Origin: Bacillota bacterium
Lineage (GTDB): Bacteria; Bacillota; Clostridia; UBA1381; UMGS1253
Reading direction: 5' to 3'
NCBI GenBank assembly: GCA_022706785.1
Contig: JAKJBW010000003.1
Span: 1-64,000 of the forward strand
Length of the DNA: 64,000 nucleotides
Of the stretch, positions 1 through 64,000 are shown piece by piece. Made by a program: the position numbers and the translations under genes. Each line of letters begins with the position of its first letter. The stretch's first letter is position 1. Under the pieces are notes generated by a model. That model saw only the letters and a list, made by a program, of their open reading frames with translations, did not search any database and was not told where the DNA came from.

Positions 1-125
1 GCTTAAGCGGCGGCCTGTAATAGTAATGCGGTTGGCGGACTTATTCAATGCGTCTTAAGACGCTGCGCCAGTAATATGCCCTTTTAGGGCTTGTGCAAAC
101 CACCAGTTCAACTGGTGGTTTTGAT
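1..125. repeat. Three successive hairpins, possible IS200/IS605-type element end
   Basis: Three inverted repeats follow one another: GCGTCTTAAGACGC (50-63), GCCCT/AGGGC with a TTT loop (77-89), and ACCACCAGTT/AACTGGTGGT (about 101-121) followed by TTTTGATT. No coding frame is evident. The last hairpin resembles the sub-terminal hairpins of IS200/IS605-family elements, and the element body would lie left of the window. It could instead simply end transcription of the SLH protease gene, which stops at 147 on the opposite strand. Confidence 0.35.
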
Positions 126-146
126 TAATGTAAAAAATTCAAGAGC

Positions 147-2123
147 CTATAATTGAGACGGCATAATTATAACTTCATTAGTGCCGACGGATATAAAAAC
201 ACAAATTATGGTATTGTCCTTCACATAGGTATACATAAGATATCCATATTGATTGTTTTGAGTTTTATCGTATAGAGTAAATCCCTCGTCATACAGCAAA
301 TCGATATACTTCAGTACTTGATCCTGATCCAACGAATAAACATACATATAACCGCCGGTATCACGTGCTTCTTTTTCAAGCAATCTGGCGCCGGTTACAG
401 TCCCGTAGTTGGGTGCTTCGGGCACTTCCGGATAATAACTGGTCTTATTGGTGCCAGAATTTTGGTTGTTGTTATCGGAGGCCGAAAAGATAACGAAAAT
501 TACATTCAGGCGTGCATTCGCACTGATCAGTACCATCTGGTTGCCGTTAACAAAATAGCTATCCAGATAGTCTGTACCTGTTTCTGTCTTATACAAAGTG
601 TATCCGTCAGCTACAAGTGCTTTTGCGTACGCGATAAAATCATCTGAATTGAAGGAATATGTATAGCTAACTATCTGTTTATCGTTTATATCGCGCTTAA
701 GATAAGGCGTTCCTGTGACAGAAGTATAATCCCGCACAGCATTGTTTTCCTTATAATAGGCTGAAGGTTGCGCAGTGACAGGGGTTGGGGTTGGGGTCTG
801 CGTCGGTTGCGGCGCAAAGAGCTTTTCCAGCGTAATTCCGGCACCGCGGGTAATGGTAGGGATTACGTTGGACGGTACGGCCAGATTAAGATTTTGGCCG
901 TTTGTAAAGGCAGCCGTGGAAATGCCGATTACCTCACACTGTTCATTCAATACTGCGCCGCCACTGCTGCCGGGAGAAATAGGCGCGGATATTTGAATAA
1001 AGGTCATATCCTCAATGGTCCGTTTGGCATTGGAAACGACGCCCTCTGAAATTGTGTTTTTTAGGCCTAAGGGGCTGCCCACACAAAAGATTCTCTGGCC
1101 TGTCTGAACCTTGTCGGAATCGCCAAGCTTCAGTGCGGTAAAGCCGTTGCCGTCTACCTGAATGATAGCGACATCCTTCGTCTTATCATAGCCGTAAACA
1201 ACACTGATATCATACTTGTTCCCGTCAAGGGTAACGGCTTTAGCGGAACTGGCATCTTCAATGACGTGGTAATTGGTTACTGCCACGCCACTTTCCTCAA
1301 TAAAAAACCCGCTGCCGTTTGCTACCGCCTCACCGCTTGAATCGTATATTTCTATCTGAAACACACCTGAACCGGCGTTGTCTGAAATAGCCACCGCGTC
1401 CATTTTGACCGGGGTAGGCGCGGGCGTGGCGGCTGTGGGCACAGAAGCGGGGACAAAGGTTTTTCTTTGCGTAGGATCAATAATGCGGTTTAATATTGCA
1501 CTGGCCTCCGCCCTGGTAATGTTTGCAGTGGGCGAAAAGGTGCCATACTCGTCGTTTCCGGTAATAACACCGGCGCGATAAAGCATGATAATTTCATTAT
1601 AATAGAGCGTATCATATTTCATGTCCGGAATGGACTCAATTTTAATGTTAATGTTTTCAAATTCCATAAAGGGCAGCGATTTAGCAAAAATATAGCCCAT
1701 TTCGGAACGAGTAGCCGGTTTGTCATACTCATTTTTAAATGAATCTTCTTTGATGATGCCATTTTTCACGGCGTAATCCACATTGGCCATATACCATTCC
1801 TGGCCTGAAACAGGCGTCGGCGCGGATTTTGAATTATAAATGCAATTCACTCTTACGGCGAAGGTAAGCGCTTCAGCTATGCTAACCAATCCATACGGAG
1901 AAAATTTACTTTCGTCTGTGCCATTTGTTATACCGTAACAGTAGGAGTTGGAAACCTCCGAATAGAACCAGTCCGAAGGCGCTATATCGTTAAAGATGCC
2001 GGGACTATAGGTTCGGATTTTTTGAAAACTGTTCATCTGCTGGGACGCGTAACCTGTGATGCATTGGGATAGTAATAACAGAGCCAGTGTGAGGGATAAA
2101 ACTTTTGGGCGCATTTTTCTCAT
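147..2123 (-). CDS. Secreted SLH-domain trypsin-like (HtrA-type) serine protease
   Basis: This 658-residue protein begins with a basic, hydrophobic signal peptide (about residues 1-27, ending near GYAS). S-layer homology repeats follow (about 43-215, for example DIAPSDWFY and FSPTANITRAEA), which in Gram-positive bacteria hold proteins on the cell wall. A Pro/Thr-rich linker leads to a chymotrypsin-fold protease domain with the triad visible as His286 (NYHVIED), Asp317 (KDVAII) and Ser387 (PGSSGGA). No PDZ domain is seen. The C-terminus holds two similar segments around YSF/YSLD with KALVADGYTLY and DLLYDEGFTLY, a duplicated unknown module. The ribosome site AAAGGAGGTACC lies just upstream of the start. 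The gene stands alone, divergent from the recombinase locus. Substrate unknown. Confidence 0.9.
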   Translation of the reverse strand: MRKMRPKVLSLTLALLLLSQCITGYASQQMNSFQKIRTYSPGIFNDIAPSDWFYSEVSNSYCYGITNGTDESKFSPYGLVSIAEALTFAVRVNCIYNSKSAPTPVSGQEWYMANVDYAVKNGIIKEDSFKNEYDKPATRSEMGYIFAKSLPFMEFENINIKIESIPDMKYDTLYYNEIIMLYRAGVITGNDEYGTFSPTANITRAEASAILNRIIDPTQRKTFVPASVPTAATPAPTPVKMDAVAISDNAGSGVFQIEIYDSSGEAVANGSGFFIEESGVAVTNYHVIEDASSAKAVTLDGNKYDISVVYGYDKTKDVAIIQVDGNGFTALKLGDSDKVQTGQRIFCVGSPLGLKNTISEGVVSNAKRTIEDMTFIQISAPISPGSSGGAVLNEQCEVIGISTAAFTNGQNLNLAVPSNVIPTITRGAGITLEKLFAPQPTQTPTPTPVTAQPSAYYKENNAVRDYTSVTGTPYLKRDINDKQIVSYTYSFNSDDFIAYAKALVADGYTLYKTETGTDYLDSYFVNGNQMVLISANARLNVIFVIFSASDNNNQNSGTNKTSYYPEVPEAPNYGTVTGARLLEKEARDTGGYMYVYSLDQDQVLKYIDLLYDEGFTLYDKTQNNQYGYLMYTYVKDNTIICVFISVGTNEVIIMPSQL

Positions 2124-2377
2124 AAAATTGTGGTACCTCCTTTTTTTGAATATCCCGCAAGCATTGTATTATAAATTTGATCATATGTCAATCACAATAA
2201 AATTGTCACACGCTTGCAATTGCCTGAAATGCTGCGCTGTGGCTGACAATTTTGTTTGAACAGGAGTCGTTTAGCCTGGGCATGCAATATGACAGGCATT
2301 AAGACAATCTTCCCCGCAATATATTGGTATTACAGGCATTTATAACCTGTCTGAATAAAAGTATTGTAGGTGAGGGT

Positions 2378-2533
2378 ATGTCGGATATCAGCCCGCCTGA
2401 CGGTAAAGTGACGATAATATACAGCAGCGATAAAGAAGATTTACAGAGCCTTATTGAAAAAGCGTTTCAAATATACCTTAAGACAGGTAGTTATTTATCA
2501 AACAGAGGAGCGAATTGTAATGATCCTTTATGA
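2378..2533 (+). CDS. Small ORF translationally coupled to serine recombinase 1
   Basis: This 51-residue reading frame starts at ATG 2378 after a GGTGAGGG ribosome site and overlaps the recombinase start by 14 bp. The sequence (MSDISPPDGKVTIIYSSDKE and onward) is acidic and resembles no family I can name with confidence. The overlap suggests co-translation, so it may be an accessory or directionality protein for the recombinase. An upstream ATG in the same frame (2324) lacks a clear ribosome site. An imperfect ACAGG...CCTGT inverted repeat at 2332-2350 could be an operator. Confidence 0.5.
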   Translation: MSDISPPDGKVTIIYSSDKEDLQSLIEKAFQIYLKTGSYLSNRGANCNDPL

Positions 2534-4067
2534 TAATAGCTGCAAAATTTTTAATGTCGGCATGTATTTAAGGCTGTCAAGAGAGGACGATTTGTCAGGG
2601 GTAAGCGAGAGCATACAAAATCAAAAGGACTTTCTTACAAGGTATGTGACTCAAAACGGCTGGAACCTTGCAGGAGTGTATGCTGATGACGGATACAGCG
2701 GAACCAATTTTGAGCGCCCGGAATTTCAAAGGCTGCTTGCAGACATTGAAGCCGGCCGGGTGAATTGCGTTGTCACAAAGGATTTATCGAGGCTGGGCAG
2801 GGATTATATCCTGACAGGCCATTATCTTGAAAAATACTTTCCTGAAAAAAGGGTAAGGTATATCGCCGTAAATGACGGCATTGACACCTTTGAAGACAAC
2901 AGCAACAACGATATGTCGCCGTTTCGCAGTGTGATTAATGACATGTATGCCAAAGATATTTCAAAAAAAGTCCGCACAGCTCTGCATACCAAAAAGCTAA
3001 ACGGAAGCTTTATTGGCTCTGTACCGCCATATGGTTATCAAAAGTCGCCGGAAAACAAGCACAGGTTAATCGTTGAGCCTGAAACCGCTAAGGTTGTAAA
3101 AAAGATTTATGAGATGTTTATTCAGGGGAGTACAAAGTTTGGGATTGCAAATCAGCTTTCAGCGGAAGGGATACCAACTCCGTCGGCAAGCAAACAATTA
3201 ACAGCAACACAAAAAAGACACAAAGGGGTATGGAACGAAGCTACTATAGACAGGATTCTAAAGAATCCGACTTATATAGGCAACCTGACCCAAAACAGAG
3301 CCAGGAAAATTAACTACAAGGTGCAAAGCAGGGTCAATTTACCGCGTGATGAATGGATTATCGTAGAAAACACCCATGAGCCGATTATTTCAGCTGAAGC
3401 GTTTAATTTGGTACAGCAAATCATATCCCAAAAGGGGTATGTAAAAAAGGACAGTCAAACAGGGCACCTGTTATCCGGCCTTGTGAAATGCGGCGATTGC
3501 GGCGGTCCTATGACCTTCGTAAAGGATGGTCCGACCAGAACATATCTTGCATGCTCTACATGGAGAAAGCATGCGAAATTAGGCTTGTGTACTTCCCATT
3601 GTATCAGGGAGGATTATGTGCTTGAGCAAGTCATACAGGCATTAAGGCAGGCCTCTGCTAGTCTAAACAGAGATAAGATAGCACAGAAGGCCGTATGCAA
3701 TACCAGCCAGACAGCACAATCGGAAACCGATACAGATGAGCTGGCTGCCGGGCTGGAACAGATCAAACATGTTATCGCAAGCCTTTACATAGATAAAGTA
3801 AAAGGGATTATTACCGAAAACGATTTTTTGGATATGTCCGCTCAGTTCAATACAGAGCGCGATAAGCTGTCAAAGCAGTTAAAACAGATTCAGGACGCTG
3901 TGCAGCACAAACGGGAAATACAAAGCAATCGTGATATGATTTTATCCGTTCTGGAGCAGTTTTTAACCTTTGAGCAAATCGACCGGACCACACTTGCCAT
4001 ATTGGTTGAAAAGGTTGAGATTTTTAATCAAAAGCAAATCAAAATTCATGTTAACTTTCATATATAA
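2520..4067 (+). CDS. Large serine recombinase 1 (TnpX/SpoIVCA-type)
   Basis: This 515-residue site-specific recombinase has an N-terminal resolvase catalytic domain with the nucleophile Ser20 in YLRLSRED and further conserved motifs DDGYSGTNFERPEF and KDLSRLGRDY. A recombinase domain follows (PYGYQKSPENK, RILKNPTYIG), then a zinc ribbon (CGDCGGPM...CSTW...C) and a C-terminal coiled coil. The start chosen is ATG 2520, preceded by AGAGGAG; the longer frame from 2454 has no ribosome site. It ends only about 24 nt before a fragment of dpaA in the same frame and orientation, the usual position of such a gene next to its att site. It is therefore the likely integrase/excisionase of an element whose left end is outside the window. 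Confidence 0.92.
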   Translation: MILYDNSCKIFNVGMYLRLSREDDLSGVSESIQNQKDFLTRYVTQNGWNLAGVYADDGYSGTNFERPEFQRLLADIEAGRVNCVVTKDLSRLGRDYILTGHYLEKYFPEKRVRYIAVNDGIDTFEDNSNNDMSPFRSVINDMYAKDISKKVRTALHTKKLNGSFIGSVPPYGYQKSPENKHRLIVEPETAKVVKKIYEMFIQGSTKFGIANQLSAEGIPTPSASKQLTATQKRHKGVWNEATIDRILKNPTYIGNLTQNRARKINYKVQSRVNLPRDEWIIVENTHEPIISAEAFNLVQQIISQKGYVKKDSQTGHLLSGLVKCGDCGGPMTFVKDGPTRTYLACSTWRKHAKLGLCTSHCIREDYVLEQVIQALRQASASLNRDKIAQKAVCNTSQTAQSETDTDELAAGLEQIKHVIASLYIDKVKGIITENDFLDMSAQFNTERDKLSKQLKQIQDAVQHKREIQSNRDMILSVLEQFLTFEQIDRTTLAILVEKVEIFNQKQIKIHVNFHI

Positions 4068-4091
4068 AAAAATTTCTTGTTCAAAATAAAT

Positions 4092-4162
4092 TCGGGCGGG
4101 GTAGATATGAGTGCGGCTCAGGCGTTGGGTATTAAAACAATATGGGCACTCTCGCTTCCGGG
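4092..4162 (+). pseudogene. dpaA: dpaA (spoVFA) middle fragment, codons before the element insertion
   Basis: Read in frame, this stretch gives SGGVDMSAAQALGIKTIWAL followed by SLPG. It matches the conserved late region of dipicolinate synthase subunit A (in B. subtilis SpoVFA, PGGTDFKYAEKQGIKALLAP then GLPG). The frame leftward (KNFLFKIN) does not look like DpaA and meets the recombinase 1 stop at 4065-4067, so the first breakpoint lies near 4090-4098. To the right the DpaA frame is lost after CTTCCGGG at 4162 and resumes at 36989. In the unexcised state an ATG at 4107 could yield only a roughly 41-residue hybrid peptide. The first roughly 230 codons of dpaA are not in this window. Confidence 0.85.
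4155..4162 (+). other. attL core of the element
   Basis: The 8-bp core CTTCCGGG at the left junction lies between dpaA codons on the left and the element arm GGAGGTGATGAGGGG on the right. It is identical to the core at 36989-36996. Confidence 0.85.
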
Positions 4163-4247
4163 GGAGGTGATGAGGGGAAAAGGTTGCGGACAAAATATAT
4201 CGGATTTGGAAAACGCATATACATATCCTTAGAGGAGGCGGAAATAG

Positions 4248-4421
4248 ATGGAAAAATTAGTGAGAGAATATGAAAAGAACGGGTTTAACGTAAAAATATT
4301 CGCGCCGGACGCCACCGACGGCGAAAAGACCGTCAAGCGGACAGAGATTAGGGAAAAGGTGGTAAGGGCGTTAAAAAAGGCGCGGCAAGCGGAAGTAGGA
4401 TACGTGCAGGGAAGCGTGTAA
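4248..4421 (+). CDS. Small hypothetical protein at the left end of the element
   Basis: This 57-residue protein begins MEKLVREYEKNGFNVKIF and is charged, with a Lys/Arg-rich second half (REKVVRALKKARQ). It is preceded by a strong ribosome site, AGAGGAGGCGG, 8 nt before the ATG. It is the first gene inside the left end and points inward. Recombination directionality factors of serine integrases are small charged proteins, so this is a candidate on position and size alone. An inverted repeat follows it (4428-4461). Confidence 0.55.
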   Translation: MEKLVREYEKNGFNVKIFAPDATDGEKTVKRTEIREKVVRALKKARQAEVGYVQGSV

Positions 4422-4427
4422 ATCGGG

Positions 4428-4461
4428 CAGACCATTTTCCGGTTCTCGATAAAATGGTCTG
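4428..4461 (+). terminator. Hairpin after the 57-residue ORF
   Basis: CAGACCATTTT and AAAATGGTCTG form an 11-bp perfect stem around a 12-nt loop, 6 nt after the stop of the small ORF. The following T-run is weak (TTATGGG), so termination is likely but not certain. Confidence 0.5.
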
Positions 4462-4483
4462 TTATGGGATATTGCGTTTTGCT

Positions 4484-4954
4484 TTAGATTTGTCTGTCGC
4501 TGAGACTCAATCGGCTCACAATAAGCGTTGCTAAATAAAGTAAGGCTCCGATAGCACCACAAATACTTCCGTACATATAGTATGGAAACCAGTACAGGTA
4601 ATACGGCTGTGTGCTTGCGTATCTTTCACCCAAAAATCCCGCTATGTAAAGATATATAGCAAAAAGAACTATACCAACACCTAAGACCTTAAACACCATA
4701 ACTACTTTACCTCTTTTTCGCAACGCATTTGGTTGCTTTGCCATTTTTACAGCAGTTAGAACAAAAGTGACTATAATAATTATTGCAATCAATATCGCAA
4801 TAATATAGTGTACGCGCGTGAAGTCCCACGCCATTGACATAGCGTTGTCTATACGAAATTGCCGCTCTATATTCGCCTGATAGATATAGAGAACCGGGAA
4901 CAATAGCGACGAAACAAATGCCGCGCCAAGTAACCACCATTTTATAGTTTTCAT
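4484..4954 (-). CDS. Four-helix membrane protein, unknown function
   Basis: About 156 residues with four hydrophobic segments: near the N-terminus (WWLLGAAFVSSLLFPVLYIY), IIAILIAIIIIVTFVLTAV, VLGVGIVLFAIYLYIAG and GAIGALLYLATLIV. It ends RLSLSDRQI. I recognise no family. Start 4954 (MKTIKWW) is preferred because GACGGGGAT lies upstream. A start at 4984 would overlap the stop of the previous gene as ATGA and is the alternative. It is the last gene of a minus-strand cargo run. Confidence 0.6.
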   Translation of the reverse strand: MKTIKWWLLGAAFVSSLLFPVLYIYQANIERQFRIDNAMSMAWDFTRVHYIIAILIAIIIIVTFVLTAVKMAKQPNALRKRGKVVMVFKVLGVGIVLFAIYLYIAGFLGERYASTQPYYLYWFPYYMYGSICGAIGALLYLATLIVSRLSLSDRQI

Positions 4955-4980
4955 TGAAATATCCCCGTCCAATCTCAAAA

Positions 4981-5682
4981 TCATACCCCTATGAACTTAT
5001 TAATTTTCCTGATATCCGCATTGGGATTCAGCGCATATACCCGCTCCGTAATTTTTTCAATCGCCTCATCCCGTGTAATGTTGTTTGCTCTGTCCATTAC
5101 ACGTTCGCCCCAAAACCGCTCGACCGTGCAAAACATGGTGGACGACCAGCCATATTCCGCGCCCTTTGCCGACAGCTTTCTTGCGTTGCCGCACATGGTA
5201 ATGTACATCTTCATCTGTAATTCGGTGATCGCCCGGTCAAATTTGGATTTGTCCTCTTTGCCAAAACCGCCCTCCTGTTTGATGATATGAAGGGGCAATA
5301 CATCATTTTGCTCAAAAAGCTCGTAAATTCGTTTCGCAAAATGGCTGACTGTGCCGTTTTGATAATCCTCGTTAAAACTTCTCCCGCCGCGGCGTACCGC
5401 CAGAAAATAAGGATACCACTCTTTTGTGATATAACCGCTTTTATTAAAAAACAGTTTGGAATATGCATTATCATCGCGTTCGTTAAGAACCCTCATGCGC
5501 CATTCCCACGGGTCGGTTTCGGGATTTTCAGTGTGCCAGCGAACAGGAGTCTCATAAGGCGGAGCTTCCTGCCAATTCCACGGAACGATTGCATATATGC
5601 CCTCGTGATTGCCGCCGCCCATTGAAAAGCCTGATTTTTGCAGCGCGTTTAGAAAATCTTCAAAACATAATATTTTACTCAT
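4981..5682 (-). CDS. Hypothetical protein, AlkZ-related-like
   Basis: About 233 residues of soluble protein. Segments such as GGRSFNEDYQNGTVSHFAKR, FDRAITELQMKMYITMCG and STMFCTVERFWGERVM suggest a winged-helix protein of the type annotated as AlkZ-related, that is, distantly like HTH DNA glycosylases. That link is from memory of similar proteins and not from a catalytic motif I can point to. Start M7 (MSKILCF) is favoured; GTG at 5700 is possible. The 5' end overlaps the 3' end of the acetyltransferase gene. Repair-type neighbours (MGMT-like, HhH protein) fit a DNA-maintenance cargo. Confidence 0.5.
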   Translation of the reverse strand: MSKILCFEDFLNALQKSGFSMGGGNHEGIYAIVPWNWQEAPPYETPVRWHTENPETDPWEWRMRVLNERDDNAYSKLFFNKSGYITKEWYPYFLAVRRGGRSFNEDYQNGTVSHFAKRIYELFEQNDVLPLHIIKQEGGFGKEDKSKFDRAITELQMKMYITMCGNARKLSAKGAEYGWSSTMFCTVERFWGERVMDRANNITRDEAIEKITERVYALNPNADIRKINKFIGV

Positions 5683-6151
5683 TTGTTTTATCACTTTCAC
5701 ACAATTTTTTCTTCATACAAATAGAATCTGGCATATCCTTGTACTGCCCAAAATTGGGAATAACCTCATAACCTATTTTTCTGTATAATGCCATCGCTGA
5801 AACCAGAGGTTCTCCGGATTCCAAAATCAAATATCCAAAACCTTTGTCCTTAGCAGCCCTTTCGAGTAATTGCATTAGAATCTTAGCGATGCCACAACCT
5901 CTATATTCTTTCCTTATAAAAACCCGCTTTACTTCTGCACATTCATCATCATACTTTTTGAAGCTGGCGCTTCCAACAGGAATGTTACCATCAAATGCGA
6001 CTATTACATCATGAATATCATCCAGTGTGTTATACGGTACATACTCTGCTCGATTTTCTTCTCCACCCACAAGCTCATTTAAAAAATCATCTAACTCATG
6101 GCACAGCTCTATAAAATCTTGATTACATCCATCTGTATATTCAAATCTCAT
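5675..6151 (-). CDS. GNAT family N-acetyltransferase
   Basis: A 158-residue protein with the GNAT fold. The acetyl-CoA loop is visible in FIRKEYRGCGIAKILMQLLE (the R/QxxGxG/A pattern), followed by KDKGFGYLILESGEPLVSA and a C-terminal YRKIGYEVIPNFG strand. The substrate is not predictable. Start ATG 6151 is chosen because AGGAGG lies 5-6 nt upstream; an ATG at 6169 would place that ribosome site inside the gene. The upstream sequence AAACAGGAATTTGAA recurs before the nucleotidyltransferase gene at 9448, suggesting shared cassette-like flanks. Confidence 0.85.
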   Translation of the reverse strand: MRFEYTDGCNQDFIELCHELDDFLNELVGGEENRAEYVPYNTLDDIHDVIVAFDGNIPVGSASFKKYDDECAEVKRVFIRKEYRGCGIAKILMQLLERAAKDKGFGYLILESGEPLVSAMALYRKIGYEVIPNFGQYKDMPDSICMKKKLCESDKTNE

Positions 6152-6212
6152 ATTACCTCCTATTTTCAAATTCCTGTTTATCTGCTCGTTAATAAATAAT
6201 GCAACACACCTT

Positions 6213-6333
6213 TAATTCCCAAACGTTCGTTATTTCATCAGTCGCAAAACTGTATCAGTAATTTTGCAAAATAATACAAAACTACATATCCTTTATTCCG
6301 AGGTTTGCTTTGTAATAATTTTTAACTTTGTTG
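6213..6333. repeat. 121-bp dispersed repeat, copy A
   Basis: About 90% identical by eye to 7752-7872 and in the same orientation. It starts TAATTCCC and ends AACTTTGTTG. Copy A lies directly after the stop of the MGMT-like gene, outside coding sequence. Confidence 0.75.
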
Positions 6334-6334
6334 C

Positions 6335-6805
6335 TCAAACTCTTTCTTTCAAGTCGAAAAACCTATCTTTATAATCCTTGACGAAATACCTTTTTCCCTT
6401 TTGAATGACCGTATGTCCTTCCATTTCAAGCCGGACTTTTTGCCCGTCGATGCCTTCCGGGTATTTTTCGTTCAGTTCGCCGTCTTTTTTTAGAGTTCTC
6501 CAGTAAGGTGTTTCATCTGCGCCGCGCTCGACTGAAGCTTTGGCCGCAATGTTGATAAATATTCCTGCAGTTAAGGGGCAGGTGTTATCCGCTCCATGTC
6601 TCTTTGCCAAATAACTTCTTATATAATCGGATGTGATGACCTTCCCTTTCGGCACTTTTTTCATGATTTCATCATAAGCGAGCGGAGGAGCAATAAGCAG
6701 CTTTGTTCCTCCATATCTTGAGATTTCCTTCGGATCGGTTATTTCGGAAATTTTCGGCATGTCTCTGCTGTCATTCAAATGATCGCTGAATGTTTTTTGG
6801 GCCAT
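6335..6805 (-). CDS. MGMT-family (alkyltransferase-like) protein
   Basis: A 156-residue protein. The central part (MKKVPKGKVITSDYIRSYLA to NTCPLTAGIFINIAAKA) matches the winged-helix DNA-binding half of O6-alkylguanine-DNA alkyltransferases (GKVTTYG...). The active-site PCHR motif is replaced by TCPLTAGIF, so alkyl transfer to cysteine in the standard way is doubtful. Alkyltransferase-like proteins of this type bind alkylated bases and hand them to nucleotide excision repair; that role here is inference. A 121-bp repeat begins immediately after its stop. Confidence 0.75.
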   Translation of the reverse strand: MAQKTFSDHLNDSRDMPKISEITDPKEISRYGGTKLLIAPPLAYDEIMKKVPKGKVITSDYIRSYLAKRHGADNTCPLTAGIFINIAAKASVERGADETPYWRTLKKDGELNEKYPEGIDGQKVRLEMEGHTVIQKGKRYFVKDYKDRFFDLKERV

Positions 6806-6880
6806 TCAACCTCAACTCCCATCCTGTAAATTTTTTCACCCCACACAGCATTGCGGTGTATTTTATACTACAAATACGGG

Positions 6881-7720
6881 CTATCTCACTGTTTGAAGGT
6901 TTTGTAATATTTCATGATAGCGCATTGTAGCCAAAGCACTTGTTTTACCCTTTTTGCAGAAAGAAAGCCCGGCCAGTTTAGGAACAATGCGCTCAACCAC
7001 AATCTGCCCGTTCACCATTTTGGATTCCAATGTTTCCAAGGCTTCGTGGAACCGCTTGTCCTCCTTTGCCCGGTCGTAAAAGGATAGGACATAGACGTAT
7101 ACAAAAAGATTGTAGTTTCGGAAAGGGTATTCGACCTGCATGAATAATGTGCCGATTCCATAGTGGCACGGGCCGATAGGTTTTCTTGTTGTCCAATGCT
7201 CCAGCAAAAAATCTACGGCCCTATCAAGCGCGGGTTCTTTGCCCCAATAATCGCTAAAGCGGAACGCATTTAGAGCGTTAAGCGTTGGGAAAGGATTTGA
7301 AAACTCTGTTTCAGGGCCCCGGCCAAAGCTGAATTTATTACAGCGCCAACCGCCGTCTGTATACTGGATATTAAAAAGATGCTGTAAGGTTTTTTGCAGT
7401 TTGGTATCGGAAGCATACCCCATATGGCAAAGTACATTGGCGGCGTGGATTGTTTGACATGGATAGACAGAGCCTTGTGGATACAACTTGAAACGCCCGT
7501 CCTCCTGCCAAGTGCTGAATATCAATTCGGCGGTTTCTTTCAGTAGAGGTTCTGCGGGCTCCATGCCCAATTCCAATAAGTACATTACGCTCTCCAAAGT
7601 TGAGAACGGCGCGCCTTTTATCAGACGCTTATCAGGCGTAGTCCAAAGGTCAGCTCCGTTATCATGCCTATGGGACAATATCGCTTCAACATCTGATGCA
7701 TATTGCTTCTCTACAGCCAT
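6881..7720 (-). CDS. Terpenoid-cyclase/prenyltransferase-fold (alpha/alpha-barrel) protein
   Basis: A 279-residue all-helical protein with squalene-cyclase-like repeats: a QW-type motif at FNIQYTDGGWRC and barrel segments TWQEDGRFKLYPQG and AVDFLLEHW. No DXDD cyclase motif is seen, so it probably uses the fold for another job. Start ATG 7720 (MAVEKQY) is chosen because GAGAGGGG lies just upstream. Flanked by the two 121-bp repeats. Function unknown. Confidence 0.65.
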   Translation of the reverse strand: MAVEKQYASDVEAILSHRHDNGADLWTTPDKRLIKGAPFSTLESVMYLLELGMEPAEPLLKETAELIFSTWQEDGRFKLYPQGSVYPCQTIHAANVLCHMGYASDTKLQKTLQHLFNIQYTDGGWRCNKFSFGRGPETEFSNPFPTLNALNAFRFSDYWGKEPALDRAVDFLLEHWTTRKPIGPCHYGIGTLFMQVEYPFRNYNLFVYVYVLSFYDRAKEDKRFHEALETLESKMVNGQIVVERIVPKLAGLSFCKKGKTSALATMRYHEILQNLQTVR

Positions 7721-7751
7721 TCCTTTCCCCTCTCTCAATGCGATCCATTTC

Positions 7752-7872
7752 TAATTCCCAAGTGTTCTTATTTTATCAGTCACAAAACTGTATAAGTAAT
7801 TTTGCAAAATCAATACAAAACTGCATATCCTTTATTCCGAGGTTTGCTTTGTAATAATTCTTAACTTTGTTG
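7752..7872. repeat. 121-bp dispersed repeat, copy B
   Basis: Second copy of the repeat at 6213-6333. Here the repeat overlaps the end of the preceding minus-strand gene, whose last residues (about KLRIITKQTSE) are encoded by it. The same bases are non-coding in copy A, consistent with recombination that moved gene ends. Confidence 0.75.
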
Positions 7873-8404
7873 ATATTCGTTGTTTTTTCAAGCATACTGC
7901 TGCGTCCGCATGAGCGACAGCGGAAACGGACTTATAACCGGCTTCATAAAAGACTTTTGCCGCCACCGCACCCACGCCGTTGATCCTCACAAGGTCGCAA
8001 AGACAAAATAACTCGCCCGATTCAGACCGACCGCTTTCATAATAATCTTTTGAGGTTTTAATACCGGCAGCATTCAGTCTGGAAATCAATAAGGTATCCA
8101 TGTCAGGAAAGTTTGTTATCGGAACAGGCTTTTGTTCAAGGCTGCCAATTTCCCTTTTCAGTATAGTCAGATAGTTTTCAAACAAACCATTGTCTGCCGC
8201 AAATGATTTAATCTTTGCAGGAGTAGACAGAACTTTTTTAAGATTGGCAATATCACTTATCCCCAAATCCTCAAACAAAGCGAAGTTATCATCAATATCC
8301 TGCCAAAGAAGCCTGCGGCTCGGTAAAAGATTTTGGCTTTTCAAAAGCCCTTTATATGCTTGAACTGAAAGACATTTTAAATCCAAGTTGTATTTCACGC
8401 TCAA
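7832..8404 (-). CDS. DUF4332-type helix-hairpin-helix protein
   Basis: A 190-residue protein with two helix-hairpin-helix-like segments: LFEDLGISDIANLKKVLSTP and DLVRINGVGAVAAKVFYEAG. The second is the pattern of DUF4332 domains, which usually bind DNA or act as scaffolds. The C-terminal dozen residues come from the 121-bp repeat, so the original C-terminus may have been replaced. Minus-strand cargo run. Confidence 0.65.
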   Translation of the reverse strand: MSVKYNLDLKCLSVQAYKGLLKSQNLLPSRRLLWQDIDDNFALFEDLGISDIANLKKVLSTPAKIKSFAADNGLFENYLTILKREIGSLEQKPVPITNFPDMDTLLISRLNAAGIKTSKDYYESGRSESGELFCLCDLVRINGVGAVAAKVFYEAGYKSVSAVAHADAAVCLKKQRISTKLRIITKQTSE

Positions 8405-8507
8405 ACCTCCTAAAATTATGCGAAATTCAGAACCGGTTTTCCATTATGCTCATAACGAGTGATTCAGACTGCCCGTTAAATTGGAATTTTCCAGCTTCAC
8501 GTTAGCC

Positions 8508-8873
8508 TCATTCGGCACTGTCTAACTTAAGCACGGCTTCATCTATACTCGACAGAAAATAAATACTGTTTCCATTGTTGCTTTCGTATATAAAGTCCCT
8601 CAGAGGCTTGCTTGTGTACTTTGAGTAATCCCCGACAATGGCAATTTTTTTGCGATAGTTGATAAACTTTTGCAATATTCCGCCTGCAATTCCGGTGCTT
8701 AAAACAAAAAACTCATCTGCCACGCATGACTTGTCTATTATAAGTTTATCGCAATCGGTTTCGTATTGTGCAGACGCAATCATATCTAATGCGGATTGAG
8801 TATCCTTGATAATAACCTCATCCGTAATAATCAGTGCAATGTCATTTTTCTTACCTAATATTTTGTACTCCAT
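8508..8873 (-). CDS. DUF4180-family protein
   Basis: A 121-residue protein matching the DUF4180 pattern: IALIITDEVIIKDTQSALDM, DKLIIDKSCVADEFFVLSTG, KKIAIVGDYS and PLRDFIYESNNGNSIYFLSS. It is a small alpha/beta protein, usually found singly in Firmicutes genomes. Function unknown. Confidence 0.75.
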   Translation of the reverse strand: MEYKILGKKNDIALIITDEVIIKDTQSALDMIASAQYETDCDKLIIDKSCVADEFFVLSTGIAGGILQKFINYRKKIAIVGDYSKYTSKPLRDFIYESNNGNSIYFLSSIDEAVLKLDSAE

Positions 8874-8953
8874 GTTATTCTCCCTTTGTTCTATAAATAA
8901 TTCACAGCATAAAACTGTGCGTCAAATTGAAATTTGTCGATTACTTATAAATA

Positions 8954-9448
8954 TTACCCATGAAAAAGATGTTCAAGATTTTTCATGTCAATTCTATCAA
9001 CTTCCCTCAATTCATAACCGCTATGAAACACCTTTTGAGCTTCGGCGGAAATACATGGTATGATCCTCCCATCAAACCGAGAGCAAGAAAACCATCTTGC
9101 TTCGAAATGATACCAACCCCCGTCCGGAGCGGCCTGTTTAGCACTACCGTCTTCATTGATGATCAAAGGATGTATATCTAAATAACCCAACTCAGGGTGG
9201 TGCAGTTCAATTCGCGACGGACTCCAATCCGTTATGATTTTATATCCCTTATCTTTTAACGCATCTAATAAAGCTTCCTCAAATCTACAATCAAAATCGA
9301 TGTCAATATCCCTGTGATCCCTGTTGTGTTTTCCAACGAGGATATCAACGCCCCATCCTCCATCAACCCAATATTTTACGTTTAAATCTTCCAAGAAATT
9401 CAAAACATCAATTAAGTTTTCTTTGCTTGTTATTTCCTTATTATTCAT
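8954..9448 (-). CDS. Lnu(A/C)-like lincosamide nucleotidyltransferase
   Basis: A 164-residue protein with the minimal nucleotidyltransferase fold: VKYWVDGGWGVDILVGKHNR followed by DHRDIDIDFD supplies the GG...D.D metal-binding motif. The later blocks LGYLDIHPLIINEDGS, PCISAEAQKVFHSGYEL and the final DMKNLEHL closely follow Lnu(A), which adenylylates lincomycin and clindamycin. Antibiotic resistance is likely but not proven from sequence. Start ATG 9448 is used because AAAGGAG precedes it; the longer frame begins at a TTG that contains that ribosome site. Confidence 0.8.
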   Translation of the reverse strand: MNNKEITSKENLIDVLNFLEDLNVKYWVDGGWGVDILVGKHNRDHRDIDIDFDCRFEEALLDALKDKGYKIITDWSPSRIELHHPELGYLDIHPLIINEDGSAKQAAPDGGWYHFEARWFSCSRFDGRIIPCISAEAQKVFHSGYELREVDRIDMKNLEHLFHG

Positions 9449-9502
9449 AAAAACTCCTTTGTTCAAATTCCTGTTTAGCTTCGCCTTATCGCCAGGTTGT
9501 TG

Positions 9503-10798
9503 TCAAACGCAGAACACCGCATACAGGGGCACGGACTTTATGCCATTTTCAAAACCGAAGTTTTTACCTGATATACGAATGGCATAGGCCGGCTTATATT
9601 TATCACAAAACATCATAAGGCTTTTGGAACGGATACGTTTTCCTGTTTTCACCTCAATCGGAATGATGTCGTCACCCTTTTGCAGTACAAAATCCACCTC
9701 GGCAACGCCGTCGCTTGTCCAGTAATAGAGGTGATACCCCTTCGACGCGAGGCACTGGGCAACATAGTTCTCGGTTATCGCCCCCAAAAATGAATTATCC
9801 GTCTCTCCGATCGAAAGGAGCACCTGCTGCGATATGCCGCTTTTCATAGTGAGCAAGCCCGTATCACTCATATACAGTTTAAAATTTGTCAAGTCGCTGT
9901 AAACTGATATAGGCATAAAGCCTTGTGAGATACGCTGACATTTGTTGATCACGCCCGCGAACGCAAGCCAGTCTATCGCCGCGCCGAAAATCGCGCTTGT
10001 TCCGCCTTTTTGCGCCAGCTTATACTGAAACTTTCTGTTGTCCTTCGCAAGCTGAGCCGGAATAGAGTTGTATGCGGCGCGGATTTTCACGCTTTCGGCG
10101 TTTGACGCGTACTTCGCCATGTCGGCGATATAGTCGTTGACCGCTTTATTCTGAACGTCCGGTACGGTCAGCAAACTGCCCGACGACTGATACTCCAGAA
10201 TTGCACGCGGCATACCGCCGATAATCAAGTACAGCTTATATAAATCCAGCGCCTTCTCATGCAGAGCGGCGGGCAGCGGCTCGCTTGAGTCAAACGATAT
10301 TCGTATCTCATCAGCCAGCCGACCCTCGCTTTGTGCCCATAAAAACTCTTCAAAATCAAATGGATACAGTGTCATGGAATCAACATTGCCTACAGGGAAC
10401 GAATACTGCTCACGGTTTATCGCCACACCCAGCAGACTTCCTGCGCTCACTATGTGGTATTCGGGCGTATTTTCGTTAAAATATTTCAGCGCGGTCAACG
10501 CCCGTTCACAGGACTGAATCTCATCCAAAATAACAAGCGTTTCTCCCGGAATGATGCGCTCTTGCGTTTCGGTTTCTAAGAATCTGATAATCCGTTCAGG
10601 TTCTATGTTTTCTGTAAAGTATGAGCTAACAGTCTGGTTGGTTTCAAGGTTCACATACGCGACGTTTTTATAATGCTTCTCCCCAAATTCACGGAGGATA
10701 TGGGTTTTCCCCACCTGCCTTGCTCCATACAGCAAAAGCGGCATGCGTCTTGGTTTTGTTTTCCACGCCAACAAATCGGCGGTAATTTTTCTTTTCAT
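9503..10798 (-). CDS. AAA ATPase with DUF4143 domain
   Basis: A 431-residue protein. An N-terminal AAA_14 ATPase carries Walker A (GARQVGKT, about residues 23-30) and Walker B (ETLVILDEIQ). The C-terminal DUF4143 half has a restriction-nuclease-like core: VAEVDFVLQKGDDIIPIEVK gives the D...E.K pattern. Such proteins are common in mobile islands and some act as toxins or defence ATPases; the role here is unknown. Start ATG 10798 (MKRKIT) follows GGGGAG; the longer frame to 10879 lacks a ribosome site. Confidence 0.8.
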   Translation of the reverse strand: MKRKITADLLAWKTKPRRMPLLLYGARQVGKTHILREFGEKHYKNVAYVNLETNQTVSSYFTENIEPERIIRFLETETQERIIPGETLVILDEIQSCERALTALKYFNENTPEYHIVSAGSLLGVAINREQYSFPVGNVDSMTLYPFDFEEFLWAQSEGRLADEIRISFDSSEPLPAALHEKALDLYKLYLIIGGMPRAILEYQSSGSLLTVPDVQNKAVNDYIADMAKYASNAESVKIRAAYNSIPAQLAKDNRKFQYKLAQKGGTSAIFGAAIDWLAFAGVINKCQRISQGFMPISVYSDLTNFKLYMSDTGLLTMKSGISQQVLLSIGETDNSFLGAITENYVAQCLASKGYHLYYWTSDGVAEVDFVLQKGDDIIPIEVKTGKRIRSKSLMMFCDKYKPAYAIRISGKNFGFENGIKSVPLYAVFCV

Positions 10799-11189
10799 AA
10801 AAGACTCCCCACTTTTCCAATGATTGGTTTTATTATAGCATAAGGAAATATTTACGTCAAGAAAAATCAAAATATACATATAAATTAAGAGGTAAAATGT
10901 GAGAGCTTAATCAAATGAAACGATAGGATCAGATTGATGTCGGGTCTGTGTTTGATGATTTTTGCGTGCAGGGGGGGATAGGTCGAGAGTGGTTTTGCAG
11001 GTAGTTTTCCGTTCGTGGGAATATGTCCAATGTATTTTATGACTTTATCCATTCTGGGAAACAAGTCCATGTATATTTATATTATCTTGCCCATCTCTGG
11101 TGGTATGTAACAATCTATTGGTGTTGCTCCGCTGAAAACAAATCGTTAAAATTTACACACCATGTAGTTGCACTTCCAGCATTCATGAA
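10799..11189. other. Gene-free stretch between cargo genes and the BREX operon
   Basis: About 390 bp. A 61-residue minus-strand frame (10885-11070) lacks a ribosome site and resembles nothing known. No clear terminator for the BREX operon is visible. It may hold decayed sequence. Confidence 0.5.
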
Positions 11190-12338
11190 TTAGCGGATTC
11201 CTAGGATCTTTGAGTAGGCATCATAAGCCACTGAAATTACTGTACCGACCTCATCTGGAGTGTTATATCTACCGTAAGAAATTCGAATCGCCGACTTAGC
11301 CTGTTGCTCTGAAAGCCCCAAAGCAAGAAGCACATGTGACGGCTCATCTTTGCCTGAAGTACAAGCCGAACTAGTGGATACACAAACACCCTTTAAATCG
11401 AGCAGATGCATCAGCGACTCACCCGAAACTCCGTCGAAGCCAAGATTGACCGTTCCGGGCAGACGATATGCACTATCTCCATTGATCCTCACAGAGGGGA
11501 TTTTTTCTTTTATGCCTTCTACGGTTGCTTTGATCATTGCACTAAGCCGCTCGGACTCATCAGCCATCGCGCCGATACTTTCCTCAATTGCGAACCCCGC
11601 CGATACGATACCGGCGACATTCTCTGTTCCGGCACGAAGCCCTCGCTCCTGTTCACCGCCGAATACCAAGGGGGATATATCTATCCCTGACCGCTTATAC
11701 AGAATACCTGTGCCTTTCGCTCCGTTGAACTTGTGAGCAGAGGCGGTAAGGAAATCCACATCAAGTCTCGAAACATCAACAGGGATATGTCCGACTGCTT
11801 GAACGGCATCGGTATGAAACAGAATGCCCTTACTTTTCAACAAACGTCCAATCTCCGCTATTGGCTGAACCGTACCAATTTCATTATTGGCAAGCATTAT
11901 CGACACCAGTTTGGTATAAGGTTTGATTGCCGTCTTAATATCTGCGGCCTCGACCAACCCTTTTGTGTTCACGGGTAGATAGGTAACCTCTACGCAGCTT
12001 CGTTCAAGGGCAAGGCAAGTATTCAGAACGGAGCGATGTTCGATGGCAGAGGTAATAACGTGCATTGGTTCGTTTTGAAATGTTCCCGCAACACATCGGA
12101 TCACCCAGCTATTCGCCTCTGAACCGCCGGAGGTGAAGGTAATTTCAGATGCATCAGCACCGATTGCAGCCGCAACTTGCCGACGCGCCTGTTCGATAGC
12201 TCTCTTTGCCTTCACACCAAGCGAATACTGACTGGAGCCGTTTCCGTATTGCTCGCGCAAGAACGGAAGCATTTTCTCAAAAACGCTATCAGATATTCTT
12301 GTCGTTGCTGCGTTATCTGCGTAAATCACGGTTCTCAC
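11190..12338 (-). CDS. Cysteine desulfurase (IscS/NifS/DndA-like), last gene of the BREX operon
   Basis: A 382-residue PLP enzyme of class V aminotransferase type. Visible are YADNAATT at the N-terminus, TSGGSEANS (about 70-78), HTDAVQAVGH, the PLP lysine Lys203 in SAHKFNGAKG, and the catalytic persulfide cysteine Cys326 in STSSACTSGKDEPSH. It releases sulfur from cysteine as an enzyme-bound persulfide. It lies 3 nt after the small cysteine-rich gene and on the same strand as the whole BREX-like operon. Operon membership suggests it feeds sulfur to BrxP, as DndA feeds DndC; a housekeeping Fe-S role cannot be excluded. Confidence 0.92.
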   Translation of the reverse strand: MRTVIYADNAATTRISDSVFEKMLPFLREQYGNGSSQYSLGVKAKRAIEQARRQVAAAIGADASEITFTSGGSEANSWVIRCVAGTFQNEPMHVITSAIEHRSVLNTCLALERSCVEVTYLPVNTKGLVEAADIKTAIKPYTKLVSIMLANNEIGTVQPIAEIGRLLKSKGILFHTDAVQAVGHIPVDVSRLDVDFLTASAHKFNGAKGTGILYKRSGIDISPLVFGGEQERGLRAGTENVAGIVSAGFAIEESIGAMADESERLSAMIKATVEGIKEKIPSVRINGDSAYRLPGTVNLGFDGVSGESLMHLLDLKGVCVSTSSACTSGKDEPSHVLLALGLSEQQAKSAIRISYGRYNTPDEVGTVISVAYDAYSKILGIR

Positions 12339-12341
12339 CTC

Positions 12342-12542
12342 CTAAAGAAACAATGTGCAACCTTGGTCTTTGAACTCGCTTATCTTTGCATAAAGGTCTT
12401 CCACGGAGACATCAAGGTGAGTTGCAAGGCAGTCAACACAAAAAAAACGTGAAGGATTTTTATCCAATAGCTTTTTATTAAGCCCAACGGCGTTCTTATC
12501 AAGTTTGCTCTCACACACACAGCATTTGGTTAATTTTCCCAT
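12342..12542 (-). CDS. Small cysteine-rich (probable zinc- or Fe-S-binding) protein of the BREX operon
   Basis: A 66-residue protein with CCVC near the N-terminus, a second pair CVDC (in FFCVDCLATHL), and a late single Cys (QGCTLFL). Four cysteines in two CxxC pairs suggest a zinc ribbon or metal site. The start ATG 12542 overlaps the brxL stop as TAATG, so translation is coupled. Its place between brxL and the cysteine desulfurase suggests a carrier or adaptor in sulfur transfer, which is inference. Confidence 0.75.
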   Translation of the reverse strand: MGKLTKCCVCESKLDKNAVGLNKKLLDKNPSRFFCVDCLATHLDVSVEDLYAKISEFKDQGCTLFL

Positions 12543-14050
12543 TACAAGTCCCACCTCACCGTGTATGTAGAGAAGCCGAGATTTCCATCAGGGAACATAC
12601 CCGGATTAACGAATCTCATCTGCTTCAAGACCGTCTCCTGCATACTCTTGGCGGGGGTCAGACAATACTTGTCAAACTCCTGTTTGAATTTCTGAGTTCG
12701 GATAAGAGGACTATCTGCGTGCGGGAAAAATAACTTCAAGTAAGCCGTGCAAAGACGGAAAATGGCTTCTTTTTCACGCCCTGATGTGTCCCCTGTAGCG
12801 GCTTTGACATCGACAAGTTCCTCTACCATTCCGCGATACTTCATCGTTTCCGGTGTGCTGCGTAAGAGGTGCATAATCTCAGTGAAGTATTCCGAGTTCA
12901 ATGCCCAGTCATTAATAAACATCCGTGGGGAAAGTGCAGGGACAAATTGTCCGGGTACAAAGCCGTGGATTCTTTGCAGCAAGGCGCTGTCTCGGAAAAT
13001 CGGGTTGATGTCGCCAATCATATCTTTGTCACTATCCATATTCTCGTATGCGATGTTGCCAAGAAAAACTATGCCCGCTTCCCCGTCAATGCGAGTGCCA
13101 CCTACGGTCACATAGCCATCTTCCATATAGCCTTTCAGTATCCCCGCCATTTCTTTGTCGTTGGCGAACTCAATGGATTTAATCTCGTCGACGGCAATAA
13201 AATCATTGCAGGTAACCAGACCTTTGGCTCGCGCTCCGGGGCGGCGGTCTATGAACAGCATAGTGCGGCTTACCTGACCGCCTGTGAGCAGCCAGCCATA
13301 CTTGCTGATTTTGCCGAACATATATGACTTGCCCGTTTGTTGCGGCGCAAGTTCGATAAGGTTCACTCGTGGCTGAATGAACGGCAGCAACCGCGTCAGC
13401 ATCGTGTGCTTAGCTTTCCAAATGTCGCGGTCTATCCAACTCTTACGGGCAAAGCCATCCGGGTTATAATCGATTGCACCGAGCAGAATTCCCATCCACT
13501 CTTCAACTTCAAAATGGGTTCTCGCCTCACGAAAATCATCAAGGCGCACCTTATACGGGCAGAAATTTTTGAAATCAAGCAGGGTGAATCGACCGTTATT
13601 CTTACCGATTTCCGGTGGCATATAGCCAAGTTTAATCAGGCCCCATCCTCCGGCTTCACTGATGAGTTCGTCTTTGATTCTGTTCCACACATAGTCCTCG
13701 ATGATGGTGTGGGAGTGCGAGAAACCGAGCGAGGGTATCTCGAAGCTGTAATAGTTCGAGTTGGAGTTAAAAGACACATTGACCTTGGCGAGAAAAGGAC
13801 GTGTTTCACCCATAGTCCTTGCCTCGTCCTCAAGCCGCTCCTTTTCGCTGTGAGGCGGGATAATCGTCGCAACGTAGTTGCTAAGCGAATCTATGTTGTC
13901 CACAGTCCCGTCAGCACCGGTCCTGCGTTTCAGAATCCAGTCGCGCAAGAAAGCTTCTATCTTAGCCGCCTTAAACATCGACATAACGGACGGGTCTTTA
14001 AAAACCGTGGTAGAGGGGAAATATTCCCTCAATTTATTGACATCGTACAT
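12542..14050 (-). CDS. brxL: BrxL-like AAA ATPase (short form)
   Basis: A 502-residue protein with BrxL-type order: an N-terminal domain, then Walker A APQQTGKS (235-242), Walker B in CNDFIAVDEIKS (281-292), and arginine-bearing blocks INPIFRDSALLQRIHGFVPG and LSPRMFINDWALNSEYF. BrxL proteins form DNA-translocating rings in BREX. Longer BrxL proteins carry a Lon-protease-like C-terminal domain; here the protein stops after the ATPase and helical region, so that domain is missing. The gene follows pglZ by 14 nt and precedes the small Cys protein with an overlapping start. Confidence 0.85.
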   Translation of the reverse strand: MYDVNKLREYFPSTTVFKDPSVMSMFKAAKIEAFLRDWILKRRTGADGTVDNIDSLSNYVATIIPPHSEKERLEDEARTMGETRPFLAKVNVSFNSNSNYYSFEIPSLGFSHSHTIIEDYVWNRIKDELISEAGGWGLIKLGYMPPEIGKNNGRFTLLDFKNFCPYKVRLDDFREARTHFEVEEWMGILLGAIDYNPDGFARKSWIDRDIWKAKHTMLTRLLPFIQPRVNLIELAPQQTGKSYMFGKISKYGWLLTGGQVSRTMLFIDRRPGARAKGLVTCNDFIAVDEIKSIEFANDKEMAGILKGYMEDGYVTVGGTRIDGEAGIVFLGNIAYENMDSDKDMIGDINPIFRDSALLQRIHGFVPGQFVPALSPRMFINDWALNSEYFTEIMHLLRSTPETMKYRGMVEELVDVKAATGDTSGREKEAIFRLCTAYLKLFFPHADSPLIRTQKFKQEFDKYCLTPAKSMQETVLKQMRFVNPGMFPDGNLGFSTYTVRWDL

Positions 14051-14064
14051 CTATTTCTCCCTCC

Positions 14065-16122
14065 TTAAATGAGACCTTCAAATTCATCGACCACATCGGC
14101 GGTAGTCTTTTCGCCGAGTTGTTTTGGGACTTCTGCTACGGCGTTTTTCGTAAACACCACGATGGGAACAAGCCGCTCCTCAAGCGTCGCACCGCCGTGC
14201 AGTTCATAGAGCTTGCCGCCCATTTTCGGTAATCTGTTATATCCTCGCACAATCCAGTACGTTTTTTTTGTTTCTGGAAAATATTCTTGTTCTAATTCTG
14301 GCGGACGAGTGGCTCCTTGCGGGGCAAGTGAATACCGCCAATCGTCCGGCTGTCCCTCCCACGGCAAGGTTGTGCCTTTGCCCTCATTGTGGGCGATTAC
14401 GGCAAGTCGAGAAGCACCATGGTCGGCTGTTACTACAACGCGGGCAAATCGGGTAAGCCCATCGGCAATACGGTTCATAATCTCTGTTTCGAATACCCGC
14501 AGGGTTTCCGCAAAATTCCGCTCCGGTATAGAGACCTCGTGCTTTGCCGCTCCATTATGAACAATATTGTCAATACTTTTTATTCCAGGCAATATCCGAG
14601 CCTCGTCCCACTTTATCGGATTAAATATAGTTTCGGTTGGCAGTTTGGCGGTTACAACAGACTGTGACTCAATGTTCATACCACGACGTTTTGCCAATGC
14701 AAGAAATAGCGGCATATATTCCGCACCCATTGCGTCTACTACGAGCAGTGCAACATCAGATTGTGTTTGCAACTCAGCCATAATAGCGTCGCGGGTAGGA
14801 TATGTCTTTGGGGCAACAAAGTCGTAAGCTCGTTTTACAAAGCTGTCCGTTATGCTACCCGAAATCTTATGCCTGCGGTAATCCTTGAAATATGCAGTCG
14901 TTGCCGCATCCTCAAATTCGAAGGCGGAGGAAAAATAGTCTGCAAGGGTCGGAAACAGTTCCCCATACTCTTTGGGAAGGCCATAGGATAAATCTTCTTT
15001 AGAAGCACGGCGAACGATCTCAACGCGCTCCGCATTTGTGCCGCAGTTGAGGAATTGCAGAGCATCGTCCGATTCCTTTGTTTGCCCGATAAACTCTACA
15101 ATCAGCGACTCATAATCTGCGCCGATGGCTTTAAGAGCTTCCGCTCGTTCAGTAGCATACTTTTTCGCGTCTACATCCGAAAGCACGGCTACCGCCGAAT
15201 CTACTATGTACTTCCATAGCAAGTTGTCGCGGGTAAGACCTTCGGATATCACATTTGCGATATATGAATCTCCCGGAAGCCGTCTGCGCAGTACCCAGAT
15301 ATGCGCAGGCCACAGGTTGTCGGCGGGAAGTTCAAGAAGGCGTTTTAGAGCAAGACGTGTGTTGATATTTCCAACGCCAAACAAAGTCTCAAGATAAATC
15401 TCAGGACTTTTTCCGCTCTTAGCCGATTCTGAAAGCAATAGCTCTAAGGTAGTGTCGTCCAAATCGGTATCCAACTCGTAAAGCTGCGCCGCAATATCGC
15501 GAGTTTCGAGCATAAACGAAACCGCATTACCGATGCCCGCTTGTTTGTCAGTTAAATCTGGTAAAATGAGCGTATAGATGCCGGAAGGTTCATACTGGTC
15601 GAGTTGATCGAGCAATTGCTTATAACCGACGAGACCGCCAGATTTAACCCACTTGTCTGAATATGCCATTATACGGAGTGCCTCAAGTTCCTCCTCGTTT
15701 CCTTCTATGAAAATAACACTGCGTGCCTCTTCATACCGAGGTACAAGATTCAAATTACTGTGAATGGAAAGCAGATAATCTGCGTTTAGAGCATTGTTGT
15801 CAAGCCTGCTGCGAAGTTCAGAAATAAACACAGTTGTGCTTTCAGTATCAAGCAATGCCAAATAAGCGTCGAGCCCTATCACCAATGCGCGTCCGTTTAA
15901 TGCTCCCACTTTGGTATCAACAGCACTCATCAGCACGTTCGGCATCGGCAAGCGCGTATCATCTTCCGAAAGGCAGTCCGCAACTTTAATAACAGTTGAC
16001 CCTTTGCTTTTGTGGTGGTTCAGCAACTGCGCGGCTGTCGTATTATTGGGGTAAACAATGATGCGCGGCGCATTCAGGTTGCTGAATGTCTGTTTGAAAT
16101 ACCTGTTAAGTGTATATGCCAT
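14065..16122 (-). CDS. pglZ: PglZ-family alkaline-phosphatase-fold protein (BREX)
   Basis: A 685-residue protein. The C-terminal PglZ domain, of alkaline phosphatase fold, has the metal-site motifs LLVVDAMGAEY (about 459-469), KLPTETIFNP (about 493-502), VVVTADHGASRL (about 562-573) and LHGGATLEERLVPIVVF. The N-terminal half is helical and typical of BREX PglZ. PglZ is the shared core protein of all BREX types; in other types it works with BrxX/PglX. Start ATG 16122 follows GGGAGG and lies 2 nt after the brxC stop. A start at 16137 would overlap brxC and lacks a ribosome site. Confidence 0.92.
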   Translation of the reverse strand: MAYTLNRYFKQTFSNLNAPRIIVYPNNTTAAQLLNHHKSKGSTVIKVADCLSEDDTRLPMPNVLMSAVDTKVGALNGRALVIGLDAYLALLDTESTTVFISELRSRLDNNALNADYLLSIHSNLNLVPRYEEARSVIFIEGNEEELEALRIMAYSDKWVKSGGLVGYKQLLDQLDQYEPSGIYTLILPDLTDKQAGIGNAVSFMLETRDIAAQLYELDTDLDDTTLELLLSESAKSGKSPEIYLETLFGVGNINTRLALKRLLELPADNLWPAHIWVLRRRLPGDSYIANVISEGLTRDNLLWKYIVDSAVAVLSDVDAKKYATERAEALKAIGADYESLIVEFIGQTKESDDALQFLNCGTNAERVEIVRRASKEDLSYGLPKEYGELFPTLADYFSSAFEFEDAATTAYFKDYRRHKISGSITDSFVKRAYDFVAPKTYPTRDAIMAELQTQSDVALLVVDAMGAEYMPLFLALAKRRGMNIESQSVVTAKLPTETIFNPIKWDEARILPGIKSIDNIVHNGAAKHEVSIPERNFAETLRVFETEIMNRIADGLTRFARVVVTADHGASRLAVIAHNEGKGTTLPWEGQPDDWRYSLAPQGATRPPELEQEYFPETKKTYWIVRGYNRLPKMGGKLYELHGGATLEERLVPIVVFTKNAVAEVPKQLGEKTTADVVDEFEGLI

Positions 16123-16124
16123 AG

Positions 16125-19100
16125 TCAACCCTCCCAAAACAGCAACCCCAGTTCAGGACTCTCGTCAGCAAGCTGCAGGAGTTTATGCTTCAATTCTTCG
16201 GCACTCCTGCCACGAATCTTCTCCTTTATTTGGGGTGCTATTGTCCCTTTGTACTGGCTTTTAATAAATTCCGTGATGTCAGGAGTTAGCGACCAATTAT
16301 TCGGTTGATTACCGTGAGTTCTGCGCAAAAATTCAAGCAGTGGAGCGAGACCAATTTCGAACTTCTTATACTTTGCTGGCACTACATCGGTCATCAGGGC
16401 TTTTTGGCACTCGACAATACTTGCAGCTTTGACATCTTTCAGTATCTCAAGCATACTCTCCAACTTTGCGGCGGCGAATGTTTCCGGATGTTCTATAGCT
16501 CTCAGCAAGTCGGCGACATCAGGATAATTACCGAAAACATACTTTGCGGGCATACCATTGTTCATTGCCCATTCCGCAGGTGTTTCGGTTTGGGAAATCC
16601 GCTTCCACTCGCTTTTTATTTTCAGGACAACCGATTTCTTTGCAAATTCCTCAATCTTAACACGGATGTTTGTGAGGAAGGTGTTTTCATCCAAACCAAA
16701 GCCGCCAACCATTTCACTCAGTATGTCACAAAGATCGGAATCATCAAGCGCCACGTTATTAAGTTTAGATTTAAGAATCACCAACGATTCCTGTTTAGTC
16801 TGGTCAAAGAACAGACGCTGGATAAACGCAAAATTTTGCTGCAGTGCAAGCTTAATATCTTGTGCTGCGCCGGTTGACTGCAGGGCAGACAGGAAATTTG
16901 CCAGTGTCGGATAATACGCTTCAATAATCGACTTCGGTAGATGGTTGGTATCTGTGACAGCGACTTTAATCGCATCAAACACAGTTTTATACGAAACAAA
17001 GTCAATATATCCGCAAAGCGGCTTGGCAAGTGATATGACGTCGTACTCGCAGGACATATCATCAATTTCACGGCTAATATCCGCCTGTTTCCAAAGCCAC
17101 CCCGCTGTTTCCTGGCAGCGTTCAAGGATTGCGGTGCAATAACCATGCGACACGTCTCCAATTGAATTTGCCAATACGGAGAGTACGGGATTGGCCTTAT
17201 CAACGTAAATTTCAAAAGCGTTGAGGAAGTTTTCCCTCTTAACATAATCGGCGATAACTCCAACAATGTCGGGGCTTTTTATGATTATCTCACCGGCTTC
17301 TTTAACGGCATTGACTCTTTCCTCAACTTTGCCTTTGCTGCTCGTTGTTAACGCAGTGCAGATATTATTTATGAAAGTCTCAATTTCATTGAATCTGGGG
17401 TCATTAAGCGCACGGATATGTTCAGGTAGCACCCAAAGGGGAACTTTTGCTGATTCAGTCTCAACACGCCCTTGAATCTGGCTCAGAACGCTTTCAACCG
17501 TTGCATCCGCATTTGGTGTAGCCCCAAAAATTCCAGGTGCTTTCTCAATAAACTTCTTTTCTTCTTTGGAAAGACGGCAAATCAATTTCTCCTTTGTGCC
17601 GAGATTGTCCTTTCCATCGTCTTTGATAACCGCCTCAATAACCTCCGCTAAAGTATCTGCTTCAAGCGGACGGGTAAGTTGTCCATTCGTCCACTGGTAG
17701 CCTTTTTGCAGTATGTCACGCAAGCAATAGCCCAAGACGAACGCCGACAATGCGTTATAACGCAAACCAAACGGTGCGCGTTTGAGTTCGATATACACTT
17801 TTCGTATAGACTGTTGACCGCCTTTGCCTACGGTGTTCGCAAATTTTTTCTCGAATAGCGAGTGTATCGCACCTAGCGGGTGGTCGGGATTTGCCGCAAA
17901 CCAATCTAAATCATCGGTTAAGCCATCAGCTTTTAATTTGTTTATTAATGCAAGTGCAGGAGAATATCCTGTCATTAAGGACATACCTGCTTTGGCAAAG
18001 TTCTGCAAATGACTGTTGTTAAAATGTTCGTCCCTAAATCCGAGATGGTCAACGCTGTATTTCATCGTTTTGCGCACATACCTAGTGATTAATTCTTTAA
18101 ATGCGTTCCAGTTTGTATCGTTTACGACCACTTGTCCATTCTTAAACGAATACACCTTTATCCCGGCATCAAGTTTTCTCAACTCTCCAAACCAGTCATC
18201 TTCCATATCCTTAATGGATTTCTGGATTAAAGCGTCTTTATCTGAAATGTACTGAACATATTGCCGTACATAATCGTTCCAGAGATTTTTGTTTTTATGG
18301 CAAAACGATAGCGCAGGGAATGTAAACATCAGTATCCTATGGTCGCGAAGCTGGTTCAGCAAATCCTCGATTTTTTGCGGAATTGAAAGCTGTTCATCGT
18401 GGTCTTTTGCAACAACAAACCAAAGACAAACAGAGCCGTCGTCCTTGTAGATGCCGCTTGTGTAATTATCACGAGTTGATGGAGTGATGTTGGTCAAGTT
18501 CGTATGACTTGCATCTGTAACGCGAATATCAAACCGCCAAGAGCTGAATTTGCGGTAGTTCTTCGTGTGCTCTGTCAGCGCGTTCTCTACATTGGTGTGT
18601 AGAAGGTCGTAGAATTTATCCTGCCATTTTTCGATGTCTTCCTCTTTTACGGTCGTGGTTGCAAACAGGGCTATCTTGTCGTTTGTTACCGAAAAACAAT
18701 GCTTGCGCGCCAAATCATTAATGATGCCAACAGGGTCGGCTATCGTGCCGTCTCCCTTGAACGACATTTCTATGTTCTCCACGGTCGGTTTCAGCCTGTC
18801 GTGTCCGCCAGGAGCAAGTTTATCAAGCAGACAGAAAAGCAATACCGCTTTTAGGATGCGAAGTTCCGGCGCATCATCCGTTTGGTTTTGGAACGCGCGG
18901 TCGCGTGTTTGCTTGTAAAATGCCGCGATGTTCTTGATTTCATTATCAACACCGAGTTCCTTCCGATTGCCTAAGAAGAAGTTCCAAAGATAATCTACTG
19001 TTAGGTACTGCTTGTTAGGCACTTCCGGACCGCCCTCGCGAATAAAGTCCTGAAACGATGTATCATCCACTCCACCCTTAAGATACTCGAAAAAGCTCCG

Positions 19101-20270
19101 CTGGTTAGACTTCGCCTGCTCTGATAGATGTTTCAACAAAAATGCCGCCATTGGATGGATGGGCAGAATGTCATAGAAGCGGTCGCGTTTAGGATCGTCT
19201 GTTCCGTTAAATTTATCGATAATCGAACGTACAGAATCCCATAGCTCATCTTTGGCATTCTTCCATTCAGTGGCACATTCCGGCAAATCATTTATCGCCC
19301 GTCTCGCGAGATAAAAAGCCGTATCATTTGGCATCTGCAGATTGCAAAAATAGAAACGGTCGTTTGCTCGCAAATAATTTTTTGAGCCTTCTGCCATATA
19401 CGCTGTCAGCTGCATATGTGTTACCGGAACGAGAAAAAAGCGGTTCACGCCCGGCGACTCCGTCACATCCTCGAAGGTTTTCAACTGCTCCTTATTGGTC
19501 TCGATGAACGGGTGAAACTCGTCAAAGAGGTAAACAACACGTTGGAGATTGTTATCCTCTAAAATCGACTTAAGCCATTTACGGAACATAGGCACATCGA
19601 AAGTCAGAAAAATGCTGTCTTCCCGCAACACACGCTCTACATCGCTAAGTAATCTGGACGATGTTTCAGAACGGATCGCATTAACCAGTTTTTCCGTTGT
19701 GTTTATATTCGGAGTGAGGTAAGCGAGTTGGCTCTGAATTGAGTCACGGGTCTTGAAAAAATTGTCGCCCTCACGTTTAACACGTTCAATAATCGTATCA
19801 AGATTGGACATCGCGGGAATGGACATATTGCGTTCATTTAGTGCGGCTATGATTCCTTTTTGCAAGCGCACGAGCAGGCCATTACCCGGCCCTATGTTGT
19901 CCGCATTATAGTCATATACGACAAGTGTACCCTCTTGACGGCGATCAAAAAGAGCCTGTTCGAGGCTTTCGCGGTCGGATAGACCATTCATCGCATTTTG
20001 GGCAAACCATTTGCGAACACGCAGCTCGTCATCCATAAATAGCTTCTGTATGACAAGCGAGGCGTTGGATTTGCCCGTTCCAAGGTTTCCAGTTATCCAT
20101 ACTGATTTCACGCCAGAAGTTAGCACGGACAAAAGCGTTTTACAGATGGTCTCAAAATCTGTGTGTGGGTAAAAATTGAGCCAGCGGTCAGGAGTCTTAT
20201 TTATCTCCTCGCGAGTCATCATCGGACGATATTCGTCGTTTACTTTGAAAAAATCGGAGTAGTGTCTCAT
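16125..20270 (-). CDS. brxC: BrxC/PglY-like large P-loop ATPase (BREX)
   Basis: A 1381-residue ATPase. Walker A is GNLGTGKS (61-68) in VKSVWITGNLGTGKSNAS; Walker B is VVYLFDE (245-251), followed by FHPFIETNKEQ. The N-terminus RPMMTREEINKTPDRWLNFY is typical of BrxC. A long helical C-terminal region follows. BrxC is essential for modification and defence in studied BREX systems, where it is thought to bind DNA and use ATP. It sits between brxP (3 nt gap) and pglZ (2 nt gap), so the genes form one transcript. Confidence 0.92.
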   Translation of the reverse strand: MRHYSDFFKVNDEYRPMMTREEINKTPDRWLNFYPHTDFETICKTLLSVLTSGVKSVWITGNLGTGKSNASLVIQKLFMDDELRVRKWFAQNAMNGLSDRESLEQALFDRRQEGTLVVYDYNADNIGPGNGLLVRLQKGIIAALNERNMSIPAMSNLDTIIERVKREGDNFFKTRDSIQSQLAYLTPNINTTEKLVNAIRSETSSRLLSDVERVLREDSIFLTFDVPMFRKWLKSILEDNNLQRVVYLFDEFHPFIETNKEQLKTFEDVTESPGVNRFFLVPVTHMQLTAYMAEGSKNYLRANDRFYFCNLQMPNDTAFYLARRAINDLPECATEWKNAKDELWDSVRSIIDKFNGTDDPKRDRFYDILPIHPMAAFLLKHLSEQAKSNQRSFFEYLKGGVDDTSFQDFIREGGPEVPNKQYLTVDYLWNFFLGNRKELGVDNEIKNIAAFYKQTRDRAFQNQTDDAPELRILKAVLLFCLLDKLAPGGHDRLKPTVENIEMSFKGDGTIADPVGIINDLARKHCFSVTNDKIALFATTTVKEEDIEKWQDKFYDLLHTNVENALTEHTKNYRKFSSWRFDIRVTDASHTNLTNITPSTRDNYTSGIYKDDGSVCLWFVVAKDHDEQLSIPQKIEDLLNQLRDHRILMFTFPALSFCHKNKNLWNDYVRQYVQYISDKDALIQKSIKDMEDDWFGELRKLDAGIKVYSFKNGQVVVNDTNWNAFKELITRYVRKTMKYSVDHLGFRDEHFNNSHLQNFAKAGMSLMTGYSPALALINKLKADGLTDDLDWFAANPDHPLGAIHSLFEKKFANTVGKGGQQSIRKVYIELKRAPFGLRYNALSAFVLGYCLRDILQKGYQWTNGQLTRPLEADTLAEVIEAVIKDDGKDNLGTKEKLICRLSKEEKKFIEKAPGIFGATPNADATVESVLSQIQGRVETESAKVPLWVLPEHIRALNDPRFNEIETFINNICTALTTSSKGKVEERVNAVKEAGEIIIKSPDIVGVIADYVKRENFLNAFEIYVDKANPVLSVLANSIGDVSHGYCTAILERCQETAGWLWKQADISREIDDMSCEYDVISLAKPLCGYIDFVSYKTVFDAIKVAVTDTNHLPKSIIEAYYPTLANFLSALQSTGAAQDIKLALQQNFAFIQRLFFDQTKQESLVILKSKLNNVALDDSDLCDILSEMVGGFGLDENTFLTNIRVKIEEFAKKSVVLKIKSEWKRISQTETPAEWAMNNGMPAKYVFGNYPDVADLLRAIEHPETFAAAKLESMLEILKDVKAASIVECQKALMTDVVPAKYKKFEIGLAPLLEFLRRTHGNQPNNWSLTPDITEFIKSQYKGTIAPQIKEKIRGRSAEELKHKLLQLADESPELGLLFWEG

Positions 20271-20273
20271 TTC

Positions 20274-22661
20274 TTATTCCCCCAAAGTTAAGTTTACTAT
20301 GTCATCCAGCGAGTGCTTCTGCGGGTAAACCTCTAATCCGTCATTGCCGTGGGTAAACGTCGTAGAGATATAATCCGGGTAACGAGTGCGCAAGCCCTCG
20401 CATTGCTTCTTGAACGTATCTGGTGCGATGCCGAACGCCACGAGTGGAGAAACAAAGGTGGAATCCGCGTCAGCCGTGAGCAATTCTCGTACTGTAAAAC
20501 TGCCGCGCTCGGCAAGGTCGGCAATAAGGTATAAGCCGTAAAGGATGGTTAAAGGCTGTACGTCCTTTGCCTTTCGAGTTAATGCTATGACCTTTTTGCC
20601 TTTATACTCAGGCAACATCACAGCATTATTCTCTCCTCCGAGAGGTGACTCGTCAGCAGTATTTTTTAAAGCATCGAGACGGCGGTCTTTGGCGTTATTT
20701 GTAAGCGGGTAGCTTTCTTTCAAGGACTCCAGTAAGCTCTGGACATCTTTGCGTTCGTCGATTTCAGTAGAGACGCAATACCAGTTAATGAGTGGTGAAT
20801 TATTTACTAGTGCCACCCATACGAACTCCCAAGCTATTTCGCATGATGTTCCGTTCACTCTGAATAGTTCTACCAATCTCGTAGGTTTACGATCTTTCGT
20901 GACAATCAATGCCTGTGGAAACCATTTTTTTGTTGCATCGACCTTTTTATCGCCTATCGGATGTGTGCTGTCCCAATGGAAGAAGGTATCGCCGCGCTCT
21001 AATAATGCGTTAATAAACGCTTCTCTTAGTCCAAAGTTGTTGTAACGAGCGAACTCGTTCGCCACGCTGTTTGAATTTTCAGGTTTGTACATAGACCGAT
21101 ACCTCCAACATGAATTTTGTATTTCATAGCAACTGCGGCACTTAATACACTTGTCACCATTTATTTTTAACTTTCCATCTTTGGTAGTTATTGCGCCAAA
21201 ACTACACTCGGCTTCACAAGATTGGCAACCGACGCAACCCGATACTTTTTTTAATAACGTGCGCAATAGGGGCAAAATTTCGGTTTGCTCTACCCGTGAA
21301 TGGAACTCAAAACTAACCAAGCCACCGCCAGTATAAGGAGCGCGGTATACAAATGGTATTCCGTCATCAAGCGACTTGGGTAACTTCAGAAGTTGCCGTT
21401 CAGTTTCTCTCTCTTTTACGACTGTTCCGAGTGTTTTTATCCATTCATAGAACAGGTCCTTTTGAAAATGGGGGCTCTGGAATGTTGTTATAAGTCCGTT
21501 TGTTTCCTCAAGTGGAGGAGTAAGGAATTCCCTTAATACAATACCGCTCCTGCGTGCTTGCCAGTGCCGTTTGCCTATGTACTCGCTTTTTTCGGTAGCC
21601 GAATCGAAGTGTTTAGAACTCGTTCCAATAATAATGTCGCCATAAGGCTTCAGTTCTCTCGGATAAACTTTGTCAACGAACCACTCATACTTCTCCGACG
21701 ATTCTGGACACATCAAGCAACCCACGCGGGTCAAGCCCTTTTTGTAGGCGCAATTGACGATAAGGTCGTTGGCGAAGATATACAGCCATAACTCGTGCGC
21801 ACCCCAATCAAGAATCGGCATACGGTTCATCTGTGAGGCGTTCTTTGCACCGTCCGTGGCGTCTTCGTAAAACGAACGGCTGTAGCTCTCATCGCCGCGA
21901 ACGCCGACAAACGCCATAACCTTTATAGCCGACTTGCGCAGTTTCTTTTTAAGATACATCAACGCGGGGGTGCTTTTATGCACCGAACAGCACCACCGAA
22001 TTGTGCGCGACGGTGGGGCAAAGACCCTCCAGTTCTCAAGAGCAGACGTTTCCGCTTTGGCGGTGATAAACTCGCGCTCTGGGTAGCGAGTCTTAATCTC
22101 TTCCCAAACCTTATAGGTATCCGGCAGTTCCATATCGGTGTCAGAAAAAACAACCGGCACGGAAAGCGGCAACACTCTGTGGCAGATATCGAGCAAGGCT
22201 ACGGAATCCTTGCCACCCGAAAAAGCGATGTAGGCGATATCGCAACGCTTTATGCTCTCATCATAAAGTTCCTTAGTTCGGCGTTTTGCATCGGCGACAA
22301 CAATGTCCATTATTTTGGCGTTTGCCGCCACCATTGCCTCCACGTCCACCGGCTCAAGTTTCATCTTGCCGTCAAAGAATGTTTGTATGTTCAGTGGTTT
22401 GCCGTACTGTGTATTATTAAGCTGCGCTATTTTGCGCCCGCAGGGTTCACCTTTCTCGTCAATGTCTGCTATCAGATATGTATTCTTCATACCCCACATC
22501 AGCGGGCGAGTCTCGCGTCGGTCGTATTCAAAATAACGCCCAAGCCCAGTGAGTGAGAGCTCCGGAGCGAATACGGGACGTATTTCACTCGCCACATATT
22601 TTCCGGTCTGTGTGGTCAGCAGGTAACCGCGCGTTTTTTTATCAAAGACATATGAGTACAC
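20274..22661 (-). CDS. brxP: BrxP: PAPS-reductase/DndC-like protein with ferredoxin domain
   Basis: A 795-residue protein. The central adenine-nucleotide alpha-hydrolase domain has the PP-loop SGGKDS (148-153), a WCCSVHK motif (223-229), GVRGDESYSRS (253-263) and GCLMCPESS (314-322). The cysteine sets recall DndC, which carries an Fe-S cluster and puts sulfur in the DNA backbone. A ferredoxin-like 4Fe-4S segment follows: CVGCQSCEAEC (476-486) and CIKCRSC (505-511). The C-terminal third (FARYNNFGLREAFINALLER and on) resembles DUF4007-type regions. The GTG start lies immediately after the previous stop, with GGGGAGGT upstream. A PAPS-reductase-like gene in place of the methylase defines type 4 BREX. 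True substrate not shown. Confidence 0.9.
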   Translation of the reverse strand: MYSYVFDKKTRGYLLTTQTGKYVASEIRPVFAPELSLTGLGRYFEYDRRETRPLMWGMKNTYLIADIDEKGEPCGRKIAQLNNTQYGKPLNIQTFFDGKMKLEPVDVEAMVAANAKIMDIVVADAKRRTKELYDESIKRCDIAYIAFSGGKDSVALLDICHRVLPLSVPVVFSDTDMELPDTYKVWEEIKTRYPEREFITAKAETSALENWRVFAPPSRTIRWCCSVHKSTPALMYLKKKLRKSAIKVMAFVGVRGDESYSRSFYEDATDGAKNASQMNRMPILDWGAHELWLYIFANDLIVNCAYKKGLTRVGCLMCPESSEKYEWFVDKVYPRELKPYGDIIIGTSSKHFDSATEKSEYIGKRHWQARRSGIVLREFLTPPLEETNGLITTFQSPHFQKDLFYEWIKTLGTVVKERETERQLLKLPKSLDDGIPFVYRAPYTGGGLVSFEFHSRVEQTEILPLLRTLLKKVSGCVGCQSCEAECSFGAITTKDGKLKINGDKCIKCRSCYEIQNSCWRYRSMYKPENSNSVANEFARYNNFGLREAFINALLERGDTFFHWDSTHPIGDKKVDATKKWFPQALIVTKDRKPTRLVELFRVNGTSCEIAWEFVWVALVNNSPLINWYCVSTEIDERKDVQSLLESLKESYPLTNNAKDRRLDALKNTADESPLGGENNAVMLPEYKGKKVIALTRKAKDVQPLTILYGLYLIADLAERGSFTVRELLTADADSTFVSPLVAFGIAPDTFKKQCEGLRTRYPDYISTTFTHGNDGLEVYPQKHSLDDIVNLTLGE

Positions 22662-25094
22662 TTAGTTTGCTACCTCCCCAAAGATATTGTATTTCCACTC
22701 TCGGCGAGGTTCTGCTTTATAGAATGCGGTTATAAGCCGCCTATAAATATCCCAATCAGGCAGATTGTATTCCGCCTTGAAATTTACGCCCAGTTTAAGT
22801 GAAAGTGTTGTATGCAGAGCGTCTTGCGTCGGATCAAGCCCGATGTCGCTAAGCCGCTCCAAAGCCTCGGCAAGCACCTCTGAAAAGTTCTCCGGTAAGC
22901 CGAGCGCATCAAATGTCTGGTAACAGACGCTGTCGTTAATTTCGACGCGAATCAATTCGTCAACGGCATACTGTCTGATTATCTTGCCAAGTAAGTCGGT
23001 CGAGAACGCACAGAATTTGGTGTGCAAATCGTCCTCATTGCACGAGCCGTAATACTCCTCGTTAATAACGGATACGATTTTTGCCGCGACTTCCTTAAAT
23101 GTACTCCAAACCGCGCCATTGCTGTAACGCGCTATTCTGTTGCCAATATACGGGGCTTGAACGCAACGGATACCGCTCTTGCCGATTTGCTCGTAGAAGC
23201 TCTCGAAATCTTCCGCATTCCGTATGCAGTTTGGATTAACTTTTTTCTCATACAGCTTATAAAATTCAGGAATTTCAAAGCAACCATACTCTTCAAGATA
23301 GCTGTCGGCAAAATCAATGATGTCTTTGCGAATTGCGGCATTGGCAACTATGTCAAGTAAGAAGTAGATGCCATCATCTCTGCGGAACATTATGTGCTTT
23401 AGCGCCGACTGCATACGTCCGTCAATTTCCACGCCGGAGGAGCTTGAAAGAAGATTAACATAGGTCGTGTCAAAGCGAAAGCCCGAAGCATAGTTCTTGT
23501 TTAATGCATCGACCACAGCATCGGGAACGCTCGGTGCAGAGATAGCCACCGAATTCGCACTGAGCAACTCAGGGTAGTTTTCAACGAGAAACTCTTTTAG
23601 CATACGCAAGGAGCGAAGATACCCACGCGCAGAACCTGACGGATTGTTGGTTTGGGTCGGGTTATCCGTATAGAAACGCTCAATCGCATCATACGCACGT
23701 TGCAGACCATCATCGGCGGTCAAAGCTTCCTCAAGCGTTATACCTCGCTTGTTGTTATATAAATAGTAGGCATCCGAATAGTGCATCGTAACCGTCCCGC
23801 TGCTCCATTTGGGGTTATGCGTGATGAGCCACGCTCGAAACGTATCACGGACGATCTGTTGGGCAAACCGTGCGGAGTCGTCTTTAATTATGTTTATTGG
23901 TCGCAGTTCTCCTGCGCTTTGTTTCGGAACACATGTGATATTCACATCGTTAAGGTCGACGCCGCAAAACTTACAGAGCCTGCCTATCGTGAACACTAAA
24001 TCTTTTATGCTGAGGTTAACATTTATCCAATAGCCGTTCGAAAGTTGCCGCGCGGAAAATTTCGGTTTTTCTTTGATCAAAAACTCGCGTTCGCCGTTTG
24101 GATACGGGCTCGTGTGATATAACTCCATTGCTTTTGGCTTGCTCTGTAGAAAATCCTCTGTCAATGCAACAAGAATATCTCGCCAATTCCTGCCCGAGAA
24201 ACTCTTTCCGTCTACAATACAAGTTTGTGGGTCGCACCCCATGCAAAGTTCAGGGTGAGCAAAATCGACATGTAGTGGCTCTGTGGTAAGCTGCCGTGAT
24301 ATGTCTTTTATTGTTTTAGATGTCGATTCAATAACGGCTATTTGGTCATTATTTACAGGATGCCCGTTCTCTTCGAGATATTCTATATAACGCCTATATG
24401 CTGCTAATCCCGCTGAAAACTGGCCGTGCCCCAATGTTCTGTTTACATCGGTATAGTTTGGTGCCGCTTTAAATGCTGTCCACAGCTCATCGAATTCCAA
24501 CAAGGTGTGACATCCAAACACATTCCGGCTTTGCGAGGCTTCCAACATTAGCTTTCGGGGCGCATTACGTAAAGTGAACATATACGCTCGAACAACATTT
24601 TTTAAGTATAGAGTTCCGTTGGCGTTGGGCTGCGTAACCAACCAGGCGACAACAGAATCTGAGTTTATATCTTCTCGTATTGTATCAGATTCGACAGCCA
24701 CCACCCCATCATTTCTCTCGGCGATAGCTGTGATTTCTTCTTTAAGAGTAATCGGATTCTCCTTAAGAAACTTTGCATAAAGCTGCCCTGCAACTATGAA
24801 AACCTTAAAAGTGTCCTTTTGTATAACTCTCAGCAGTTTCTCATTTAAGATCCTCTGATAAACCGGCTGAAACATGCTGGATTTAGAGATCTCCCAAATG
24901 CTGCACGAAATCTTCTTGCTAATTACATACTCGGAAATCCTGTCAAGGCACGCTACAGCAGCTTGCGGAGAAAACTTTTTTGCATTGCCGACCGAAAGCC
25001 ACGCAACGAAAGCATCCCTCGTTGAAGCAGGTGTTGAGGAAGCCTGCTCTGCAACAGGCAATACGCTGCTATACGGATTGTTTATCATAGCCAT
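22662..25094 (-). CDS. Large BREX-operon protein of unknown function with a repeated AWL domain
   Basis: An 810-residue protein that I cannot assign to a named family. Three related segments, each about 90-150 residues, begin FVAWLSVG (about 28), VVAWLVTQ (about 147) and FRAWLITH (about 432) and end in helix motifs such as FIVAGQLYAKFLKENP, AAYRRYIEYLEENG and LRSLRMLKEFLVENYP. A cysteine cluster CMGCDPQTC lies between the second and third. The last 280 residues are mixed alpha/beta. It is the second gene of the operon, 20 nt after the HTH gene and directly joined to brxP, so it is probably a structural or recognition subunit. The repeats suggest a DNA-binding helical module. Confidence 0.8.
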   Translation of the reverse strand: MAMINNPYSSVLPVAEQASSTPASTRDAFVAWLSVGNAKKFSPQAAVACLDRISEYVISKKISCSIWEISKSSMFQPVYQRILNEKLLRVIQKDTFKVFIVAGQLYAKFLKENPITLKEEITAIAERNDGVVAVESDTIREDINSDSVVAWLVTQPNANGTLYLKNVVRAYMFTLRNAPRKLMLEASQSRNVFGCHTLLEFDELWTAFKAAPNYTDVNRTLGHGQFSAGLAAYRRYIEYLEENGHPVNNDQIAVIESTSKTIKDISRQLTTEPLHVDFAHPELCMGCDPQTCIVDGKSFSGRNWRDILVALTEDFLQSKPKAMELYHTSPYPNGEREFLIKEKPKFSARQLSNGYWINVNLSIKDLVFTIGRLCKFCGVDLNDVNITCVPKQSAGELRPINIIKDDSARFAQQIVRDTFRAWLITHNPKWSSGTVTMHYSDAYYLYNNKRGITLEEALTADDGLQRAYDAIERFYTDNPTQTNNPSGSARGYLRSLRMLKEFLVENYPELLSANSVAISAPSVPDAVVDALNKNYASGFRFDTTYVNLLSSSSGVEIDGRMQSALKHIMFRRDDGIYFLLDIVANAAIRKDIIDFADSYLEEYGCFEIPEFYKLYEKKVNPNCIRNAEDFESFYEQIGKSGIRCVQAPYIGNRIARYSNGAVWSTFKEVAAKIVSVINEEYYGSCNEDDLHTKFCAFSTDLLGKIIRQYAVDELIRVEINDSVCYQTFDALGLPENFSEVLAEALERLSDIGLDPTQDALHTTLSLKLGVNFKAEYNLPDWDIYRRLITAFYKAEPRREWKYNIFGEVAN

Positions 25095-25114
25095 TCCTCG
25101 ACCTCCTTTCGTGC

Positions 25115-25363
25115 TTAATCGTACTTTTTGCTATCGCTTTCTGACGCAGCCTCAATATCTGCTTCCGCATCAGCCGCCGTCCCAGACCGCAACCACTCAT
25201 CAACTTCGGAAATCTTAAACCGCCATTGCCGTCCGAGTTTATGTGCGGGCATACCCTTCTTGTTGATATACTGCAGGATAGTTTCACGGCTGACGCTGAG
25301 ATATTTCTCAATCGCCGCCATTGGCTTCCACTCTTCGAGATTCTCTATATTGTTTTTTTTCAT
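25115..25363 (-). CDS. Excisionase/MerR-type HTH protein, first gene of the BREX operon
   Basis: An 82-residue protein with the DNA-binding pattern WKPMAAIEKYLSVSRETILQ, Y-INKKGMPAHKLGRQWRF and KISEVDEWL, typical of the excisionase-family winged HTH. The tail is acidic (AADAEADIEAASESDS). The ribosome site GGAGG lies shortly before the ATG. As the promoter-proximal gene it may regulate the operon. It starts 20 nt after the end of a truncated zinc-hook ATPase fragment on the same strand. Confidence 0.82.
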   Translation of the reverse strand: MKKNNIENLEEWKPMAAIEKYLSVSRETILQYINKKGMPAHKLGRQWRFKISEVDEWLRSGTAADAEADIEAASESDSKKYD

Positions 25364-25382
25364 TTCCTTGCCTCCGTCTTAA

Positions 25383-25739
25383 TTAAGATTGAACGCTGTT
25401 CAGCAACGCCTGCTTGATAAGTGTTACCTTCGGTTTCAAATGTGAGTTGATACGGTCTTCAGCCCTTAAGCGTTTGGCGGACAACTCCACAATCCTCTGA
25501 TTAATGGCATTCTGCTTTGTGGCGAGGTCATTGTCGGCCAGTTGCAAATCCTCAAGTTTTAAGCGGATTTTTGCCAGTTCTACCTGCGAAGCCTCGACGC
25601 AGGATTCCTCCTTGCGTGGATCAATCTTTCCATCGCAGAACGGGCAGGTGGCGTTGCCTTCAAGGTCGTGACGGTGATATTCGCCATCTAAGATGTTGCC
25701 GAGCCACTGAATATCGCCGTGGTACTGTGAAAACAGTTC
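25383..25739 (-). pseudogene. C-terminal fragment of a zinc-hook (SMC/Rad50-like) protein
   Basis: The minus strand is open for 118 codons with no start codon. It reads ELFSQYHGDIQWLGNILDGE and continues to TCPFCDGKIDPRKEE, then a coiled-coil stretch rich in Leu, Lys, Glu and Gln ending LLNSVQS. CPFC in a coiled coil resembles the zinc hook of SMC-like ATPases, which occur in several defence systems (for example DndD). A stop codon lies directly before the first codon, so the 5' part has been lost and the breakpoint is near 25740. It precedes the HTH gene and was probably the former first gene of the operon. Confidence 0.6.
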
Positions 25740-26089
25740 TTAATGCGTCGTACAACGCGGATATGTATTGACGGCCGGGACGAAAGTCTCTGCCAAGAAA
25801 TCGGCAGGGTCTGACGGGGTTCGTCAGATTTCATTAAATAGATATAAAAATACAGTATAAATTATATTACGAAATTCCACAAAAGTCAACATAATTTTGG
25901 ATTTTTAGCTTTATATCGTGTCTTATCAGCTTTTATAAGCTTTGAAAAGCGTAACTTGGCGTAAACCGATAAACGAGGCGAGTATACATCCCGCGAAACT
26001 TCTTGAAAAAAGTTTTTTGAATAGGAGATTACCTTTCCTATTTGACTCCTACGATAAGGACAAACCTGACAGAAAGACGGTGATTGACC
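25740..26089. other. Gene-free junction between BREX island and phage remnant
   Basis: About 350 bp. On the plus strand the frame ending VKTVLNASYNADMY (stop near 25769) may be the tail of a lost phage gene. Two short hairpins follow (CTCTGCCAAGAAATCGGCAG and CTGACGGGGTTCGTCAG, near 25790-25830), then AT-rich sequence without a supported gene. This is the likely seam where the island joined the phage genome. Confidence 0.45.
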
Positions 26090-26470
26090 GTGACAGCAAA
26101 TGAGCGCAGAGCCAAGATTATGCGGATTTTTGTGGCGCGTCGGCACGAAACGATGAGCCATCTCGCCCACGAACTCAGCGTAACCGACCACACCATTCGC
26201 ACTGACATCACAATCCCCACGGTCGATTACCCCCTGGATACCGTGCACGGCAACGGAGGTTGTGTGAAGTGTCGGACTGGTACCAGTCCGACAGAGAAAT
26301 ATTCTCAGCTGCGAGCAGGAAAACGGCCTCGCCGGATTGTTGGACAACACAAAAGCAGAAGCGGAACACTTGGGGCGAATTATCAGTCGTAATCAAGAAA
26401 CGGAGTTTATTATTCATGGCCTTAACAGGCGTATCCAGCGTTCGGATAGACATGGAAGTGATCCTTGTCC
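26090..26470 (+). pseudogene. Frameshifted HTH regulator (DeoR-type N-terminus)
   Basis: Starting at GTG 26090, the first 50 codons give a helix-turn-helix protein (TANERRAKIMRIFVARRHET, then LAHELSVTDHTIRTD) ending DTVHGNGGCVK. The frame then slips: the expected continuation, SDWYQSDREIFSA and then EQENGLAGLLDNTKAEAEHL, is readable only in other frames. At least two small frameshifts are therefore present. Related intact proteins are common in clostridial phages and conjugative elements. Followed by a strong terminator. Confidence 0.7.
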
Positions 26471-26496
26471 GCCCAAAGACCAAAAATGATTTACGG

Positions 26497-26545
26497 AAAA
26501 TGGTTGGATGCTCTGTGAGATTGGCTGCAGCATCCAACCATTTTT
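26497..26545 (+). terminator. Rho-independent terminator
   Basis: AAAATGGTTGGATGCT (26497-26512) pairs with AGCATCCAACCATTTT (26529-26544), a 16-bp perfect stem with a 16-nt loop followed by T. It separates the broken HTH gene from the primase gene. Confidence 0.85.
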
Positions 26546-26627
26546 ATGTAGCACAACCCTCGCATACGGACAATCGTTCTCCTCATAATCATATAATGTG
26601 ACAATTTTCATTATGAGGTGAATAGCA

Positions 26628-29183
26628 TTGGACAACTACAATTTCCCAAAAGAACTGACTATGCTGAAGCAATGGGTATGCTGGCGACTGGAGCCGGATA
26701 AAAAGTCCGGGCGGGATACAAAAGTGCCGTATTCGCCGGGTTCGGGGTACAGAGCCTCCGCAAGCGACCCTGCAATATGGGGGACTTTGGATGAGGCTAT
26801 ATATTCTACGGATAAATATTTATTCAGCGGCATCGGCTTTGTTTTTACAGAAAATTGCGGGATTATCGGGATTGACATTGACCACTGCCTTACTGACGGC
26901 CGGCCAAACGACGTGGCGGCGGAGATTTTGTTGAAGCTGCCGCCTACATACATTGAGGTTAGTCCATCAGGAACCGGACTCCATATTTTCCTTCACGGCA
27001 AGTTACCCTCCGGAGGGAACCGCAACAGCAAGCATGGCGTAGAAATGTATTCCTCCAGCAGATATTTTACGATGACCGGGATACGCTGGAAAGATTGCGC
27101 GGATACCATTTCCGATGATAACGGAGCTATTGAGTGGATACATAAGACGTATATCGCGCCGCCTAAACGCAGTAACCGCAAGGCTTCTGCGGCTACGGCG
27201 GCATCTTTGTCCGATGAGGAACTCCTGCGACTGGCACACGCCTCCAAAGACGGCGAGGCATTTGGAAAGCTTTATGCGGGAGATTGGCAGGGGAAATACA
27301 AATCCCAATCGGAGGCGGACTTTGCGCTGTGCTGCAAGCTGGCGTTTTGGTCAGGGCGCAATGAAGCGCAAATTGACCGTCTGTTTCGCAAGTCCGGGTT
27401 ATACCGCGAAAAATGGAATGCCCGGCACGCCGCCGATGGCACGACTTACGGAGAGCAGACCGTCAGGACGGCTTGTGCCTCTACCACGCAAACCTACACG
27501 CCGCCCCAGCAAGCCAAAGAACCGGAGATATTCGAGCAGCACGGTTGTTACTATCGACGGCGGGGCGAAAAGTTTTATCAAATCACCAACTTCATTGTTG
27601 ATCCCATTGAAATGATAACCGCAGAGGAGGAGGCGCAGCTAACATGTGATTTGATTACCGACAGCGGTGAGCGTTTCCGGCAGAACCTCACCGCCAGCGA
27701 TATGACCACGGTGCAGAAGTTTAAGGGAGTTCTCAATAAAAAGACCATTGCCCTTTCTTTTCTTGGCGGCGAAGGTGATTTGGAAATGTTTAAGATGCAC
27801 ATATACAAGCTGAAATGGCTGAAAAAGCGCGGCGTGAAGGCGCTTGGCATCTATCCGCGCAAAAAGAAGCTGGTGTTCGTGGACACCAACGGCGCGGTGG
27901 GCGTAGGCGGCGTGATCGTCAAAGATATCGTACAGATGGAAAAATATAAAAATCTTGAAAGTAAGATATTATCGGCACCGTTTATTGATAAAACCGGGTT
28001 ACTGCTGGTTGCAAAGCATATTATGTCGTATAACGAACCGGCCAAAACGGTACCCATCCTTGCGTGGACAGCGGCGTGCTTTATCAAACCGCACCTGCGC
28101 CGCGCAGAAGTGAAGTTTCCCCATCTGTTTTTGATCGGCGAAGCCGGAAGCGGAAAGTCCAACACCCTGGAAAAGGTAGTGTTGCCGATATTTTCACGTT
28201 CAAAGGTTACCGCATCCAGCCAGATAACAGCATTCACGTTGATGAAGGAGTCCTGCTCCTCCAACATCTTCCCTCAAGCCTTTGATGAATTCAAACCCTC
28301 TAAGCTGGATAAAGTACGGCTGAACGCGCTGTATAACCACTTCCGCGACTCCTACGATTGGCACGAGGGCATTCGCGGCCGCGCCGACCAGTCCACTGTG
28401 ACATACGACCTGCTGGCTCCCATTGCGGTGGTGGGCGAGGAATCCGCCGATGAAGCGTCCATCCGCGAACGGGCGGTGGAACTGCTGTTTTCCAAGCGGG
28501 ATATCAATGTGACGGAGCATAAGGACAACTTCAAAATCCTCCGTAACAACGGCAAATTGCTGAACGCGATGGGACGAAGTCTTTTGGATGTTGCGCTGGA
28601 TACGACGGTTGCGGAGGTTGAAAAGTGGTTCGATGAGGGCAAGGAATACTTTAACAGCGATCTGCCGATTCGCGTCTTTGATAACCTGTGCTGTCTTTAC
28701 GCCGGGATCTGTTTGCTCGGAAAGCTATGCAGGACGCTTGGCGCGGGTTGGAGGGACGCGTTCCCATACGACAATGAAGAGTGTGCGAAGTATGTCGAAT
28801 ATGCCGCCCGTGAGTATCTTTTAGACGGCGGGCTGAACAACAAATCCATCGTGGAGCAGTCCTTTGAGGTTATGTCCCGGATGCGGTTGAAGCATGGTAC
28901 GGACTATATCTTCGAAAATAACAATCAATACCTTTTCATTAATATCTACGGCATTTATGACCGCTACACCCGTTACCGCAAGGACTGTGCCATCATCGGT
29001 GAGGTTCTGCCGTATCAGCAGTTTATGAAGCAGCTGGAGCATAGCGAATTTTTTGTCGCCAAGAACCGGCAGAAAAAGTTCGACGGCAAGAACCGGAAGG
29101 TCTGGGTGGTGGACTACAGCAAGCTCTGCGGGCGCTGCGATGTGGGTGGTTTCGCCGAGTACGAGGAGGACGATGCCTCTTAA
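26628..29183 (+). CDS. Phage-type primase-polymerase/helicase fusion
   Basis: An 851-residue replication protein. The N-terminal part (LKQWVCWRLEPDKKSGRDTK, GIIGIDIDHCL, EVSPSGTGLHIFLHGKLPSG) is the primase-polymerase-like region found in NrS-1-type phage polymerases, with the DID metal motif. The C-terminal half is a P-loop ATPase with GEAGSGKSN (about 504-512) and QAFDEFKPSK as Walker B, plus RERAVELLFSKRD. Together they would prime and unwind element DNA. The start is TTG 26628, set by GAGGTG upstream. It is followed by a palindromic AT-rich terminator and a candidate replication region. Confidence 0.85.
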   Translation: MDNYNFPKELTMLKQWVCWRLEPDKKSGRDTKVPYSPGSGYRASASDPAIWGTLDEAIYSTDKYLFSGIGFVFTENCGIIGIDIDHCLTDGRPNDVAAEILLKLPPTYIEVSPSGTGLHIFLHGKLPSGGNRNSKHGVEMYSSSRYFTMTGIRWKDCADTISDDNGAIEWIHKTYIAPPKRSNRKASAATAASLSDEELLRLAHASKDGEAFGKLYAGDWQGKYKSQSEADFALCCKLAFWSGRNEAQIDRLFRKSGLYREKWNARHAADGTTYGEQTVRTACASTTQTYTPPQQAKEPEIFEQHGCYYRRRGEKFYQITNFIVDPIEMITAEEEAQLTCDLITDSGERFRQNLTASDMTTVQKFKGVLNKKTIALSFLGGEGDLEMFKMHIYKLKWLKKRGVKALGIYPRKKKLVFVDTNGAVGVGGVIVKDIVQMEKYKNLESKILSAPFIDKTGLLLVAKHIMSYNEPAKTVPILAWTAACFIKPHLRRAEVKFPHLFLIGEAGSGKSNTLEKVVLPIFSRSKVTASSQITAFTLMKESCSSNIFPQAFDEFKPSKLDKVRLNALYNHFRDSYDWHEGIRGRADQSTVTYDLLAPIAVVGEESADEASIRERAVELLFSKRDINVTEHKDNFKILRNNGKLLNAMGRSLLDVALDTTVAEVEKWFDEGKEYFNSDLPIRVFDNLCCLYAGICLLGKLCRTLGAGWRDAFPYDNEECAKYVEYAAREYLLDGGLNNKSIVEQSFEVMSRMRLKHGTDYIFENNNQYLFINIYGIYDRYTRYRKDCAIIGEVLPYQQFMKQLEHSEFFVAKNRQKKFDGKNRKVWVVDYSKLCGRCDVGGFAEYEEDDAS

Positions 29184-29220
29184 TATATAATAATTTTAAC
29201 ATAAAAATTATTATATATTA
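29181..29220. terminator. Perfect AT-rich palindrome over the primase stop codon
   Basis: TAATATATAATAATTTT (29181-29197) and its exact complement AAAATTATTATATATTA (29204-29220) flank a 6-nt loop. The palindrome contains the TAA stop. It could end transcription in both directions or act as a DNA-unwinding element. Confidence 0.65.
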
Positions 29221-29352
29221 GGTAACCGGTAACCGGGTAACCCTAAATAATAGAGGTACGTGCGAAAGAAGTATTGTCTTCTTAATACGCGTGCGCGTGC
29301 GTGTATAATATAGTACCCCTCTAAAAACACAGTTACCGGGTTACCGGTTACC
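29221..29352. repeat. Inverted GGTAACC iterons around a Z-DNA-like centre (candidate replication origin)
   Basis: GGTAACCGGTAACCGGGTAAC (29221-29241) is opposed by GTTACCGGGTTACCGGTTACC (29332-29352), an inverted pair of triple GGTAACC-like iterons. Inside lie TAGAGG (about 29251) and CCTCTA (about 29317), and an alternating purine-pyrimidine run, ACGCGTGCGCGTGCGTGT (about 29287-29304). No gene is present. Iterons and AT-rich palindromes beside a primase gene suggest an origin; this is inference. Confidence 0.55.
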
Positions 29353-29720
29353 TTGCTTGTGTTGATACCCCGAGGGGCGGTCTGGATCTCTACGGCTTTT
29401 GCCTTCGTACAACGCCCCAGGGGCTTACGTAACATTCCGCAATATCAAGCCGATTATTTATCAAGTGAGTGATACAAGCCTCTGAAACCTGCACCATTGC
29501 TGGGATTTTAGGGGCTTGTTTATTGTTTCATCTTGGATTCTTGGTTTTTTCGCTCTTTTTTCAAGCTGTCCGGGGGATTGTAATAACATGGGGGCGCGGG
29601 GGCCATCGCCGCAAACGCCAGCAACGGCAGGGCTTCCGGCGATTTCCCTCTTGAAACCGTAATCAGACAAGCGTATTTTTGCATATATTATCAAGTGAAG
29701 GGATAGGAGGTGATGATGAC
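29353..29720. other. Gene-free stretch before the terminase genes
   Basis: About 370 bp between the iteron region and the small terminase start. No reading frame with a convincing ribosome site, no tRNA and no clear repeat was seen. Confidence 0.5.
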
Positions 29721-30254
29721 GTGGCAAACGGACATGGCGGGGCTCGTCCGGGATCGGGCAGACCGAGAAAACCGCTGGCGGAGAAGCTTTTGGAGGGCAA
29801 TCCCGGCAAGCGCAAGCCGAAGGTACTGGATATCGCGGCGGGTGACGCCACTTCTGTGCCGGAATACCCCCAGCGGCTGGCGTATTATCAGGCGCGGGTG
29901 TCGGGCGAACCCACTTCGCAGGATGTTTGGAACGAAACAGTCGCGTTCCTTGAGAAAACAGGCTGTCTGCACCTGATAAATTCGGCGTTTATCGAAGAAT
30001 ACGCTTTGCTGAAGGCGCGGTTTTACGAGGTGGAACGGGCAATCAGCAAAACGATGCTGGTTTATGACGATAAAAAACACGGCGGACTGGAAACAAACCC
30101 CGGTATTGACGCGAGTTTGAAATATCTGCGCGCCGCCGATTTGGTTTGGGCTAAGATTTGGGATATCGTCCGGCAGAACAGCGAAAAATCCTACGGCGCA
30201 ACGCCGAACGACGACTTGATGAGAGGACTGTTAAAATACAATCGGGAGGGGTAA
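29721..30254 (+). CDS. Phage terminase small subunit (P27 family)
   Basis: A 177-residue protein with the family-typical start ANGHGGARPGSGRPRKPLAE, then KLLEGNPGKRKPKV, and a helical body (VWNETVAFLEKTGCLHLINS). It binds packaging-site DNA and loads the large subunit. The start is GTG 29721, 9 nt after AGGAGG; the upstream ATG at 29679 would bury the ribosome site. First gene of the packaging segment. Confidence 0.85.
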   Translation: MANGHGGARPGSGRPRKPLAEKLLEGNPGKRKPKVLDIAAGDATSVPEYPQRLAYYQARVSGEPTSQDVWNETVAFLEKTGCLHLINSAFIEEYALLKARFYEVERAISKTMLVYDDKKHGGLETNPGIDASLKYLRAADLVWAKIWDIVRQNSEKSYGATPNDDLMRGLLKYNREG

Positions 30255-30256
30255 AA

Positions 30257-30625
30257 ATGTCTGATCAAGAGATTTTAAACGGATTGGCTGAAAATGGGCA
30301 TGATAAAATTTCACCGGAGGAATATGACGAATTGTTTAAACCGTTTTACGATGCGCAGCCGCAGAGCCAACGAGAGTTGCAGATATATCGCGATATGGTT
30401 GATGATTTAGAGCCACGGCAGTTAGGATTGGTCACGCCGGATTTGGTTGCCGACTACGCCAAGTACGAGGCAATGAGGGGAGCTTATGCCGATGAATTTG
30501 ACGGCGTTATCCAGCCTGAGGACGGTGAGCCGACCGACCCGATGTACAGGAGATGGAAAATTTACGAAAGATTATCGGAGTCGTTGATGAGCTTAATCAA
30601 CCTTGAACTCGGGGAACAGGGGTGA
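30257..30625 (+). CDS. Hypothetical acidic phage protein
   Basis: A 122-residue acidic protein, SDQEILNGLAENGHDKISPE and on, with a helical pattern and no transmembrane segment. GGGAGGGG precedes ATG 30257, and it starts 2 nt after the terminase small subunit, so it is in the same operon. It may accompany packaging, but I do not recognise the family. Confidence 0.65.
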   Translation: MSDQEILNGLAENGHDKISPEEYDELFKPFYDAQPQSQRELQIYRDMVDDLEPRQLGLVTPDLVADYAKYEAMRGAYADEFDGVIQPEDGEPTDPMYRRWKIYERLSESLMSLINLELGEQG

Positions 30626-30632
30626 ATTGCTT

Positions 30633-30968
30633 ATGCCATATAAATCCCGCCGTCAATGCGGCCATCCGGGCTGCCCCGCGCTGGTGGAAGCCGGAACGCG
30701 CTATTGCCCGGCGCATCGGCGGCAATATAACCGGCGCGACAACGCCGCCCACTATGACCGCCGCTGGCGTAAAATAAGCAAGCTGTATTTGGCAAAAAAT
30801 CCGCTCTGCGTCGAGTGCCAATGCACCGGACGGCTGACCCCCGCGACAGAAACGCACCACATTATTCCGGTATCGGCGGGCGGTTCGGATGCGGAGGAAA
30901 ATCTGATGGCGCTTTGCAAGTCCTGCCATTCCCGGATTTCGATGGAGGAAATAAGAAATAAAACTTGA
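30633..30968 (+). CDS. Phage HNH endonuclease
   Basis: A 111-residue protein with an N-terminal zinc-binding segment (CGHPGCPALVEAGTRYCPAH) and a C-terminal HNH motif: CVECQ, ETHHIIPVSAGGSDAEENLM and CKSCHSRI. HNH nucleases beside terminase genes are needed for cos-type packaging in several phages. Start ATG 30633 follows GGGGTGA; an earlier ATG at 30603 overlaps the previous gene and has no ribosome site. Confidence 0.88.
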   Translation: MPYKSRRQCGHPGCPALVEAGTRYCPAHRRQYNRRDNAAHYDRRWRKISKLYLAKNPLCVECQCTGRLTPATETHHIIPVSAGGSDAEENLMALCKSCHSRISMEEIRNKT

Positions 30969-30981
30969 AGGAGAAATTAAT

Positions 30982-31371
30982 ATGCATTTAAGAGATCATG
31001 AAATCGAAATTATCAAGGCATTTTCCACTATTTGGCGCAAAAGTCCCGATTACTGCCCGTCTTATGAAGAAAACAAGGATGCTGAAAATCATATAGGCGG
31101 CGATGACCCGCTTGATTTTCTCCGACTTTCCGAAGAAGAACAAAAGACCATTACTGATTGGATCGATCATGTTTTTGACCCTGATGAAGATAATATTTGC
31201 CCGGAGAGCAGCTACAGCCTCAAGCATATTTATGAACGTGACACGGAGAAATATTTAACCAACGGTCAGTTTAAAGGCGCGATGGTTCAATATGGGTTTG
31301 ATCCCGTTGATCCCCGCGAGTTGAACTGCCATTATCGCATAAAAATAAGGTTTGATGTTCTGAAAAAATAA
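30982..31371 (+). CDS. Hypothetical protein between HNH and terminase large subunit
   Basis: A 129-residue acidic soluble protein (HLRDHEIEIIKAFSTIWRKS at the N-terminus). AAGGAG precedes the ATG. It is clearly part of the packaging operon by spacing (13 nt and 11 nt gaps) but matches no family I know. It may be a late-acquired cargo gene. Confidence 0.6.
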   Translation: MHLRDHEIEIIKAFSTIWRKSPDYCPSYEENKDAENHIGGDDPLDFLRLSEEEQKTITDWIDHVFDPDEDNICPESSYSLKHIYERDTEKYLTNGQFKGAMVQYGFDPVDPRELNCHYRIKIRFDVLKK

Positions 31372-31382
31372 GGAGCATGGGA

Positions 31383-33038
31383 ATGGCTGATAAATTCATA
31401 TACTCACCCACACAATTTATGGCGGAGGACTCGCATTATGACAAAAAACGCGCCGACCATGCCGTTGCCTTTATTGAACAGCTTCAGCACACCAAAGGCG
31501 AATGGGCGGGAAAGCCGTTTTATCTCCTGCCGTGGCAGGAAACGATTATCCGGGATATATTCGGCATCATCAAGCCAAACGGCGCGAGACAGTTTAACCA
31601 CTGCTTCGTTGAGATTTGCAAAAAGTCTGGGAAATCAGAATTGGCGGCGGCAGTTGCGCTCTACCTGTTATGCGCAGACGGCGAGGAGGGCGCGGAAATC
31701 TACGGTGTGGCGAACGACCGCAAGCAAGCCGGAATTGTGTTCGATGTGGCGTGCCAGATGGTTATGCGCCAGCCAACGTTGAATAGTCTTTGTAAAATCG
31801 TAGAGTCCCAGAAGCGTATTGTTTTTAAGCCGACCAACAGTTTTTATTCCGCGATGTCCAGTGAGGTTTCAACGAAATATGGATTAAACATCCACGGCTG
31901 TATATTCGACGAGCTCCTCGGCCAGCCTGACCGCAAGCTATACGATACGATGGTGCGCGGAGCAGGTGCGGCGCGAAAACAACCTCTTAACTTCGTCATT
32001 ACCACCGCCGGAAATGACCGAAACAGCATTTGCTACGAGGAACATTGCAAGGCGGTCGATATTTTAGAGGGGCGCAAGCTTGACCCGACCTATTATCCTG
32101 TGGTATTTTCCGCTCCGGACGACGCCGACTGGACTGATCCGGAGGTATGGCGGCGGGTGAACCCCTCGTTCGCTCACATCGTCGGTGAGGAATATTACCA
32201 AAACGCCTGTAATTCCGCGAAACAGAACCCTTCGGAAGAACCGCAGTTCCGACAGTTTTTCCTCTGTCAATGGACGAACACCATTGTAAAATGGCTGCCG
32301 ATGGATAAATATGATAAAGGCTCCACGCCATTTCATCCCGATGATTTGCGCGGGAAGTCCTGTTACGCTGGACTGGATTTAGCGTCCACAGACGATATCG
32401 CCGCTTTGGTACTGGCATTCCCGCCGGATGAAGAAAATGGATATTATTACGTGCTTCCCTACTTCTGGATTCCCCGCGACAACATGGAAAGACGGGTTAA
32501 GAAAGACCACGTTCCCTATGACAAGTGGGTGCGGGAGGGTTTTCTGGAAGCGACAGAAGGAAACATCATCTATTATGATTTTATTGAAAAAAAGATTGAG
32601 GAACTGAACAAAATCTATAAAATTGAAGAAATCGCCTACGACAGGTGGGGTGCTGTCCAGCTTTCGCAAAACCTTGATAAAGAAGGCTTTGAGATGGTTG
32701 AATTTGGTCAGGGCTACAAGGATATGTCCCCGGCCAGCAAGGAGCTTATGCGGCTGGTTTTGGATGAAAAGCTCATCCACGGCGGCAATCCTGTCCTGCG
32801 CTGGATGTTTGAAAACGTCTATGCCGAGACCGATGCGGCTGGGAATATTAAGCCGTCAAAGAAAAAATCGCGGGAAAAGATAGACGGCGCGGTTGCTACG
32901 GTTATGGCAGTGTATCGGGCGATTTATCGGGCGCATTTGAACGAAAAAAAGGGCGGCATTGTTATTTACGACCTTGTCACAAGCACTTTTACGCGCAACG
33001 GAGTGCCGATAGAAGAGAAGAATAAAAAGGAAAAATAA
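31383..33038 (+). CDS. Phage terminase large subunit
   Basis: A 551-residue packaging motor. The ATPase part has the Walker-A-like segment CKKSGKSEL (about 79-87) and the block FDELLGQPDRKLYDTMVRG with the Walker B region. The nuclease part has LDLASTDDIAALVLAF and, near the end, SREKIDGAVATVMAVYRA. This matches terminase_1 (YmfN-type) large subunits. Start ATG 31383 is set by AAGGAG 8 nt upstream. Portal, protease and capsid genes, which normally follow, are absent. Confidence 0.92.
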   Translation: MADKFIYSPTQFMAEDSHYDKKRADHAVAFIEQLQHTKGEWAGKPFYLLPWQETIIRDIFGIIKPNGARQFNHCFVEICKKSGKSELAAAVALYLLCADGEEGAEIYGVANDRKQAGIVFDVACQMVMRQPTLNSLCKIVESQKRIVFKPTNSFYSAMSSEVSTKYGLNIHGCIFDELLGQPDRKLYDTMVRGAGAARKQPLNFVITTAGNDRNSICYEEHCKAVDILEGRKLDPTYYPVVFSAPDDADWTDPEVWRRVNPSFAHIVGEEYYQNACNSAKQNPSEEPQFRQFFLCQWTNTIVKWLPMDKYDKGSTPFHPDDLRGKSCYAGLDLASTDDIAALVLAFPPDEENGYYYVLPYFWIPRDNMERRVKKDHVPYDKWVREGFLEATEGNIIYYDFIEKKIEELNKIYKIEEIAYDRWGAVQLSQNLDKEGFEMVEFGQGYKDMSPASKELMRLVLDEKLIHGGNPVLRWMFENVYAETDAAGNIKPSKKKSREKIDGAVATVMAVYRAIYRAHLNEKKGGIVIYDLVTSTFTRNGVPIEEKNKKEK

Positions 33039-33054
33039 CGGCGTGGAGGTGCTT

Positions 33055-34317
33055 ATGGAACAATTAGACATTCGGCAAATACATATTTCGGAATTAAACC
33101 CGGCGGAATATAACCCGCGCAAAGACTTAAAGCCGGGAGATCCGGAATACGAGAAGCTTCTGCGCTCTATCGAAGAATTCGGCTATGTTGAACCCATCAT
33201 CTGGAATGAGCGCACGGGGAATATCGTCGGCGGTCACCAGCGGTTTAAGGTTTTGAAACAATTAGGCACTGAATACATTGACTGTGTGGTTGTCGATCTG
33301 GACGAGGCGCGGGAAAAGGCGTTAAATATCGCGCTGAACAAAATTTCCGGTGAATTTGATCTGCCGAAGCTGTCGGAAGTCTTGCAGGAACTGAAGCTGG
33401 GCGGGTTCGATTTTACGTTAACCGGGTTTGAGGATGAAGAAGTTGATAAACTGAGCCAAAAAATGGCGCGGCTGAAAGGACAGCTTGCAGAGGACGATTT
33501 CGATGTTGATAAAGCAACGGAAGAAATAACCGAACCCATCACCAAGCCCGGTGATATTTGGCTGCTTGGCAATCACCGCTTGATGTGCGGCGATTCCACC
33601 GATATGGGCGCGGTTGCCCGGCTGATGGACGGCGCAAAAGCAAGGATGCTGTTCACTGACCCGCCTTGGAATGTGGATTACGGCGGTCAGGAGCATCCAA
33701 GCTGGAAACGGCGGCAGATTATGAATGATAAGATGTCAACCGAGGAATTCGGAGAATTTCTGCGAAAAGCCTTCCGGGCGGCGGCTTCGGTCTGCGAACC
33801 CGGTGCGATGTGTTATTGTGTCATGTCCGCTCAAGAATGGGGTAATATTATGACCATGCTTGCGGATACTGGTTTTCATTGGAGCAGTACGATTATTTGG
33901 TACAAAGACAGTCTTGTGTTGTCTCGTAAAGATTATCATACCCAATATGAACCGATTTGGTACGGCTGGCTGGAGGGAGACAAACGTCTCTGCCCTTTGC
34001 AAGATCGTCAGCAGTCTGATGTTTGGGAAATCGACCGTCCCAAGAAAAGTGCGGAGCATCCGACAATGAAGCCGATTGCGCTGGCGGGTAAGGCAATCAA
34101 CAATTCTTCTCATGCCGGAGATGTGGTATTGGATTTATTTGGAGGTGCCGGTTCCACGCTGCTTGCGTGCGAGCAGACCGGGCGTACGGGATATATGATG
34201 GAGCTGGATTGTACCTACTGTGATGTGATTGTGAAAAGATTTATCAATCAGGTTCAGTCTGATGCCGGTGTATTTCTGCTCCGCGACGGAGTAAAGACGG
34301 CGTATAATGAAATCTGA
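33055..34317 (+). CDS. ParB-domain DNA methyltransferase (phage type)
   Basis: A 420-residue two-domain protein. Residues about 1-100 are a ParB/sulfiredoxin-like domain (LNPAEYNPRKD, GNIVGGHQRFKVLKQLG). The rest is an N4/N6 amino-methyltransferase of beta class order with DPPW (about 202) preceding FGGAGSTLLACEQTGR. It uses S-adenosylmethionine to methylate adenine or cytosine amino groups. It sits within the phage packaging genes, about 8 kb from the BREX operon and on the opposite strand, so it is more likely a phage enzyme than a missing BrxX. Start ATG 33055 follows GGAGGTG. Confidence 0.9.
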   Translation: MEQLDIRQIHISELNPAEYNPRKDLKPGDPEYEKLLRSIEEFGYVEPIIWNERTGNIVGGHQRFKVLKQLGTEYIDCVVVDLDEAREKALNIALNKISGEFDLPKLSEVLQELKLGGFDFTLTGFEDEEVDKLSQKMARLKGQLAEDDFDVDKATEEITEPITKPGDIWLLGNHRLMCGDSTDMGAVARLMDGAKARMLFTDPPWNVDYGGQEHPSWKRRQIMNDKMSTEEFGEFLRKAFRAAASVCEPGAMCYCVMSAQEWGNIMTMLADTGFHWSSTIIWYKDSLVLSRKDYHTQYEPIWYGWLEGDKRLCPLQDRQQSDVWEIDRPKKSAEHPTMKPIALAGKAINNSSHAGDVVLDLFGGAGSTLLACEQTGRTGYMMELDCTYCDVIVKRFINQVQSDAGVFLLRDGVKTAYNEI

Positions 34318-34437
34318 AACCCGGTAAAACCAACGGTTCACGTCCATTATCTGTTGGTTGATTTCATCTCAAATCAGAGCTATCATGTGAGTACGGCGGA
34401 GATATAAAGCCCCGAATTTTAAAGGAGGAACACTCAC

Positions 34438-35352
34438 ATGGAATTAAAATTTAACGTAAAAGGCAAGGAACGAAAATCATTGGTGGCGGCGATTAGCGAG
34501 ATATTGAATCAACCTACAGAATACCTCGGAATGCCATCGGCGGCATACAATATTGGCGGCTACCACATCGACAAGGATGGTACGGTCACCGGGGAATACA
34601 ATCTCAGCTTGATGGTAGCATTGGCGGAGCGCGGATACGAGGCTGAAAAAAGCAAGACTTTCCACCTGATTACCCCGCGAGGAACCCTGCTGATACAAGA
34701 GCGGTTCGACACCGAAGAACAGGCTCGGCAAGCCGGATACGGTATGTATTTCACGCACAAAGAGCGCGATATTTATACCAAACGAGGCGAAAGCGAACAC
34801 AGCACCATATTCGCGATGGTCGGTGAAATGTTTGAGGCGACAGATATACCGGCGGACGCAGAGGAACCGGAAACCGCGCTAAACGCGCCGGTGGCGGCAG
34901 AAACCGACCGCTTAGCAATAGAATACTCGCTTGAGGGATTTGCGCCGGAAAGCCGCATAAACCTTGAAAAATTGGTGGAGTCCAAGGATATCCTCATAAA
35001 GCAAGCCCTCGGCATTGGCGAGCTGCCCATCGAAGAAACCGACCAAGCCCTGCGGTTTCCTTGGTTTCCCGCTGACAGCGAGGGCGATACGGTAAATGCA
35101 TACGCCCAATTTATATCTGCCCTTTGCAATACTACCAAAAAGAAAAAGCGGATTATGGCAAAACCGCAGGAGAGCTTTGAAAATCAACGGTTTACCATGC
35201 GGATATGGTTGATCAGCTTGGGGTTGATCGGACGAGAATTTGAGCTTTGCAGAAAATTGCTCTGTAAAAACCTGACCGGCAACAGCGCATATCGGTATGA
35301 AAAACCTGTGACAATTAAAACACGCAAACTACAAAACGATGACACGCCGTAA
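34438..35352 (+). CDS. Phage-island protein annotated elsewhere as virulence-related
   Basis: A 304-residue soluble protein with a strong AAAGGAGG ribosome site. The N-terminal half (MELKFNVKGKERKSLVAAIS, YLGMPSAAYNIGGYHIDKDG) is a conserved unit of clostridial prophages and conjugative elements often labelled virulence-related protein; the name has no functional basis here. The C-terminal part (KRIMAKPQESFENQRFTMRI) is typical of the same group. Function unknown. Confidence 0.7.
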   Translation: MELKFNVKGKERKSLVAAISEILNQPTEYLGMPSAAYNIGGYHIDKDGTVTGEYNLSLMVALAERGYEAEKSKTFHLITPRGTLLIQERFDTEEQARQAGYGMYFTHKERDIYTKRGESEHSTIFAMVGEMFEATDIPADAEEPETALNAPVAAETDRLAIEYSLEGFAPESRINLEKLVESKDILIKQALGIGELPIEETDQALRFPWFPADSEGDTVNAYAQFISALCNTTKKKKRIMAKPQESFENQRFTMRIWLISLGLIGREFELCRKLLCKNLTGNSAYRYEKPVTIKTRKLQNDDTP

Positions 35353-35402
35353 AAATAAGGCGGTCATTATTTTGTAGCCGCAGACGAAGGGAGGTGAGCG
35401 GC

Positions 35403-36926
35403 TTGGAATTTATTTACGTCCGGCAGTCTGTCGACAAAAAGGACAGTATCAGCATTGAAACACAAATCGAGACGTGCCGTCGAAAAGCATCGTCCGACGA
35501 CGTGAAGATTTTTGCCGACAAGGGATTTTCCGGCAAATCCACCGACCGTCCGGAATTTCAACACATGATGAAGGAAGTCCGTAAGGGGAAGGTCTCCAAA
35601 ATCATCATCTATAAGCTCGACCGTATCAGCCGCTCCCTCATTGACTTTCTTAATATGCGGCAGGAGTTTGCGAAATATAACGTGGAGCTTCAGTCCTGCA
35701 TGGAGGATTTTGACACCTCGACTTCCATTGGCAAGCTGCTTTTAAATATATTGATGATGTTTGCGGAAATGGAGCGGGAAACCATACAAAAGCGTATCAA
35801 AGACAACTATTACGCTCGCGGTGAAAAGGGATTATATTTAGGCGGCTACGCGCCCTTCGGATATGAGAAGGTTGAAACCAGCTGGGGCGGCAAAAAAACG
35901 TACACCTTCGAGGAAAAGCCGGAAGAAGGGGCAATTCTGCGCCAAATTTATGAGGAATATACAGACGGCGCAAGTTTAGCGGAAATTGCCCGGTGGCTGA
36001 CGGCGGACAGGATCAAAACCGCGCGGGGCGACCGCTGGAGTCCGAATACGGTATCGCGCATACTCAAAAATCCTGTGTACGTCAAGGCAAACGCCGAGGT
36101 TTACAACTATATCCTAAGCAAGGGCGCGGAAATGAACAATCCCGTGGAGGATTATACCGGGGAAAACGGTTGTCTTGCATACGGAAGCCTTGAAAAGCGC
36201 ACAGGGGGAAAGTTTGTAAATTTTCAAAACTATTATGTTACCATCGGCTTGCATAAGGGGATCATTGAGCCTTCCCTATGGCTTGCCGCACAGCACACCA
36301 TGGACAGTAAAACCCACCACAGCAACCTTGGGACAGGGTCGATGACATGGCTTCAGGGGCTGATTAAATGCAAATGCGGTTATAACTATTACATAAAGAC
36401 TTGCAGCAACAAATCCAGTCCTGATAAGGTTTACCGCTATCTGTACTGCCGTGGGCGGCGCAACAACAGCTGCCCCTATCCCCGTACTATGGTGGAGGTG
36501 AGCAGGGTGGAGGCGGTCGTGGAGCATGAGCTGATGGACTACCTGAATCAGCTTCGCGGCGTCGACAACATTAAAATCAAGAAGGATAATCCCAAAATCA
36601 ATGCCCTTAAAATTGAAATGGCGAAAATTGATGAGAAAATAGACCGGCTCATCAGCCGGCTTATGGAAAGCAGTGACATAACGGCGGGATACTTAAACCG
36701 CAGCATAGAACAGCTTCACAATGAGAAAAAAGAAACCGTCCAAGCTATCGCCCAAATTCAGCTTCGCGAAAAACGCGTTGCCGAATCCGGCATTGATATT
36801 GATTATGTGATTCACAACTGGCATAGCCTTACGCTAGAGGAAAAGAAGGCAGTCGCAAAGCATATCATTGACCATATTATTTCGGAAGGCGCAGACCTTG
36901 AAATTAAGTTCTACGATATAGATTAA
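35403..36926 (+). CDS. Large serine recombinase 2 (integrase of the dpaA element)
   Basis: A 507-residue recombinase with nucleophile Ser9 in YVRQSVDKKDS and further catalytic-domain motifs DKGFSGKSTDRPEF, KLDRISRSLIDF and MMFAEMERETIQKR. The recombinase domain (APFGYEKVETSW, RILKNPVYVK), a zinc ribbon (CKCG...CRGRRNNSCPYP) and a C-terminal coiled coil follow. The start is TTG 35403 after GGGAGGTG; GTG 35394 overlaps that site. It ends 62 nt before the attR core, the usual place for the integrase gene. It is distinct in sequence from recombinase 1. Confidence 0.92.
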   Translation: MEFIYVRQSVDKKDSISIETQIETCRRKASSDDVKIFADKGFSGKSTDRPEFQHMMKEVRKGKVSKIIIYKLDRISRSLIDFLNMRQEFAKYNVELQSCMEDFDTSTSIGKLLLNILMMFAEMERETIQKRIKDNYYARGEKGLYLGGYAPFGYEKVETSWGGKKTYTFEEKPEEGAILRQIYEEYTDGASLAEIARWLTADRIKTARGDRWSPNTVSRILKNPVYVKANAEVYNYILSKGAEMNNPVEDYTGENGCLAYGSLEKRTGGKFVNFQNYYVTIGLHKGIIEPSLWLAAQHTMDSKTHHSNLGTGSMTWLQGLIKCKCGYNYYIKTCSNKSSPDKVYRYLYCRGRRNNSCPYPRTMVEVSRVEAVVEHELMDYLNQLRGVDNIKIKKDNPKINALKIEMAKIDEKIDRLISRLMESSDITAGYLNRSIEQLHNEKKETVQAIAQIQLREKRVAESGIDIDYVIHNWHSLTLEEKKAVAKHIIDHIISEGADLEIKFYDID

Positions 36927-36976
36927 ATTTTTACACATACAAAACGGACAAGCTTTTTCCATAATTTTACTTTTGT

Positions 36977-36996
36977 CACATCACCTCCCTTCCGGG
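36977..36996 (+). other. attR: element arm plus core
   Basis: The element arm CACATCACCTCC (36977-36988) is followed by the core CTTCCGGG (36989-36996), after which dpaA resumes. The arm is the inverted complement of the left-end arm just after 4162. Joined, they give CATCACCTCCC-TTCCGG-GGGAGGTGATG, 11-bp perfect arms around 6 bp. Confidence 0.85.
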
Positions 36997-37072
36997 TAAG
37001 GTGGCGCCCTTCACTGCCGGAGACATTATCAGGAAGGCTATTTTGAATATCTGCTCGGAGCTGGGGGTGTAA
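36989..37072 (+). pseudogene. dpaA: dpaA (spoVFA) 3' end
   Basis: The frame LPGKVAPFTAGDIIRKAILN followed by ICSELGV and stop TAA (37070-37072) matches the C-terminus of dipicolinate synthase subunit A (B. subtilis LPGIVAPKTAGQILANVLSK). It has no start of its own. Joined to 4092-4154 through the shared core it continues the same codon phase. dpaB begins 3 nt later, and its ribosome site GGAGCTGGGGGTG lies in this fragment, so the dpaAB operon is preserved. Confidence 0.88.
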
Positions 37073-37075
37073 AAA

Positions 37076-37666
37076 ATGGAGCTAAGCGGTAAAAATATCG
37101 GTTTTGCCCTGACCGGCTCCTACTGCACCTTCAATAAGGTGATGGAGCAGGTGGAAATGCTTGCAAATATCGGGGCAAACATCATCCCCATTATGAGCCA
37201 CAACGCCGCAACCGTTGACACCCGGTTCGGCCGGGCAGCAGATTTTGTAAGCATGTTTGAGGCCTGTGCTGGAAGCCGGGTCATCACAACCATAAAGGAT
37301 GCAGAGCCCATAGGCCCCAAGGCTCTTTTGGATCTTCTGATCATTGCTCCTGCTACCGGCAATACCATAGGCAAAATTGCCGGCGGCATAACAGACACGT
37401 CTGTCACTATGGCGGCCAAGGCGCACTTAAGAAACGAGAGGCCTTTGGTCATTGCTGTTTCCACGAATGACGGATTGGGTGCAAGCGCAAAAAACCTGGG
37501 ACTGCTGGCCAATACGAAAAACATCTATCTGGTGCCTTACGGTCAGGATGAACCTTATAAAAAGTCAAAATCGCTTGTCGCACATATGGATATGATCATC
37601 CCCACAGCCAAGCTGGCGTTAGACGGCATCCAGATACAGCCTGTTTTGCGTGAATATAAAACATGA
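37076..37666 (+). CDS. dpaB: Dipicolinate synthase subunit B
   Basis: A 196-residue flavoprotein-fold protein (NIGFALTGSYCTFNKVMEQ, PIMSHNAATVDTRFG, LLIIAPATGNTIGKIAGGIT). It works with DpaA to convert the lysine-pathway intermediate dihydrodipicolinate to dipicolinic acid in the mother cell; DPA with calcium gives spores heat resistance. It is intact, but its partner dpaA is split by insertion. In an unexcised genome any dpaA promoter is far away, so dpaB would also lack its normal transcript. A strong terminator follows. Confidence 0.95.
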   Translation: MELSGKNIGFALTGSYCTFNKVMEQVEMLANIGANIIPIMSHNAATVDTRFGRAADFVSMFEACAGSRVITTIKDAEPIGPKALLDLLIIAPATGNTIGKIAGGITDTSVTMAAKAHLRNERPLVIAVSTNDGLGASAKNLGLLANTKNIYLVPYGQDEPYKKSKSLVAHMDMIIPTAKLALDGIQIQPVLREYKT

Positions 37667-37675
37667 TTTTCCTAT

Positions 37676-37717
37676 AACAGCAAATATGCCCCCATGTATG
37701 GGGGCATATTTGCTGTT
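37676..37717. terminator. Bidirectional terminator between dpaB and proA
   Basis: AACAGCAAATATGCCCCCAT and its exact reverse complement form 20-bp arms with a 2-nt centre. A and T tracts on the two sides allow use by both convergent genes. Confidence 0.92.
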
Positions 37718-37728
37718 TACAGTTTCTA

Positions 37729-38973
37729 TCATCTGATCTGGCCGTTTCCATATATGATATATTTTATTGTGGTAAGCTCTTTTAAGCCCATCGGCCCGCG
37801 TGCATGGATCTTTTGCGTACTGATGCCAATTTCCGCGCCAAAGCCGAATTCATACCCATCGGTGAAGCGTGTGGAAGCGTTGACGTAAACCGCGGCAGCG
37901 TCCACCTCCTGCAAAAATTTTTGCGCCTTGGCGTAATTGGTTGTCACAATCGCTTCGGAATGCTTGGTGTTGTACTTGTTTATGTGGGTGATAGCCTCGT
38001 CGATTCCGGCGACTACCTTAAGCGCCATGATATAGTCGTTATATTCGGTGTAGTAATCTTCCTCGCAGGCTGTTGCAACGGTGGGGCAAAGCTGTTTTGT
38101 CCGTTCGCACCCACGCACCTCAACCTTGTTTTTTTGCAGCGCGGCAACTATTCTGGGTACAAATTCGCTTGCAATCGCTGCATCAACAAGTAATGTTTCC
38201 GCCGCGTTGCAAACAGAAGGACGGCTCACCTTAGCGTTGACGGTAATCGCTTCGGCCATGTCAAAGTCACATTCACCGTCCACATAGACATGGCAGTTGC
38301 CTGTGCCTGTTTCAATCACAGGCACCGACGCGTTTTCAAGCACGGTTTTGATAAGCCCCGCGCCGCCACGCGGGATCAGTACGTCGATATACCCGTTTAA
38401 GCGCATCATTTCCTTTGCGGTTTCGCGTGAGGTATCCTCTATAAGGCAAATACAGTCGCTGTCAAGACCCGCAGACGCTATCGCGTCACGCATAACCCCT
38501 GCCAAAGCCTTGTTTGAATGGATGGCTTCGCTCCCGCCCCGCAGGATCACGGCATTGGAGGACTTCAGGCACAGGACGGCGGCGTCCACGGTCACGTTAG
38601 GTCTGGCTTCGTAAATGATTCCGATAACACCGATTGGCACGCGCTTCTGGCCAACCGTAAGCCCGTTGGGGCGCTTCCACATGGCGATGACCTCTCCCAC
38701 CGGGTCGGGCAGGGCGGCTACCTGCAGTACGCCTTCGGCAATAGCGCCAATGCGGTCTTTGGTCAGTGTGAGGCGGTCTTGCATCGCGTCTTTTATGCCG
38801 CGCTTTTTCGCTTCCGCCAAATCCATGGCATTTGCCGCTAAAATTTCATCACTGCGCTGTTTCAGCGCATTTGCGATTGCGCAGAGCGCGTCGTTTTTTT
38901 GCTGTATGGAGGCGCCTGCAAGCGTAAACGAGGCTTTCCTCGCACCATCTGCAAGCTCTGTAAGCATGTTCAT
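37729..38973 (-). CDS. proA: Glutamate-5-semialdehyde dehydrogenase
   Basis: A 414-residue NADPH-dependent gamma-glutamyl phosphate reductase, second step of proline synthesis. Visible are KRVPIGVIGIIYEARPNVTV, DAAVLCLKSSNAVILRGGSE and the catalytic cysteine region in KVSRPSVCNAAETLLVD. Length is typical. It follows proB by 21 nt on the same strand. Confidence 0.96.
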   Translation of the reverse strand: MNMLTELADGARKASFTLAGASIQQKNDALCAIANALKQRSDEILAANAMDLAEAKKRGIKDAMQDRLTLTKDRIGAIAEGVLQVAALPDPVGEVIAMWKRPNGLTVGQKRVPIGVIGIIYEARPNVTVDAAVLCLKSSNAVILRGGSEAIHSNKALAGVMRDAIASAGLDSDCICLIEDTSRETAKEMMRLNGYIDVLIPRGGAGLIKTVLENASVPVIETGTGNCHVYVDGECDFDMAEAITVNAKVSRPSVCNAAETLLVDAAIASEFVPRIVAALQKNKVEVRGCERTKQLCPTVATACEEDYYTEYNDYIMALKVVAGIDEAITHINKYNTKHSEAIVTTNYAKAQKFLQEVDAAAVYVNASTRFTDGYEFGFGAEIGISTQKIHARGPMGLKELTTIKYIIYGNGQIR

Positions 38974-38994
38974 AGCTTCATCTCCCGTCCGGAT

Positions 38995-39858
38995 TTACTG
39001 TTTTTTATCGCCAACGAAAAGCGTCCCGATAGGCTGCCCCTCCAAAAGCGCACAGAGCGCATAGGGGTCGGCGCCGTTCATAATGACCATATCGATGCCC
39101 GCTTCGGCTACGATCTCTCCTGCCGCAAGCTTGGTTGCCATACCGCCTGTACCGTACCGACTTCCGGCGCCGCCCGCAAGCTGTTTTGTTTCATCATCGA
39201 TTCCATCCACGATTTTAATCATCTCTGCGCCGGGATTGCTTTTAGGGTCGCAGTCATACAGCCCTTCAATATCGGTCAGGATGACCAAAAGATCGGCGCC
39301 CACCATCTTTGCCACCATGGCCGACAGGGTGTCGTTGTCGCCAAACTCCAGCTCCTCGGTAGACACGGTATCATTCTCGTTCACAATGGGAATGATGCCT
39401 TGCTCCATCAGCGTTTCAAAGGTGTTTTGCGCATTTTGCCGCCGGAGCGGCTCTTCCATAACATCGCGTGTTAAAAGTATTTGCGCGACGGTATTGCTGT
39501 ACTCGGAAAAAAGCTTGTCATACACATACATTAGCTCGCTCTGGCCCACGGCGGCCATAGCCTGCCTGTGCGGCAGCGCGCGCGGGCGCTCTGCCATACC
39601 GACCTTCGCCATACCCACAGCCACAGCACCCGACGACACCAGAACAATGTCCTTGCCCTGATTGCGCATGTCCGATAAAACCCGGGCATATTTCTCCATG
39701 CGAAGCAGGTTAAGCTTGCCGGAAGCGTGCGTCAGTGTAGAAGTTCCTATTTTTATCACAATTCTGCGTACGTCTTTTAATTTTTCAAAACGGTGCAAAA
39801 AATCACGACCTTCTTCGGTATAATCATTTTTCCAAAAGGCTGCTGTCAAAACAAACAT
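38995..39858 (-). CDS. proB: Glutamate 5-kinase (short, without PUA domain)
   Basis: A 287-residue amino-acid kinase that phosphorylates glutamate in the first step of proline synthesis. Motifs: IVIKIGTSTLTH, VLVSSGAVAVGMAKV, IVNENDTVSTEELEFGDNDT and GTGGMATKLAAGEIV. The C-terminal PUA domain of longer ProB proteins is absent. The N-terminus has about 30 extra residues before KIGTS (MFVLTAAFWKNDYTEE and on), supported by AGGAGG just before the ATG. A TTTACA/TATAAT promoter lies upstream. Confidence 0.95.
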   Translation of the reverse strand: MFVLTAAFWKNDYTEEGRDFLHRFEKLKDVRRIVIKIGTSTLTHASGKLNLLRMEKYARVLSDMRNQGKDIVLVSSGAVAVGMAKVGMAERPRALPHRQAMAAVGQSELMYVYDKLFSEYSNTVAQILLTRDVMEEPLRRQNAQNTFETLMEQGIIPIVNENDTVSTEELEFGDNDTLSAMVAKMVGADLLVILTDIEGLYDCDPKSNPGAEMIKIVDGIDDETKQLAGGAGSRYGTGGMATKLAAGEIVAEAGIDMVIMNGADPYALCALLEGQPIGTLFVGDKKQ

Positions 39859-39878
39859 TTCCCTCCTGGATATGTTTT

Positions 39879-39907
39879 ATTATAATACGCTTTTTTGAAA
39901 ATGTAAA
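39879..39907 (-). promoter_or_regulatory. Sigma-A promoter of proBA
   Basis: On the minus strand TTTACA (39907-39902) and TATAAT (39884-39879) are separated by 17 nt, about 20 nt upstream of the proB start. Confidence 0.75.
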
Positions 39908-40011
39908 GCGCAAAACCGTATGAGGTTTATATATGCCGCACCTGTTCGACGCACATGCAGTGCAGTGAAAGAATTAAATTAATTCATAGGATTTCCTTCA
40001 GGCAAATAACT

Positions 40012-40040
40012 TTGACATAAGACATTTAATGTTGTATTAT
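40012..40040 (+). promoter_or_regulatory. Sigma-A promoter of the PHP-type hydrolase gene
   Basis: TTGACA (40012-40017) and TATTAT (40035-40040) are separated by 17 nt, about 80 nt upstream of ATG 40123. Confidence 0.75.
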
Positions 40041-40122
40041 AAAGGGTAGAGTTTATTTCAAAAGTAATCTATTGATATGCTTATTAAGTAGAATAAGTAG
40101 AAAATGTGAGGAGATAATTTAT

Positions 40123-42324
40123 ATGAATATTTTAAGCTTTAAAAAGCAAGATGATTTTTTTGCTTATGGTCCTGTTGTATCAAACAACGGGGATGCTTGT
40201 CTTTATATAGATGCAAATTTCCCTTATGAATGTGAGAGACTGATTTGCCAAAAAGGTGATAAAAAGACCGTTATTTTTGAAAGCTTGTTTATATTCTCCT
40301 ATGCATTTCTAAATGATAAAATTTTATTTTCAGCGTTTAAAGACGAAAGCAATACCGAGCTTTTTGTTTCTGATTTAGAGGGAAATATCATCGCTTTGTT
40401 TAGGAAAAGCGGTAAGGTTACAAATATAAGAACAAACGGTAACTTTGCCGTTTATGAGCGAAGAATCGGCAAATCAAGCAAGGTGTTTATGTTTGATATC
40501 AATAATATTGAATCGGATATTCAAATATCAAATAATAATCAAAATGCATATGACCCCGATATTGCGGTAGATGAAAACGGAAAAGTCGCGATTACATATA
40601 CTGTATTTATAGATGGAAATTATCGTATTGCTTTAAAAGAATTAAACGAGGAACAAATTATAATAAGTGATAAGCCTTTTCCGTGTATTACGCCTTCTAT
40701 ATCGGCAAAATCCGGCGGGGGATTTTATATTTGCTTTGTGTCATATACCGAAGGCAGGTCTTGTGAGGATACCTATTTAAGGCATTTTAAAAACCGCGAA
40801 AGGCACGCGCTCTTTACTAATTATACAAAGATTTATGTCTTTGTGTATCAAGATGGAAAGCTTTTGCAATTCTCAAACGACAGAAATCACACTATTAAAG
40901 GCACGGACTACGGCAGGTATCCGAGAATATCTGAAATAGGTGATAAAAGTCCTTGCCTGATTTTTCAAAAATATGATTGTTTTCAGGGCGAGACGGCTTC
41001 CCGAAAACCTAAAATTGTTTTGCTTCACATTGACGATTCGTTTTCTAAGGAGACCGTTCTTAGTGAATATGAAATTTATGAAGGATATCCATCAAGTGTT
41101 GTTTTAGGAAACGATATTTTTGTTTGCTATACGAAAGACAACAGAAAAACCGGATGGAATGTTAACGGGGAATGGTTTGATATGGAAAACCAAATTGAGC
41201 TTGGACTAAAGAAGGTAAGCATAGATTGCATCGCTACTACACAAACGCTGCAATCTCATTGCCTCAATCCGCATCCAACAATATCTCTGGAAGAAAAAGC
41301 TGTTAGAAAAAAACGAGATGATGGTAAAATTTTGGCGTGGGGACAAACTCATTGTCACACCAATATTTCTATTTGCCAAAGACCTTATGATCAATGTCCG
41401 GACTTTAATATAAGGCTTATGCAAGATGTTTTAAAATGTGATTTTGGGACAATAACCGACCATGAATACAATCAATGGGACATTGATATACATATGAATC
41501 ATAAAATAACGAATTTTTATTATTTTAAAGGGAAGTTCGTTTCTTTTCCCGCATATGAGTGGACAGGTAGTAAAGCTATGCACGAAGGCGGACCATTTGG
41601 CCATGTAAATCCGCTTTATCTTGAAGAACAAGGCCGTATGGATTTTTATAATCCTACTGACCCCACATGCAATGGCTCAACATTAAACAAGCTTTGGAAC
41701 GCATATGAGAATAAAAAAATCATTACCATACCGCATCACACCTCTGATGACATGCACACCTATAACTTTGATTTTTTCAATGAAAAATTTATACCAGTAG
41801 TTGAGCTTTTTCAAGATTGTAGGGGGCAGCATGAGCAGAGAGACGTAATAGGAAGTACGGATTATAAGAAAAGTGACAAGGGGTGGGTTATTGACGCATT
41901 AAAACGCGGATTGAAATTCGGCTTTATAGGCGGTGGCGACCATTCGGGAATCGCTATTGGTGGCGTTTTAGCGGATGAGCTTTCAAGAAATGCTATCTAC
42001 GAGGCAATGATGAAGAGGCAGACCTTTGCGTCCACCTCAATTTCGGCAGATGTGACATTTACGGCGAATGGTAAACCTGTTGGTAGTGTGTTGAAGACCG
42101 ACAGTGCCAAATTTAATTTGGAAGTTAGTGCTAGAGCCAAGATTTCATATATTGAAATTGTAGAAAATGGGCATACAGTTTCAAGGAATTCAGTAAGCAG
42201 GAAATCATTTTCCTATCAATGGAGTGCAAATACAAACGGAGAATTGAATTTCCATTATGTTAGAATTTGTTTTGAGAATGGAGAAGTTATTTGGACATCT
42301 CCAATTTGGCTTGAGAAGAAATAA
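40123..42324 (+). CDS. Beta-propeller plus PHP/DUF3604-type metal hydrolase
   Basis: A 733-residue protein. The first 400 residues are strand-rich repeats with DPDIAVDENGKVAITYTVF-like motifs, suggesting a beta-propeller. The later part has metal-binding motifs of PHP-type phosphoesterases: GQTHCHTNIS, TITDHEYNQWD, IPHHTSDDMH and GGGDHSG. There is no signal peptide, so it is cytoplasmic. Start ATG 40123 follows AGGAGAT. The gene is noticeably more AT-rich than its neighbours, which suggests transfer. The substrate is unknown. Confidence 0.75.
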   Translation: MNILSFKKQDDFFAYGPVVSNNGDACLYIDANFPYECERLICQKGDKKTVIFESLFIFSYAFLNDKILFSAFKDESNTELFVSDLEGNIIALFRKSGKVTNIRTNGNFAVYERRIGKSSKVFMFDINNIESDIQISNNNQNAYDPDIAVDENGKVAITYTVFIDGNYRIALKELNEEQIIISDKPFPCITPSISAKSGGGFYICFVSYTEGRSCEDTYLRHFKNRERHALFTNYTKIYVFVYQDGKLLQFSNDRNHTIKGTDYGRYPRISEIGDKSPCLIFQKYDCFQGETASRKPKIVLLHIDDSFSKETVLSEYEIYEGYPSSVVLGNDIFVCYTKDNRKTGWNVNGEWFDMENQIELGLKKVSIDCIATTQTLQSHCLNPHPTISLEEKAVRKKRDDGKILAWGQTHCHTNISICQRPYDQCPDFNIRLMQDVLKCDFGTITDHEYNQWDIDIHMNHKITNFYYFKGKFVSFPAYEWTGSKAMHEGGPFGHVNPLYLEEQGRMDFYNPTDPTCNGSTLNKLWNAYENKKIITIPHHTSDDMHTYNFDFFNEKFIPVVELFQDCRGQHEQRDVIGSTDYKKSDKGWVIDALKRGLKFGFIGGGDHSGIAIGGVLADELSRNAIYEAMMKRQTFASTSISADVTFTANGKPVGSVLKTDSAKFNLEVSARAKISYIEIVENGHTVSRNSVSRKSFSYQWSANTNGELNFHYVRICFENGEVIWTSPIWLEKK

Positions 42325-42513
42325 GTGGTGAAAAATGAGGCGTGTGTGAAATATTTTTTGAATAGGCCTTCTATGATAACTTCAAATGGAGTGAACAAGC
42401 TAATTGTGGCTCGTTTCAAAACGCGGTGCAGTAAAAAAAATCAAATTAGTCGCTAGATTTTTAAAAAAAATAGTGGTATACTTTAAAAAGCTTAATTTTT
42501 GGGAGGTAAAATC

Positions 42514-43614
42514 ATGTTGGACGCACAGCTCAAAAAAAGATATACGGCCTTTTGGGATCATGAAGCTATTGACCGTTGCCTTTTGTACACAAATATAACA
42601 GAGGGTATAGATCCGACTTGGGGCGGGATTTTTGGATACGGGCAAGCCCAAACCGGCGAAACCGGCGGCATTGATCTGGATAAGCAATGGAAGGATTTGG
42701 ACTTTCGCCTAAACGCCGAGAAAAACATCATGGCAAAGACCGCTTATTACGGTGACGGTTTCCCTACAGTGTTCCCCAATTTTGGCCCCGGATCTTTGGC
42801 TGCGTGTATCGGGGGCAATTATACTCTGGCCGATTACACCATATGGTTTGACCGCAATCCAATAATACGGGATTGGGATAATCTTCCTGAAATTGCGTTT
42901 GACCCTAATTCCGAAATATGCAGGCTTACCGAAGAATTTACCCGCAAGCTGTGTCAGGATAGCAACGGCAGCTATTGCACCGCTATTGCCGACCTTGGTA
43001 GTCCGCTCGATATTATAGCATCTCTGCGAGACCCGCAGGATCTATTATATGACCTATACGACTATCCCGAGCAGGTTAAGGCATTGGTAAAAAGGGTGAA
43101 TTTGGCGTTGAAAGAGTCGTACAACCGGTTGGCCAACACCATCTTTCAAAACAACGACGGTATGACAAGCTGGATGCCCATCTGGTGCAAAGAACGCTAT
43201 TACACAATCCAGTGCGATCTTTCCGCCATGATGTCTCCCGACATGTTTAAAGAATTTGTCCTGCCTGATTTAACCGATCTTTCTGAATTTTTTAACAGAA
43301 CTATCTACCACCTAGACGGCCCCGGCGAGCTTGCGCATGTAGACCATCTTTTGAGTATGCCCCGGTTGGACGCTATTCAGTGGGTGCCTGGCGTAGGCGC
43401 TGCTGATGTAACGGATCCGTGTTGGTTTGAGATGTATCAGAAAATTCAGGCGGCGGGAAAGAGCCTGGTTTTATTCACCTACGAACCGGAGGGCATTGAA
43501 AATTTGTTAAATCATATATCTACTAAGGGGCTGTATATCTGGACCTATACGCTCAATGATGAAAAGATTGCAAAGGAACTTGTGAAAATGATCGACAAAA
43601 TTGGCGTGAAATAG
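42514..43614 (+). CDS. Uroporphyrinogen decarboxylase-fold (URO-D/methyltransferase) protein
   Basis: A 366-residue TIM-barrel protein of the URO-D superfamily; the C-terminal block YHLDGPGELAHVDHLLSMPR, then LDAIQWVPG, is diagnostic of the corrinoid-methyltransferase-like branch. Housekeeping HemE motifs are not evident, so a methyl-transfer or demethylase role is more likely than heme synthesis. Start ATG 42514 follows GGGAGG. It stands alone, with a strong terminator after it. Partner corrinoid proteins are not in the window. Confidence 0.75.
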   Translation: MLDAQLKKRYTAFWDHEAIDRCLLYTNITEGIDPTWGGIFGYGQAQTGETGGIDLDKQWKDLDFRLNAEKNIMAKTAYYGDGFPTVFPNFGPGSLAACIGGNYTLADYTIWFDRNPIIRDWDNLPEIAFDPNSEICRLTEEFTRKLCQDSNGSYCTAIADLGSPLDIIASLRDPQDLLYDLYDYPEQVKALVKRVNLALKESYNRLANTIFQNNDGMTSWMPIWCKERYYTIQCDLSAMMSPDMFKEFVLPDLTDLSEFFNRTIYHLDGPGELAHVDHLLSMPRLDAIQWVPGVGAADVTDPCWFEMYQKIQAAGKSLVLFTYEPEGIENLLNHISTKGLYIWTYTLNDEKIAKELVKMIDKIGVK

Positions 43615-43633
43615 AATAGATATTCAGACATTT

Positions 43634-43674
43634 AAAAGGCGGCGCTGTGGGTTTATTCACAGCGCCGCCTTTTT
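43634..43674 (+). terminator. Rho-independent terminator
   Basis: AAAAGGCGGCGCTGTG and CACAGCGCCGCCTTTT form a 16-bp perfect stem with an 8-nt loop followed by T. It serves the URO-D-like gene and probably the convergent MFS gene too. Confidence 0.93.
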
Positions 43675-43692
43675 GCGGCCCTATTTATTTCT

Positions 43693-44943
43693 TCAGTCAT
43701 AATCTTTCTTCTCATGCACTGGGATAATATTTTTATTGGTGACGATCAATATACCCGGTATAGCCATCAGGATGCCCGATACAATCAAAAGATATTCCAC
43801 CTTTACCGCGTCGGCGGCAGGACCGAACACAAGCATGCCGAGGGGAAGGGATATGGACGCGACAATCTGCGCCAGTCCGAAAACCCTGCCCATCATGGCT
43901 TCCTCCACCGTTTCCTGGAGCAGCACAGTGCTTGAGGAGTTAAGCATAGGCATAAAAATACCCGTCATAAATATTACAGCCAAATATACGGTAAAACCGG
44001 TTGACAAGCCAATAGCGGCCGTAAACAGGGCAAAAAATATGCTTGCAAACGCGAGCGTATGGATGCGGTTGCGAAAGCCGCCCCACGAGGCAATAATTAG
44101 CCCGCCTATCATAGCGCCTACGCTGAATGAAACCTCATTTGCCGTCAGCCGCCATACCTCTTCGCCAAATGTACGCGCCGTCATAAGCGGGGTAAGCAGG
44201 GCGGCGGGTGTGACTAAGAACATAAATACAGCATAAAAGATCAGCAGTCTTTTGATAAGCTTATGTGAAAGAGTGTATTTGATTCCGAGCCTCAGATCGT
44301 CCAGATAACCCGCTGCCTGTTTCTCGTTTGCCTTTTTGTGCGCGGTAACCGGAAGGAACAGCATTATGCAAACAGCAATAGCGGCCGTGAATACATCCAC
44401 AAAAAAAGCCGCTTCAAGATTGTAAAATGAAAGGATAATGCCGCTGACACCGGGGGAGAGCAGCATCATGAGGGCTTGTATACTCCCGTTAATACCATTG
44501 ACACGCATTAATTTTTCCTGGGGCACGAATTGAGGCAGCAATGCCCCGACGGCAGGCAGCTGCACGCCTGTCCCCATTGAGCGTATGGCAGAAACGGCAA
44601 AAAGCAACCAAAGCTCCTTGTATCCTATCAAAAAGAGCACGGCAAGCGCCAATGTGGATATCGCAATCGCAACGTCGGCAAAAATGATGAGGAATTTGCG
44701 GTTATACCTGTCTGCCCAAACGCCGGCAAACAGCGAAATTAATACCTGAGGCAGAAAGCTGCAAACGGTGGACACGGTCACCATGGCGCCCGAGGATGTC
44801 GTGAGCGTAATGTGCCAGATGATCGCAAACTGCACCACCGATGAACCGAACAAAGAGATTGTCTGGCTTGTCAGAAACACGGCGGCTTTCCGTTTCCAGC
44901 TTATATGGTTGTCCAAACCTTGCATATCAAGCGTCGATGGCAT
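43693..44943 (-). CDS. MFS efflux transporter (macrolide-efflux/EntS-like)
   Basis: A 416-residue membrane protein with about 12 hydrophobic helices. The first helix pair (FLTSQTISLFGSSVVQFAII) and the loop motif GVWADRYNRKFLII are typical of MFS group-3 exporters such as Mef-like drug exporters. The substrate cannot be told from sequence. AGGAGG precedes the ATG. Convergent with the URO-D-like gene. Confidence 0.88.
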   Translation of the reverse strand: MPSTLDMQGLDNHISWKRKAAVFLTSQTISLFGSSVVQFAIIWHITLTTSSGAMVTVSTVCSFLPQVLISLFAGVWADRYNRKFLIIFADVAIAISTLALAVLFLIGYKELWLLFAVSAIRSMGTGVQLPAVGALLPQFVPQEKLMRVNGINGSIQALMMLLSPGVSGIILSFYNLEAAFFVDVFTAAIAVCIMLFLPVTAHKKANEKQAAGYLDDLRLGIKYTLSHKLIKRLLIFYAVFMFLVTPAALLTPLMTARTFGEEVWRLTANEVSFSVGAMIGGLIIASWGGFRNRIHTLAFASIFFALFTAAIGLSTGFTVYLAVIFMTGIFMPMLNSSSTVLLQETVEEAMMGRVFGLAQIVASISLPLGMLVFGPAADAVKVEYLLIVSGILMAIPGILIVTNKNIIPVHEKKDYD

Positions 44944-45043
44944 GATTTCCTCCTGAGATTACCCCTTGATTTGTCAGAATTATATCATAGCCGCTACCGC
45001 GAAGCAAGACAAACCTTTTTCTATGGTCTAATCCGTCCGATAT

Positions 45044-45679
45044 TCAAAATTTTTTGCACGCCATGTAGGATTTTTGAGCGGCATCCCAGTTGACGATATT
45101 CCACCAGGCGTCTATGTATTCGCTGCGCAGGTTCTGGTAGTCCAGGTAATATGCATGCTCCCACACATCTATCGCCAGAACCGGGCAGTAGCCGTCTGTC
45201 ACAGGTGTGTTTTGATTCGCGGTGGGGTAGAGCATAAGCCGCCCCGCCTCGTCAGCGACCAGCCACAGGTAGCCCGAGCCGAACACCTTCATGGCATTTT
45301 CCTTAAACTCCTTTTGAAATTCCTCAAACGAGCCCGATTCCGCTTTTATGGCTTCAAGCAACTGGCCTGACGGGCGGTTTTCCTTCACAGGCGGGCGAAG
45401 ATGGTCAAAAAAGAAAATGTGATTGTAGACGCCGCCCGCATTTCTCATAATCGGAACCCGCGCATCCTTTGGGAGGAGGGCTGGGCTTTGGAGCAGCTCG
45501 GTCAGGCTTGAATTTTGAAACCGCGGGTACTCGGCCAGCGCCTTATTCAGATTATCCGTATAGTTTCTCAGAAGCCTGTCATGGTGGATGTTCATGGTTA
45601 TTTTACTAATATAAGGCGCAAGCGCATTTTCGGCATAAGGCAAGGGCGCAAGCTCAAACGGATAGCGATCGCGGGGCAT
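45044..45679 (-). CDS. Superoxide dismutase (Fe/Mn type)
   Basis: A 211-residue enzyme that dismutates superoxide. Metal ligands are visible as His in MNIHHDRLL, His in GGVYNHIFFF, and Asp and His in the signature DVWEHAYYLDYQN. The usual NHHxxF sequence is altered, but the ligands are kept. Start ATG 45679 follows AAGGAGGAG; the longer frame to 45703 contains that site. It fits oxygen defence in an anaerobe. Confidence 0.92.
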   Translation of the reverse strand: MPRDRYPFELAPLPYAENALAPYISKITMNIHHDRLLRNYTDNLNKALAEYPRFQNSSLTELLQSPALLPKDARVPIMRNAGGVYNHIFFFDHLRPPVKENRPSGQLLEAIKAESGSFEEFQKEFKENAMKVFGSGYLWLVADEAGRLMLYPTANQNTPVTDGYCPVLAIDVWEHAYYLDYQNLRSEYIDAWWNIVNWDAAQKSYMACKKF

Positions 45680-45852
45680 ATACACTCCTCCTTCATTTTG
45701 CAAAGCATATGATAGTATATGACAGAAGCCTTAAAATATGTTTGTGAAATTTGAAACGAGTGCTTTTAAAAATGTAAAAAAATTCGTTGCTTTCCCTCGG
45801 ATTGTTATGATAAACTATACGCATTAAATATGATTTTAGGAGGGCATTTATT

Positions 45853-47091
45853 TTGCGTATGTATGAGCTCGCAAAAGAAAAATATGCCGCGCTTGGCGTG
45901 GACACGGAAAAAGCAATAGCAAAGCTTTCGCAGATACCCATATCGGTGCATTGCTGGCAGGGTGATGACGTGGGCGGCTTTGAAGCGCCGGACGCGGCGC
46001 TTTCGGGCGGTATAGCGGCGACGGGCAATTATCCCGGCAAGGCTGCAACCGCCGGGCAGCTGCGGGCCGATATCGAAAAGGCGTTTTCATTCATTGGCGG
46101 CAAGCTCCGCTTAAGCCTGCATGCCATCTATGCTGAAACGGACGGCAGGAAGGTGGAACGCAACAATCTGCAGCCCGCTCACTTTGCCGCGTGGATCGAA
46201 TGGGCTAAAGCGCAAAGCGTTGCGCTTGATTTTAACCCCACCCTTTTTTCGCATCCTATGGCGGCAAGCGGCTTTACGCTATCCAGCATTGATAAGGGCG
46301 TAAGGGATTTTTGGATCGAGCACTGTATCGCCTGCCGCGAAATCGCCGATTATATGGGCAGAACACTGGGCGGCAAAACCATTACAAATATATGGATCCC
46401 CGACGGGTTTAAGGATATACCGGTGGACAGATACACGCCCCGCAAAAACCTTGCCGACGCCTTGGATAAGATTCTGGCAAAACCCACCGAACACAATCTG
46501 GATTCGGTGGAGAGCAAGGTCTTCGGTATTGGCGCGGAGAGCGCCACAATCGGCTCGCACGAGTTTTACATGGGATACGCCGTGTCGCGCCAGGTCTTGC
46601 TCACGCTTGATATGGGCCACTTTCACCCCACCGAGGCAGTGTCTGACAAGATCAGCGGCGTGATTGACTATGTGCCGGGCATCCTGCTCCATGTCAGCCG
46701 TCCCGTTCGCTGGGACAGCGACCATGTGGTCATTTTAGACGATGAGCTGCAAACGCTTATGACAGAGCTTGCGCGCCATGACCTCTTTGACAAGGTACAT
46801 ATCGGGCTTGATTTCTTTGACGCCAGCATCAACCGCATTGCCGCATGGGTGATCGGTATACGCAATTCGCAAAAGGCTTTGCTCAAAGGGCTTTTGGAGC
46901 CTACCGGCATGCTTGCTTCTTTAGAGGCAAGCGGCGATTATACCTCAAGGCTTGCCATGCTTGAGGAATTAAAGGCAATGCCGTGGTGCGCCGTTTGGGA
47001 TGAATTCTGCGCCCGCGAAGGCGTGGCAGCCGGCTATGACTGGCTTTCGGATGTCAAGCAATATGAAAGCGATGTTCTTTCAAAAAGATAA
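45853..47091 (+). CDS. rhaA: L-rhamnose isomerase
   Basis: A 412-residue metal-dependent isomerase converting L-rhamnose to L-rhamnulose. Conserved blocks: [61 protein letters not shown] and [25 protein letters not shown] lies 8 nt before TTG 45853, so the start is TTG (ATG 45859 is possible). rhaB follows 38 nt later. No aldolase or rhamnose transporter is seen in this window. Confidence 0.95.
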
Positions 47092-47129
47092 TCTTCAATA
47101 GATATAAAATCGGATTGGAGTGACCCCCG

Positions 47130-48584
47130 ATGAAGGTTTTGGCATTCGATTTCGGCGCTTCCGGCGGCCGCGGCATAGTATTTGAGCTTAAGGACGGGCG
47201 TCTGAGCCAGACGGAGATACACCGTTTCAGTAACGACCCCGTTATGGCGGGCGGACGGTTCTATTGGGACGTGCTGAGGCTGTTTCATGAGATAAAGACA
47301 GGCATTACCAAATGCGTGCAGCAAAAAATAGACATATCCGCTATCGGTATAGACACATGGGGCGTGGACTACGGACTGCTCGACAAAAACGGCAGGCTGA
47401 TTGCAAACCCTTGCCATTACCGTGACACACGCACACAGGCAATTGAATTCTCAGAAGAAGAAAAGCAGTGGATCTACAGCAGGGCAGGTATCCAGTTTGC
47501 GTTTTTCAACACGCTCCTGCAAAGGATTGCCGATAAAGACGAGGCGACTATATCATGCGCCGAGTCGGCGCTGTTTATGCCCGACCTGTTCAATTATCTT
47601 CTCACGGGCGAAAAGAGAACCGAGTACACTATTGCGTCCACCAGTCAGATGCTGAATGCGTCATTGCGCCGGTTTGACGATGAGCTGATAAAAAAATTCG
47701 GTATACCTGATATTTTTGCGCCGATTGTGGAGCCGGGGACCATAGTGGGGGAGCTGTCGGATGCGATATGCGAAGAGTTGGGCTGTGCGAAGGTGCCCGT
47801 TGTGGCCACCGCATCCCATGATACTGCCGCTGCTGTGGTGAGCGTGCCCATGGACGATGCGGAAAACTGCCTTTACATCAGCTGCGGCACATGGCTGCTG
47901 CTGGGAAGCGAACAGCCAGGACCCGTGATAAACGAAAAGTGCTATCGGTATAATTACACCAACGAGGGCGGCGTATTTAAGACCTACCGCTTTTTAAAAA
48001 ATATCATGGGATTATGGATTCAGCAGGAAAGCCGTCGCGCGATGATCCGCCAGGGTATAGATATTTCGTATCAGCAGATGGAGGACGCGGCGCAAGCGTG
48101 TGAGCCGTTTTTGTGTCTGATCGACCCCGACGACGACGCTTTCGCCCTGCCCGGCAATATGCCCAAGCGCATTGCCGAATTTGCGGCCTGCACAGGCCAG
48201 AGAGTCCCGCAGACGCCCGGGGAGATCAACCGCTGTATTATGGAAAGCCTGGCGCTCGGATGCAGCAGGGCAGTTATGGAAATGTGCGACATTACGGGAC
48301 GTGCGCCCGACACCATACATATGGTTGGCGGTGGAATTAAAAACGAAATGCTGTGCAGGTTTGTAGCAAACGTCACAGGCAAGCGCGTTGTGGCCGGGCC
48401 GGTTGAAGCGACAAGCACCGGCAACGCACTGATGCAGTTTGTGGCCCTGGGCCAGATCAAAGACCTTGCGCAGGCACGCCAAATCGTGAAGGATTCGTTT
48501 GGCACCAAAGAATACCTGCCGCAGGATACCGCCATTTGGCAGCAGGCGTATGAGCGGTATTGCGGTATTATAGGCGAAAAATAA
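47130..48584 (+). CDS. rhaB: Rhamnulokinase
   Basis: A 484-residue FGGY-family sugar kinase that phosphorylates L-rhamnulose at C1. N-terminal phosphate loop LAFDFGASGGRG; further blocks IGIDTWGVDYGLLD, VVATASHDTAAAVVSVP, YISCGTWLLLGSE and HMVGGGIKNEMLCRFVANVT. It forms an operon with rhaA and ends at a hairpin terminator. Confidence 0.95.
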   Translation: MKVLAFDFGASGGRGIVFELKDGRLSQTEIHRFSNDPVMAGGRFYWDVLRLFHEIKTGITKCVQQKIDISAIGIDTWGVDYGLLDKNGRLIANPCHYRDTRTQAIEFSEEEKQWIYSRAGIQFAFFNTLLQRIADKDEATISCAESALFMPDLFNYLLTGEKRTEYTIASTSQMLNASLRRFDDELIKKFGIPDIFAPIVEPGTIVGELSDAICEELGCAKVPVVATASHDTAAAVVSVPMDDAENCLYISCGTWLLLGSEQPGPVINEKCYRYNYTNEGGVFKTYRFLKNIMGLWIQQESRRAMIRQGIDISYQQMEDAAQACEPFLCLIDPDDDAFALPGNMPKRIAEFAACTGQRVPQTPGEINRCIMESLALGCSRAVMEMCDITGRAPDTIHMVGGGIKNEMLCRFVANVTGKRVVAGPVEATSTGNALMQFVALGQIKDLAQARQIVKDSFGTKEYLPQDTAIWQQAYERYCGIIGEK

Positions 48585-48615
48585 AAGATGCAGGGATTAT
48601 GATATGAAAGAATAT

Positions 48616-48655
48616 AAGCGGGGGGAACACTTCGGTGACGTATCCCCGCTTTTTT
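48616..48655 (+). terminator. Terminator after rhaB
   Basis: AAGCGGGG and CCCCGCTT form an 8-bp stem; the loop contains an inner ACTTCGGT hairpin; a T6 run follows. Confidence 0.85.
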
Positions 48656-48726
48656 GTGTCAGGAAAAGCAGTTAGGCGGCTTTTAGCCACACAAAAAGGT
48701 CCGTCAGTTAGAACTGACAGACCTTA

Positions 48727-48802
48727 TGGCTCCCCAAGTTGGACTCGAACCAACGACCCTGCGGTTAACAGCCGCATGCTCTACCAACTGAGCTATTGAG
48801 GA
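48727..48802 (-). tRNA. tRNA-Asn (GTT), CCA encoded
   Basis: On the minus strand the sequence runs from TCCTCAATAGCTCAGTTGG to TTGGGGAGCCA. The 7-bp acceptor stem TCCTCAA/TTGGGGA is complete, the anticodon loop CTGTTAA carries GTT, the T-loop is GGTTCGAGTCC, and the 3' CCA is encoded. Confidence 0.97.
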
Positions 48803-48962
48803 TTATCATACCATTAATGCTTCCCATGCACGATAGAAAATATTCTATTTGCAAAATGCTCACTTAGTATAACTTATCCTGTAAATTTTGTCAAGACGTC
48901 TTTTTTAAATTTCCGCCGGGTATCTTTAAAAAATTTATATTAAAAAAAATTTAAAAAAACAC

Positions 48963-49008
48963 TTGACATTTGTGTTTTAGTGTACTACAATAATAATACA
49001 CTAAAACA
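48963..49008 (+). promoter_or_regulatory. Sigma-A promoter with 12-bp operator palindrome for the GntR/ABC operon
   Basis: TTGACA (48963-48968) and TACAAT (48986-48991) are 17 nt apart. TGTTTTAGTGTA (48973-48984) and its exact complement TACACTAAAACA (48997-49008) flank the -10 box. A YtrA-type repressor bound there would block RNA polymerase, so autoregulation is likely. Confidence 0.85.
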
Positions 49009-49032
49009 TTATCAAGCGAAGGAGGTGATGAA

Positions 49033-49407
49033 ATGGCTTATGCATTTGACGAGAGAGTACCTATTTACTTACAGATCATCGACGAAATAAAGCGTCAGCT
49101 TGTTACAAACAAATTGAAAGGGGGGGATAAAATGCCGTCAGTCAGAGAGTTGTCGGAAGGCATGGAGGTGAATCCAAACACTGTCCAGCGGGCGTATCAG
49201 GAGCTTGAAAGGCTCGGAATAACATACACCCAGCGGGGTATGGGAACCTTTGTGACGCAGGATGAAGGTATAATTATCAGCATTAAGGAGGAAATGGCGA
49301 TGGATGCCGTAAGGCAGTTTGCAGAAAGCATGCAAAGCCTGGGCATGTCGCCGCAGGATACAATAAAGTGTCTGGAAGACTATTTTGAGAAGGGGGCAGC
49401 GCAATGA
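49033..49407 (+). CDS. GntR-family repressor (YtrA subfamily)
   Basis: A 124-residue protein with an N-terminal winged HTH (ERVPIYLQIIDEIKRQLVTN, DKMPSVRELSEGMEVNPNTV, QRAYQELERLGITYTQRGMG) and a short helical C-terminus, the size and form of the YtrA subgroup, which controls ABC exporters. AAGGAGGTG precedes the ATG. Its stop overlaps the next start by 4 nt (ATGA), and the operator palindrome lies upstream. Confidence 0.93.
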   Translation: MAYAFDERVPIYLQIIDEIKRQLVTNKLKGGDKMPSVRELSEGMEVNPNTVQRAYQELERLGITYTQRGMGTFVTQDEGIIISIKEEMAMDAVRQFAESMQSLGMSPQDTIKCLEDYFEKGAAQ

Positions 49408-50105
49408 GCAGCTTGCTGAGAATAAGCCATTTAAATAAAAGCTTTTATAAAAATGAAGTGCTGGCCGATTTTAACATGGATCTGCCTGAGGGCAAAATAC
49501 TGGGCCTTTTAGGACCCAACGGCAGCGGCAAGACAACCTTGCTGAAGCTGATAGCGGGGCTTTTAAAGCCGACAAGCGGTGAAATCTATATAGACGACTG
49601 CCAGCCGTCTTATATTACTAAGGGGTATGTGTCGTTTTTACCCGATTGCGATTTTCTGTTTGAAGACTGCAAAATAGACCGGATGGCAGATTACTACGCT
49701 GACTTCTTTGCCGATTTCGACAGGCGCAAATTCTATGAGTTTATGCGGTTTATGGATGTGGAAAGCCATCAGAAGATTAAAGCACTCTCCAAGGGCAACA
49801 AGGAAAAGCTCAATTTATCCTTTGTGCTGTCGCGCAAAGCAAGGCTTTATTTGCTCGACGAGCCGCTTGGCGGGGTAGACCCCGTGGCAAGGGATAAAAT
49901 CATCAATGCCATCATAAAGAATTATATGGAAAAAAGCGCTATGATCATCAGCACGCATTTGGTAGACTACATTGAGCCTGTGCTGGACGAGGTTGCATTC
50001 CTGCACCATGGGACAATAGCGCTTGCGGGCAATGCTGAGGATTTGAGAGCGGAGCGGGGAAAGTCTATTGACGAAATATACAGGGAGGTGTATCGAAATG
50101 ACTAA
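49404..50105 (+). CDS. ABC transporter ATP-binding protein
   Basis: A 233-residue ATPase with Walker A LLGPNGSGKTTLLK, a signature-like ALSKGNKEKLNLS and Walker B RLYLLDEPLGGVD, as in YtrB-type ATPases. It overlaps both neighbouring genes by a few nucleotides and energises the membrane protein that follows. Confidence 0.94.
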   Translation: MSSLLRISHLNKSFYKNEVLADFNMDLPEGKILGLLGPNGSGKTTLLKLIAGLLKPTSGEIYIDDCQPSYITKGYVSFLPDCDFLFEDCKIDRMADYYADFFADFDRRKFYEFMRFMDVESHQKIKALSKGNKEKLNLSFVLSRKARLYLLDEPLGGVDPVARDKIINAIIKNYMEKSAMIISTHLVDYIEPVLDEVAFLHHGTIALAGNAEDLRAERGKSIDEIYREVYRND

Positions 50106-51009
50106 GTTAATAAAATTGATGAAACATGAGCTTGGTCTCAGGAAGATATCGGTATTTAAGCTTGGCATAGCGGCGGTAATTGTTAATGTGCTGTTTATCA
50201 TTGGCATTCTGGCATCGGGAATGGATATTGCCGAGATCATCCGCCTTTCTGTGGCCGACGAGCACGAGGCTATGGGAGCTTTGCTGCCGCCTTTGGCAAT
50301 TGCGCTGCTCGCTTTTTCTCCGGTGCTGTTTGTGATTGACGGCCTTTTGCTGTTAATGCCTCTTCTAAACGCCATACTTGCCTTCAGACGGGACGTTTTC
50401 GGCAAGGAAAGGTATCTGATATTTTCCCTGCCCGTCAAAGGCGCACAGATAATCGGCGCAAGGATGGCAGTTGCCTGCCTGGACTACGGCGCCGCGTTAC
50501 TGCTTTTTGGGGTATTAACCGTAGGTATAGTGGCGGCTTTTCTGGGCGGCTCATTTGTCAGCGCCGTAGGCAGCTTTACTATCTCAAACCTGCCCCTGCT
50601 GCTTTTAAACCTTGCTTCGGCTTTGTTGGAGTTTGCCTTGTTTATCATGGTCATGTATTTCATTATTATCATCATCAGCAAAGCGGTGCGAAATGTTCAG
50701 AAGGGCAGGCGGGTGCTCGGCATCGTGCTTGGCGTGATGCTCTTCAACGTAGTTCTAAACATAAAAGGCGCAATAACGCAGGGAATCCAAAGGCTGATGC
50801 CCGCCTTTCAAATCAATGTCAATACCTCGGCGTTCCAGGCCTTCTTCGCGGATTTTAACGACAGATACCTGCAGCTGCCCTACACCGCACAGTGCGGCTT
50901 TTCCCTTGATCTGCCCTTCAATCCGCTGATCTTTACAACGGAAATTATCCTTTTAGCGGTATTGTTTAAAATAGTTGTGCATTTTGCGGACAAACGCCTT
51001 GAAGTCTAG
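50098..51009 (+). CDS. ABC transporter membrane subunit
   Basis: A 303-residue protein with about six hydrophobic helices (LGIAAVIVNVLFIIGILASG, LLLLMPLLNAILAF, ALFIMVMYFIIIIISKAV). It is cognate to the preceding ATPase. Start ATG 50098 overlaps its stop and follows GGGAGGTG. The substrate is unknown; cell-envelope stress roles are common for such operons. Confidence 0.85.
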   Translation: MTKLIKLMKHELGLRKISVFKLGIAAVIVNVLFIIGILASGMDIAEIIRLSVADEHEAMGALLPPLAIALLAFSPVLFVIDGLLLLMPLLNAILAFRRDVFGKERYLIFSLPVKGAQIIGARMAVACLDYGAALLLFGVLTVGIVAAFLGGSFVSAVGSFTISNLPLLLLNLASALLEFALFIMVMYFIIIIISKAVRNVQKGRRVLGIVLGVMLFNVVLNIKGAITQGIQRLMPAFQINVNTSAFQAFFADFNDRYLQLPYTAQCGFSLDLPFNPLIFTTEIILLAVLFKIVVHFADKRLEV

Positions 51010-51082
51010 GCAAAAAGGCATTTGCGATTGCCCAAAAGGGCAGCCCCTGAAATTATTAACCGTTTATGAATAATTCAAATAT

Positions 51083-51110
51083 TTGCTTGCATATTCCCGC
51101 CGGATATAGT
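51083..51110 (+). promoter_or_regulatory. Possible promoter of the P-loop ORF
   Basis: TTGCTT (51083-51088) and TATAGT (51105-51110) are 16 nt apart, about 45 nt before the start. Moderate match only. Confidence 0.4.
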
Positions 51111-51154
51111 ATCCTGTATATAGGTATAATTATCTTGCAGGGAGGATGATTAAA

Positions 51155-51565
51155 ATGATAAAGGTATTGGTTGGCAAAAAAGGCTCCGGAAAGACCAAAA
51201 CATTGATTGAAAACGTCAACAATTCAGTGAATGTTGCCAGCGGCGATATTGTTTTTATCAGCAACGACTCCAAAAGACATATGTACGATATCAGTCATAA
51301 GGTCCGTATGGTGGACACATCCGAGTTTGGAATCGATGATGCCGGCAAGTTTTATGGTTTTATCTGCGGTCTTATTTCCAACAACTACGACATATCCAAT
51401 ATCTTTATCGACAGCGTTTTAAAAATAGTGAGCCATCAGACAGACGGCATGGATGTGTTTATGGAAAATATTGAAAAGCTCTCCGACCGTTTTAATATAT
51501 CCTTCTTCTTCACCTTCAGCATTGATGCGGCACAGGCGCCTGAATACCTGAAAAAGTATATATAA
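51155..51565 (+). CDS. Small P-loop ATP-binding protein
   Basis: A 136-residue protein with Walker A VGKKGSGKTKTL at the N-terminus and a hydrophobic ISNIFIDSVLKIV strand with a possible Walker B Asp. Start ATG 51155 is favoured: GGGAGG lies 9 nt upstream, whereas ATG 51146 touches it. Small kinases or ATPases of this form occur in clostridia, but the role is unknown. Confidence 0.75.
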   Translation: MIKVLVGKKGSGKTKTLIENVNNSVNVASGDIVFISNDSKRHMYDISHKVRMVDTSEFGIDDAGKFYGFICGLISNNYDISNIFIDSVLKIVSHQTDGMDVFMENIEKLSDRFNISFFFTFSIDAAQAPEYLKKYI

Positions 51566-51598
51566 AACAGCAAAACCAACACATAAATATCATTTTAT

Positions 51599-51633
51599 CG
51601 TTATATGCAACGGGCTGACCGTTGCATATAACG
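51599..51633 (+). terminator. Hairpin before thrC
   Basis: A 15-bp perfect stem (CGTTATATGCAACGG and its complement) with a 5-nt loop, between the P-loop gene and thrC. There is no clean T-run. Confidence 0.6.
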
Positions 51634-51680
51634 CGTTTTCAAGGCAAATGCAGTTTATGTAAAATTTTGGGGGTTTAAGC

Positions 51681-53183
51681 ATGCTATATCACAGTACCAG
51701 AAGCAAAGGCGTTCCAATATCTTCTGCCGAAGCGATCAAAACGGGTCTTGCGCAGGACGGCGGGCTGTTTGTGCCCGAATCCATACCGGTGCTGTCACTG
51801 GCAGAGATAGGCAGTTTGGCGCACCAGACCTATAATGAGCGGGCGTTTCATATTTTATCTTATTATCTAAGCGATTTTTCCCCCGCGGAGCTTAAAGAGT
51901 GTGTGGATAAGGCTTACAGCAGGGAAAAGTTCGAAACCGAAAATATAGCGCCCATTTATCCGCTCGGGAAAAGCACATATTTTCTTGAGCTATGGCATGG
52001 TCCGACCTGTGCTTTCAAGGATATGGCACTGCAGATTCTGCCCCATCTTCTCACCAAATCCATTCAAAAATGCGGCTCGGGTAAGGAATGTGTGATTCTG
52101 GTCGCCACTTCCGGCGATACGGGAAAGGCTGCGCTGGAAGGCTTTAAGGATGTGGAAGGCACGCGCATTTTCGTCTTTTATCCTGAGCGTGGCGTGAGTG
52201 AAATACAAAAGCTGCAGATGATCACCCAGGAAGGAAACAACGTGGGCGTGGCTTCGGTGAAGGGCAATTTTGACGATGCGCAAAGCGGCGTTAAAAGTAT
52301 TTTTACCGATGCCGAATATGCGCAGCTCTTGGACGCTAACGGTTTTATCCTGTCCAGCGCAAATTCCATCAACTGGGGCCGGCTGGTTCCGCAGATTGTG
52401 TATTATTTTTCCGCCTATGCCGATTTATATAAGAACGGTGAAATCGCACTTGGTGAAAAGATCAATTTTGCTGTGCCGACAGGCAATTTTGGCAATATCC
52501 TGGCCGCATATTATGCGAAACGTATGGGCTTGCCTGTCGCTAAACTGATATGCGCGTCCAACGAAAACAATATCCTGACCGACTTTTTAAATACCGGCGT
52601 GTATGACCGCAACCGCAAATTTTATACGACGCTTTCGCCGTCAATGGATATCTTGATTTCCAGTAACCTTGAACGGCTGCTGTTTGATGTGGCCGGCGGG
52701 GATTATATGCATATCAGGGCTTGGATGCGCGAGCTTGCCGAAACAGGGAAATATCGCGTGCCGCCCATGCTGCTGCAAAAACTCAAAGACATTTTCTGGG
52801 CCGGATACTGCAACGATGATATGACCAAGAAAACCATAAAAAGCGTATACAATGAGTATTCCTATGTCATGGATACGCATACTGCTGTCGCAAAAAATGT
52901 GTATGCGCAGTATATTGAAGCGACGCAGGACCAAACAAAAACGGTAATTGCCTCCACTGCCAGCCCTTTCAAATTCAATCAAAGCGTGCTCATCGCCTTA
53001 GACGGCGTGGCAAGTGTGGCGGGTAAAAACGAATTTGAGCTTTTAGACCAGCTGGCTAAGCTCACGCAGATGCGTATACCCAAATCACTGTCCGCGCTTG
53101 CCAGCATGCCCAGGCTTTTTAATATCACATGCGAAAGAACGCAGATGCATCAGGTGGTAAGCGAATTTTTACAAGTAGAGTAG
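51681..53183 (+). CDS. thrC: Threonine synthase
   Basis: A 500-residue PLP enzyme converting O-phosphohomoserine to threonine. N-terminal MLYHSTRSKG and GLAQDGGLFVPE are typical; the PLP lysine is Lys113 in CAFKDMALQ; the phosphate-binding region is VATSGDTGKAAL and the serine/asparagine loop SSANSINWGRLVPQIVYYF. Length is normal. Upstream GGGGG serves as ribosome site. A strong terminator follows. Confidence 0.96.
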   Translation: MLYHSTRSKGVPISSAEAIKTGLAQDGGLFVPESIPVLSLAEIGSLAHQTYNERAFHILSYYLSDFSPAELKECVDKAYSREKFETENIAPIYPLGKSTYFLELWHGPTCAFKDMALQILPHLLTKSIQKCGSGKECVILVATSGDTGKAALEGFKDVEGTRIFVFYPERGVSEIQKLQMITQEGNNVGVASVKGNFDDAQSGVKSIFTDAEYAQLLDANGFILSSANSINWGRLVPQIVYYFSAYADLYKNGEIALGEKINFAVPTGNFGNILAAYYAKRMGLPVAKLICASNENNILTDFLNTGVYDRNRKFYTTLSPSMDILISSNLERLLFDVAGGDYMHIRAWMRELAETGKYRVPPMLLQKLKDIFWAGYCNDDMTKKTIKSVYNEYSYVMDTHTAVAKNVYAQYIEATQDQTKTVIASTASPFKFNQSVLIALDGVASVAGKNEFELLDQLAKLTQMRIPKSLSALASMPRLFNITCERTQMHQVVSEFLQVE

Positions 53184-53209
53184 CTAATTTTTAAAAGTTA
53201 TAAAGCTTT

Positions 53210-53246
53210 CAACATGACGGCCTGCAAAACGCAGGCCGTCATGTTG
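53210..53246. terminator. Terminator between thrC and spoIVB
   Basis: CAACATGACGGCCTGC and its exact complement form a 16-bp stem with an AAAAC loop, usable by both convergent genes. Confidence 0.88.
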
Positions 53247-53248
53247 CA

Positions 53249-54523
53249 TTAACCGTACAGATGTGCTTTATCCATCATCAATTCTATAAAAATGCCATAC
53301 CCACGCGTAGGGTCGTTCACAAACACATGGGTTACGGCGCCTACAATCCTTCCGCCCTGCATAATAGGGCTGCCGCTCATACCCTGCACTATACCGCCTG
53401 TCTTTTCTAAAAGCTTAGGGTCGGTTATCCGGATTATCATACCTTTTCCGTCGCCGCTTGCAGTCATTACCTTTTCAATTTTGATATCATAGCTTTCTAC
53501 CGTATTTCCGTCTATAGAGGATAAAATCTTGGCATCCCCTGCTTTAACCTCAAACCTTGTGGCAATTTCTGCCGGTTCATTTTTCGGAAAACTTTGGCGA
53601 TCTCCCTTGCCATACAGCCCAACCGATGAATTTTCCAGGATATTCCCTATATCGTTATCTGCGAAAACGCCTTTGAGCTCTCCGGGAGCGCCGGCTGTCC
53701 CTTCCGTCACCGAAGAAATACTGCACTTGGTAATGCTGCCGTCAGCGACCTTGAGCAACTGTCCTGTGTCCACATCCGAAATCCCGTGTCCAAGCGCCGC
53801 ATATACCTTTGTATCGGGTTTGTAAAACGTTACCGTACCGATCCCTGCCGTGCTGTCGCGAACCCATGCGCCTATTTTGTAAGCGCCCTCGTTAGCCTCG
53901 GCCATAAGTTCTGTTTGAAACCTCTGCTGGTCTCTGACATATTCTATACTGACGGGCTCGCCTTTTGTATTCTGAATCAGCTGTGAGAAATGGTCGGTAT
54001 TTTTTACGGCTGTGTCGCCCACTTGGGTTATGACATCTCCCGATTTTAACCCGGCATTCCTTGCAGGGGTATGCTTCGCTTCATTTTCGTCCTGAACAAA
54101 CGAAATCCCGACGATCAGCACGCCCGACGTGTGGATTTTTATGCCCACAGTATTTCCGCATGGAATGACGCGGTTTGTCTCAACGACGTCCACCTGCATA
54201 GTCTTTACAGGCACAATGCCCATAAAATTGAGACGTACGTCATATTTTCCGGTATTTTGCGCGTTTAGCAACAGCTGTGTTCCTTGTGTGTGGGCAAGCG
54301 CCTGTTTCGTGGTATTGACGGTTTTTGCGCTGCCGGAACGCAGGGTGTTGCCTGTGACCAGGTTTCCGATTTCAATTTTACAATCCTCCCCTTTGGTCAG
54401 TAAAAGATTGTCGGGAAGCATTGTGTGAAGTCTTATGGCACTGTATGCGGGCGGTACCAAAACCAAAATGACCGTTACCAGCAAACCAATAACATTTATC
54501 TTTTTGCGAAACAAAGACTCCAC
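53249..54523 (-). CDS. spoIVB: SpoIVB peptidase (sporulation signalling serine protease)
   Basis: A 424-residue S55-family protease with one N-terminal membrane segment (VIGLLVTVILVLVPPAYSAI), a PDZ domain (AGLKSGDVITQVGDTAVKNT) and a C-terminal peptidase domain: ALGHGISDVDTG supplies the His region, and QGMSGSPIMQGGRIVGAVTH carries the catalytic Ser383. In sporulation it is secreted from the forespore and triggers sigma-K activation. This is direct evidence that the organism sporulates, which makes the split dpaA significant. Confidence 0.96.
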   Translation of the reverse strand: MESLFRKKINVIGLLVTVILVLVPPAYSAIRLHTMLPDNLLLTKGEDCKIEIGNLVTGNTLRSGSAKTVNTTKQALAHTQGTQLLLNAQNTGKYDVRLNFMGIVPVKTMQVDVVETNRVIPCGNTVGIKIHTSGVLIVGISFVQDENEAKHTPARNAGLKSGDVITQVGDTAVKNTDHFSQLIQNTKGEPVSIEYVRDQQRFQTELMAEANEGAYKIGAWVRDSTAGIGTVTFYKPDTKVYAALGHGISDVDTGQLLKVADGSITKCSISSVTEGTAGAPGELKGVFADNDIGNILENSSVGLYGKGDRQSFPKNEPAEIATRFEVKAGDAKILSSIDGNTVESYDIKIEKVMTASGDGKGMIIRITDPKLLEKTGGIVQGMSGSPIMQGGRIVGAVTHVFVNDPTRGYGIFIELMMDKAHLYG

Positions 54524-54707
54524 TTCCTGGTTAATATTAAGAACGCTTTATCGTTCTGTATTTAACATAACCATGAGCCGGATATCTATACCGACCAAAT
54601 AAAGCGGCTTAAAACAGATATTCCACCTGAAATTAAAATACAGAAATTGTTCCAACAACTTATTTACCGGTGAAGTTTTGGGTATGGACAGCTTACCTAT
54701 ATAAAGT

Positions 54708-54730
54708 AAAAAGGCGCGCATGCGCGCGCC
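54708..54730 (-). terminator. Terminator of the YtxH-like gene
   Basis: On the minus strand GGCGCGCGCATGCGCGCC is followed by TTTTTAC, just after the stop. Confidence 0.75.
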
Positions 54731-54734
54731 CCTG

Positions 54735-54911
54735 CTATCTTCTCATACTCATAAAATCATCCATCATGCCGCCGATATTACGAAACATACTTGTCGCCTG
54801 CTTTCGCAGCCTGTGTCTCTGCCTGGGCGAAACGGGATCAAACAGCATCATTGCGGTTGCGCCGATGGCAGCGCCTGTTAACATACCTTTTAAAAATCTT
54901 GCGGAATTCAT
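54735..54911 (-). CDS. Small YtxH-like membrane-associated protein
   Basis: 58 residues. An N-terminal hydrophobic glycine/alanine helix (FLKGMLTGAAIGATAMMLFD) is followed by PVSPRQRHRLRKQ and a Met-rich tail (GGMMDDFMSMRR). This is the layout of short YtxH-domain proteins. GGAGGAAGG lies just before the ATG. Function unknown. Confidence 0.75.
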   Translation of the reverse strand: MNSARFLKGMLTGAAIGATAMMLFDPVSPRQRHRLRKQATSMFRNIGGMMDDFMSMRR

Positions 54912-55096
54912 TATCCTTCCTCCTTAATTTAATATTGGCATAAAAAGTTTAAATCAATGAATTAGCTTTAATATGCCCCATGTATCGTTTATGTGTCAAA
55001 ACGTTTTTTCCGGAATCGATATTAGTATTTGACAAAACATTAAAAATAACACACAAAATATCTAGGGAAAAATTTCATAATATTCAATTTTTAAGA

Positions 55097-55125
55097 TTGA
55101 TTTTTTCATGGGTATAGTGTATAAT
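55097..55125 (+). promoter_or_regulatory. Sigma-A promoter
   Basis: TTGATT (55097-55102) and TATAAT (55120-55125) are 17 nt apart, about 50 nt before the start at 55179. Confidence 0.75.
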
Positions 55126-55178
55126 ACTCTCATATTTTTAATACTGTAATTAATTTTTCTATAAGCGGGGGTTAAATT

Positions 55179-56135
55179 ATGAGCACTGATAATAGCACTA
55201 TTTCAAGGGTATCCAATAGGAAATATACTTATTTTATTTTGATACTATTATCCTTGCTCGGCATAGCCCTTATGTGGATAGGCAGTAAATATTTTGAAGA
55301 CGGAAGCTTTGGACGCAGTTTTCTGCTCGGGCTTGGGACGGCTATGGCGCCCTCATCCATAATTGGTACGGTGCTCAAATATTTTCTTTTTCAGGATATT
55401 CGGGTCGAATTAACCGATCCGTTGATCAGTTCGGTTAGGGAAAAAGTATCACCATTGATGGAGGAAACCATTAAAGACACTGTAAAAGAGTATCAAAAGG
55501 AAATTGGTGCGCTGCAGCAGCTGAAGTGTGCAGGGATTACAGGAACTTATCCAAACAGAATAAAAGCTTTGAATGAATTCGCAGAAGAAATAAAATTTGA
55601 GTCGGAAGAAATTATCATTATCGGCTCATCGCTTGAAGGTCTTTTCAAAAATAAGAGCTGCAAAGGTTTTTTAGACGCTTTGGAGGCAAAGATAGTTTCG
55701 CAAAGTGTAGACATACAATTTCTTTTAACACATCCCAAATTTGCCGACTTCAGAGCATCTCAAGAAAAGAATGAATTTCAGGAGATTGGCAAACAAATTA
55801 TAAATAGCTTAAGAAGGCTGCAAGACTGGAAAGTCCCTGTAGAGAACGTCAAGCTCTTTAAAGGCACCCCGACGTGTTTTTCAATAAAAACATCCAGGAG
55901 CATGCTGATAAACCCATACCCGTATTGTAATGTAGCTTATAACTCTCCATGCTTTATTATCACCAATCCTGAGGAACAGTCAGCTTTCATGTATAACGCA
56001 TTTCTGGACAGCCATTTTAAGGTCTGGGACAGCCCGCTTGCCGAGTCCATACAGAACTATGATGATACCATAAATAAGCTGAGCAATAATTTGAATACAT
56101 ACGCCGCAAGCGCAAAAAAATTTCTCAATAATTGA
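55179..56135 (+). CDS. Membrane-anchored protein with PLD-like cytoplasmic domain
   Basis: A 318-residue protein. Two N-terminal transmembrane helices (YFILILLSLLGIALMWIG; SFLLGLGTAMAPSSIIG region) precede a coiled linker and a soluble domain. Blocks IIIIGSSLEGLF, IQFLLTHPKFADFRASQE and the later SMLINPYPYC with CFIITN recall a phospholipase-D-like fold, but canonical HKD motifs are missing. It stands alone behind its own promoter. It could be a sensor or effector; I do not assign a function. Confidence 0.6.
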   Translation: MSTDNSTISRVSNRKYTYFILILLSLLGIALMWIGSKYFEDGSFGRSFLLGLGTAMAPSSIIGTVLKYFLFQDIRVELTDPLISSVREKVSPLMEETIKDTVKEYQKEIGALQQLKCAGITGTYPNRIKALNEFAEEIKFESEEIIIIGSSLEGLFKNKSCKGFLDALEAKIVSQSVDIQFLLTHPKFADFRASQEKNEFQEIGKQIINSLRRLQDWKVPVENVKLFKGTPTCFSIKTSRSMLINPYPYCNVAYNSPCFIITNPEEQSAFMYNAFLDSHFKVWDSPLAESIQNYDDTINKLSNNLNTYAASAKKFLNN

Positions 56136-56253
56136 TTGCGCAATCTCTATAAATGCGAATTGCCGCGACGGGGAAATGACGAAAAAATGTGCCTGCTGGG
56201 TTGAATAAATAACTAATAAAAATAAATATTGATAAATTTTTTCTTTTTTAGTC

Positions 56254-56363
56254 TTGACAAACGAACCATTACCGTGTAAAATCTATAGTATAGATACTGG
56301 ATGTTGGCAATGAAGCCAATGGAAATTGCGTACGGCGCAATTTCCATTGGCTTTTATTGTTTT
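56254..56363 (+). promoter_or_regulatory. Promoter and ANTAR-type dual-hairpin attenuator before amtB
   Basis: TTGACA (56254-56259) and TAAAAT (56277-56282), 17 nt apart, start a leader of about 155 nt. Hairpin P1 (56286-56299) has loop ATAGAT; hairpin P2 TTGGC-AATGAA-GCCAA (56304-56319) has loop AATGAA. Both six-base loops have A at position 1 and G at position 4, the pattern bound by ANTAR antiterminators. The 3' arm of P2 is also the start of an 18-bp terminator stem (AAGCCAATGGAAATTGCG, 56313-56330, with its complement 56136+200 to 56353) followed by TTATTGTTTT, so P2 and the terminator exclude each other. Confidence 0.75.
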
Positions 56364-56446
56364 CCGGATCTTGGAGTAGCTACCTCTATTGCTTAGAGTT
56401 GCATGGTTGTCAATGTAACTATTATTAATGTAAAGGAGTGATCTTT

Positions 56447-57682
56447 ATGGATTACGGCAATGTATCTTGGATGTTGACCTCATCCGCACTGGTATTTATC
56501 ATGACCCCGGCTTTGGCGTTCTTTTATGGCGGCTTGGTCAAACGCAAGAATGTCATCAACACCATCATGTCCTCTGTTATCCTCATGGGCATAGGCTCGC
56601 TGCTATGGGTGCTGGTTGGCTTTTCGCTGTCGTTTAGCGGCGATATTGGCGGCGTTATCGGCAACTTAAACTGGGCCGGGCTTAATTTTGACAGCTTTGC
56701 CGATACGACCTATGCTTACCCTAACACACTGGCATTTGCCATTTTTCAAATGATGTTCGCTATCATAACGCCTGCGTTGATCACGGGCGCTATTGCGGAA
56801 AGAATGAAGTTTTCTTCGCTGGTCATATTTGTTACAATATGGTCATTGATCGTTTACTATCCTCTGGCACACATGGTATGGGGGGGCGGGCTCCTGTTTA
56901 AGATCGGTTCGGTTGACTTCGCGGGCGGTAATGTGGTACATATCAGCTCGGGTGTCAGCGCTTTAATTTTGACTTTTCTTCTCGGCAAGCGCAAGAACCA
57001 CGGCAAGGCCACCTATCATCCCCACAATGCGCCGTTTGTCTTTTTGGGTGCGGCTCTATTGTGGTTTGGCTGGTTCGGCTTCAACGCCGGCAGCGCTTGC
57101 GCGGCGAACGAACTTGCAATCCATGCCTTTATGACAACCAACACCGCCGCGGCCGCTGCGCTTCTGTCGTGGATGCTGATCGAAAAGCTGACAAGCGGCA
57201 AGCCAACCTTGGTTGGCGCTTCAACAGGTATAGTCATCGGTCTTGTGGCCATTACGCCCGGAGCAGGATTTGTGCCCATCTGGGCGGCCATCATCATCGG
57301 CGCGTTGGTAAGCCCCATTTGCTACTTCTTCATTTCTGTAGTAAAGCCGAAATTCGGTTATGACGACGCGTTGGACGTATTCGGCTGCCACGGCATCGGC
57401 GGTATTTGGGGTGGTATTGCAACCGGCTTATTCACGCAAACGGCTATCAACCCTGCGGCAGCCTGGAACGGGCTTGTGTTCGGAGAGTCGACTCTGTTTA
57501 TGCGCCAGCTGGCAGCTATCGGCATCACCATAGCGATTGCTATCGTCGGCACACTGATTGCGGCAGGTATCGCCTCGCTCTTTACAAAGGGTATCAAGGT
57601 TTCCGCGAAGGATGAAGATTTGGGCCTTGACCTTTCGGAACACGGAGAATCTGCTTATCCGGCATTTAACGGCATGGATTGA
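56447..57682 (+). CDS. amtB: Ammonium transporter
   Basis: A 411-residue membrane protein with about 11 helices and Amt signatures: ALAFFYGGLVKRKNVINTIM, HMVWGGGLL, GNVVHISSGVSALILTFLLG and FGCHGIGGIWGGIATGLFT. It imports ammonium or ammonia. Start ATG 56447 follows AAGGAG. The glnB-like gene follows 29 nt later, and the upstream attenuator points to nitrogen control. Confidence 0.96.
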   Translation: MDYGNVSWMLTSSALVFIMTPALAFFYGGLVKRKNVINTIMSSVILMGIGSLLWVLVGFSLSFSGDIGGVIGNLNWAGLNFDSFADTTYAYPNTLAFAIFQMMFAIITPALITGAIAERMKFSSLVIFVTIWSLIVYYPLAHMVWGGGLLFKIGSVDFAGGNVVHISSGVSALILTFLLGKRKNHGKATYHPHNAPFVFLGAALLWFGWFGFNAGSACAANELAIHAFMTTNTAAAAALLSWMLIEKLTSGKPTLVGASTGIVIGLVAITPGAGFVPIWAAIIIGALVSPICYFFISVVKPKFGYDDALDVFGCHGIGGIWGGIATGLFTQTAINPAAAWNGLVFGESTLFMRQLAAIGITIAIAIVGTLIAAGIASLFTKGIKVSAKDEDLGLDLSEHGESAYPAFNGMD

Positions 57683-57711
57683 TCAAACAGATTATAATTG
57701 GGGGTGTAAAT

Positions 57712-58053
57712 ATGAAAAAAATCGAAGCTTATATCAGACCCGAAAAGCTCAATGATGTCAAGGAAATCGTGGATGCGCTTCATCTTAACGGCTTGAGCGT
57801 CACACAAATCATGGGCTTCGGCAAGCAGAAGGGCTGGAAAGAATATGTCAGAGGCAACGAAGTGGATCATAACTTTTTGCCTAAGCTCAAGCTTGAATTA
57901 GTAGTCCTGGACGAACAGGTGGACGCTGTTGTAAAAGGAATTATTGACAAGGCATATACCGGAGAGGTGGGAGACGGCAAGATTTTTATCTCCAATATCG
58001 ACGGGGCTGTTCGTATCCGTACCAATGAAAAGGATAACGATGCGCTGAAGTAA
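57712..58053 (+). CDS. PII nitrogen regulatory protein (GlnK/GlnB-like)
   Basis: A 113-residue PII protein with KKIEAYIRPEKLNDVKEIVD, T-loop region GFGKQKGWKEYVRG-NEVDHNF, AYTGEVGDGKIFISNI and RIRTNEKDNDAL. PII trimers bind ATP/ADP and 2-oxoglutarate and gate Amt channels. At the usual uridylylation site (Tyr51 in enteric PII, AEY) this protein has NEV, so uridylylation there is not possible. GGGGGTG precedes ATG 57712. A terminator-like hairpin follows at 58117-58150. Confidence 0.93.
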   Translation: MKKIEAYIRPEKLNDVKEIVDALHLNGLSVTQIMGFGKQKGWKEYVRGNEVDHNFLPKLKLELVVLDEQVDAVVKGIIDKAYTGEVGDGKIFISNIDGAVRIRTNEKDNDALK

Positions 58054-58116
58054 CGCAGTATCCGGCTTTTAAGGTATTGACCGGTTTGCATAATGCAGTA
58101 TAGCACGGGCTATCTT

Positions 58117-58155
58117 CCCCCTGCAGCGCCCTCAATCGGACGGCAGGGGGATTTT
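58117..58155 (+). terminator. Terminator after the PII gene
   Basis: CCCCCTGC (58117-58124) and GCAGGGGG (58143-58150), then ATTTTC. Confidence 0.75.
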
Positions 58156-58255
58156 CACGTCTGATTTCTGCCGTGCCTTAAACCGGAGGCACAGATGCCG
58201 GACATACGGCGAAGTGATGCTAAAAAAAGAAAAAGGTTGTTATTGGGACAAATTT

Positions 58256-58466
58256 TATGATATAATAAACGCAATTATGGATATAAAGCCTTTGGGTTTT
58301 ATTCTTTATGCGTTTACTGAATCGGTGTGAGCGTGGCCAATTTTGGCTTGCACTTATGATATAATAAATGCAATCAAGGGAATAAACCCTTTTGGGTTTA
58401 TTTAGCATGCATTTATTGTATCGGTGTGTAACAAGCAGGCTACGGCTTGTATTTATGATATAATAA
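58256..58466 (+). repeat. 99-bp tandem repeat with extended -10 promoters and covarying hairpins
   Basis: TATGATATAATAA begins at 58256, 58355 and 58454, exactly 99 bp apart. The first two units are full length; the third keeps only the start. TATGATATAAT is a perfect extended -10 element. In unit 1 AAACGCA pairs with TGCGTTT and in unit 2 AAATGCA with TGCATTT; the inner stem is ATAAAGCC/GGTTTTAT in unit 1 and AATAAACCC/GGGTTTATT in unit 2. The changes preserve pairing. No gene lies within; the last promoter could drive yicC. Confidence 0.75.
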
Positions 58467-58527
58467 TACGCCGATAGAGTGCTCACTGTATGATGGTATC
58501 AATAATAATCGGATGGAGTTGGATGTT

Positions 58528-59406
58528 TTGGTAAAAAGCATGACCGGCTATGGACGTTTTGAAGGCATTTTTGGTAACAAGAAGGTGCTGGCGGAAATTA
58601 AATCCGTCAACCACCGTTATGCGGACTACAATATTCGCGTGCCCAGACATTACGGGTTTTTGGAGGAAAAAGTACGCAGGTTTGTATCGGGTTATCTCTG
58701 TAGGGGTAAAATAGAAATATATCTCTGCGTGGAAAGCTATGGCGAGGCGGAAAAGCAGGTGGTGTTAAACAAGCCATTGGCAGCTGGCTACATAGAGGCC
58801 ATGAGTGCTCTTCGCGACGAGTTTTCGCTTGTCGACGACATCAGTGTGTCGACTGTGGCACGCTACAGCGATATATTCTCCACAGAGCGCAAGGAAGAGG
58901 ACGCCGAGCAGATCTGGCAGACGGTGCGCATGGCGCTGCAGCCTGCGGTGCAGCAATTCAGCGCCATGCGCGAGCGGGAAGGCGCGCGCCTGTATGAGGA
59001 TTTGCGCACACGCCGGCAGACACTTGCCACTATGGTCGATGCGATTGAGGCGCGCTCGCCGGAGTGTGTGGCCGAATACTGCCATAAGCTTGAAGCCCGT
59101 CTTAAAGATATGCTTGAGGGCGTAAACATTGATGAGGCAAGGCTGCTTACCGAAACAGCCATCTTTGCCGATAAGATTGCGGTTGCGGAGGAAACCGTAC
59201 GTTTAAGAAGCCACTTTTCTGAGCTTGACACTATTCTGGCGGCGCCAGAGCCTGCGGGCAGAAAGCTTGATTTTCTTATTCAGGAGATCAACCGTGAGAT
59301 CAACACAATAGGCTCCAAAGCAAACGACCTTGCACTTTCGAAAATAGTGGTGGACTTTAAGGCGGAGCTTGAAAAGATGCGTGAACAGGTCCAAAATATT
59401 GAATAG
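58528..59406 (+). CDS. yicC: YicC-family endoribonuclease-like protein
   Basis: A 292-residue protein of the YicC/YloC family, whose members act in RNA decay. N-terminal [33 protein letters not shown]-terminal [43 protein letters not shown] 58528 is the likely start because family members begin MIKSMTGYG and GGAG lies 9 nt upstream; ATG 58513 is the alternative. It opens the conserved Firmicutes block that runs on to priA. Confidence 0.92.
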
Positions 59407-59447
59407 GACAACCCTGCGGGTATATCGTCTGCAAAGGAGTGATTTGC

Positions 59448-59717
59448 TTGAAGCTGATTAATATAGGATTTGGCAACATTGTAGCGGCCAACAGACTGGT
59501 TGCGATTGTGAGCCCGGAGTCTGCGCCCATCAAGAGAATCATACAGGAGGCAAGGGAGAACGGTACGCTTGTCGATGCGACATACGGCAGGAGAACGCGG
59601 TCTGTAGTGATTACGGACAGCGGGCATATTATTCTATCGGCGCTGCAGCCCGAAACCGTGGCAGGCCGCATGGGCGGAAGCGTTACGCTCCCGGCGGCGG
59701 AGGACGGTGATGAATAG
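59448..59717 (+). CDS. remA: RemA/DUF370 extracellular matrix regulator
   Basis: An 89-residue protein matching RemA throughout: [54 protein letters not shown]. RemA in B. subtilis is a DNA-binding activator of matrix genes. Start TTG 59448 follows AAAGGAG. It overlaps gmk by 8 nt. Confidence 0.95.
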
Positions 59718-60318
59718 ACGCGGGATTTTATTTGTTGTGTCGGGGCCTTCCGGGGCCGGGAAAGGCACCATTTGCAAAGCGCTGGTGGATAATAACCCTA
59801 ATGTTTTTCTGTCCGTTTCCGCGACGACGCGAAAGCCGCGTCCTCATGAGCAGGAAGGCGTACATTATTATTTTATAGAAGAAGCTGAATTTATGCAGCG
59901 TATAAAGGATGGCGGAATGCTGGAGCACGCGGTGTTTTGCGGGAATTATTACGGGACGCCCAAGCACAAGGTAGACCAGATGCTTGACGCGGGCAGGGAC
60001 GTGGTTTTGGAGATTGAGGTTCAAGGCGCTATGAAGGTGCGTTCAAAATATCCCGAAGGCGTATACATATTTGTTCTGCCGCCATCCATGCATGAGCTTA
60101 AAAACCGCATCATGGGGCGGGGGACAGAGCCGCCCGAGGTGATTGACGAACGGCTTAAAACCGCAGCCTGGGAGTATGGGCATATCACAAAGTACAACTA
60201 CATACTCTTAAACGACAGTATTGACAAAGCGGTAGAACGCTTCCGCGCCATTATTAAGGCGGAAGGCTGCCGGGTTGAGAGAAATACAGAATTTATAGAA
60301 GAGGTGTTACGATCATGA
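59710..60318 (+). CDS. gmk: Guanylate kinase
   Basis: A 202-residue kinase forming GDP from GMP and ATP. P-loop [20 protein letters not shown]-binding [20 protein letters not shown]; lid ILPPS-like region [20 protein letters not shown]. It overlaps remA and rpoZ, so it is in the same operon. Confidence 0.97.
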
Positions 60319-60587
60319 TAAAACCCCCTATTGGTGAACTATTGAAAAAGACCGGAACCCGTTATGCGCTGGTGATCCTGGCGTCTAAACGGGCACGTCA
60401 GTTCGGAGGCGACACAGAGCTTGCCTACAGCTACGATGAGGCAATTTTAAAGGCGGTGGAGGAGATTGCGGACGGTAAGGTGAAATGCTCATCCTATGTG
60501 GGCGACGCTCAGGCGGAAATGCTCAGTCGCAAAGCACGGGCTGCAGATTTTGGGCACATTCAGCCGGATGCCGGCCGCTTTTCGTAG
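60315..60587 (+). CDS. rpoZ: RNA polymerase omega subunit
   Basis: A 90-residue omega subunit with the conserved core TRYALVILASKRARQFGGDT and YDEAILKAVEEIADGKV, which helps fold beta-prime. The start overlaps the gmk stop (ATGA). Confidence 0.93.
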   Translation: MIKPPIGELLKKTGTRYALVILASKRARQFGGDTELAYSYDEAILKAVEEIADGKVKCSSYVGDAQAEMLSRKARAADFGHIQPDAGRFS

Positions 60588-60653
60588 GATTTATTTTCAT
60601 TTTTGCGCCACATGTGATTCGGGTAAAATGACGTATGAAGGGAGTCGGAGCCG

Positions 60654-61862
60654 ATGCTGAGCGGTAAATGCGTAGTGGTTGGCGTTTGCGGCGGTATTGC
60701 CGCCTATAAGGCTGCGGAAGTGGTAAGCAGACTCAAAAAACTGGGCGCGGATGTGCGGGTGGTGATGACCGAAGCTGCGCAGCAGTTTGTGAGCCGGCTT
60801 ACCTTTCAGACGCTGTCTCAAAACCTCGTGGCCTCCGATATGTTTGAGCCGCCGAGCAGCTGGGATGTTGCGCATGTTGCGCTTGCCGCCCGCGCGGACG
60901 TTTTTTTGGTCGTGCCCGCTACGGCAAATACCATTGCCAAGATAGCCTGCGGAATGGCGGATAATATGCTCACATGCGTTGCGCTTGCCACCAAGGCCCC
61001 TATCCTGATCGCCCCGGCTATGAACAGCGGTATGTATGATAACCCGGCAACACAGCAGAATCTGGCCGTTCTGCAGGGGCGCGGCTGCCGGATTATTGCG
61101 CCGGATGACGGTTTTCTTGCGTGCGGTGCGCAAGGGCAAGGCCGCCTTGCCCAGCCCGATGCGATAGTAGAAGCGGTTATCGGCGCCATTGCTTTTGAAA
61201 AAGACCTGCAGGGGCTTAAAGTTCTTGTGACAGCTGGCCCTACGCAGGAGAAAATAGACCCTGTCCGCTATATCACCAACTATTCCTCCGGCAAGATGGG
61301 CTATGCGCTGGCGCGGGCGGCCGTAAGGCGCGGCGCCGATGTGACGCTTGTCACAGGCCCCGGCACGCTCAGCGATATAGCTGGCGTTACCATGATAAAG
61401 ATTACAAGCGCTGACGAAATGTTTGAGGCCATACGAACGCGGGCAGCCGACAGCGATATTATCATAAAAGCTGCGGCGGTGGGGGATTTTAGCGCTGCGC
61501 TACCGGCAGAGCATAAAATAAAAAAGAGCGATCATGTGAGCCTTGAGTTGAAAAAGAACACGGATATTCTGGCGCATTTAGGAGAACATAAGCTGACGGA
61601 ACAGGTGCTGGTCGGCTTTTGTATGGAAACAAGGGATTTGGAAAAGTATGCCAGGGAAAAGCTTGCGGCCAAAAACTGCGATTTGATGGTAGCCAATAAT
61701 TTGTTTGACAAAGGCGCAGGCTTTGCCTCGGATACCAATACCGTAAGCATTTTTAGCGCGGACGGTTCATACACGGCGCTTGAAAACATGCCGAAGGACA
61801 AGCTCGCGCATGTCATACTGGACATGGCAAAGGCAGTCCTTGACGGGAAAAGGCATATATGA
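60654..61862 (+). CDS. coaBC: Phosphopantothenoylcysteine decarboxylase / phosphopantothenate-cysteine ligase
   Basis: A 402-residue bifunctional enzyme of coenzyme A synthesis. The N-terminal CoaC flavoprotein domain has GGIAAYKAAEVVSRLKKLGA, a His in SSWDVAHVALA, the motif PAMNSGMYDNPATQQN and the lid cysteine region GFLACGAQGQGRL; the C-terminal CoaB domain has TAGPTQEKIDPVRYITNYSS, GKMGYALARAAVRRGADVTL and KIKKS. It overlaps priA. Confidence 0.96.
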   Translation: MLSGKCVVVGVCGGIAAYKAAEVVSRLKKLGADVRVVMTEAAQQFVSRLTFQTLSQNLVASDMFEPPSSWDVAHVALAARADVFLVVPATANTIAKIACGMADNMLTCVALATKAPILIAPAMNSGMYDNPATQQNLAVLQGRGCRIIAPDDGFLACGAQGQGRLAQPDAIVEAVIGAIAFEKDLQGLKVLVTAGPTQEKIDPVRYITNYSSGKMGYALARAAVRRGADVTLVTGPGTLSDIAGVTMIKITSADEMFEAIRTRAADSDIIIKAAAVGDFSAALPAEHKIKKSDHVSLELKKNTDILAHLGEHKLTEQVLVGFCMETRDLEKYAREKLAAKNCDLMVANNLFDKGAGFASDTNTVSIFSADGSYTALENMPKDKLAHVILDMAKAVLDGKRHI

Positions 61863-64000
61863 GCAGGGGCGGGGCAGGCCGTAACGGCACAATCACGAAT
61901 GACACGCCGGTTGCTAAAGTAGTGGTGACGAAAAACAACCGCAATGTTGACAGGCTTTTTGACTATACGATTCCGGATGGGCTGCGTGATTGCTTATGCG
62001 CCGGTTCGCGCGTTATTGTGCCGTTCGGGGCTAAAAATGCGCTTACCGAAGGTTATGTTGTCGAAATTGGCGAGCCGTCGGGCTGGGTCAAGCTTAAACA
62101 AATAAAAAGCGTTTCGGGCGATGTGCCTGTTTTTGACGACAAGGCGTGGGCGCTTGCCTGCTGGATGCGTGAAAAATATATGTGTACATATTTCGAAGCG
62201 CTTCGCCAGATGATTCCGACGGGTATTTCAGTCAAATTTGAAGACTGGGTCTGCCTGCGGGATATTCCCCAAAATAACAGAGAAGCGCTTTTAAAAAAGT
62301 CTGAACTGCGCCGGCAGGTCGTCGCCGTATTGGAGGCGGAAAACGGCGCTATGGCGCTCAACCGTCTGCTATCTGCGTTTGACCGCAATATAAGGGCTTC
62401 TGTATCGTCGATGGAAAAGGCCGGACTGGTTGCGCTCATGCAAAGGGATATTACCCAGGTGAAGGATAAAGTGATACAATTTGCCGCACTGGCGGTAAGC
62501 AGTGAAGAAGCGGCCGACCGGATGCGTGAGCTGGGCAGAAGCGCGCCCAAGCAGTCGGAAATCCTGGAGATACTGCGTTATACCGAAGAGGCGGCTGTTT
62601 GTGACCTCGTCTATTTGGCGCAGACTACTTATAACGCTGTTCACGCCCTTTGCCAAAAAGGGCTTATACGTCTGTATGACCGTGAGGTGCTGCGCGATCC
62701 CCTGGGCGGTAAAACGTTTGCACCATCTAAGCCGCATGAGCTTACCGGCGGGCAAAAAGAGGTCGCGGACAGGCTGTATACCGCGATGGACGCGGGAAAA
62801 GCCGGTGTATTTTTACTTCACGGCGTGACAGGCTCGGGCAAGACAGAGGTTTATATGCAGTTAATTGCCAGGGCTATCGGGCAAAAAAAGACCGCGATTG
62901 TGCTTGTGCCCGAAATATCGCTCACACCCCAGATGACGCAGCGGTTTGCGTCCCGCTTCGGGAGCCGCGTGGCGATCTTGCACAGTGCCCTGTCGCTTGG
63001 GGAGCGCTACGATGAATGGAAGCGGATAAAAGACGGTAAGGTGGATGTGGTTGTGGGGGCAAGAAGTGCGGTTTTTGCTCCGCTGGACAGAATCGGCGTT
63101 ATTATTTTGGATGAGGAGCATGAAACGACCTATAAATCCGAAAACGCGCCGCGCTACCATGCGCGCGACATTGCTATTTACAGAAGCGCCCAGCACAAGG
63201 CGGTCACCCTGCTGGCTTCGGCTACGCCTTCGATAGAAAGCTATTATAAAGCGCAGAACAGGGAGTATGGCCTTTTATCCATCGAAAGCCGCTACAACGA
63301 CAACGCATTGCCGCAGGTCTGCGTTGTGGATATGCGAGAGGAACTGGCCCGTGGCAATCGTTCAATGTTTAGCGTAAAACTTTGCAAGGAGCTGGAGGAC
63401 AATATCCGAAACGGTGAGCAAAGTATTTTGTTTTTAAACCGCCGAGGGTTTTCCACATTCGTGTCCTGCAGGGCGTGCGGGTATGTGGCAAAATGCGTGC
63501 GCTGCAATATTTCGCTGACCTATCACAGCTATACCGACCGCCTGACCTGTCATTACTGCGGCTACACCTGCGGGAATTATACGGCATGTCCGGACTGTGG
63601 CAGCAAGTATATCAAGCACTTCGGCGCCGGCACGCAAAGGTTGGAGGACGAGCTCAAAAAGCAGTTTGACGGCATAAGCGTAATACGCATGGATATGGAC
63701 ACCACAGGCAGGAAAAATTCGCATGAGGCGCTCCTGCGGCAGTTCGAACAGGAAAAGGCCGATGTGCTGCTGGGGACACAGATGGTGTCAAAGGGGCTTG
63801 ATTTTCCCGGCGTGACGCTTGTCGGGGTGGTGGCCGCCGATACGTCGTTATACCTTGACGACTTTAGAAGCACCGAGCGCACCTTTCAGCTGATTATGCA
63901 GGTGACGGGCCGGGCCGGGCGCGGTGATATACCCGGGCGGGCGATCGTGCAGACATATTCTCCCGATAACAGCGCTATCCGTTATGCGCAAACGCACGAT
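61859..64000 (+). CDS. priA: Primosomal protein N' (PriA helicase), 3' end outside window
   Basis: 714 codons are visible and the gene runs off the window. The N-terminal DNA-binding domain has KVVVTKNNRNVDRLFDYTIP; the helicase has Walker A HGVTGSGKTEVYMQ, Walker B VIILDEEHETTYKSE, ASATPSIES, and four zinc pairs (CRACGYVAKCVRC, CHYCGYTCG, CPDCGS). It restarts stalled replication forks. The ATG overlaps the coaBC stop as ATGA. Near the visible end, QVTGRAGRGDIPGRAIVQTY belongs to motif VI. Confidence 0.96.
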   Translation, partial: MSRGGAGRNGTITNDTPVAKVVVTKNNRNVDRLFDYTIPDGLRDCLCAGSRVIVPFGAKNALTEGYVVEIGEPSGWVKLKQIKSVSGDVPVFDDKAWALACWMREKYMCTYFEALRQMIPTGISVKFEDWVCLRDIPQNNREALLKKSELRRQVVAVLEAENGAMALNRLLSAFDRNIRASVSSMEKAGLVALMQRDITQVKDKVIQFAALAVSSEEAADRMRELGRSAPKQSEILEILRYTEEAAVCDLVYLAQTTYNAVHALCQKGLIRLYDREVLRDPLGGKTFAPSKPHELTGGQKEVADRLYTAMDAGKAGVFLLHGVTGSGKTEVYMQLIARAIGQKKTAIVLVPEISLTPQMTQRFASRFGSRVAILHSALSLGERYDEWKRIKDGKVDVVVGARSAVFAPLDRIGVIILDEEHETTYKSENAPRYHARDIAIYRSAQHKAVTLLASATPSIESYYKAQNREYGLLSIESRYNDNALPQVCVVDMREELARGNRSMFSVKLCKELEDNIRNGEQSILFLNRRGFSTFVSCRACGYVAKCVRCNISLTYHSYTDRLTCHYCGYTCGNYTACPDCGSKYIKHFGAGTQRLEDELKKQFDGISVIRMDMDTTGRKNSHEALLRQFEQEKADVLLGTQMVSKGLDFPGVTLVGVVAADTSLYLDDFRSTERTFQLIMQVTGRAGRGDIPGRAIVQTYSPDNSAIRYAQTHD

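Follow-up and report, generated by a model that had tools for sequence, protein, structure and literature searches.

The window analysed here, a 64,000-nucleotide stretch from a Bacillota bacterium (GCA_022706785.1, contig JAKJBW010000003.1), carries a minus-strand run of eight genes between positions 25363 and 11190, each of which is intact by gene-by-gene translation. The genes, in the order HTH82, U810, brxP, brxC, pglZ, brxL, CxxC70, and cysteine desulfurase, are separated by gaps of 20, 0, 3, -13, 14, -13, and 3 bp, and are given below together with two features that lie upstream of them.

25861 to 25889, minus strand: candidate operon promoter, TTGACT-N17-TATAAT, with 11 of 12 consensus matches and the best site of the region, where promoter-like sites are overall no more frequent than in shuffles.
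25383 to about 25736, minus strand: decayed piece of an ABC-three-component ATPase with a CPFC zinc-hook segment (26% identity, E 4e-5).
25115 to 25363, minus strand: HTH82, 82 aa, a MerR/excisionase-type helix-turn-helix (HTH) protein (HTH_17, E 5e-13), 20 bp before U810.
22662 to 25094, minus strand: U810, 810 aa, modular and predicted to bind DNA, with a 0 bp gap to brxP and kept before brxP in seven close relatives.
20274 to 22661, minus strand: brxP, 795 aa (PADLOC BrxP, 683 bits over residues 2-791; PAPS_reduct at 145-320).
16125 to 20270, minus strand: brxC, 1381 aa, an ATPase with Walker motifs (PADLOC BrxC, 857 bits, full length; SspC, 37 bits).
14065 to 16137, minus strand: pglZ, 690 aa, of the BREX-4 type (NF033445, 179.5 bits; model cut-off, 140).
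12542 to 14050, minus strand: brxL, 502 aa, with an N-terminal domain and an ATPase (BrxL_ATPase, E 1e-93; BrxL_N, E 6e-23; PADLOC BrxL, 527 bits).
12342 to 12554, minus strand: CxxC70, 70 aa, a candidate sulfur carrier with two CxxC pairs and a C-terminal GCxLF.
11190 to 12338, minus strand: cysteine desulfurase, 382 aa, DndA/SspA/NifS-like, the last gene of the operon (PADLOC DndA, 460 bits, and SspA, 454 bits; Aminotran_5, E 1e-83).

The features that place this operon in type 4 BREX are (i) a BrxP protein with a PAPS-reductase domain in place of pglX, (ii) a brxC/pglY ATPase, (iii) a PglZ of the BREX-4 kind, and (iv) brxL. The PglZ product scored 298 bits with PADLOC, in addition to its match with the NCBIfam model named 'BREX-4 system phosphatase PglZ' (NF033445), and BrxL reached 309 bits with TIGR02688, slightly under the NCBIfam cut-off of 329. 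Catalytic motifs are kept, namely SGGKDS in BrxP, GNLGTGKS and DEFH in BrxC, DAMG, TADHG, and HGG in PglZ, and APQQTGKS in BrxL, and none of the eight operon products contains a methylase domain by PADLOC, Pfam, or NCBIfam. The initial annotation had described the four core genes in one run without a PglX, closed by a desulfurase and a small two-CxxC protein, and it is borne out on each of these points. Moreover, the same cassette order recurs in seven other genomes (six Bacillota-type and one spirochaete), so the arrangement is not due to chance, and the operon is a real, complete, and intact type 4 BREX. In the order of its core genes and its lack of a methylase it resembles brxPCZL, as it does in its terminal cysteine desulfurase and small zinc-finger protein, which are described in PMC12839542; it differs in having U810 directly before brxP, a family that goes unnamed in the main-text sections considered of the published accounts. 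A decayed type 4 locus was also seen elsewhere (L054:3222-7807), with brxP shortened to 486 aa and followed by a serine-recombinase-like gene.

While the operon had rightly been called complete and intact, the 'lost upstream gene' that had been counted as part of it is not a BREX gene. This remnant resembles an ABC-three-component ATPase, its match lying beside an annotated ABC-three component system on the Enterococcus plasmid pEDNV, and is left over from a different defence system. HTH82 shows no alignment to the HTH protein of that system, by which we rejected its arrival with the remnant; because of this, and because it lies only 20 bp before U810, HTH82 is probably the operon's own regulator. 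It had no match in the relatives searched. An AGGAGG site precedes U810. Further upstream, phage-type genes (26628-35352; NrS-1 polymerase-like, terminase large subunit, and ParB-N6/N4 methylase) start just past the operon, which places the BREX beside a prophage. At its other end lie an AAA_14/DUF4143 ATPase (9503-10879; PADLOC candidate family PDC-S01, 558 bits) and an ORF matching the aminoglycoside-2''-adenylyltransferase family (8954-9466; E 1e-60). In one relative (L036:1-7300), conjugation-type genes precede the BREX, suggesting an integrative conjugative element as its carrier.

CxxC70 found no match in Pfam, PADLOC, or NCBIfam, and only chance-level matches among PDB sequences. We aligned the 17 homologues that align without doubt, and all 17 keep both C-x2-C pairs and a C-terminal G-C-x-L-F, giving five invariant cysteines. 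A zinc site needs no more than the two pairs, and PMC12839542 likens the small zinc-finger protein to HTH-type regulators; CxxC70 might thus be just a small zinc-finger/HTH regulator with no part in sulfur transfer, a reading whose odds we put a little under even. Because two pairs suffice, however, the fifth cysteine, which sits in the GCxLF tail close to the last residue, has no obvious structural need, and its gene both overlaps brxL and adjoins that of the desulfurase. A mobile C-terminal cysteine is the working part of some sulfur carriers, such as DsrC. The invariance of the fifth cysteine suggests that CxxC70 is a sulfur carrier, which may pass sulfur from the desulfurase to BrxP. In counts tallied by hand over type 4 loci with a readable region after brxL, CxxC70 was present in 19 of 25 (absent from 6); 11 of 24 have the desulfurase and 13 lack it. 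CxxC70 accompanies the desulfurase in 10 of its 11 loci, occurs without it in 8, and in L094 sits between brxP and brxC. Co-occurrence of this kind was a check that the initial annotation had proposed. This wider spread of CxxC70 would fit a carrier loadable by any desulfurase.

The product of the large gene before brxP, U810 (22662-25094), lay within the region that had been annotated as the BREX operon and is a member of the cassette, yet it had been left unmentioned. It has no match in Pfam, PADLOC, NCBIfam, or among PDB sequences, and none in plasmids or viral contigs; in phages, it gave two weak matches, each to single modules. The protein divides into two parts, as follows.

22671 to 23528, minus strand: C-terminal domain of U810, residues 523-808, tandem winged helices (AF2 pLDDT mostly 80-93).
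23550 to 25034, minus strand: variable N-terminal modules of U810, M1 (residues 21-115), M2 (140-245), M3 (272-395), and M4 (408-515), with approximate boundaries drawn by eye.

The C-terminal 286 residues are 39-92% identical among members, and their best Foldseek matches are tandem winged-helix proteins, namely UFL1/DDRGK1 and SelB. The N-terminal half, which AF2 models mostly at low confidence, was left without a structural reading, and it is here that the family varies. Module M1 is common to U810 and its relatives in L039, L091, L092, and L097; the L039 and L097 relatives retain M1 and carry a HARE-HTH domain in place of the remainder, the L041 relative lacks M1 and M4, and the L040 relative retains little beyond M3. 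Between the window and L039, brxP is ∼68% identical although the U810 modules differ. Family modules include a HARE-HTH domain, proposed as a reader of modified DNA in PMC10853773, a sigma-70 region 4 (L089, L090, and L110), an integrase-SAM-like module, and one shared with McrB. Modules M2 and M4 also occur at the front of McrB in L055 (4637-8166), a protein that has an EVE domain and is followed by McrC.

Close relatives (n = 7) were taken from a BrxP scan of GTDB genomes, and distant type 4 loci from two genome searches. All seven close relatives keep the order U810, brxP, brxC, pglZ, brxL, and CxxC70, with U810 broken or shortened in L035 and L036. A first HMM iteration with the whole of U810 recruited relatives partly through shared modules, so the C-terminal domain was next examined by itself. 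In other type 4 loci, the large proteins encoded immediately ahead of brxP form a second set, B (leave-one-out E values of 5e-61 to 5e-139), which aligned to the U810 C-terminus, set A, with an hhalign probability of 92.8 (E 4e-7, 215 columns; reversed control, 0.2). Further, the B profile recovers two A members at E 2e-4, so that the two sub-families are linked, at profile level only. Taken together, 20 of the 29 loci have a U810-type protein before brxP; in L089 the two genes are separated by a small one. That gene (L089:3363-4079) encodes a protein of 238 aa whose C-terminal CxxC...CxxC stretch looks HNH-like, and it has no significant Pfam match. Of the remaining nine loci, three have a sigma-70-like protein, incomplete in L099, and six have neither, and U810 is thus not strictly required. 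In searches independent of brxP, the A profile gave three matches in 399 genomes, all of them adjoining brxP, and six of the seven strong B matches adjoin brxP, the seventh lying at a contig end.

Weak B matches extend beyond BREX, to relatives directly before pbeA in the Pbe operons of four genomes (L111:4491-8453, L113:7041-9917, L114:7032-10502, and L115:9638-13045), in which PbeA and PbeC were assigned by PADLOC in a scan covering part of the genes. This position is what the window shares with Pbe (CxC ABC-ATPase/DndE) systems; in contrast, the N-terminus of the Pbe-linked relatives is much longer and the similarity is distant, and neither PbeA (HKD-SF2) nor PbeC (CxC ATPase) has a PADLOC match among the eight products of the window operon. 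The sections considered of PMC6459918 and PMC10853773 do not list such relatives among the Pbe genes that they name, and those of the CxC/Pbe survey name an HKD-helicase, a small protein, DndE, methylases, and MTaX1, without a U810 relative. Likewise, U810 is unnamed in main-text sections of the BREX survey PMC12839542, although its supplements or Yuan et al. may have it.

The main rival to a DNA-reading role is that U810 is a transcription regulator that turns the operon on in phage infection and stands outside the DNA-reading complex. Such a role would suit the first large gene of an operon, with a winged-helix array at its C-terminus, and in L093 (15627-17108) and L101 (2678-4123) the place directly before brxP, where U810 would be, is taken by a sigma-70-like protein that is complete from region 1.1 to region 4; the sigma-70 region 4 modules of the three U810-type proteins noted above point the same way. 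However, the great size of U810 and the exchange of its N-terminal modules, which recalls specificity proteins, speak against this, as does the sharing of one module with an McrB; relatives of U810 also stand before pbeA, and in the window a small HTH regulator of its own, HTH82, lies ahead of U810. We regard the regulator role as less likely and favor U810 as a candidate reader of a DNA mark, because its modules swap, its folds are of DNA-binding kinds, and it keeps the company of defence genes.

Phosphorothioation by gut BREX type 4 has reportedly been the subject of a study by Yuan et al. Among published families, brxPCZL is counted with those of phosphorothioate synthesis in PMC11931770, and section 34 of PMC12839542 places type 4 BREX with the phosphorothioate-based systems and reports that 255 of 457 taxa have a cysteine desulfurase. 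The interpretation in the initial annotation is supported in part: the idea that this BREX marks self DNA by sulfur and brings its own sulfur supply is right in kind but already published, and as a headline it is a rediscovery; the parts worth following are U810 and the five-cysteine carrier candidate CxxC70. What the present analysis contributes to the supply side is the ancestry of the desulfurase, which has its catalytic residues in place (PLP lysine in H-K at residue 202 and SSAC at 323). The window genome holds several further aminotransferase class V, desulfurase-like genes. In a tree of 10 operon copies and 13 other copies, from 7 genomes with type 4 loci, the operon desulfurases fall on one side of a single branch (support, 92/88; 93% of bootstrap trees), and shuffled labels require 7.7 changes on average. 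The one clade is drawn from Bacillota and Spirochaetota, and the housekeeping copies of such genomes fall apart from it, which, as judged from the tree, makes the desulfurase a dedicated gene inherited with the cassette and led us to reject a captured housekeeping gene. Nevertheless, roughly half of the loci lack the desulfurase, as counted above; five of the seven close relatives keep it. Because its presence is so patchy, housekeeping desulfurases can probably supply BrxP as well, a substitution for which PMC12839542 likewise argues.

The presumed recipient, BrxP, comprises (i) a PP-loop PAPS-reductase domain with a CC...CxxC motif (PAPS_reduct, E 4e-28 in Pfam, the only match in the whole window genome), (ii) an eight-cysteine ferredoxin-like region, where Fer4 matches are weaker and under the Pfam cut-off, and (iii) a putative DUF4007-like C-terminus; a DUF4007 (BrxA-like) element is commonly found fused to BrxP in type 4 BREX. 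In an alignment of eight sequences, Cys224, Cys225, Cys315, and Cys318 and the eight cysteines of the ferredoxin region are invariant. The pattern formed by the first four is familiar from APS reductases. The C-terminus is probably DUF4007-like, because profile positions 526-652 of BrxP match a Treponema protein annotated as DUF4007 (E 3e-5); the Pfam DUF4007 model itself, in a run without a positive control, matched nothing in the window genome, nor any other BrxP tested. The AF2 model of BrxP, at a mean pLDDT of 43, was too poor for use.

With 12 conserved cysteines in BrxP, the desulfurase and CxxC70 could instead serve Fe-S assembly in this protein and not DNA sulfur, and DndA can build the Fe-S cluster that DndC carries (You et al. 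2007, cited by PMC12839542). We consider this reading doubtful, since Fe-S assembly is a housekeeping task, for which the genome has several other desulfurase-like genes, and a dedicated, co-inherited copy better fits a sulfur donor; the two roles are, moreover, compatible. The window also shares with Ssp (SspABCD) a desulfurase, a PP-loop sulfurtransferase, a BrxC/SspC-type ATPase, and putatively a DUF4007/SspB-like element, and with Dnd (DndABCDE) a desulfurase resembling DndA (460 bits) and a PP-loop domain related to that of DndC. It differs from Ssp in that BrxP scores 683 bits against 56 for SspD, and BrxC 857 against 37 for SspC, and in having PglZ and BrxL where Ssp has SspE or SspFGH; unlike Dnd, it has no DndC (26 bits), and the operon lacks both DndD and DndE. 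Although BrxP scores merely 26 bits with the DndC model and 56 with that of SspD, it is highly improbable that the operon performs no DNA phosphorothioation and that BrxP acts on something other than DNA, for instance tRNA or a nucleotide signal, given that BrxP and BrxC match the PADLOC BREX models over their full length and that brxPCZL stands among the phosphorothioate-synthesis families of PMC11931770.

In our main reading, to which we give a probability of about 0.62, the operon is a type 4 BREX with a sulfur writer, a restriction side formed by PglZ and BrxL, and U810 as an exchangeable DNA reader. This model builds on the observed gene content and intactness, the co-inheritance of the desulfurase, the cysteines of CxxC70, and the conservation and module swapping of U810, and takes phosphorothioate writing from the literature; from these, we infer that CxxC70 relays sulfur, that U810 acts as the reader, and how the tasks are divided. 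The desulfurase would draw sulfur from cysteine and hand it to BrxP, possibly via the C-terminal cysteine of CxxC70. BrxP, with its ATP-activating PP-loop domain, its Fe-S centres, and its putative DNA-binding DUF4007-like tail, would together with the BrxC ATPase swap a phosphate oxygen of host DNA for sulfur at short sites. PglZ and BrxL, directed by U810, would act on DNA recognised as foreign or unmarked. U810 itself would attach to the BREX core through its conserved tandem winged-helix C-terminus and read sequence or modification with its exchangeable N-terminal modules. A bolder version, which we hold only tentatively and think less probable than the main reading, is that the U810 family is an unrecognised exchangeable DNA-reading subunit of both type 4 BREX and Pbe, made of a winged-helix base and swappable front modules and setting what is self and what is foreign, and that CxxC70 is a dedicated sulfur carrier.

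In summary, few BREX types have been studied as little as type 4, and the present locus offers a compact, intact set in which the presumed sulfur donor, a possible carrier, and the presumed writer occur in one operon. Within this set, U810, encoded next to the writer, is the candidate for target recognition that lends itself best to testing: if it sets specificity, then swaps of its front modules should change the DNA that is attacked.
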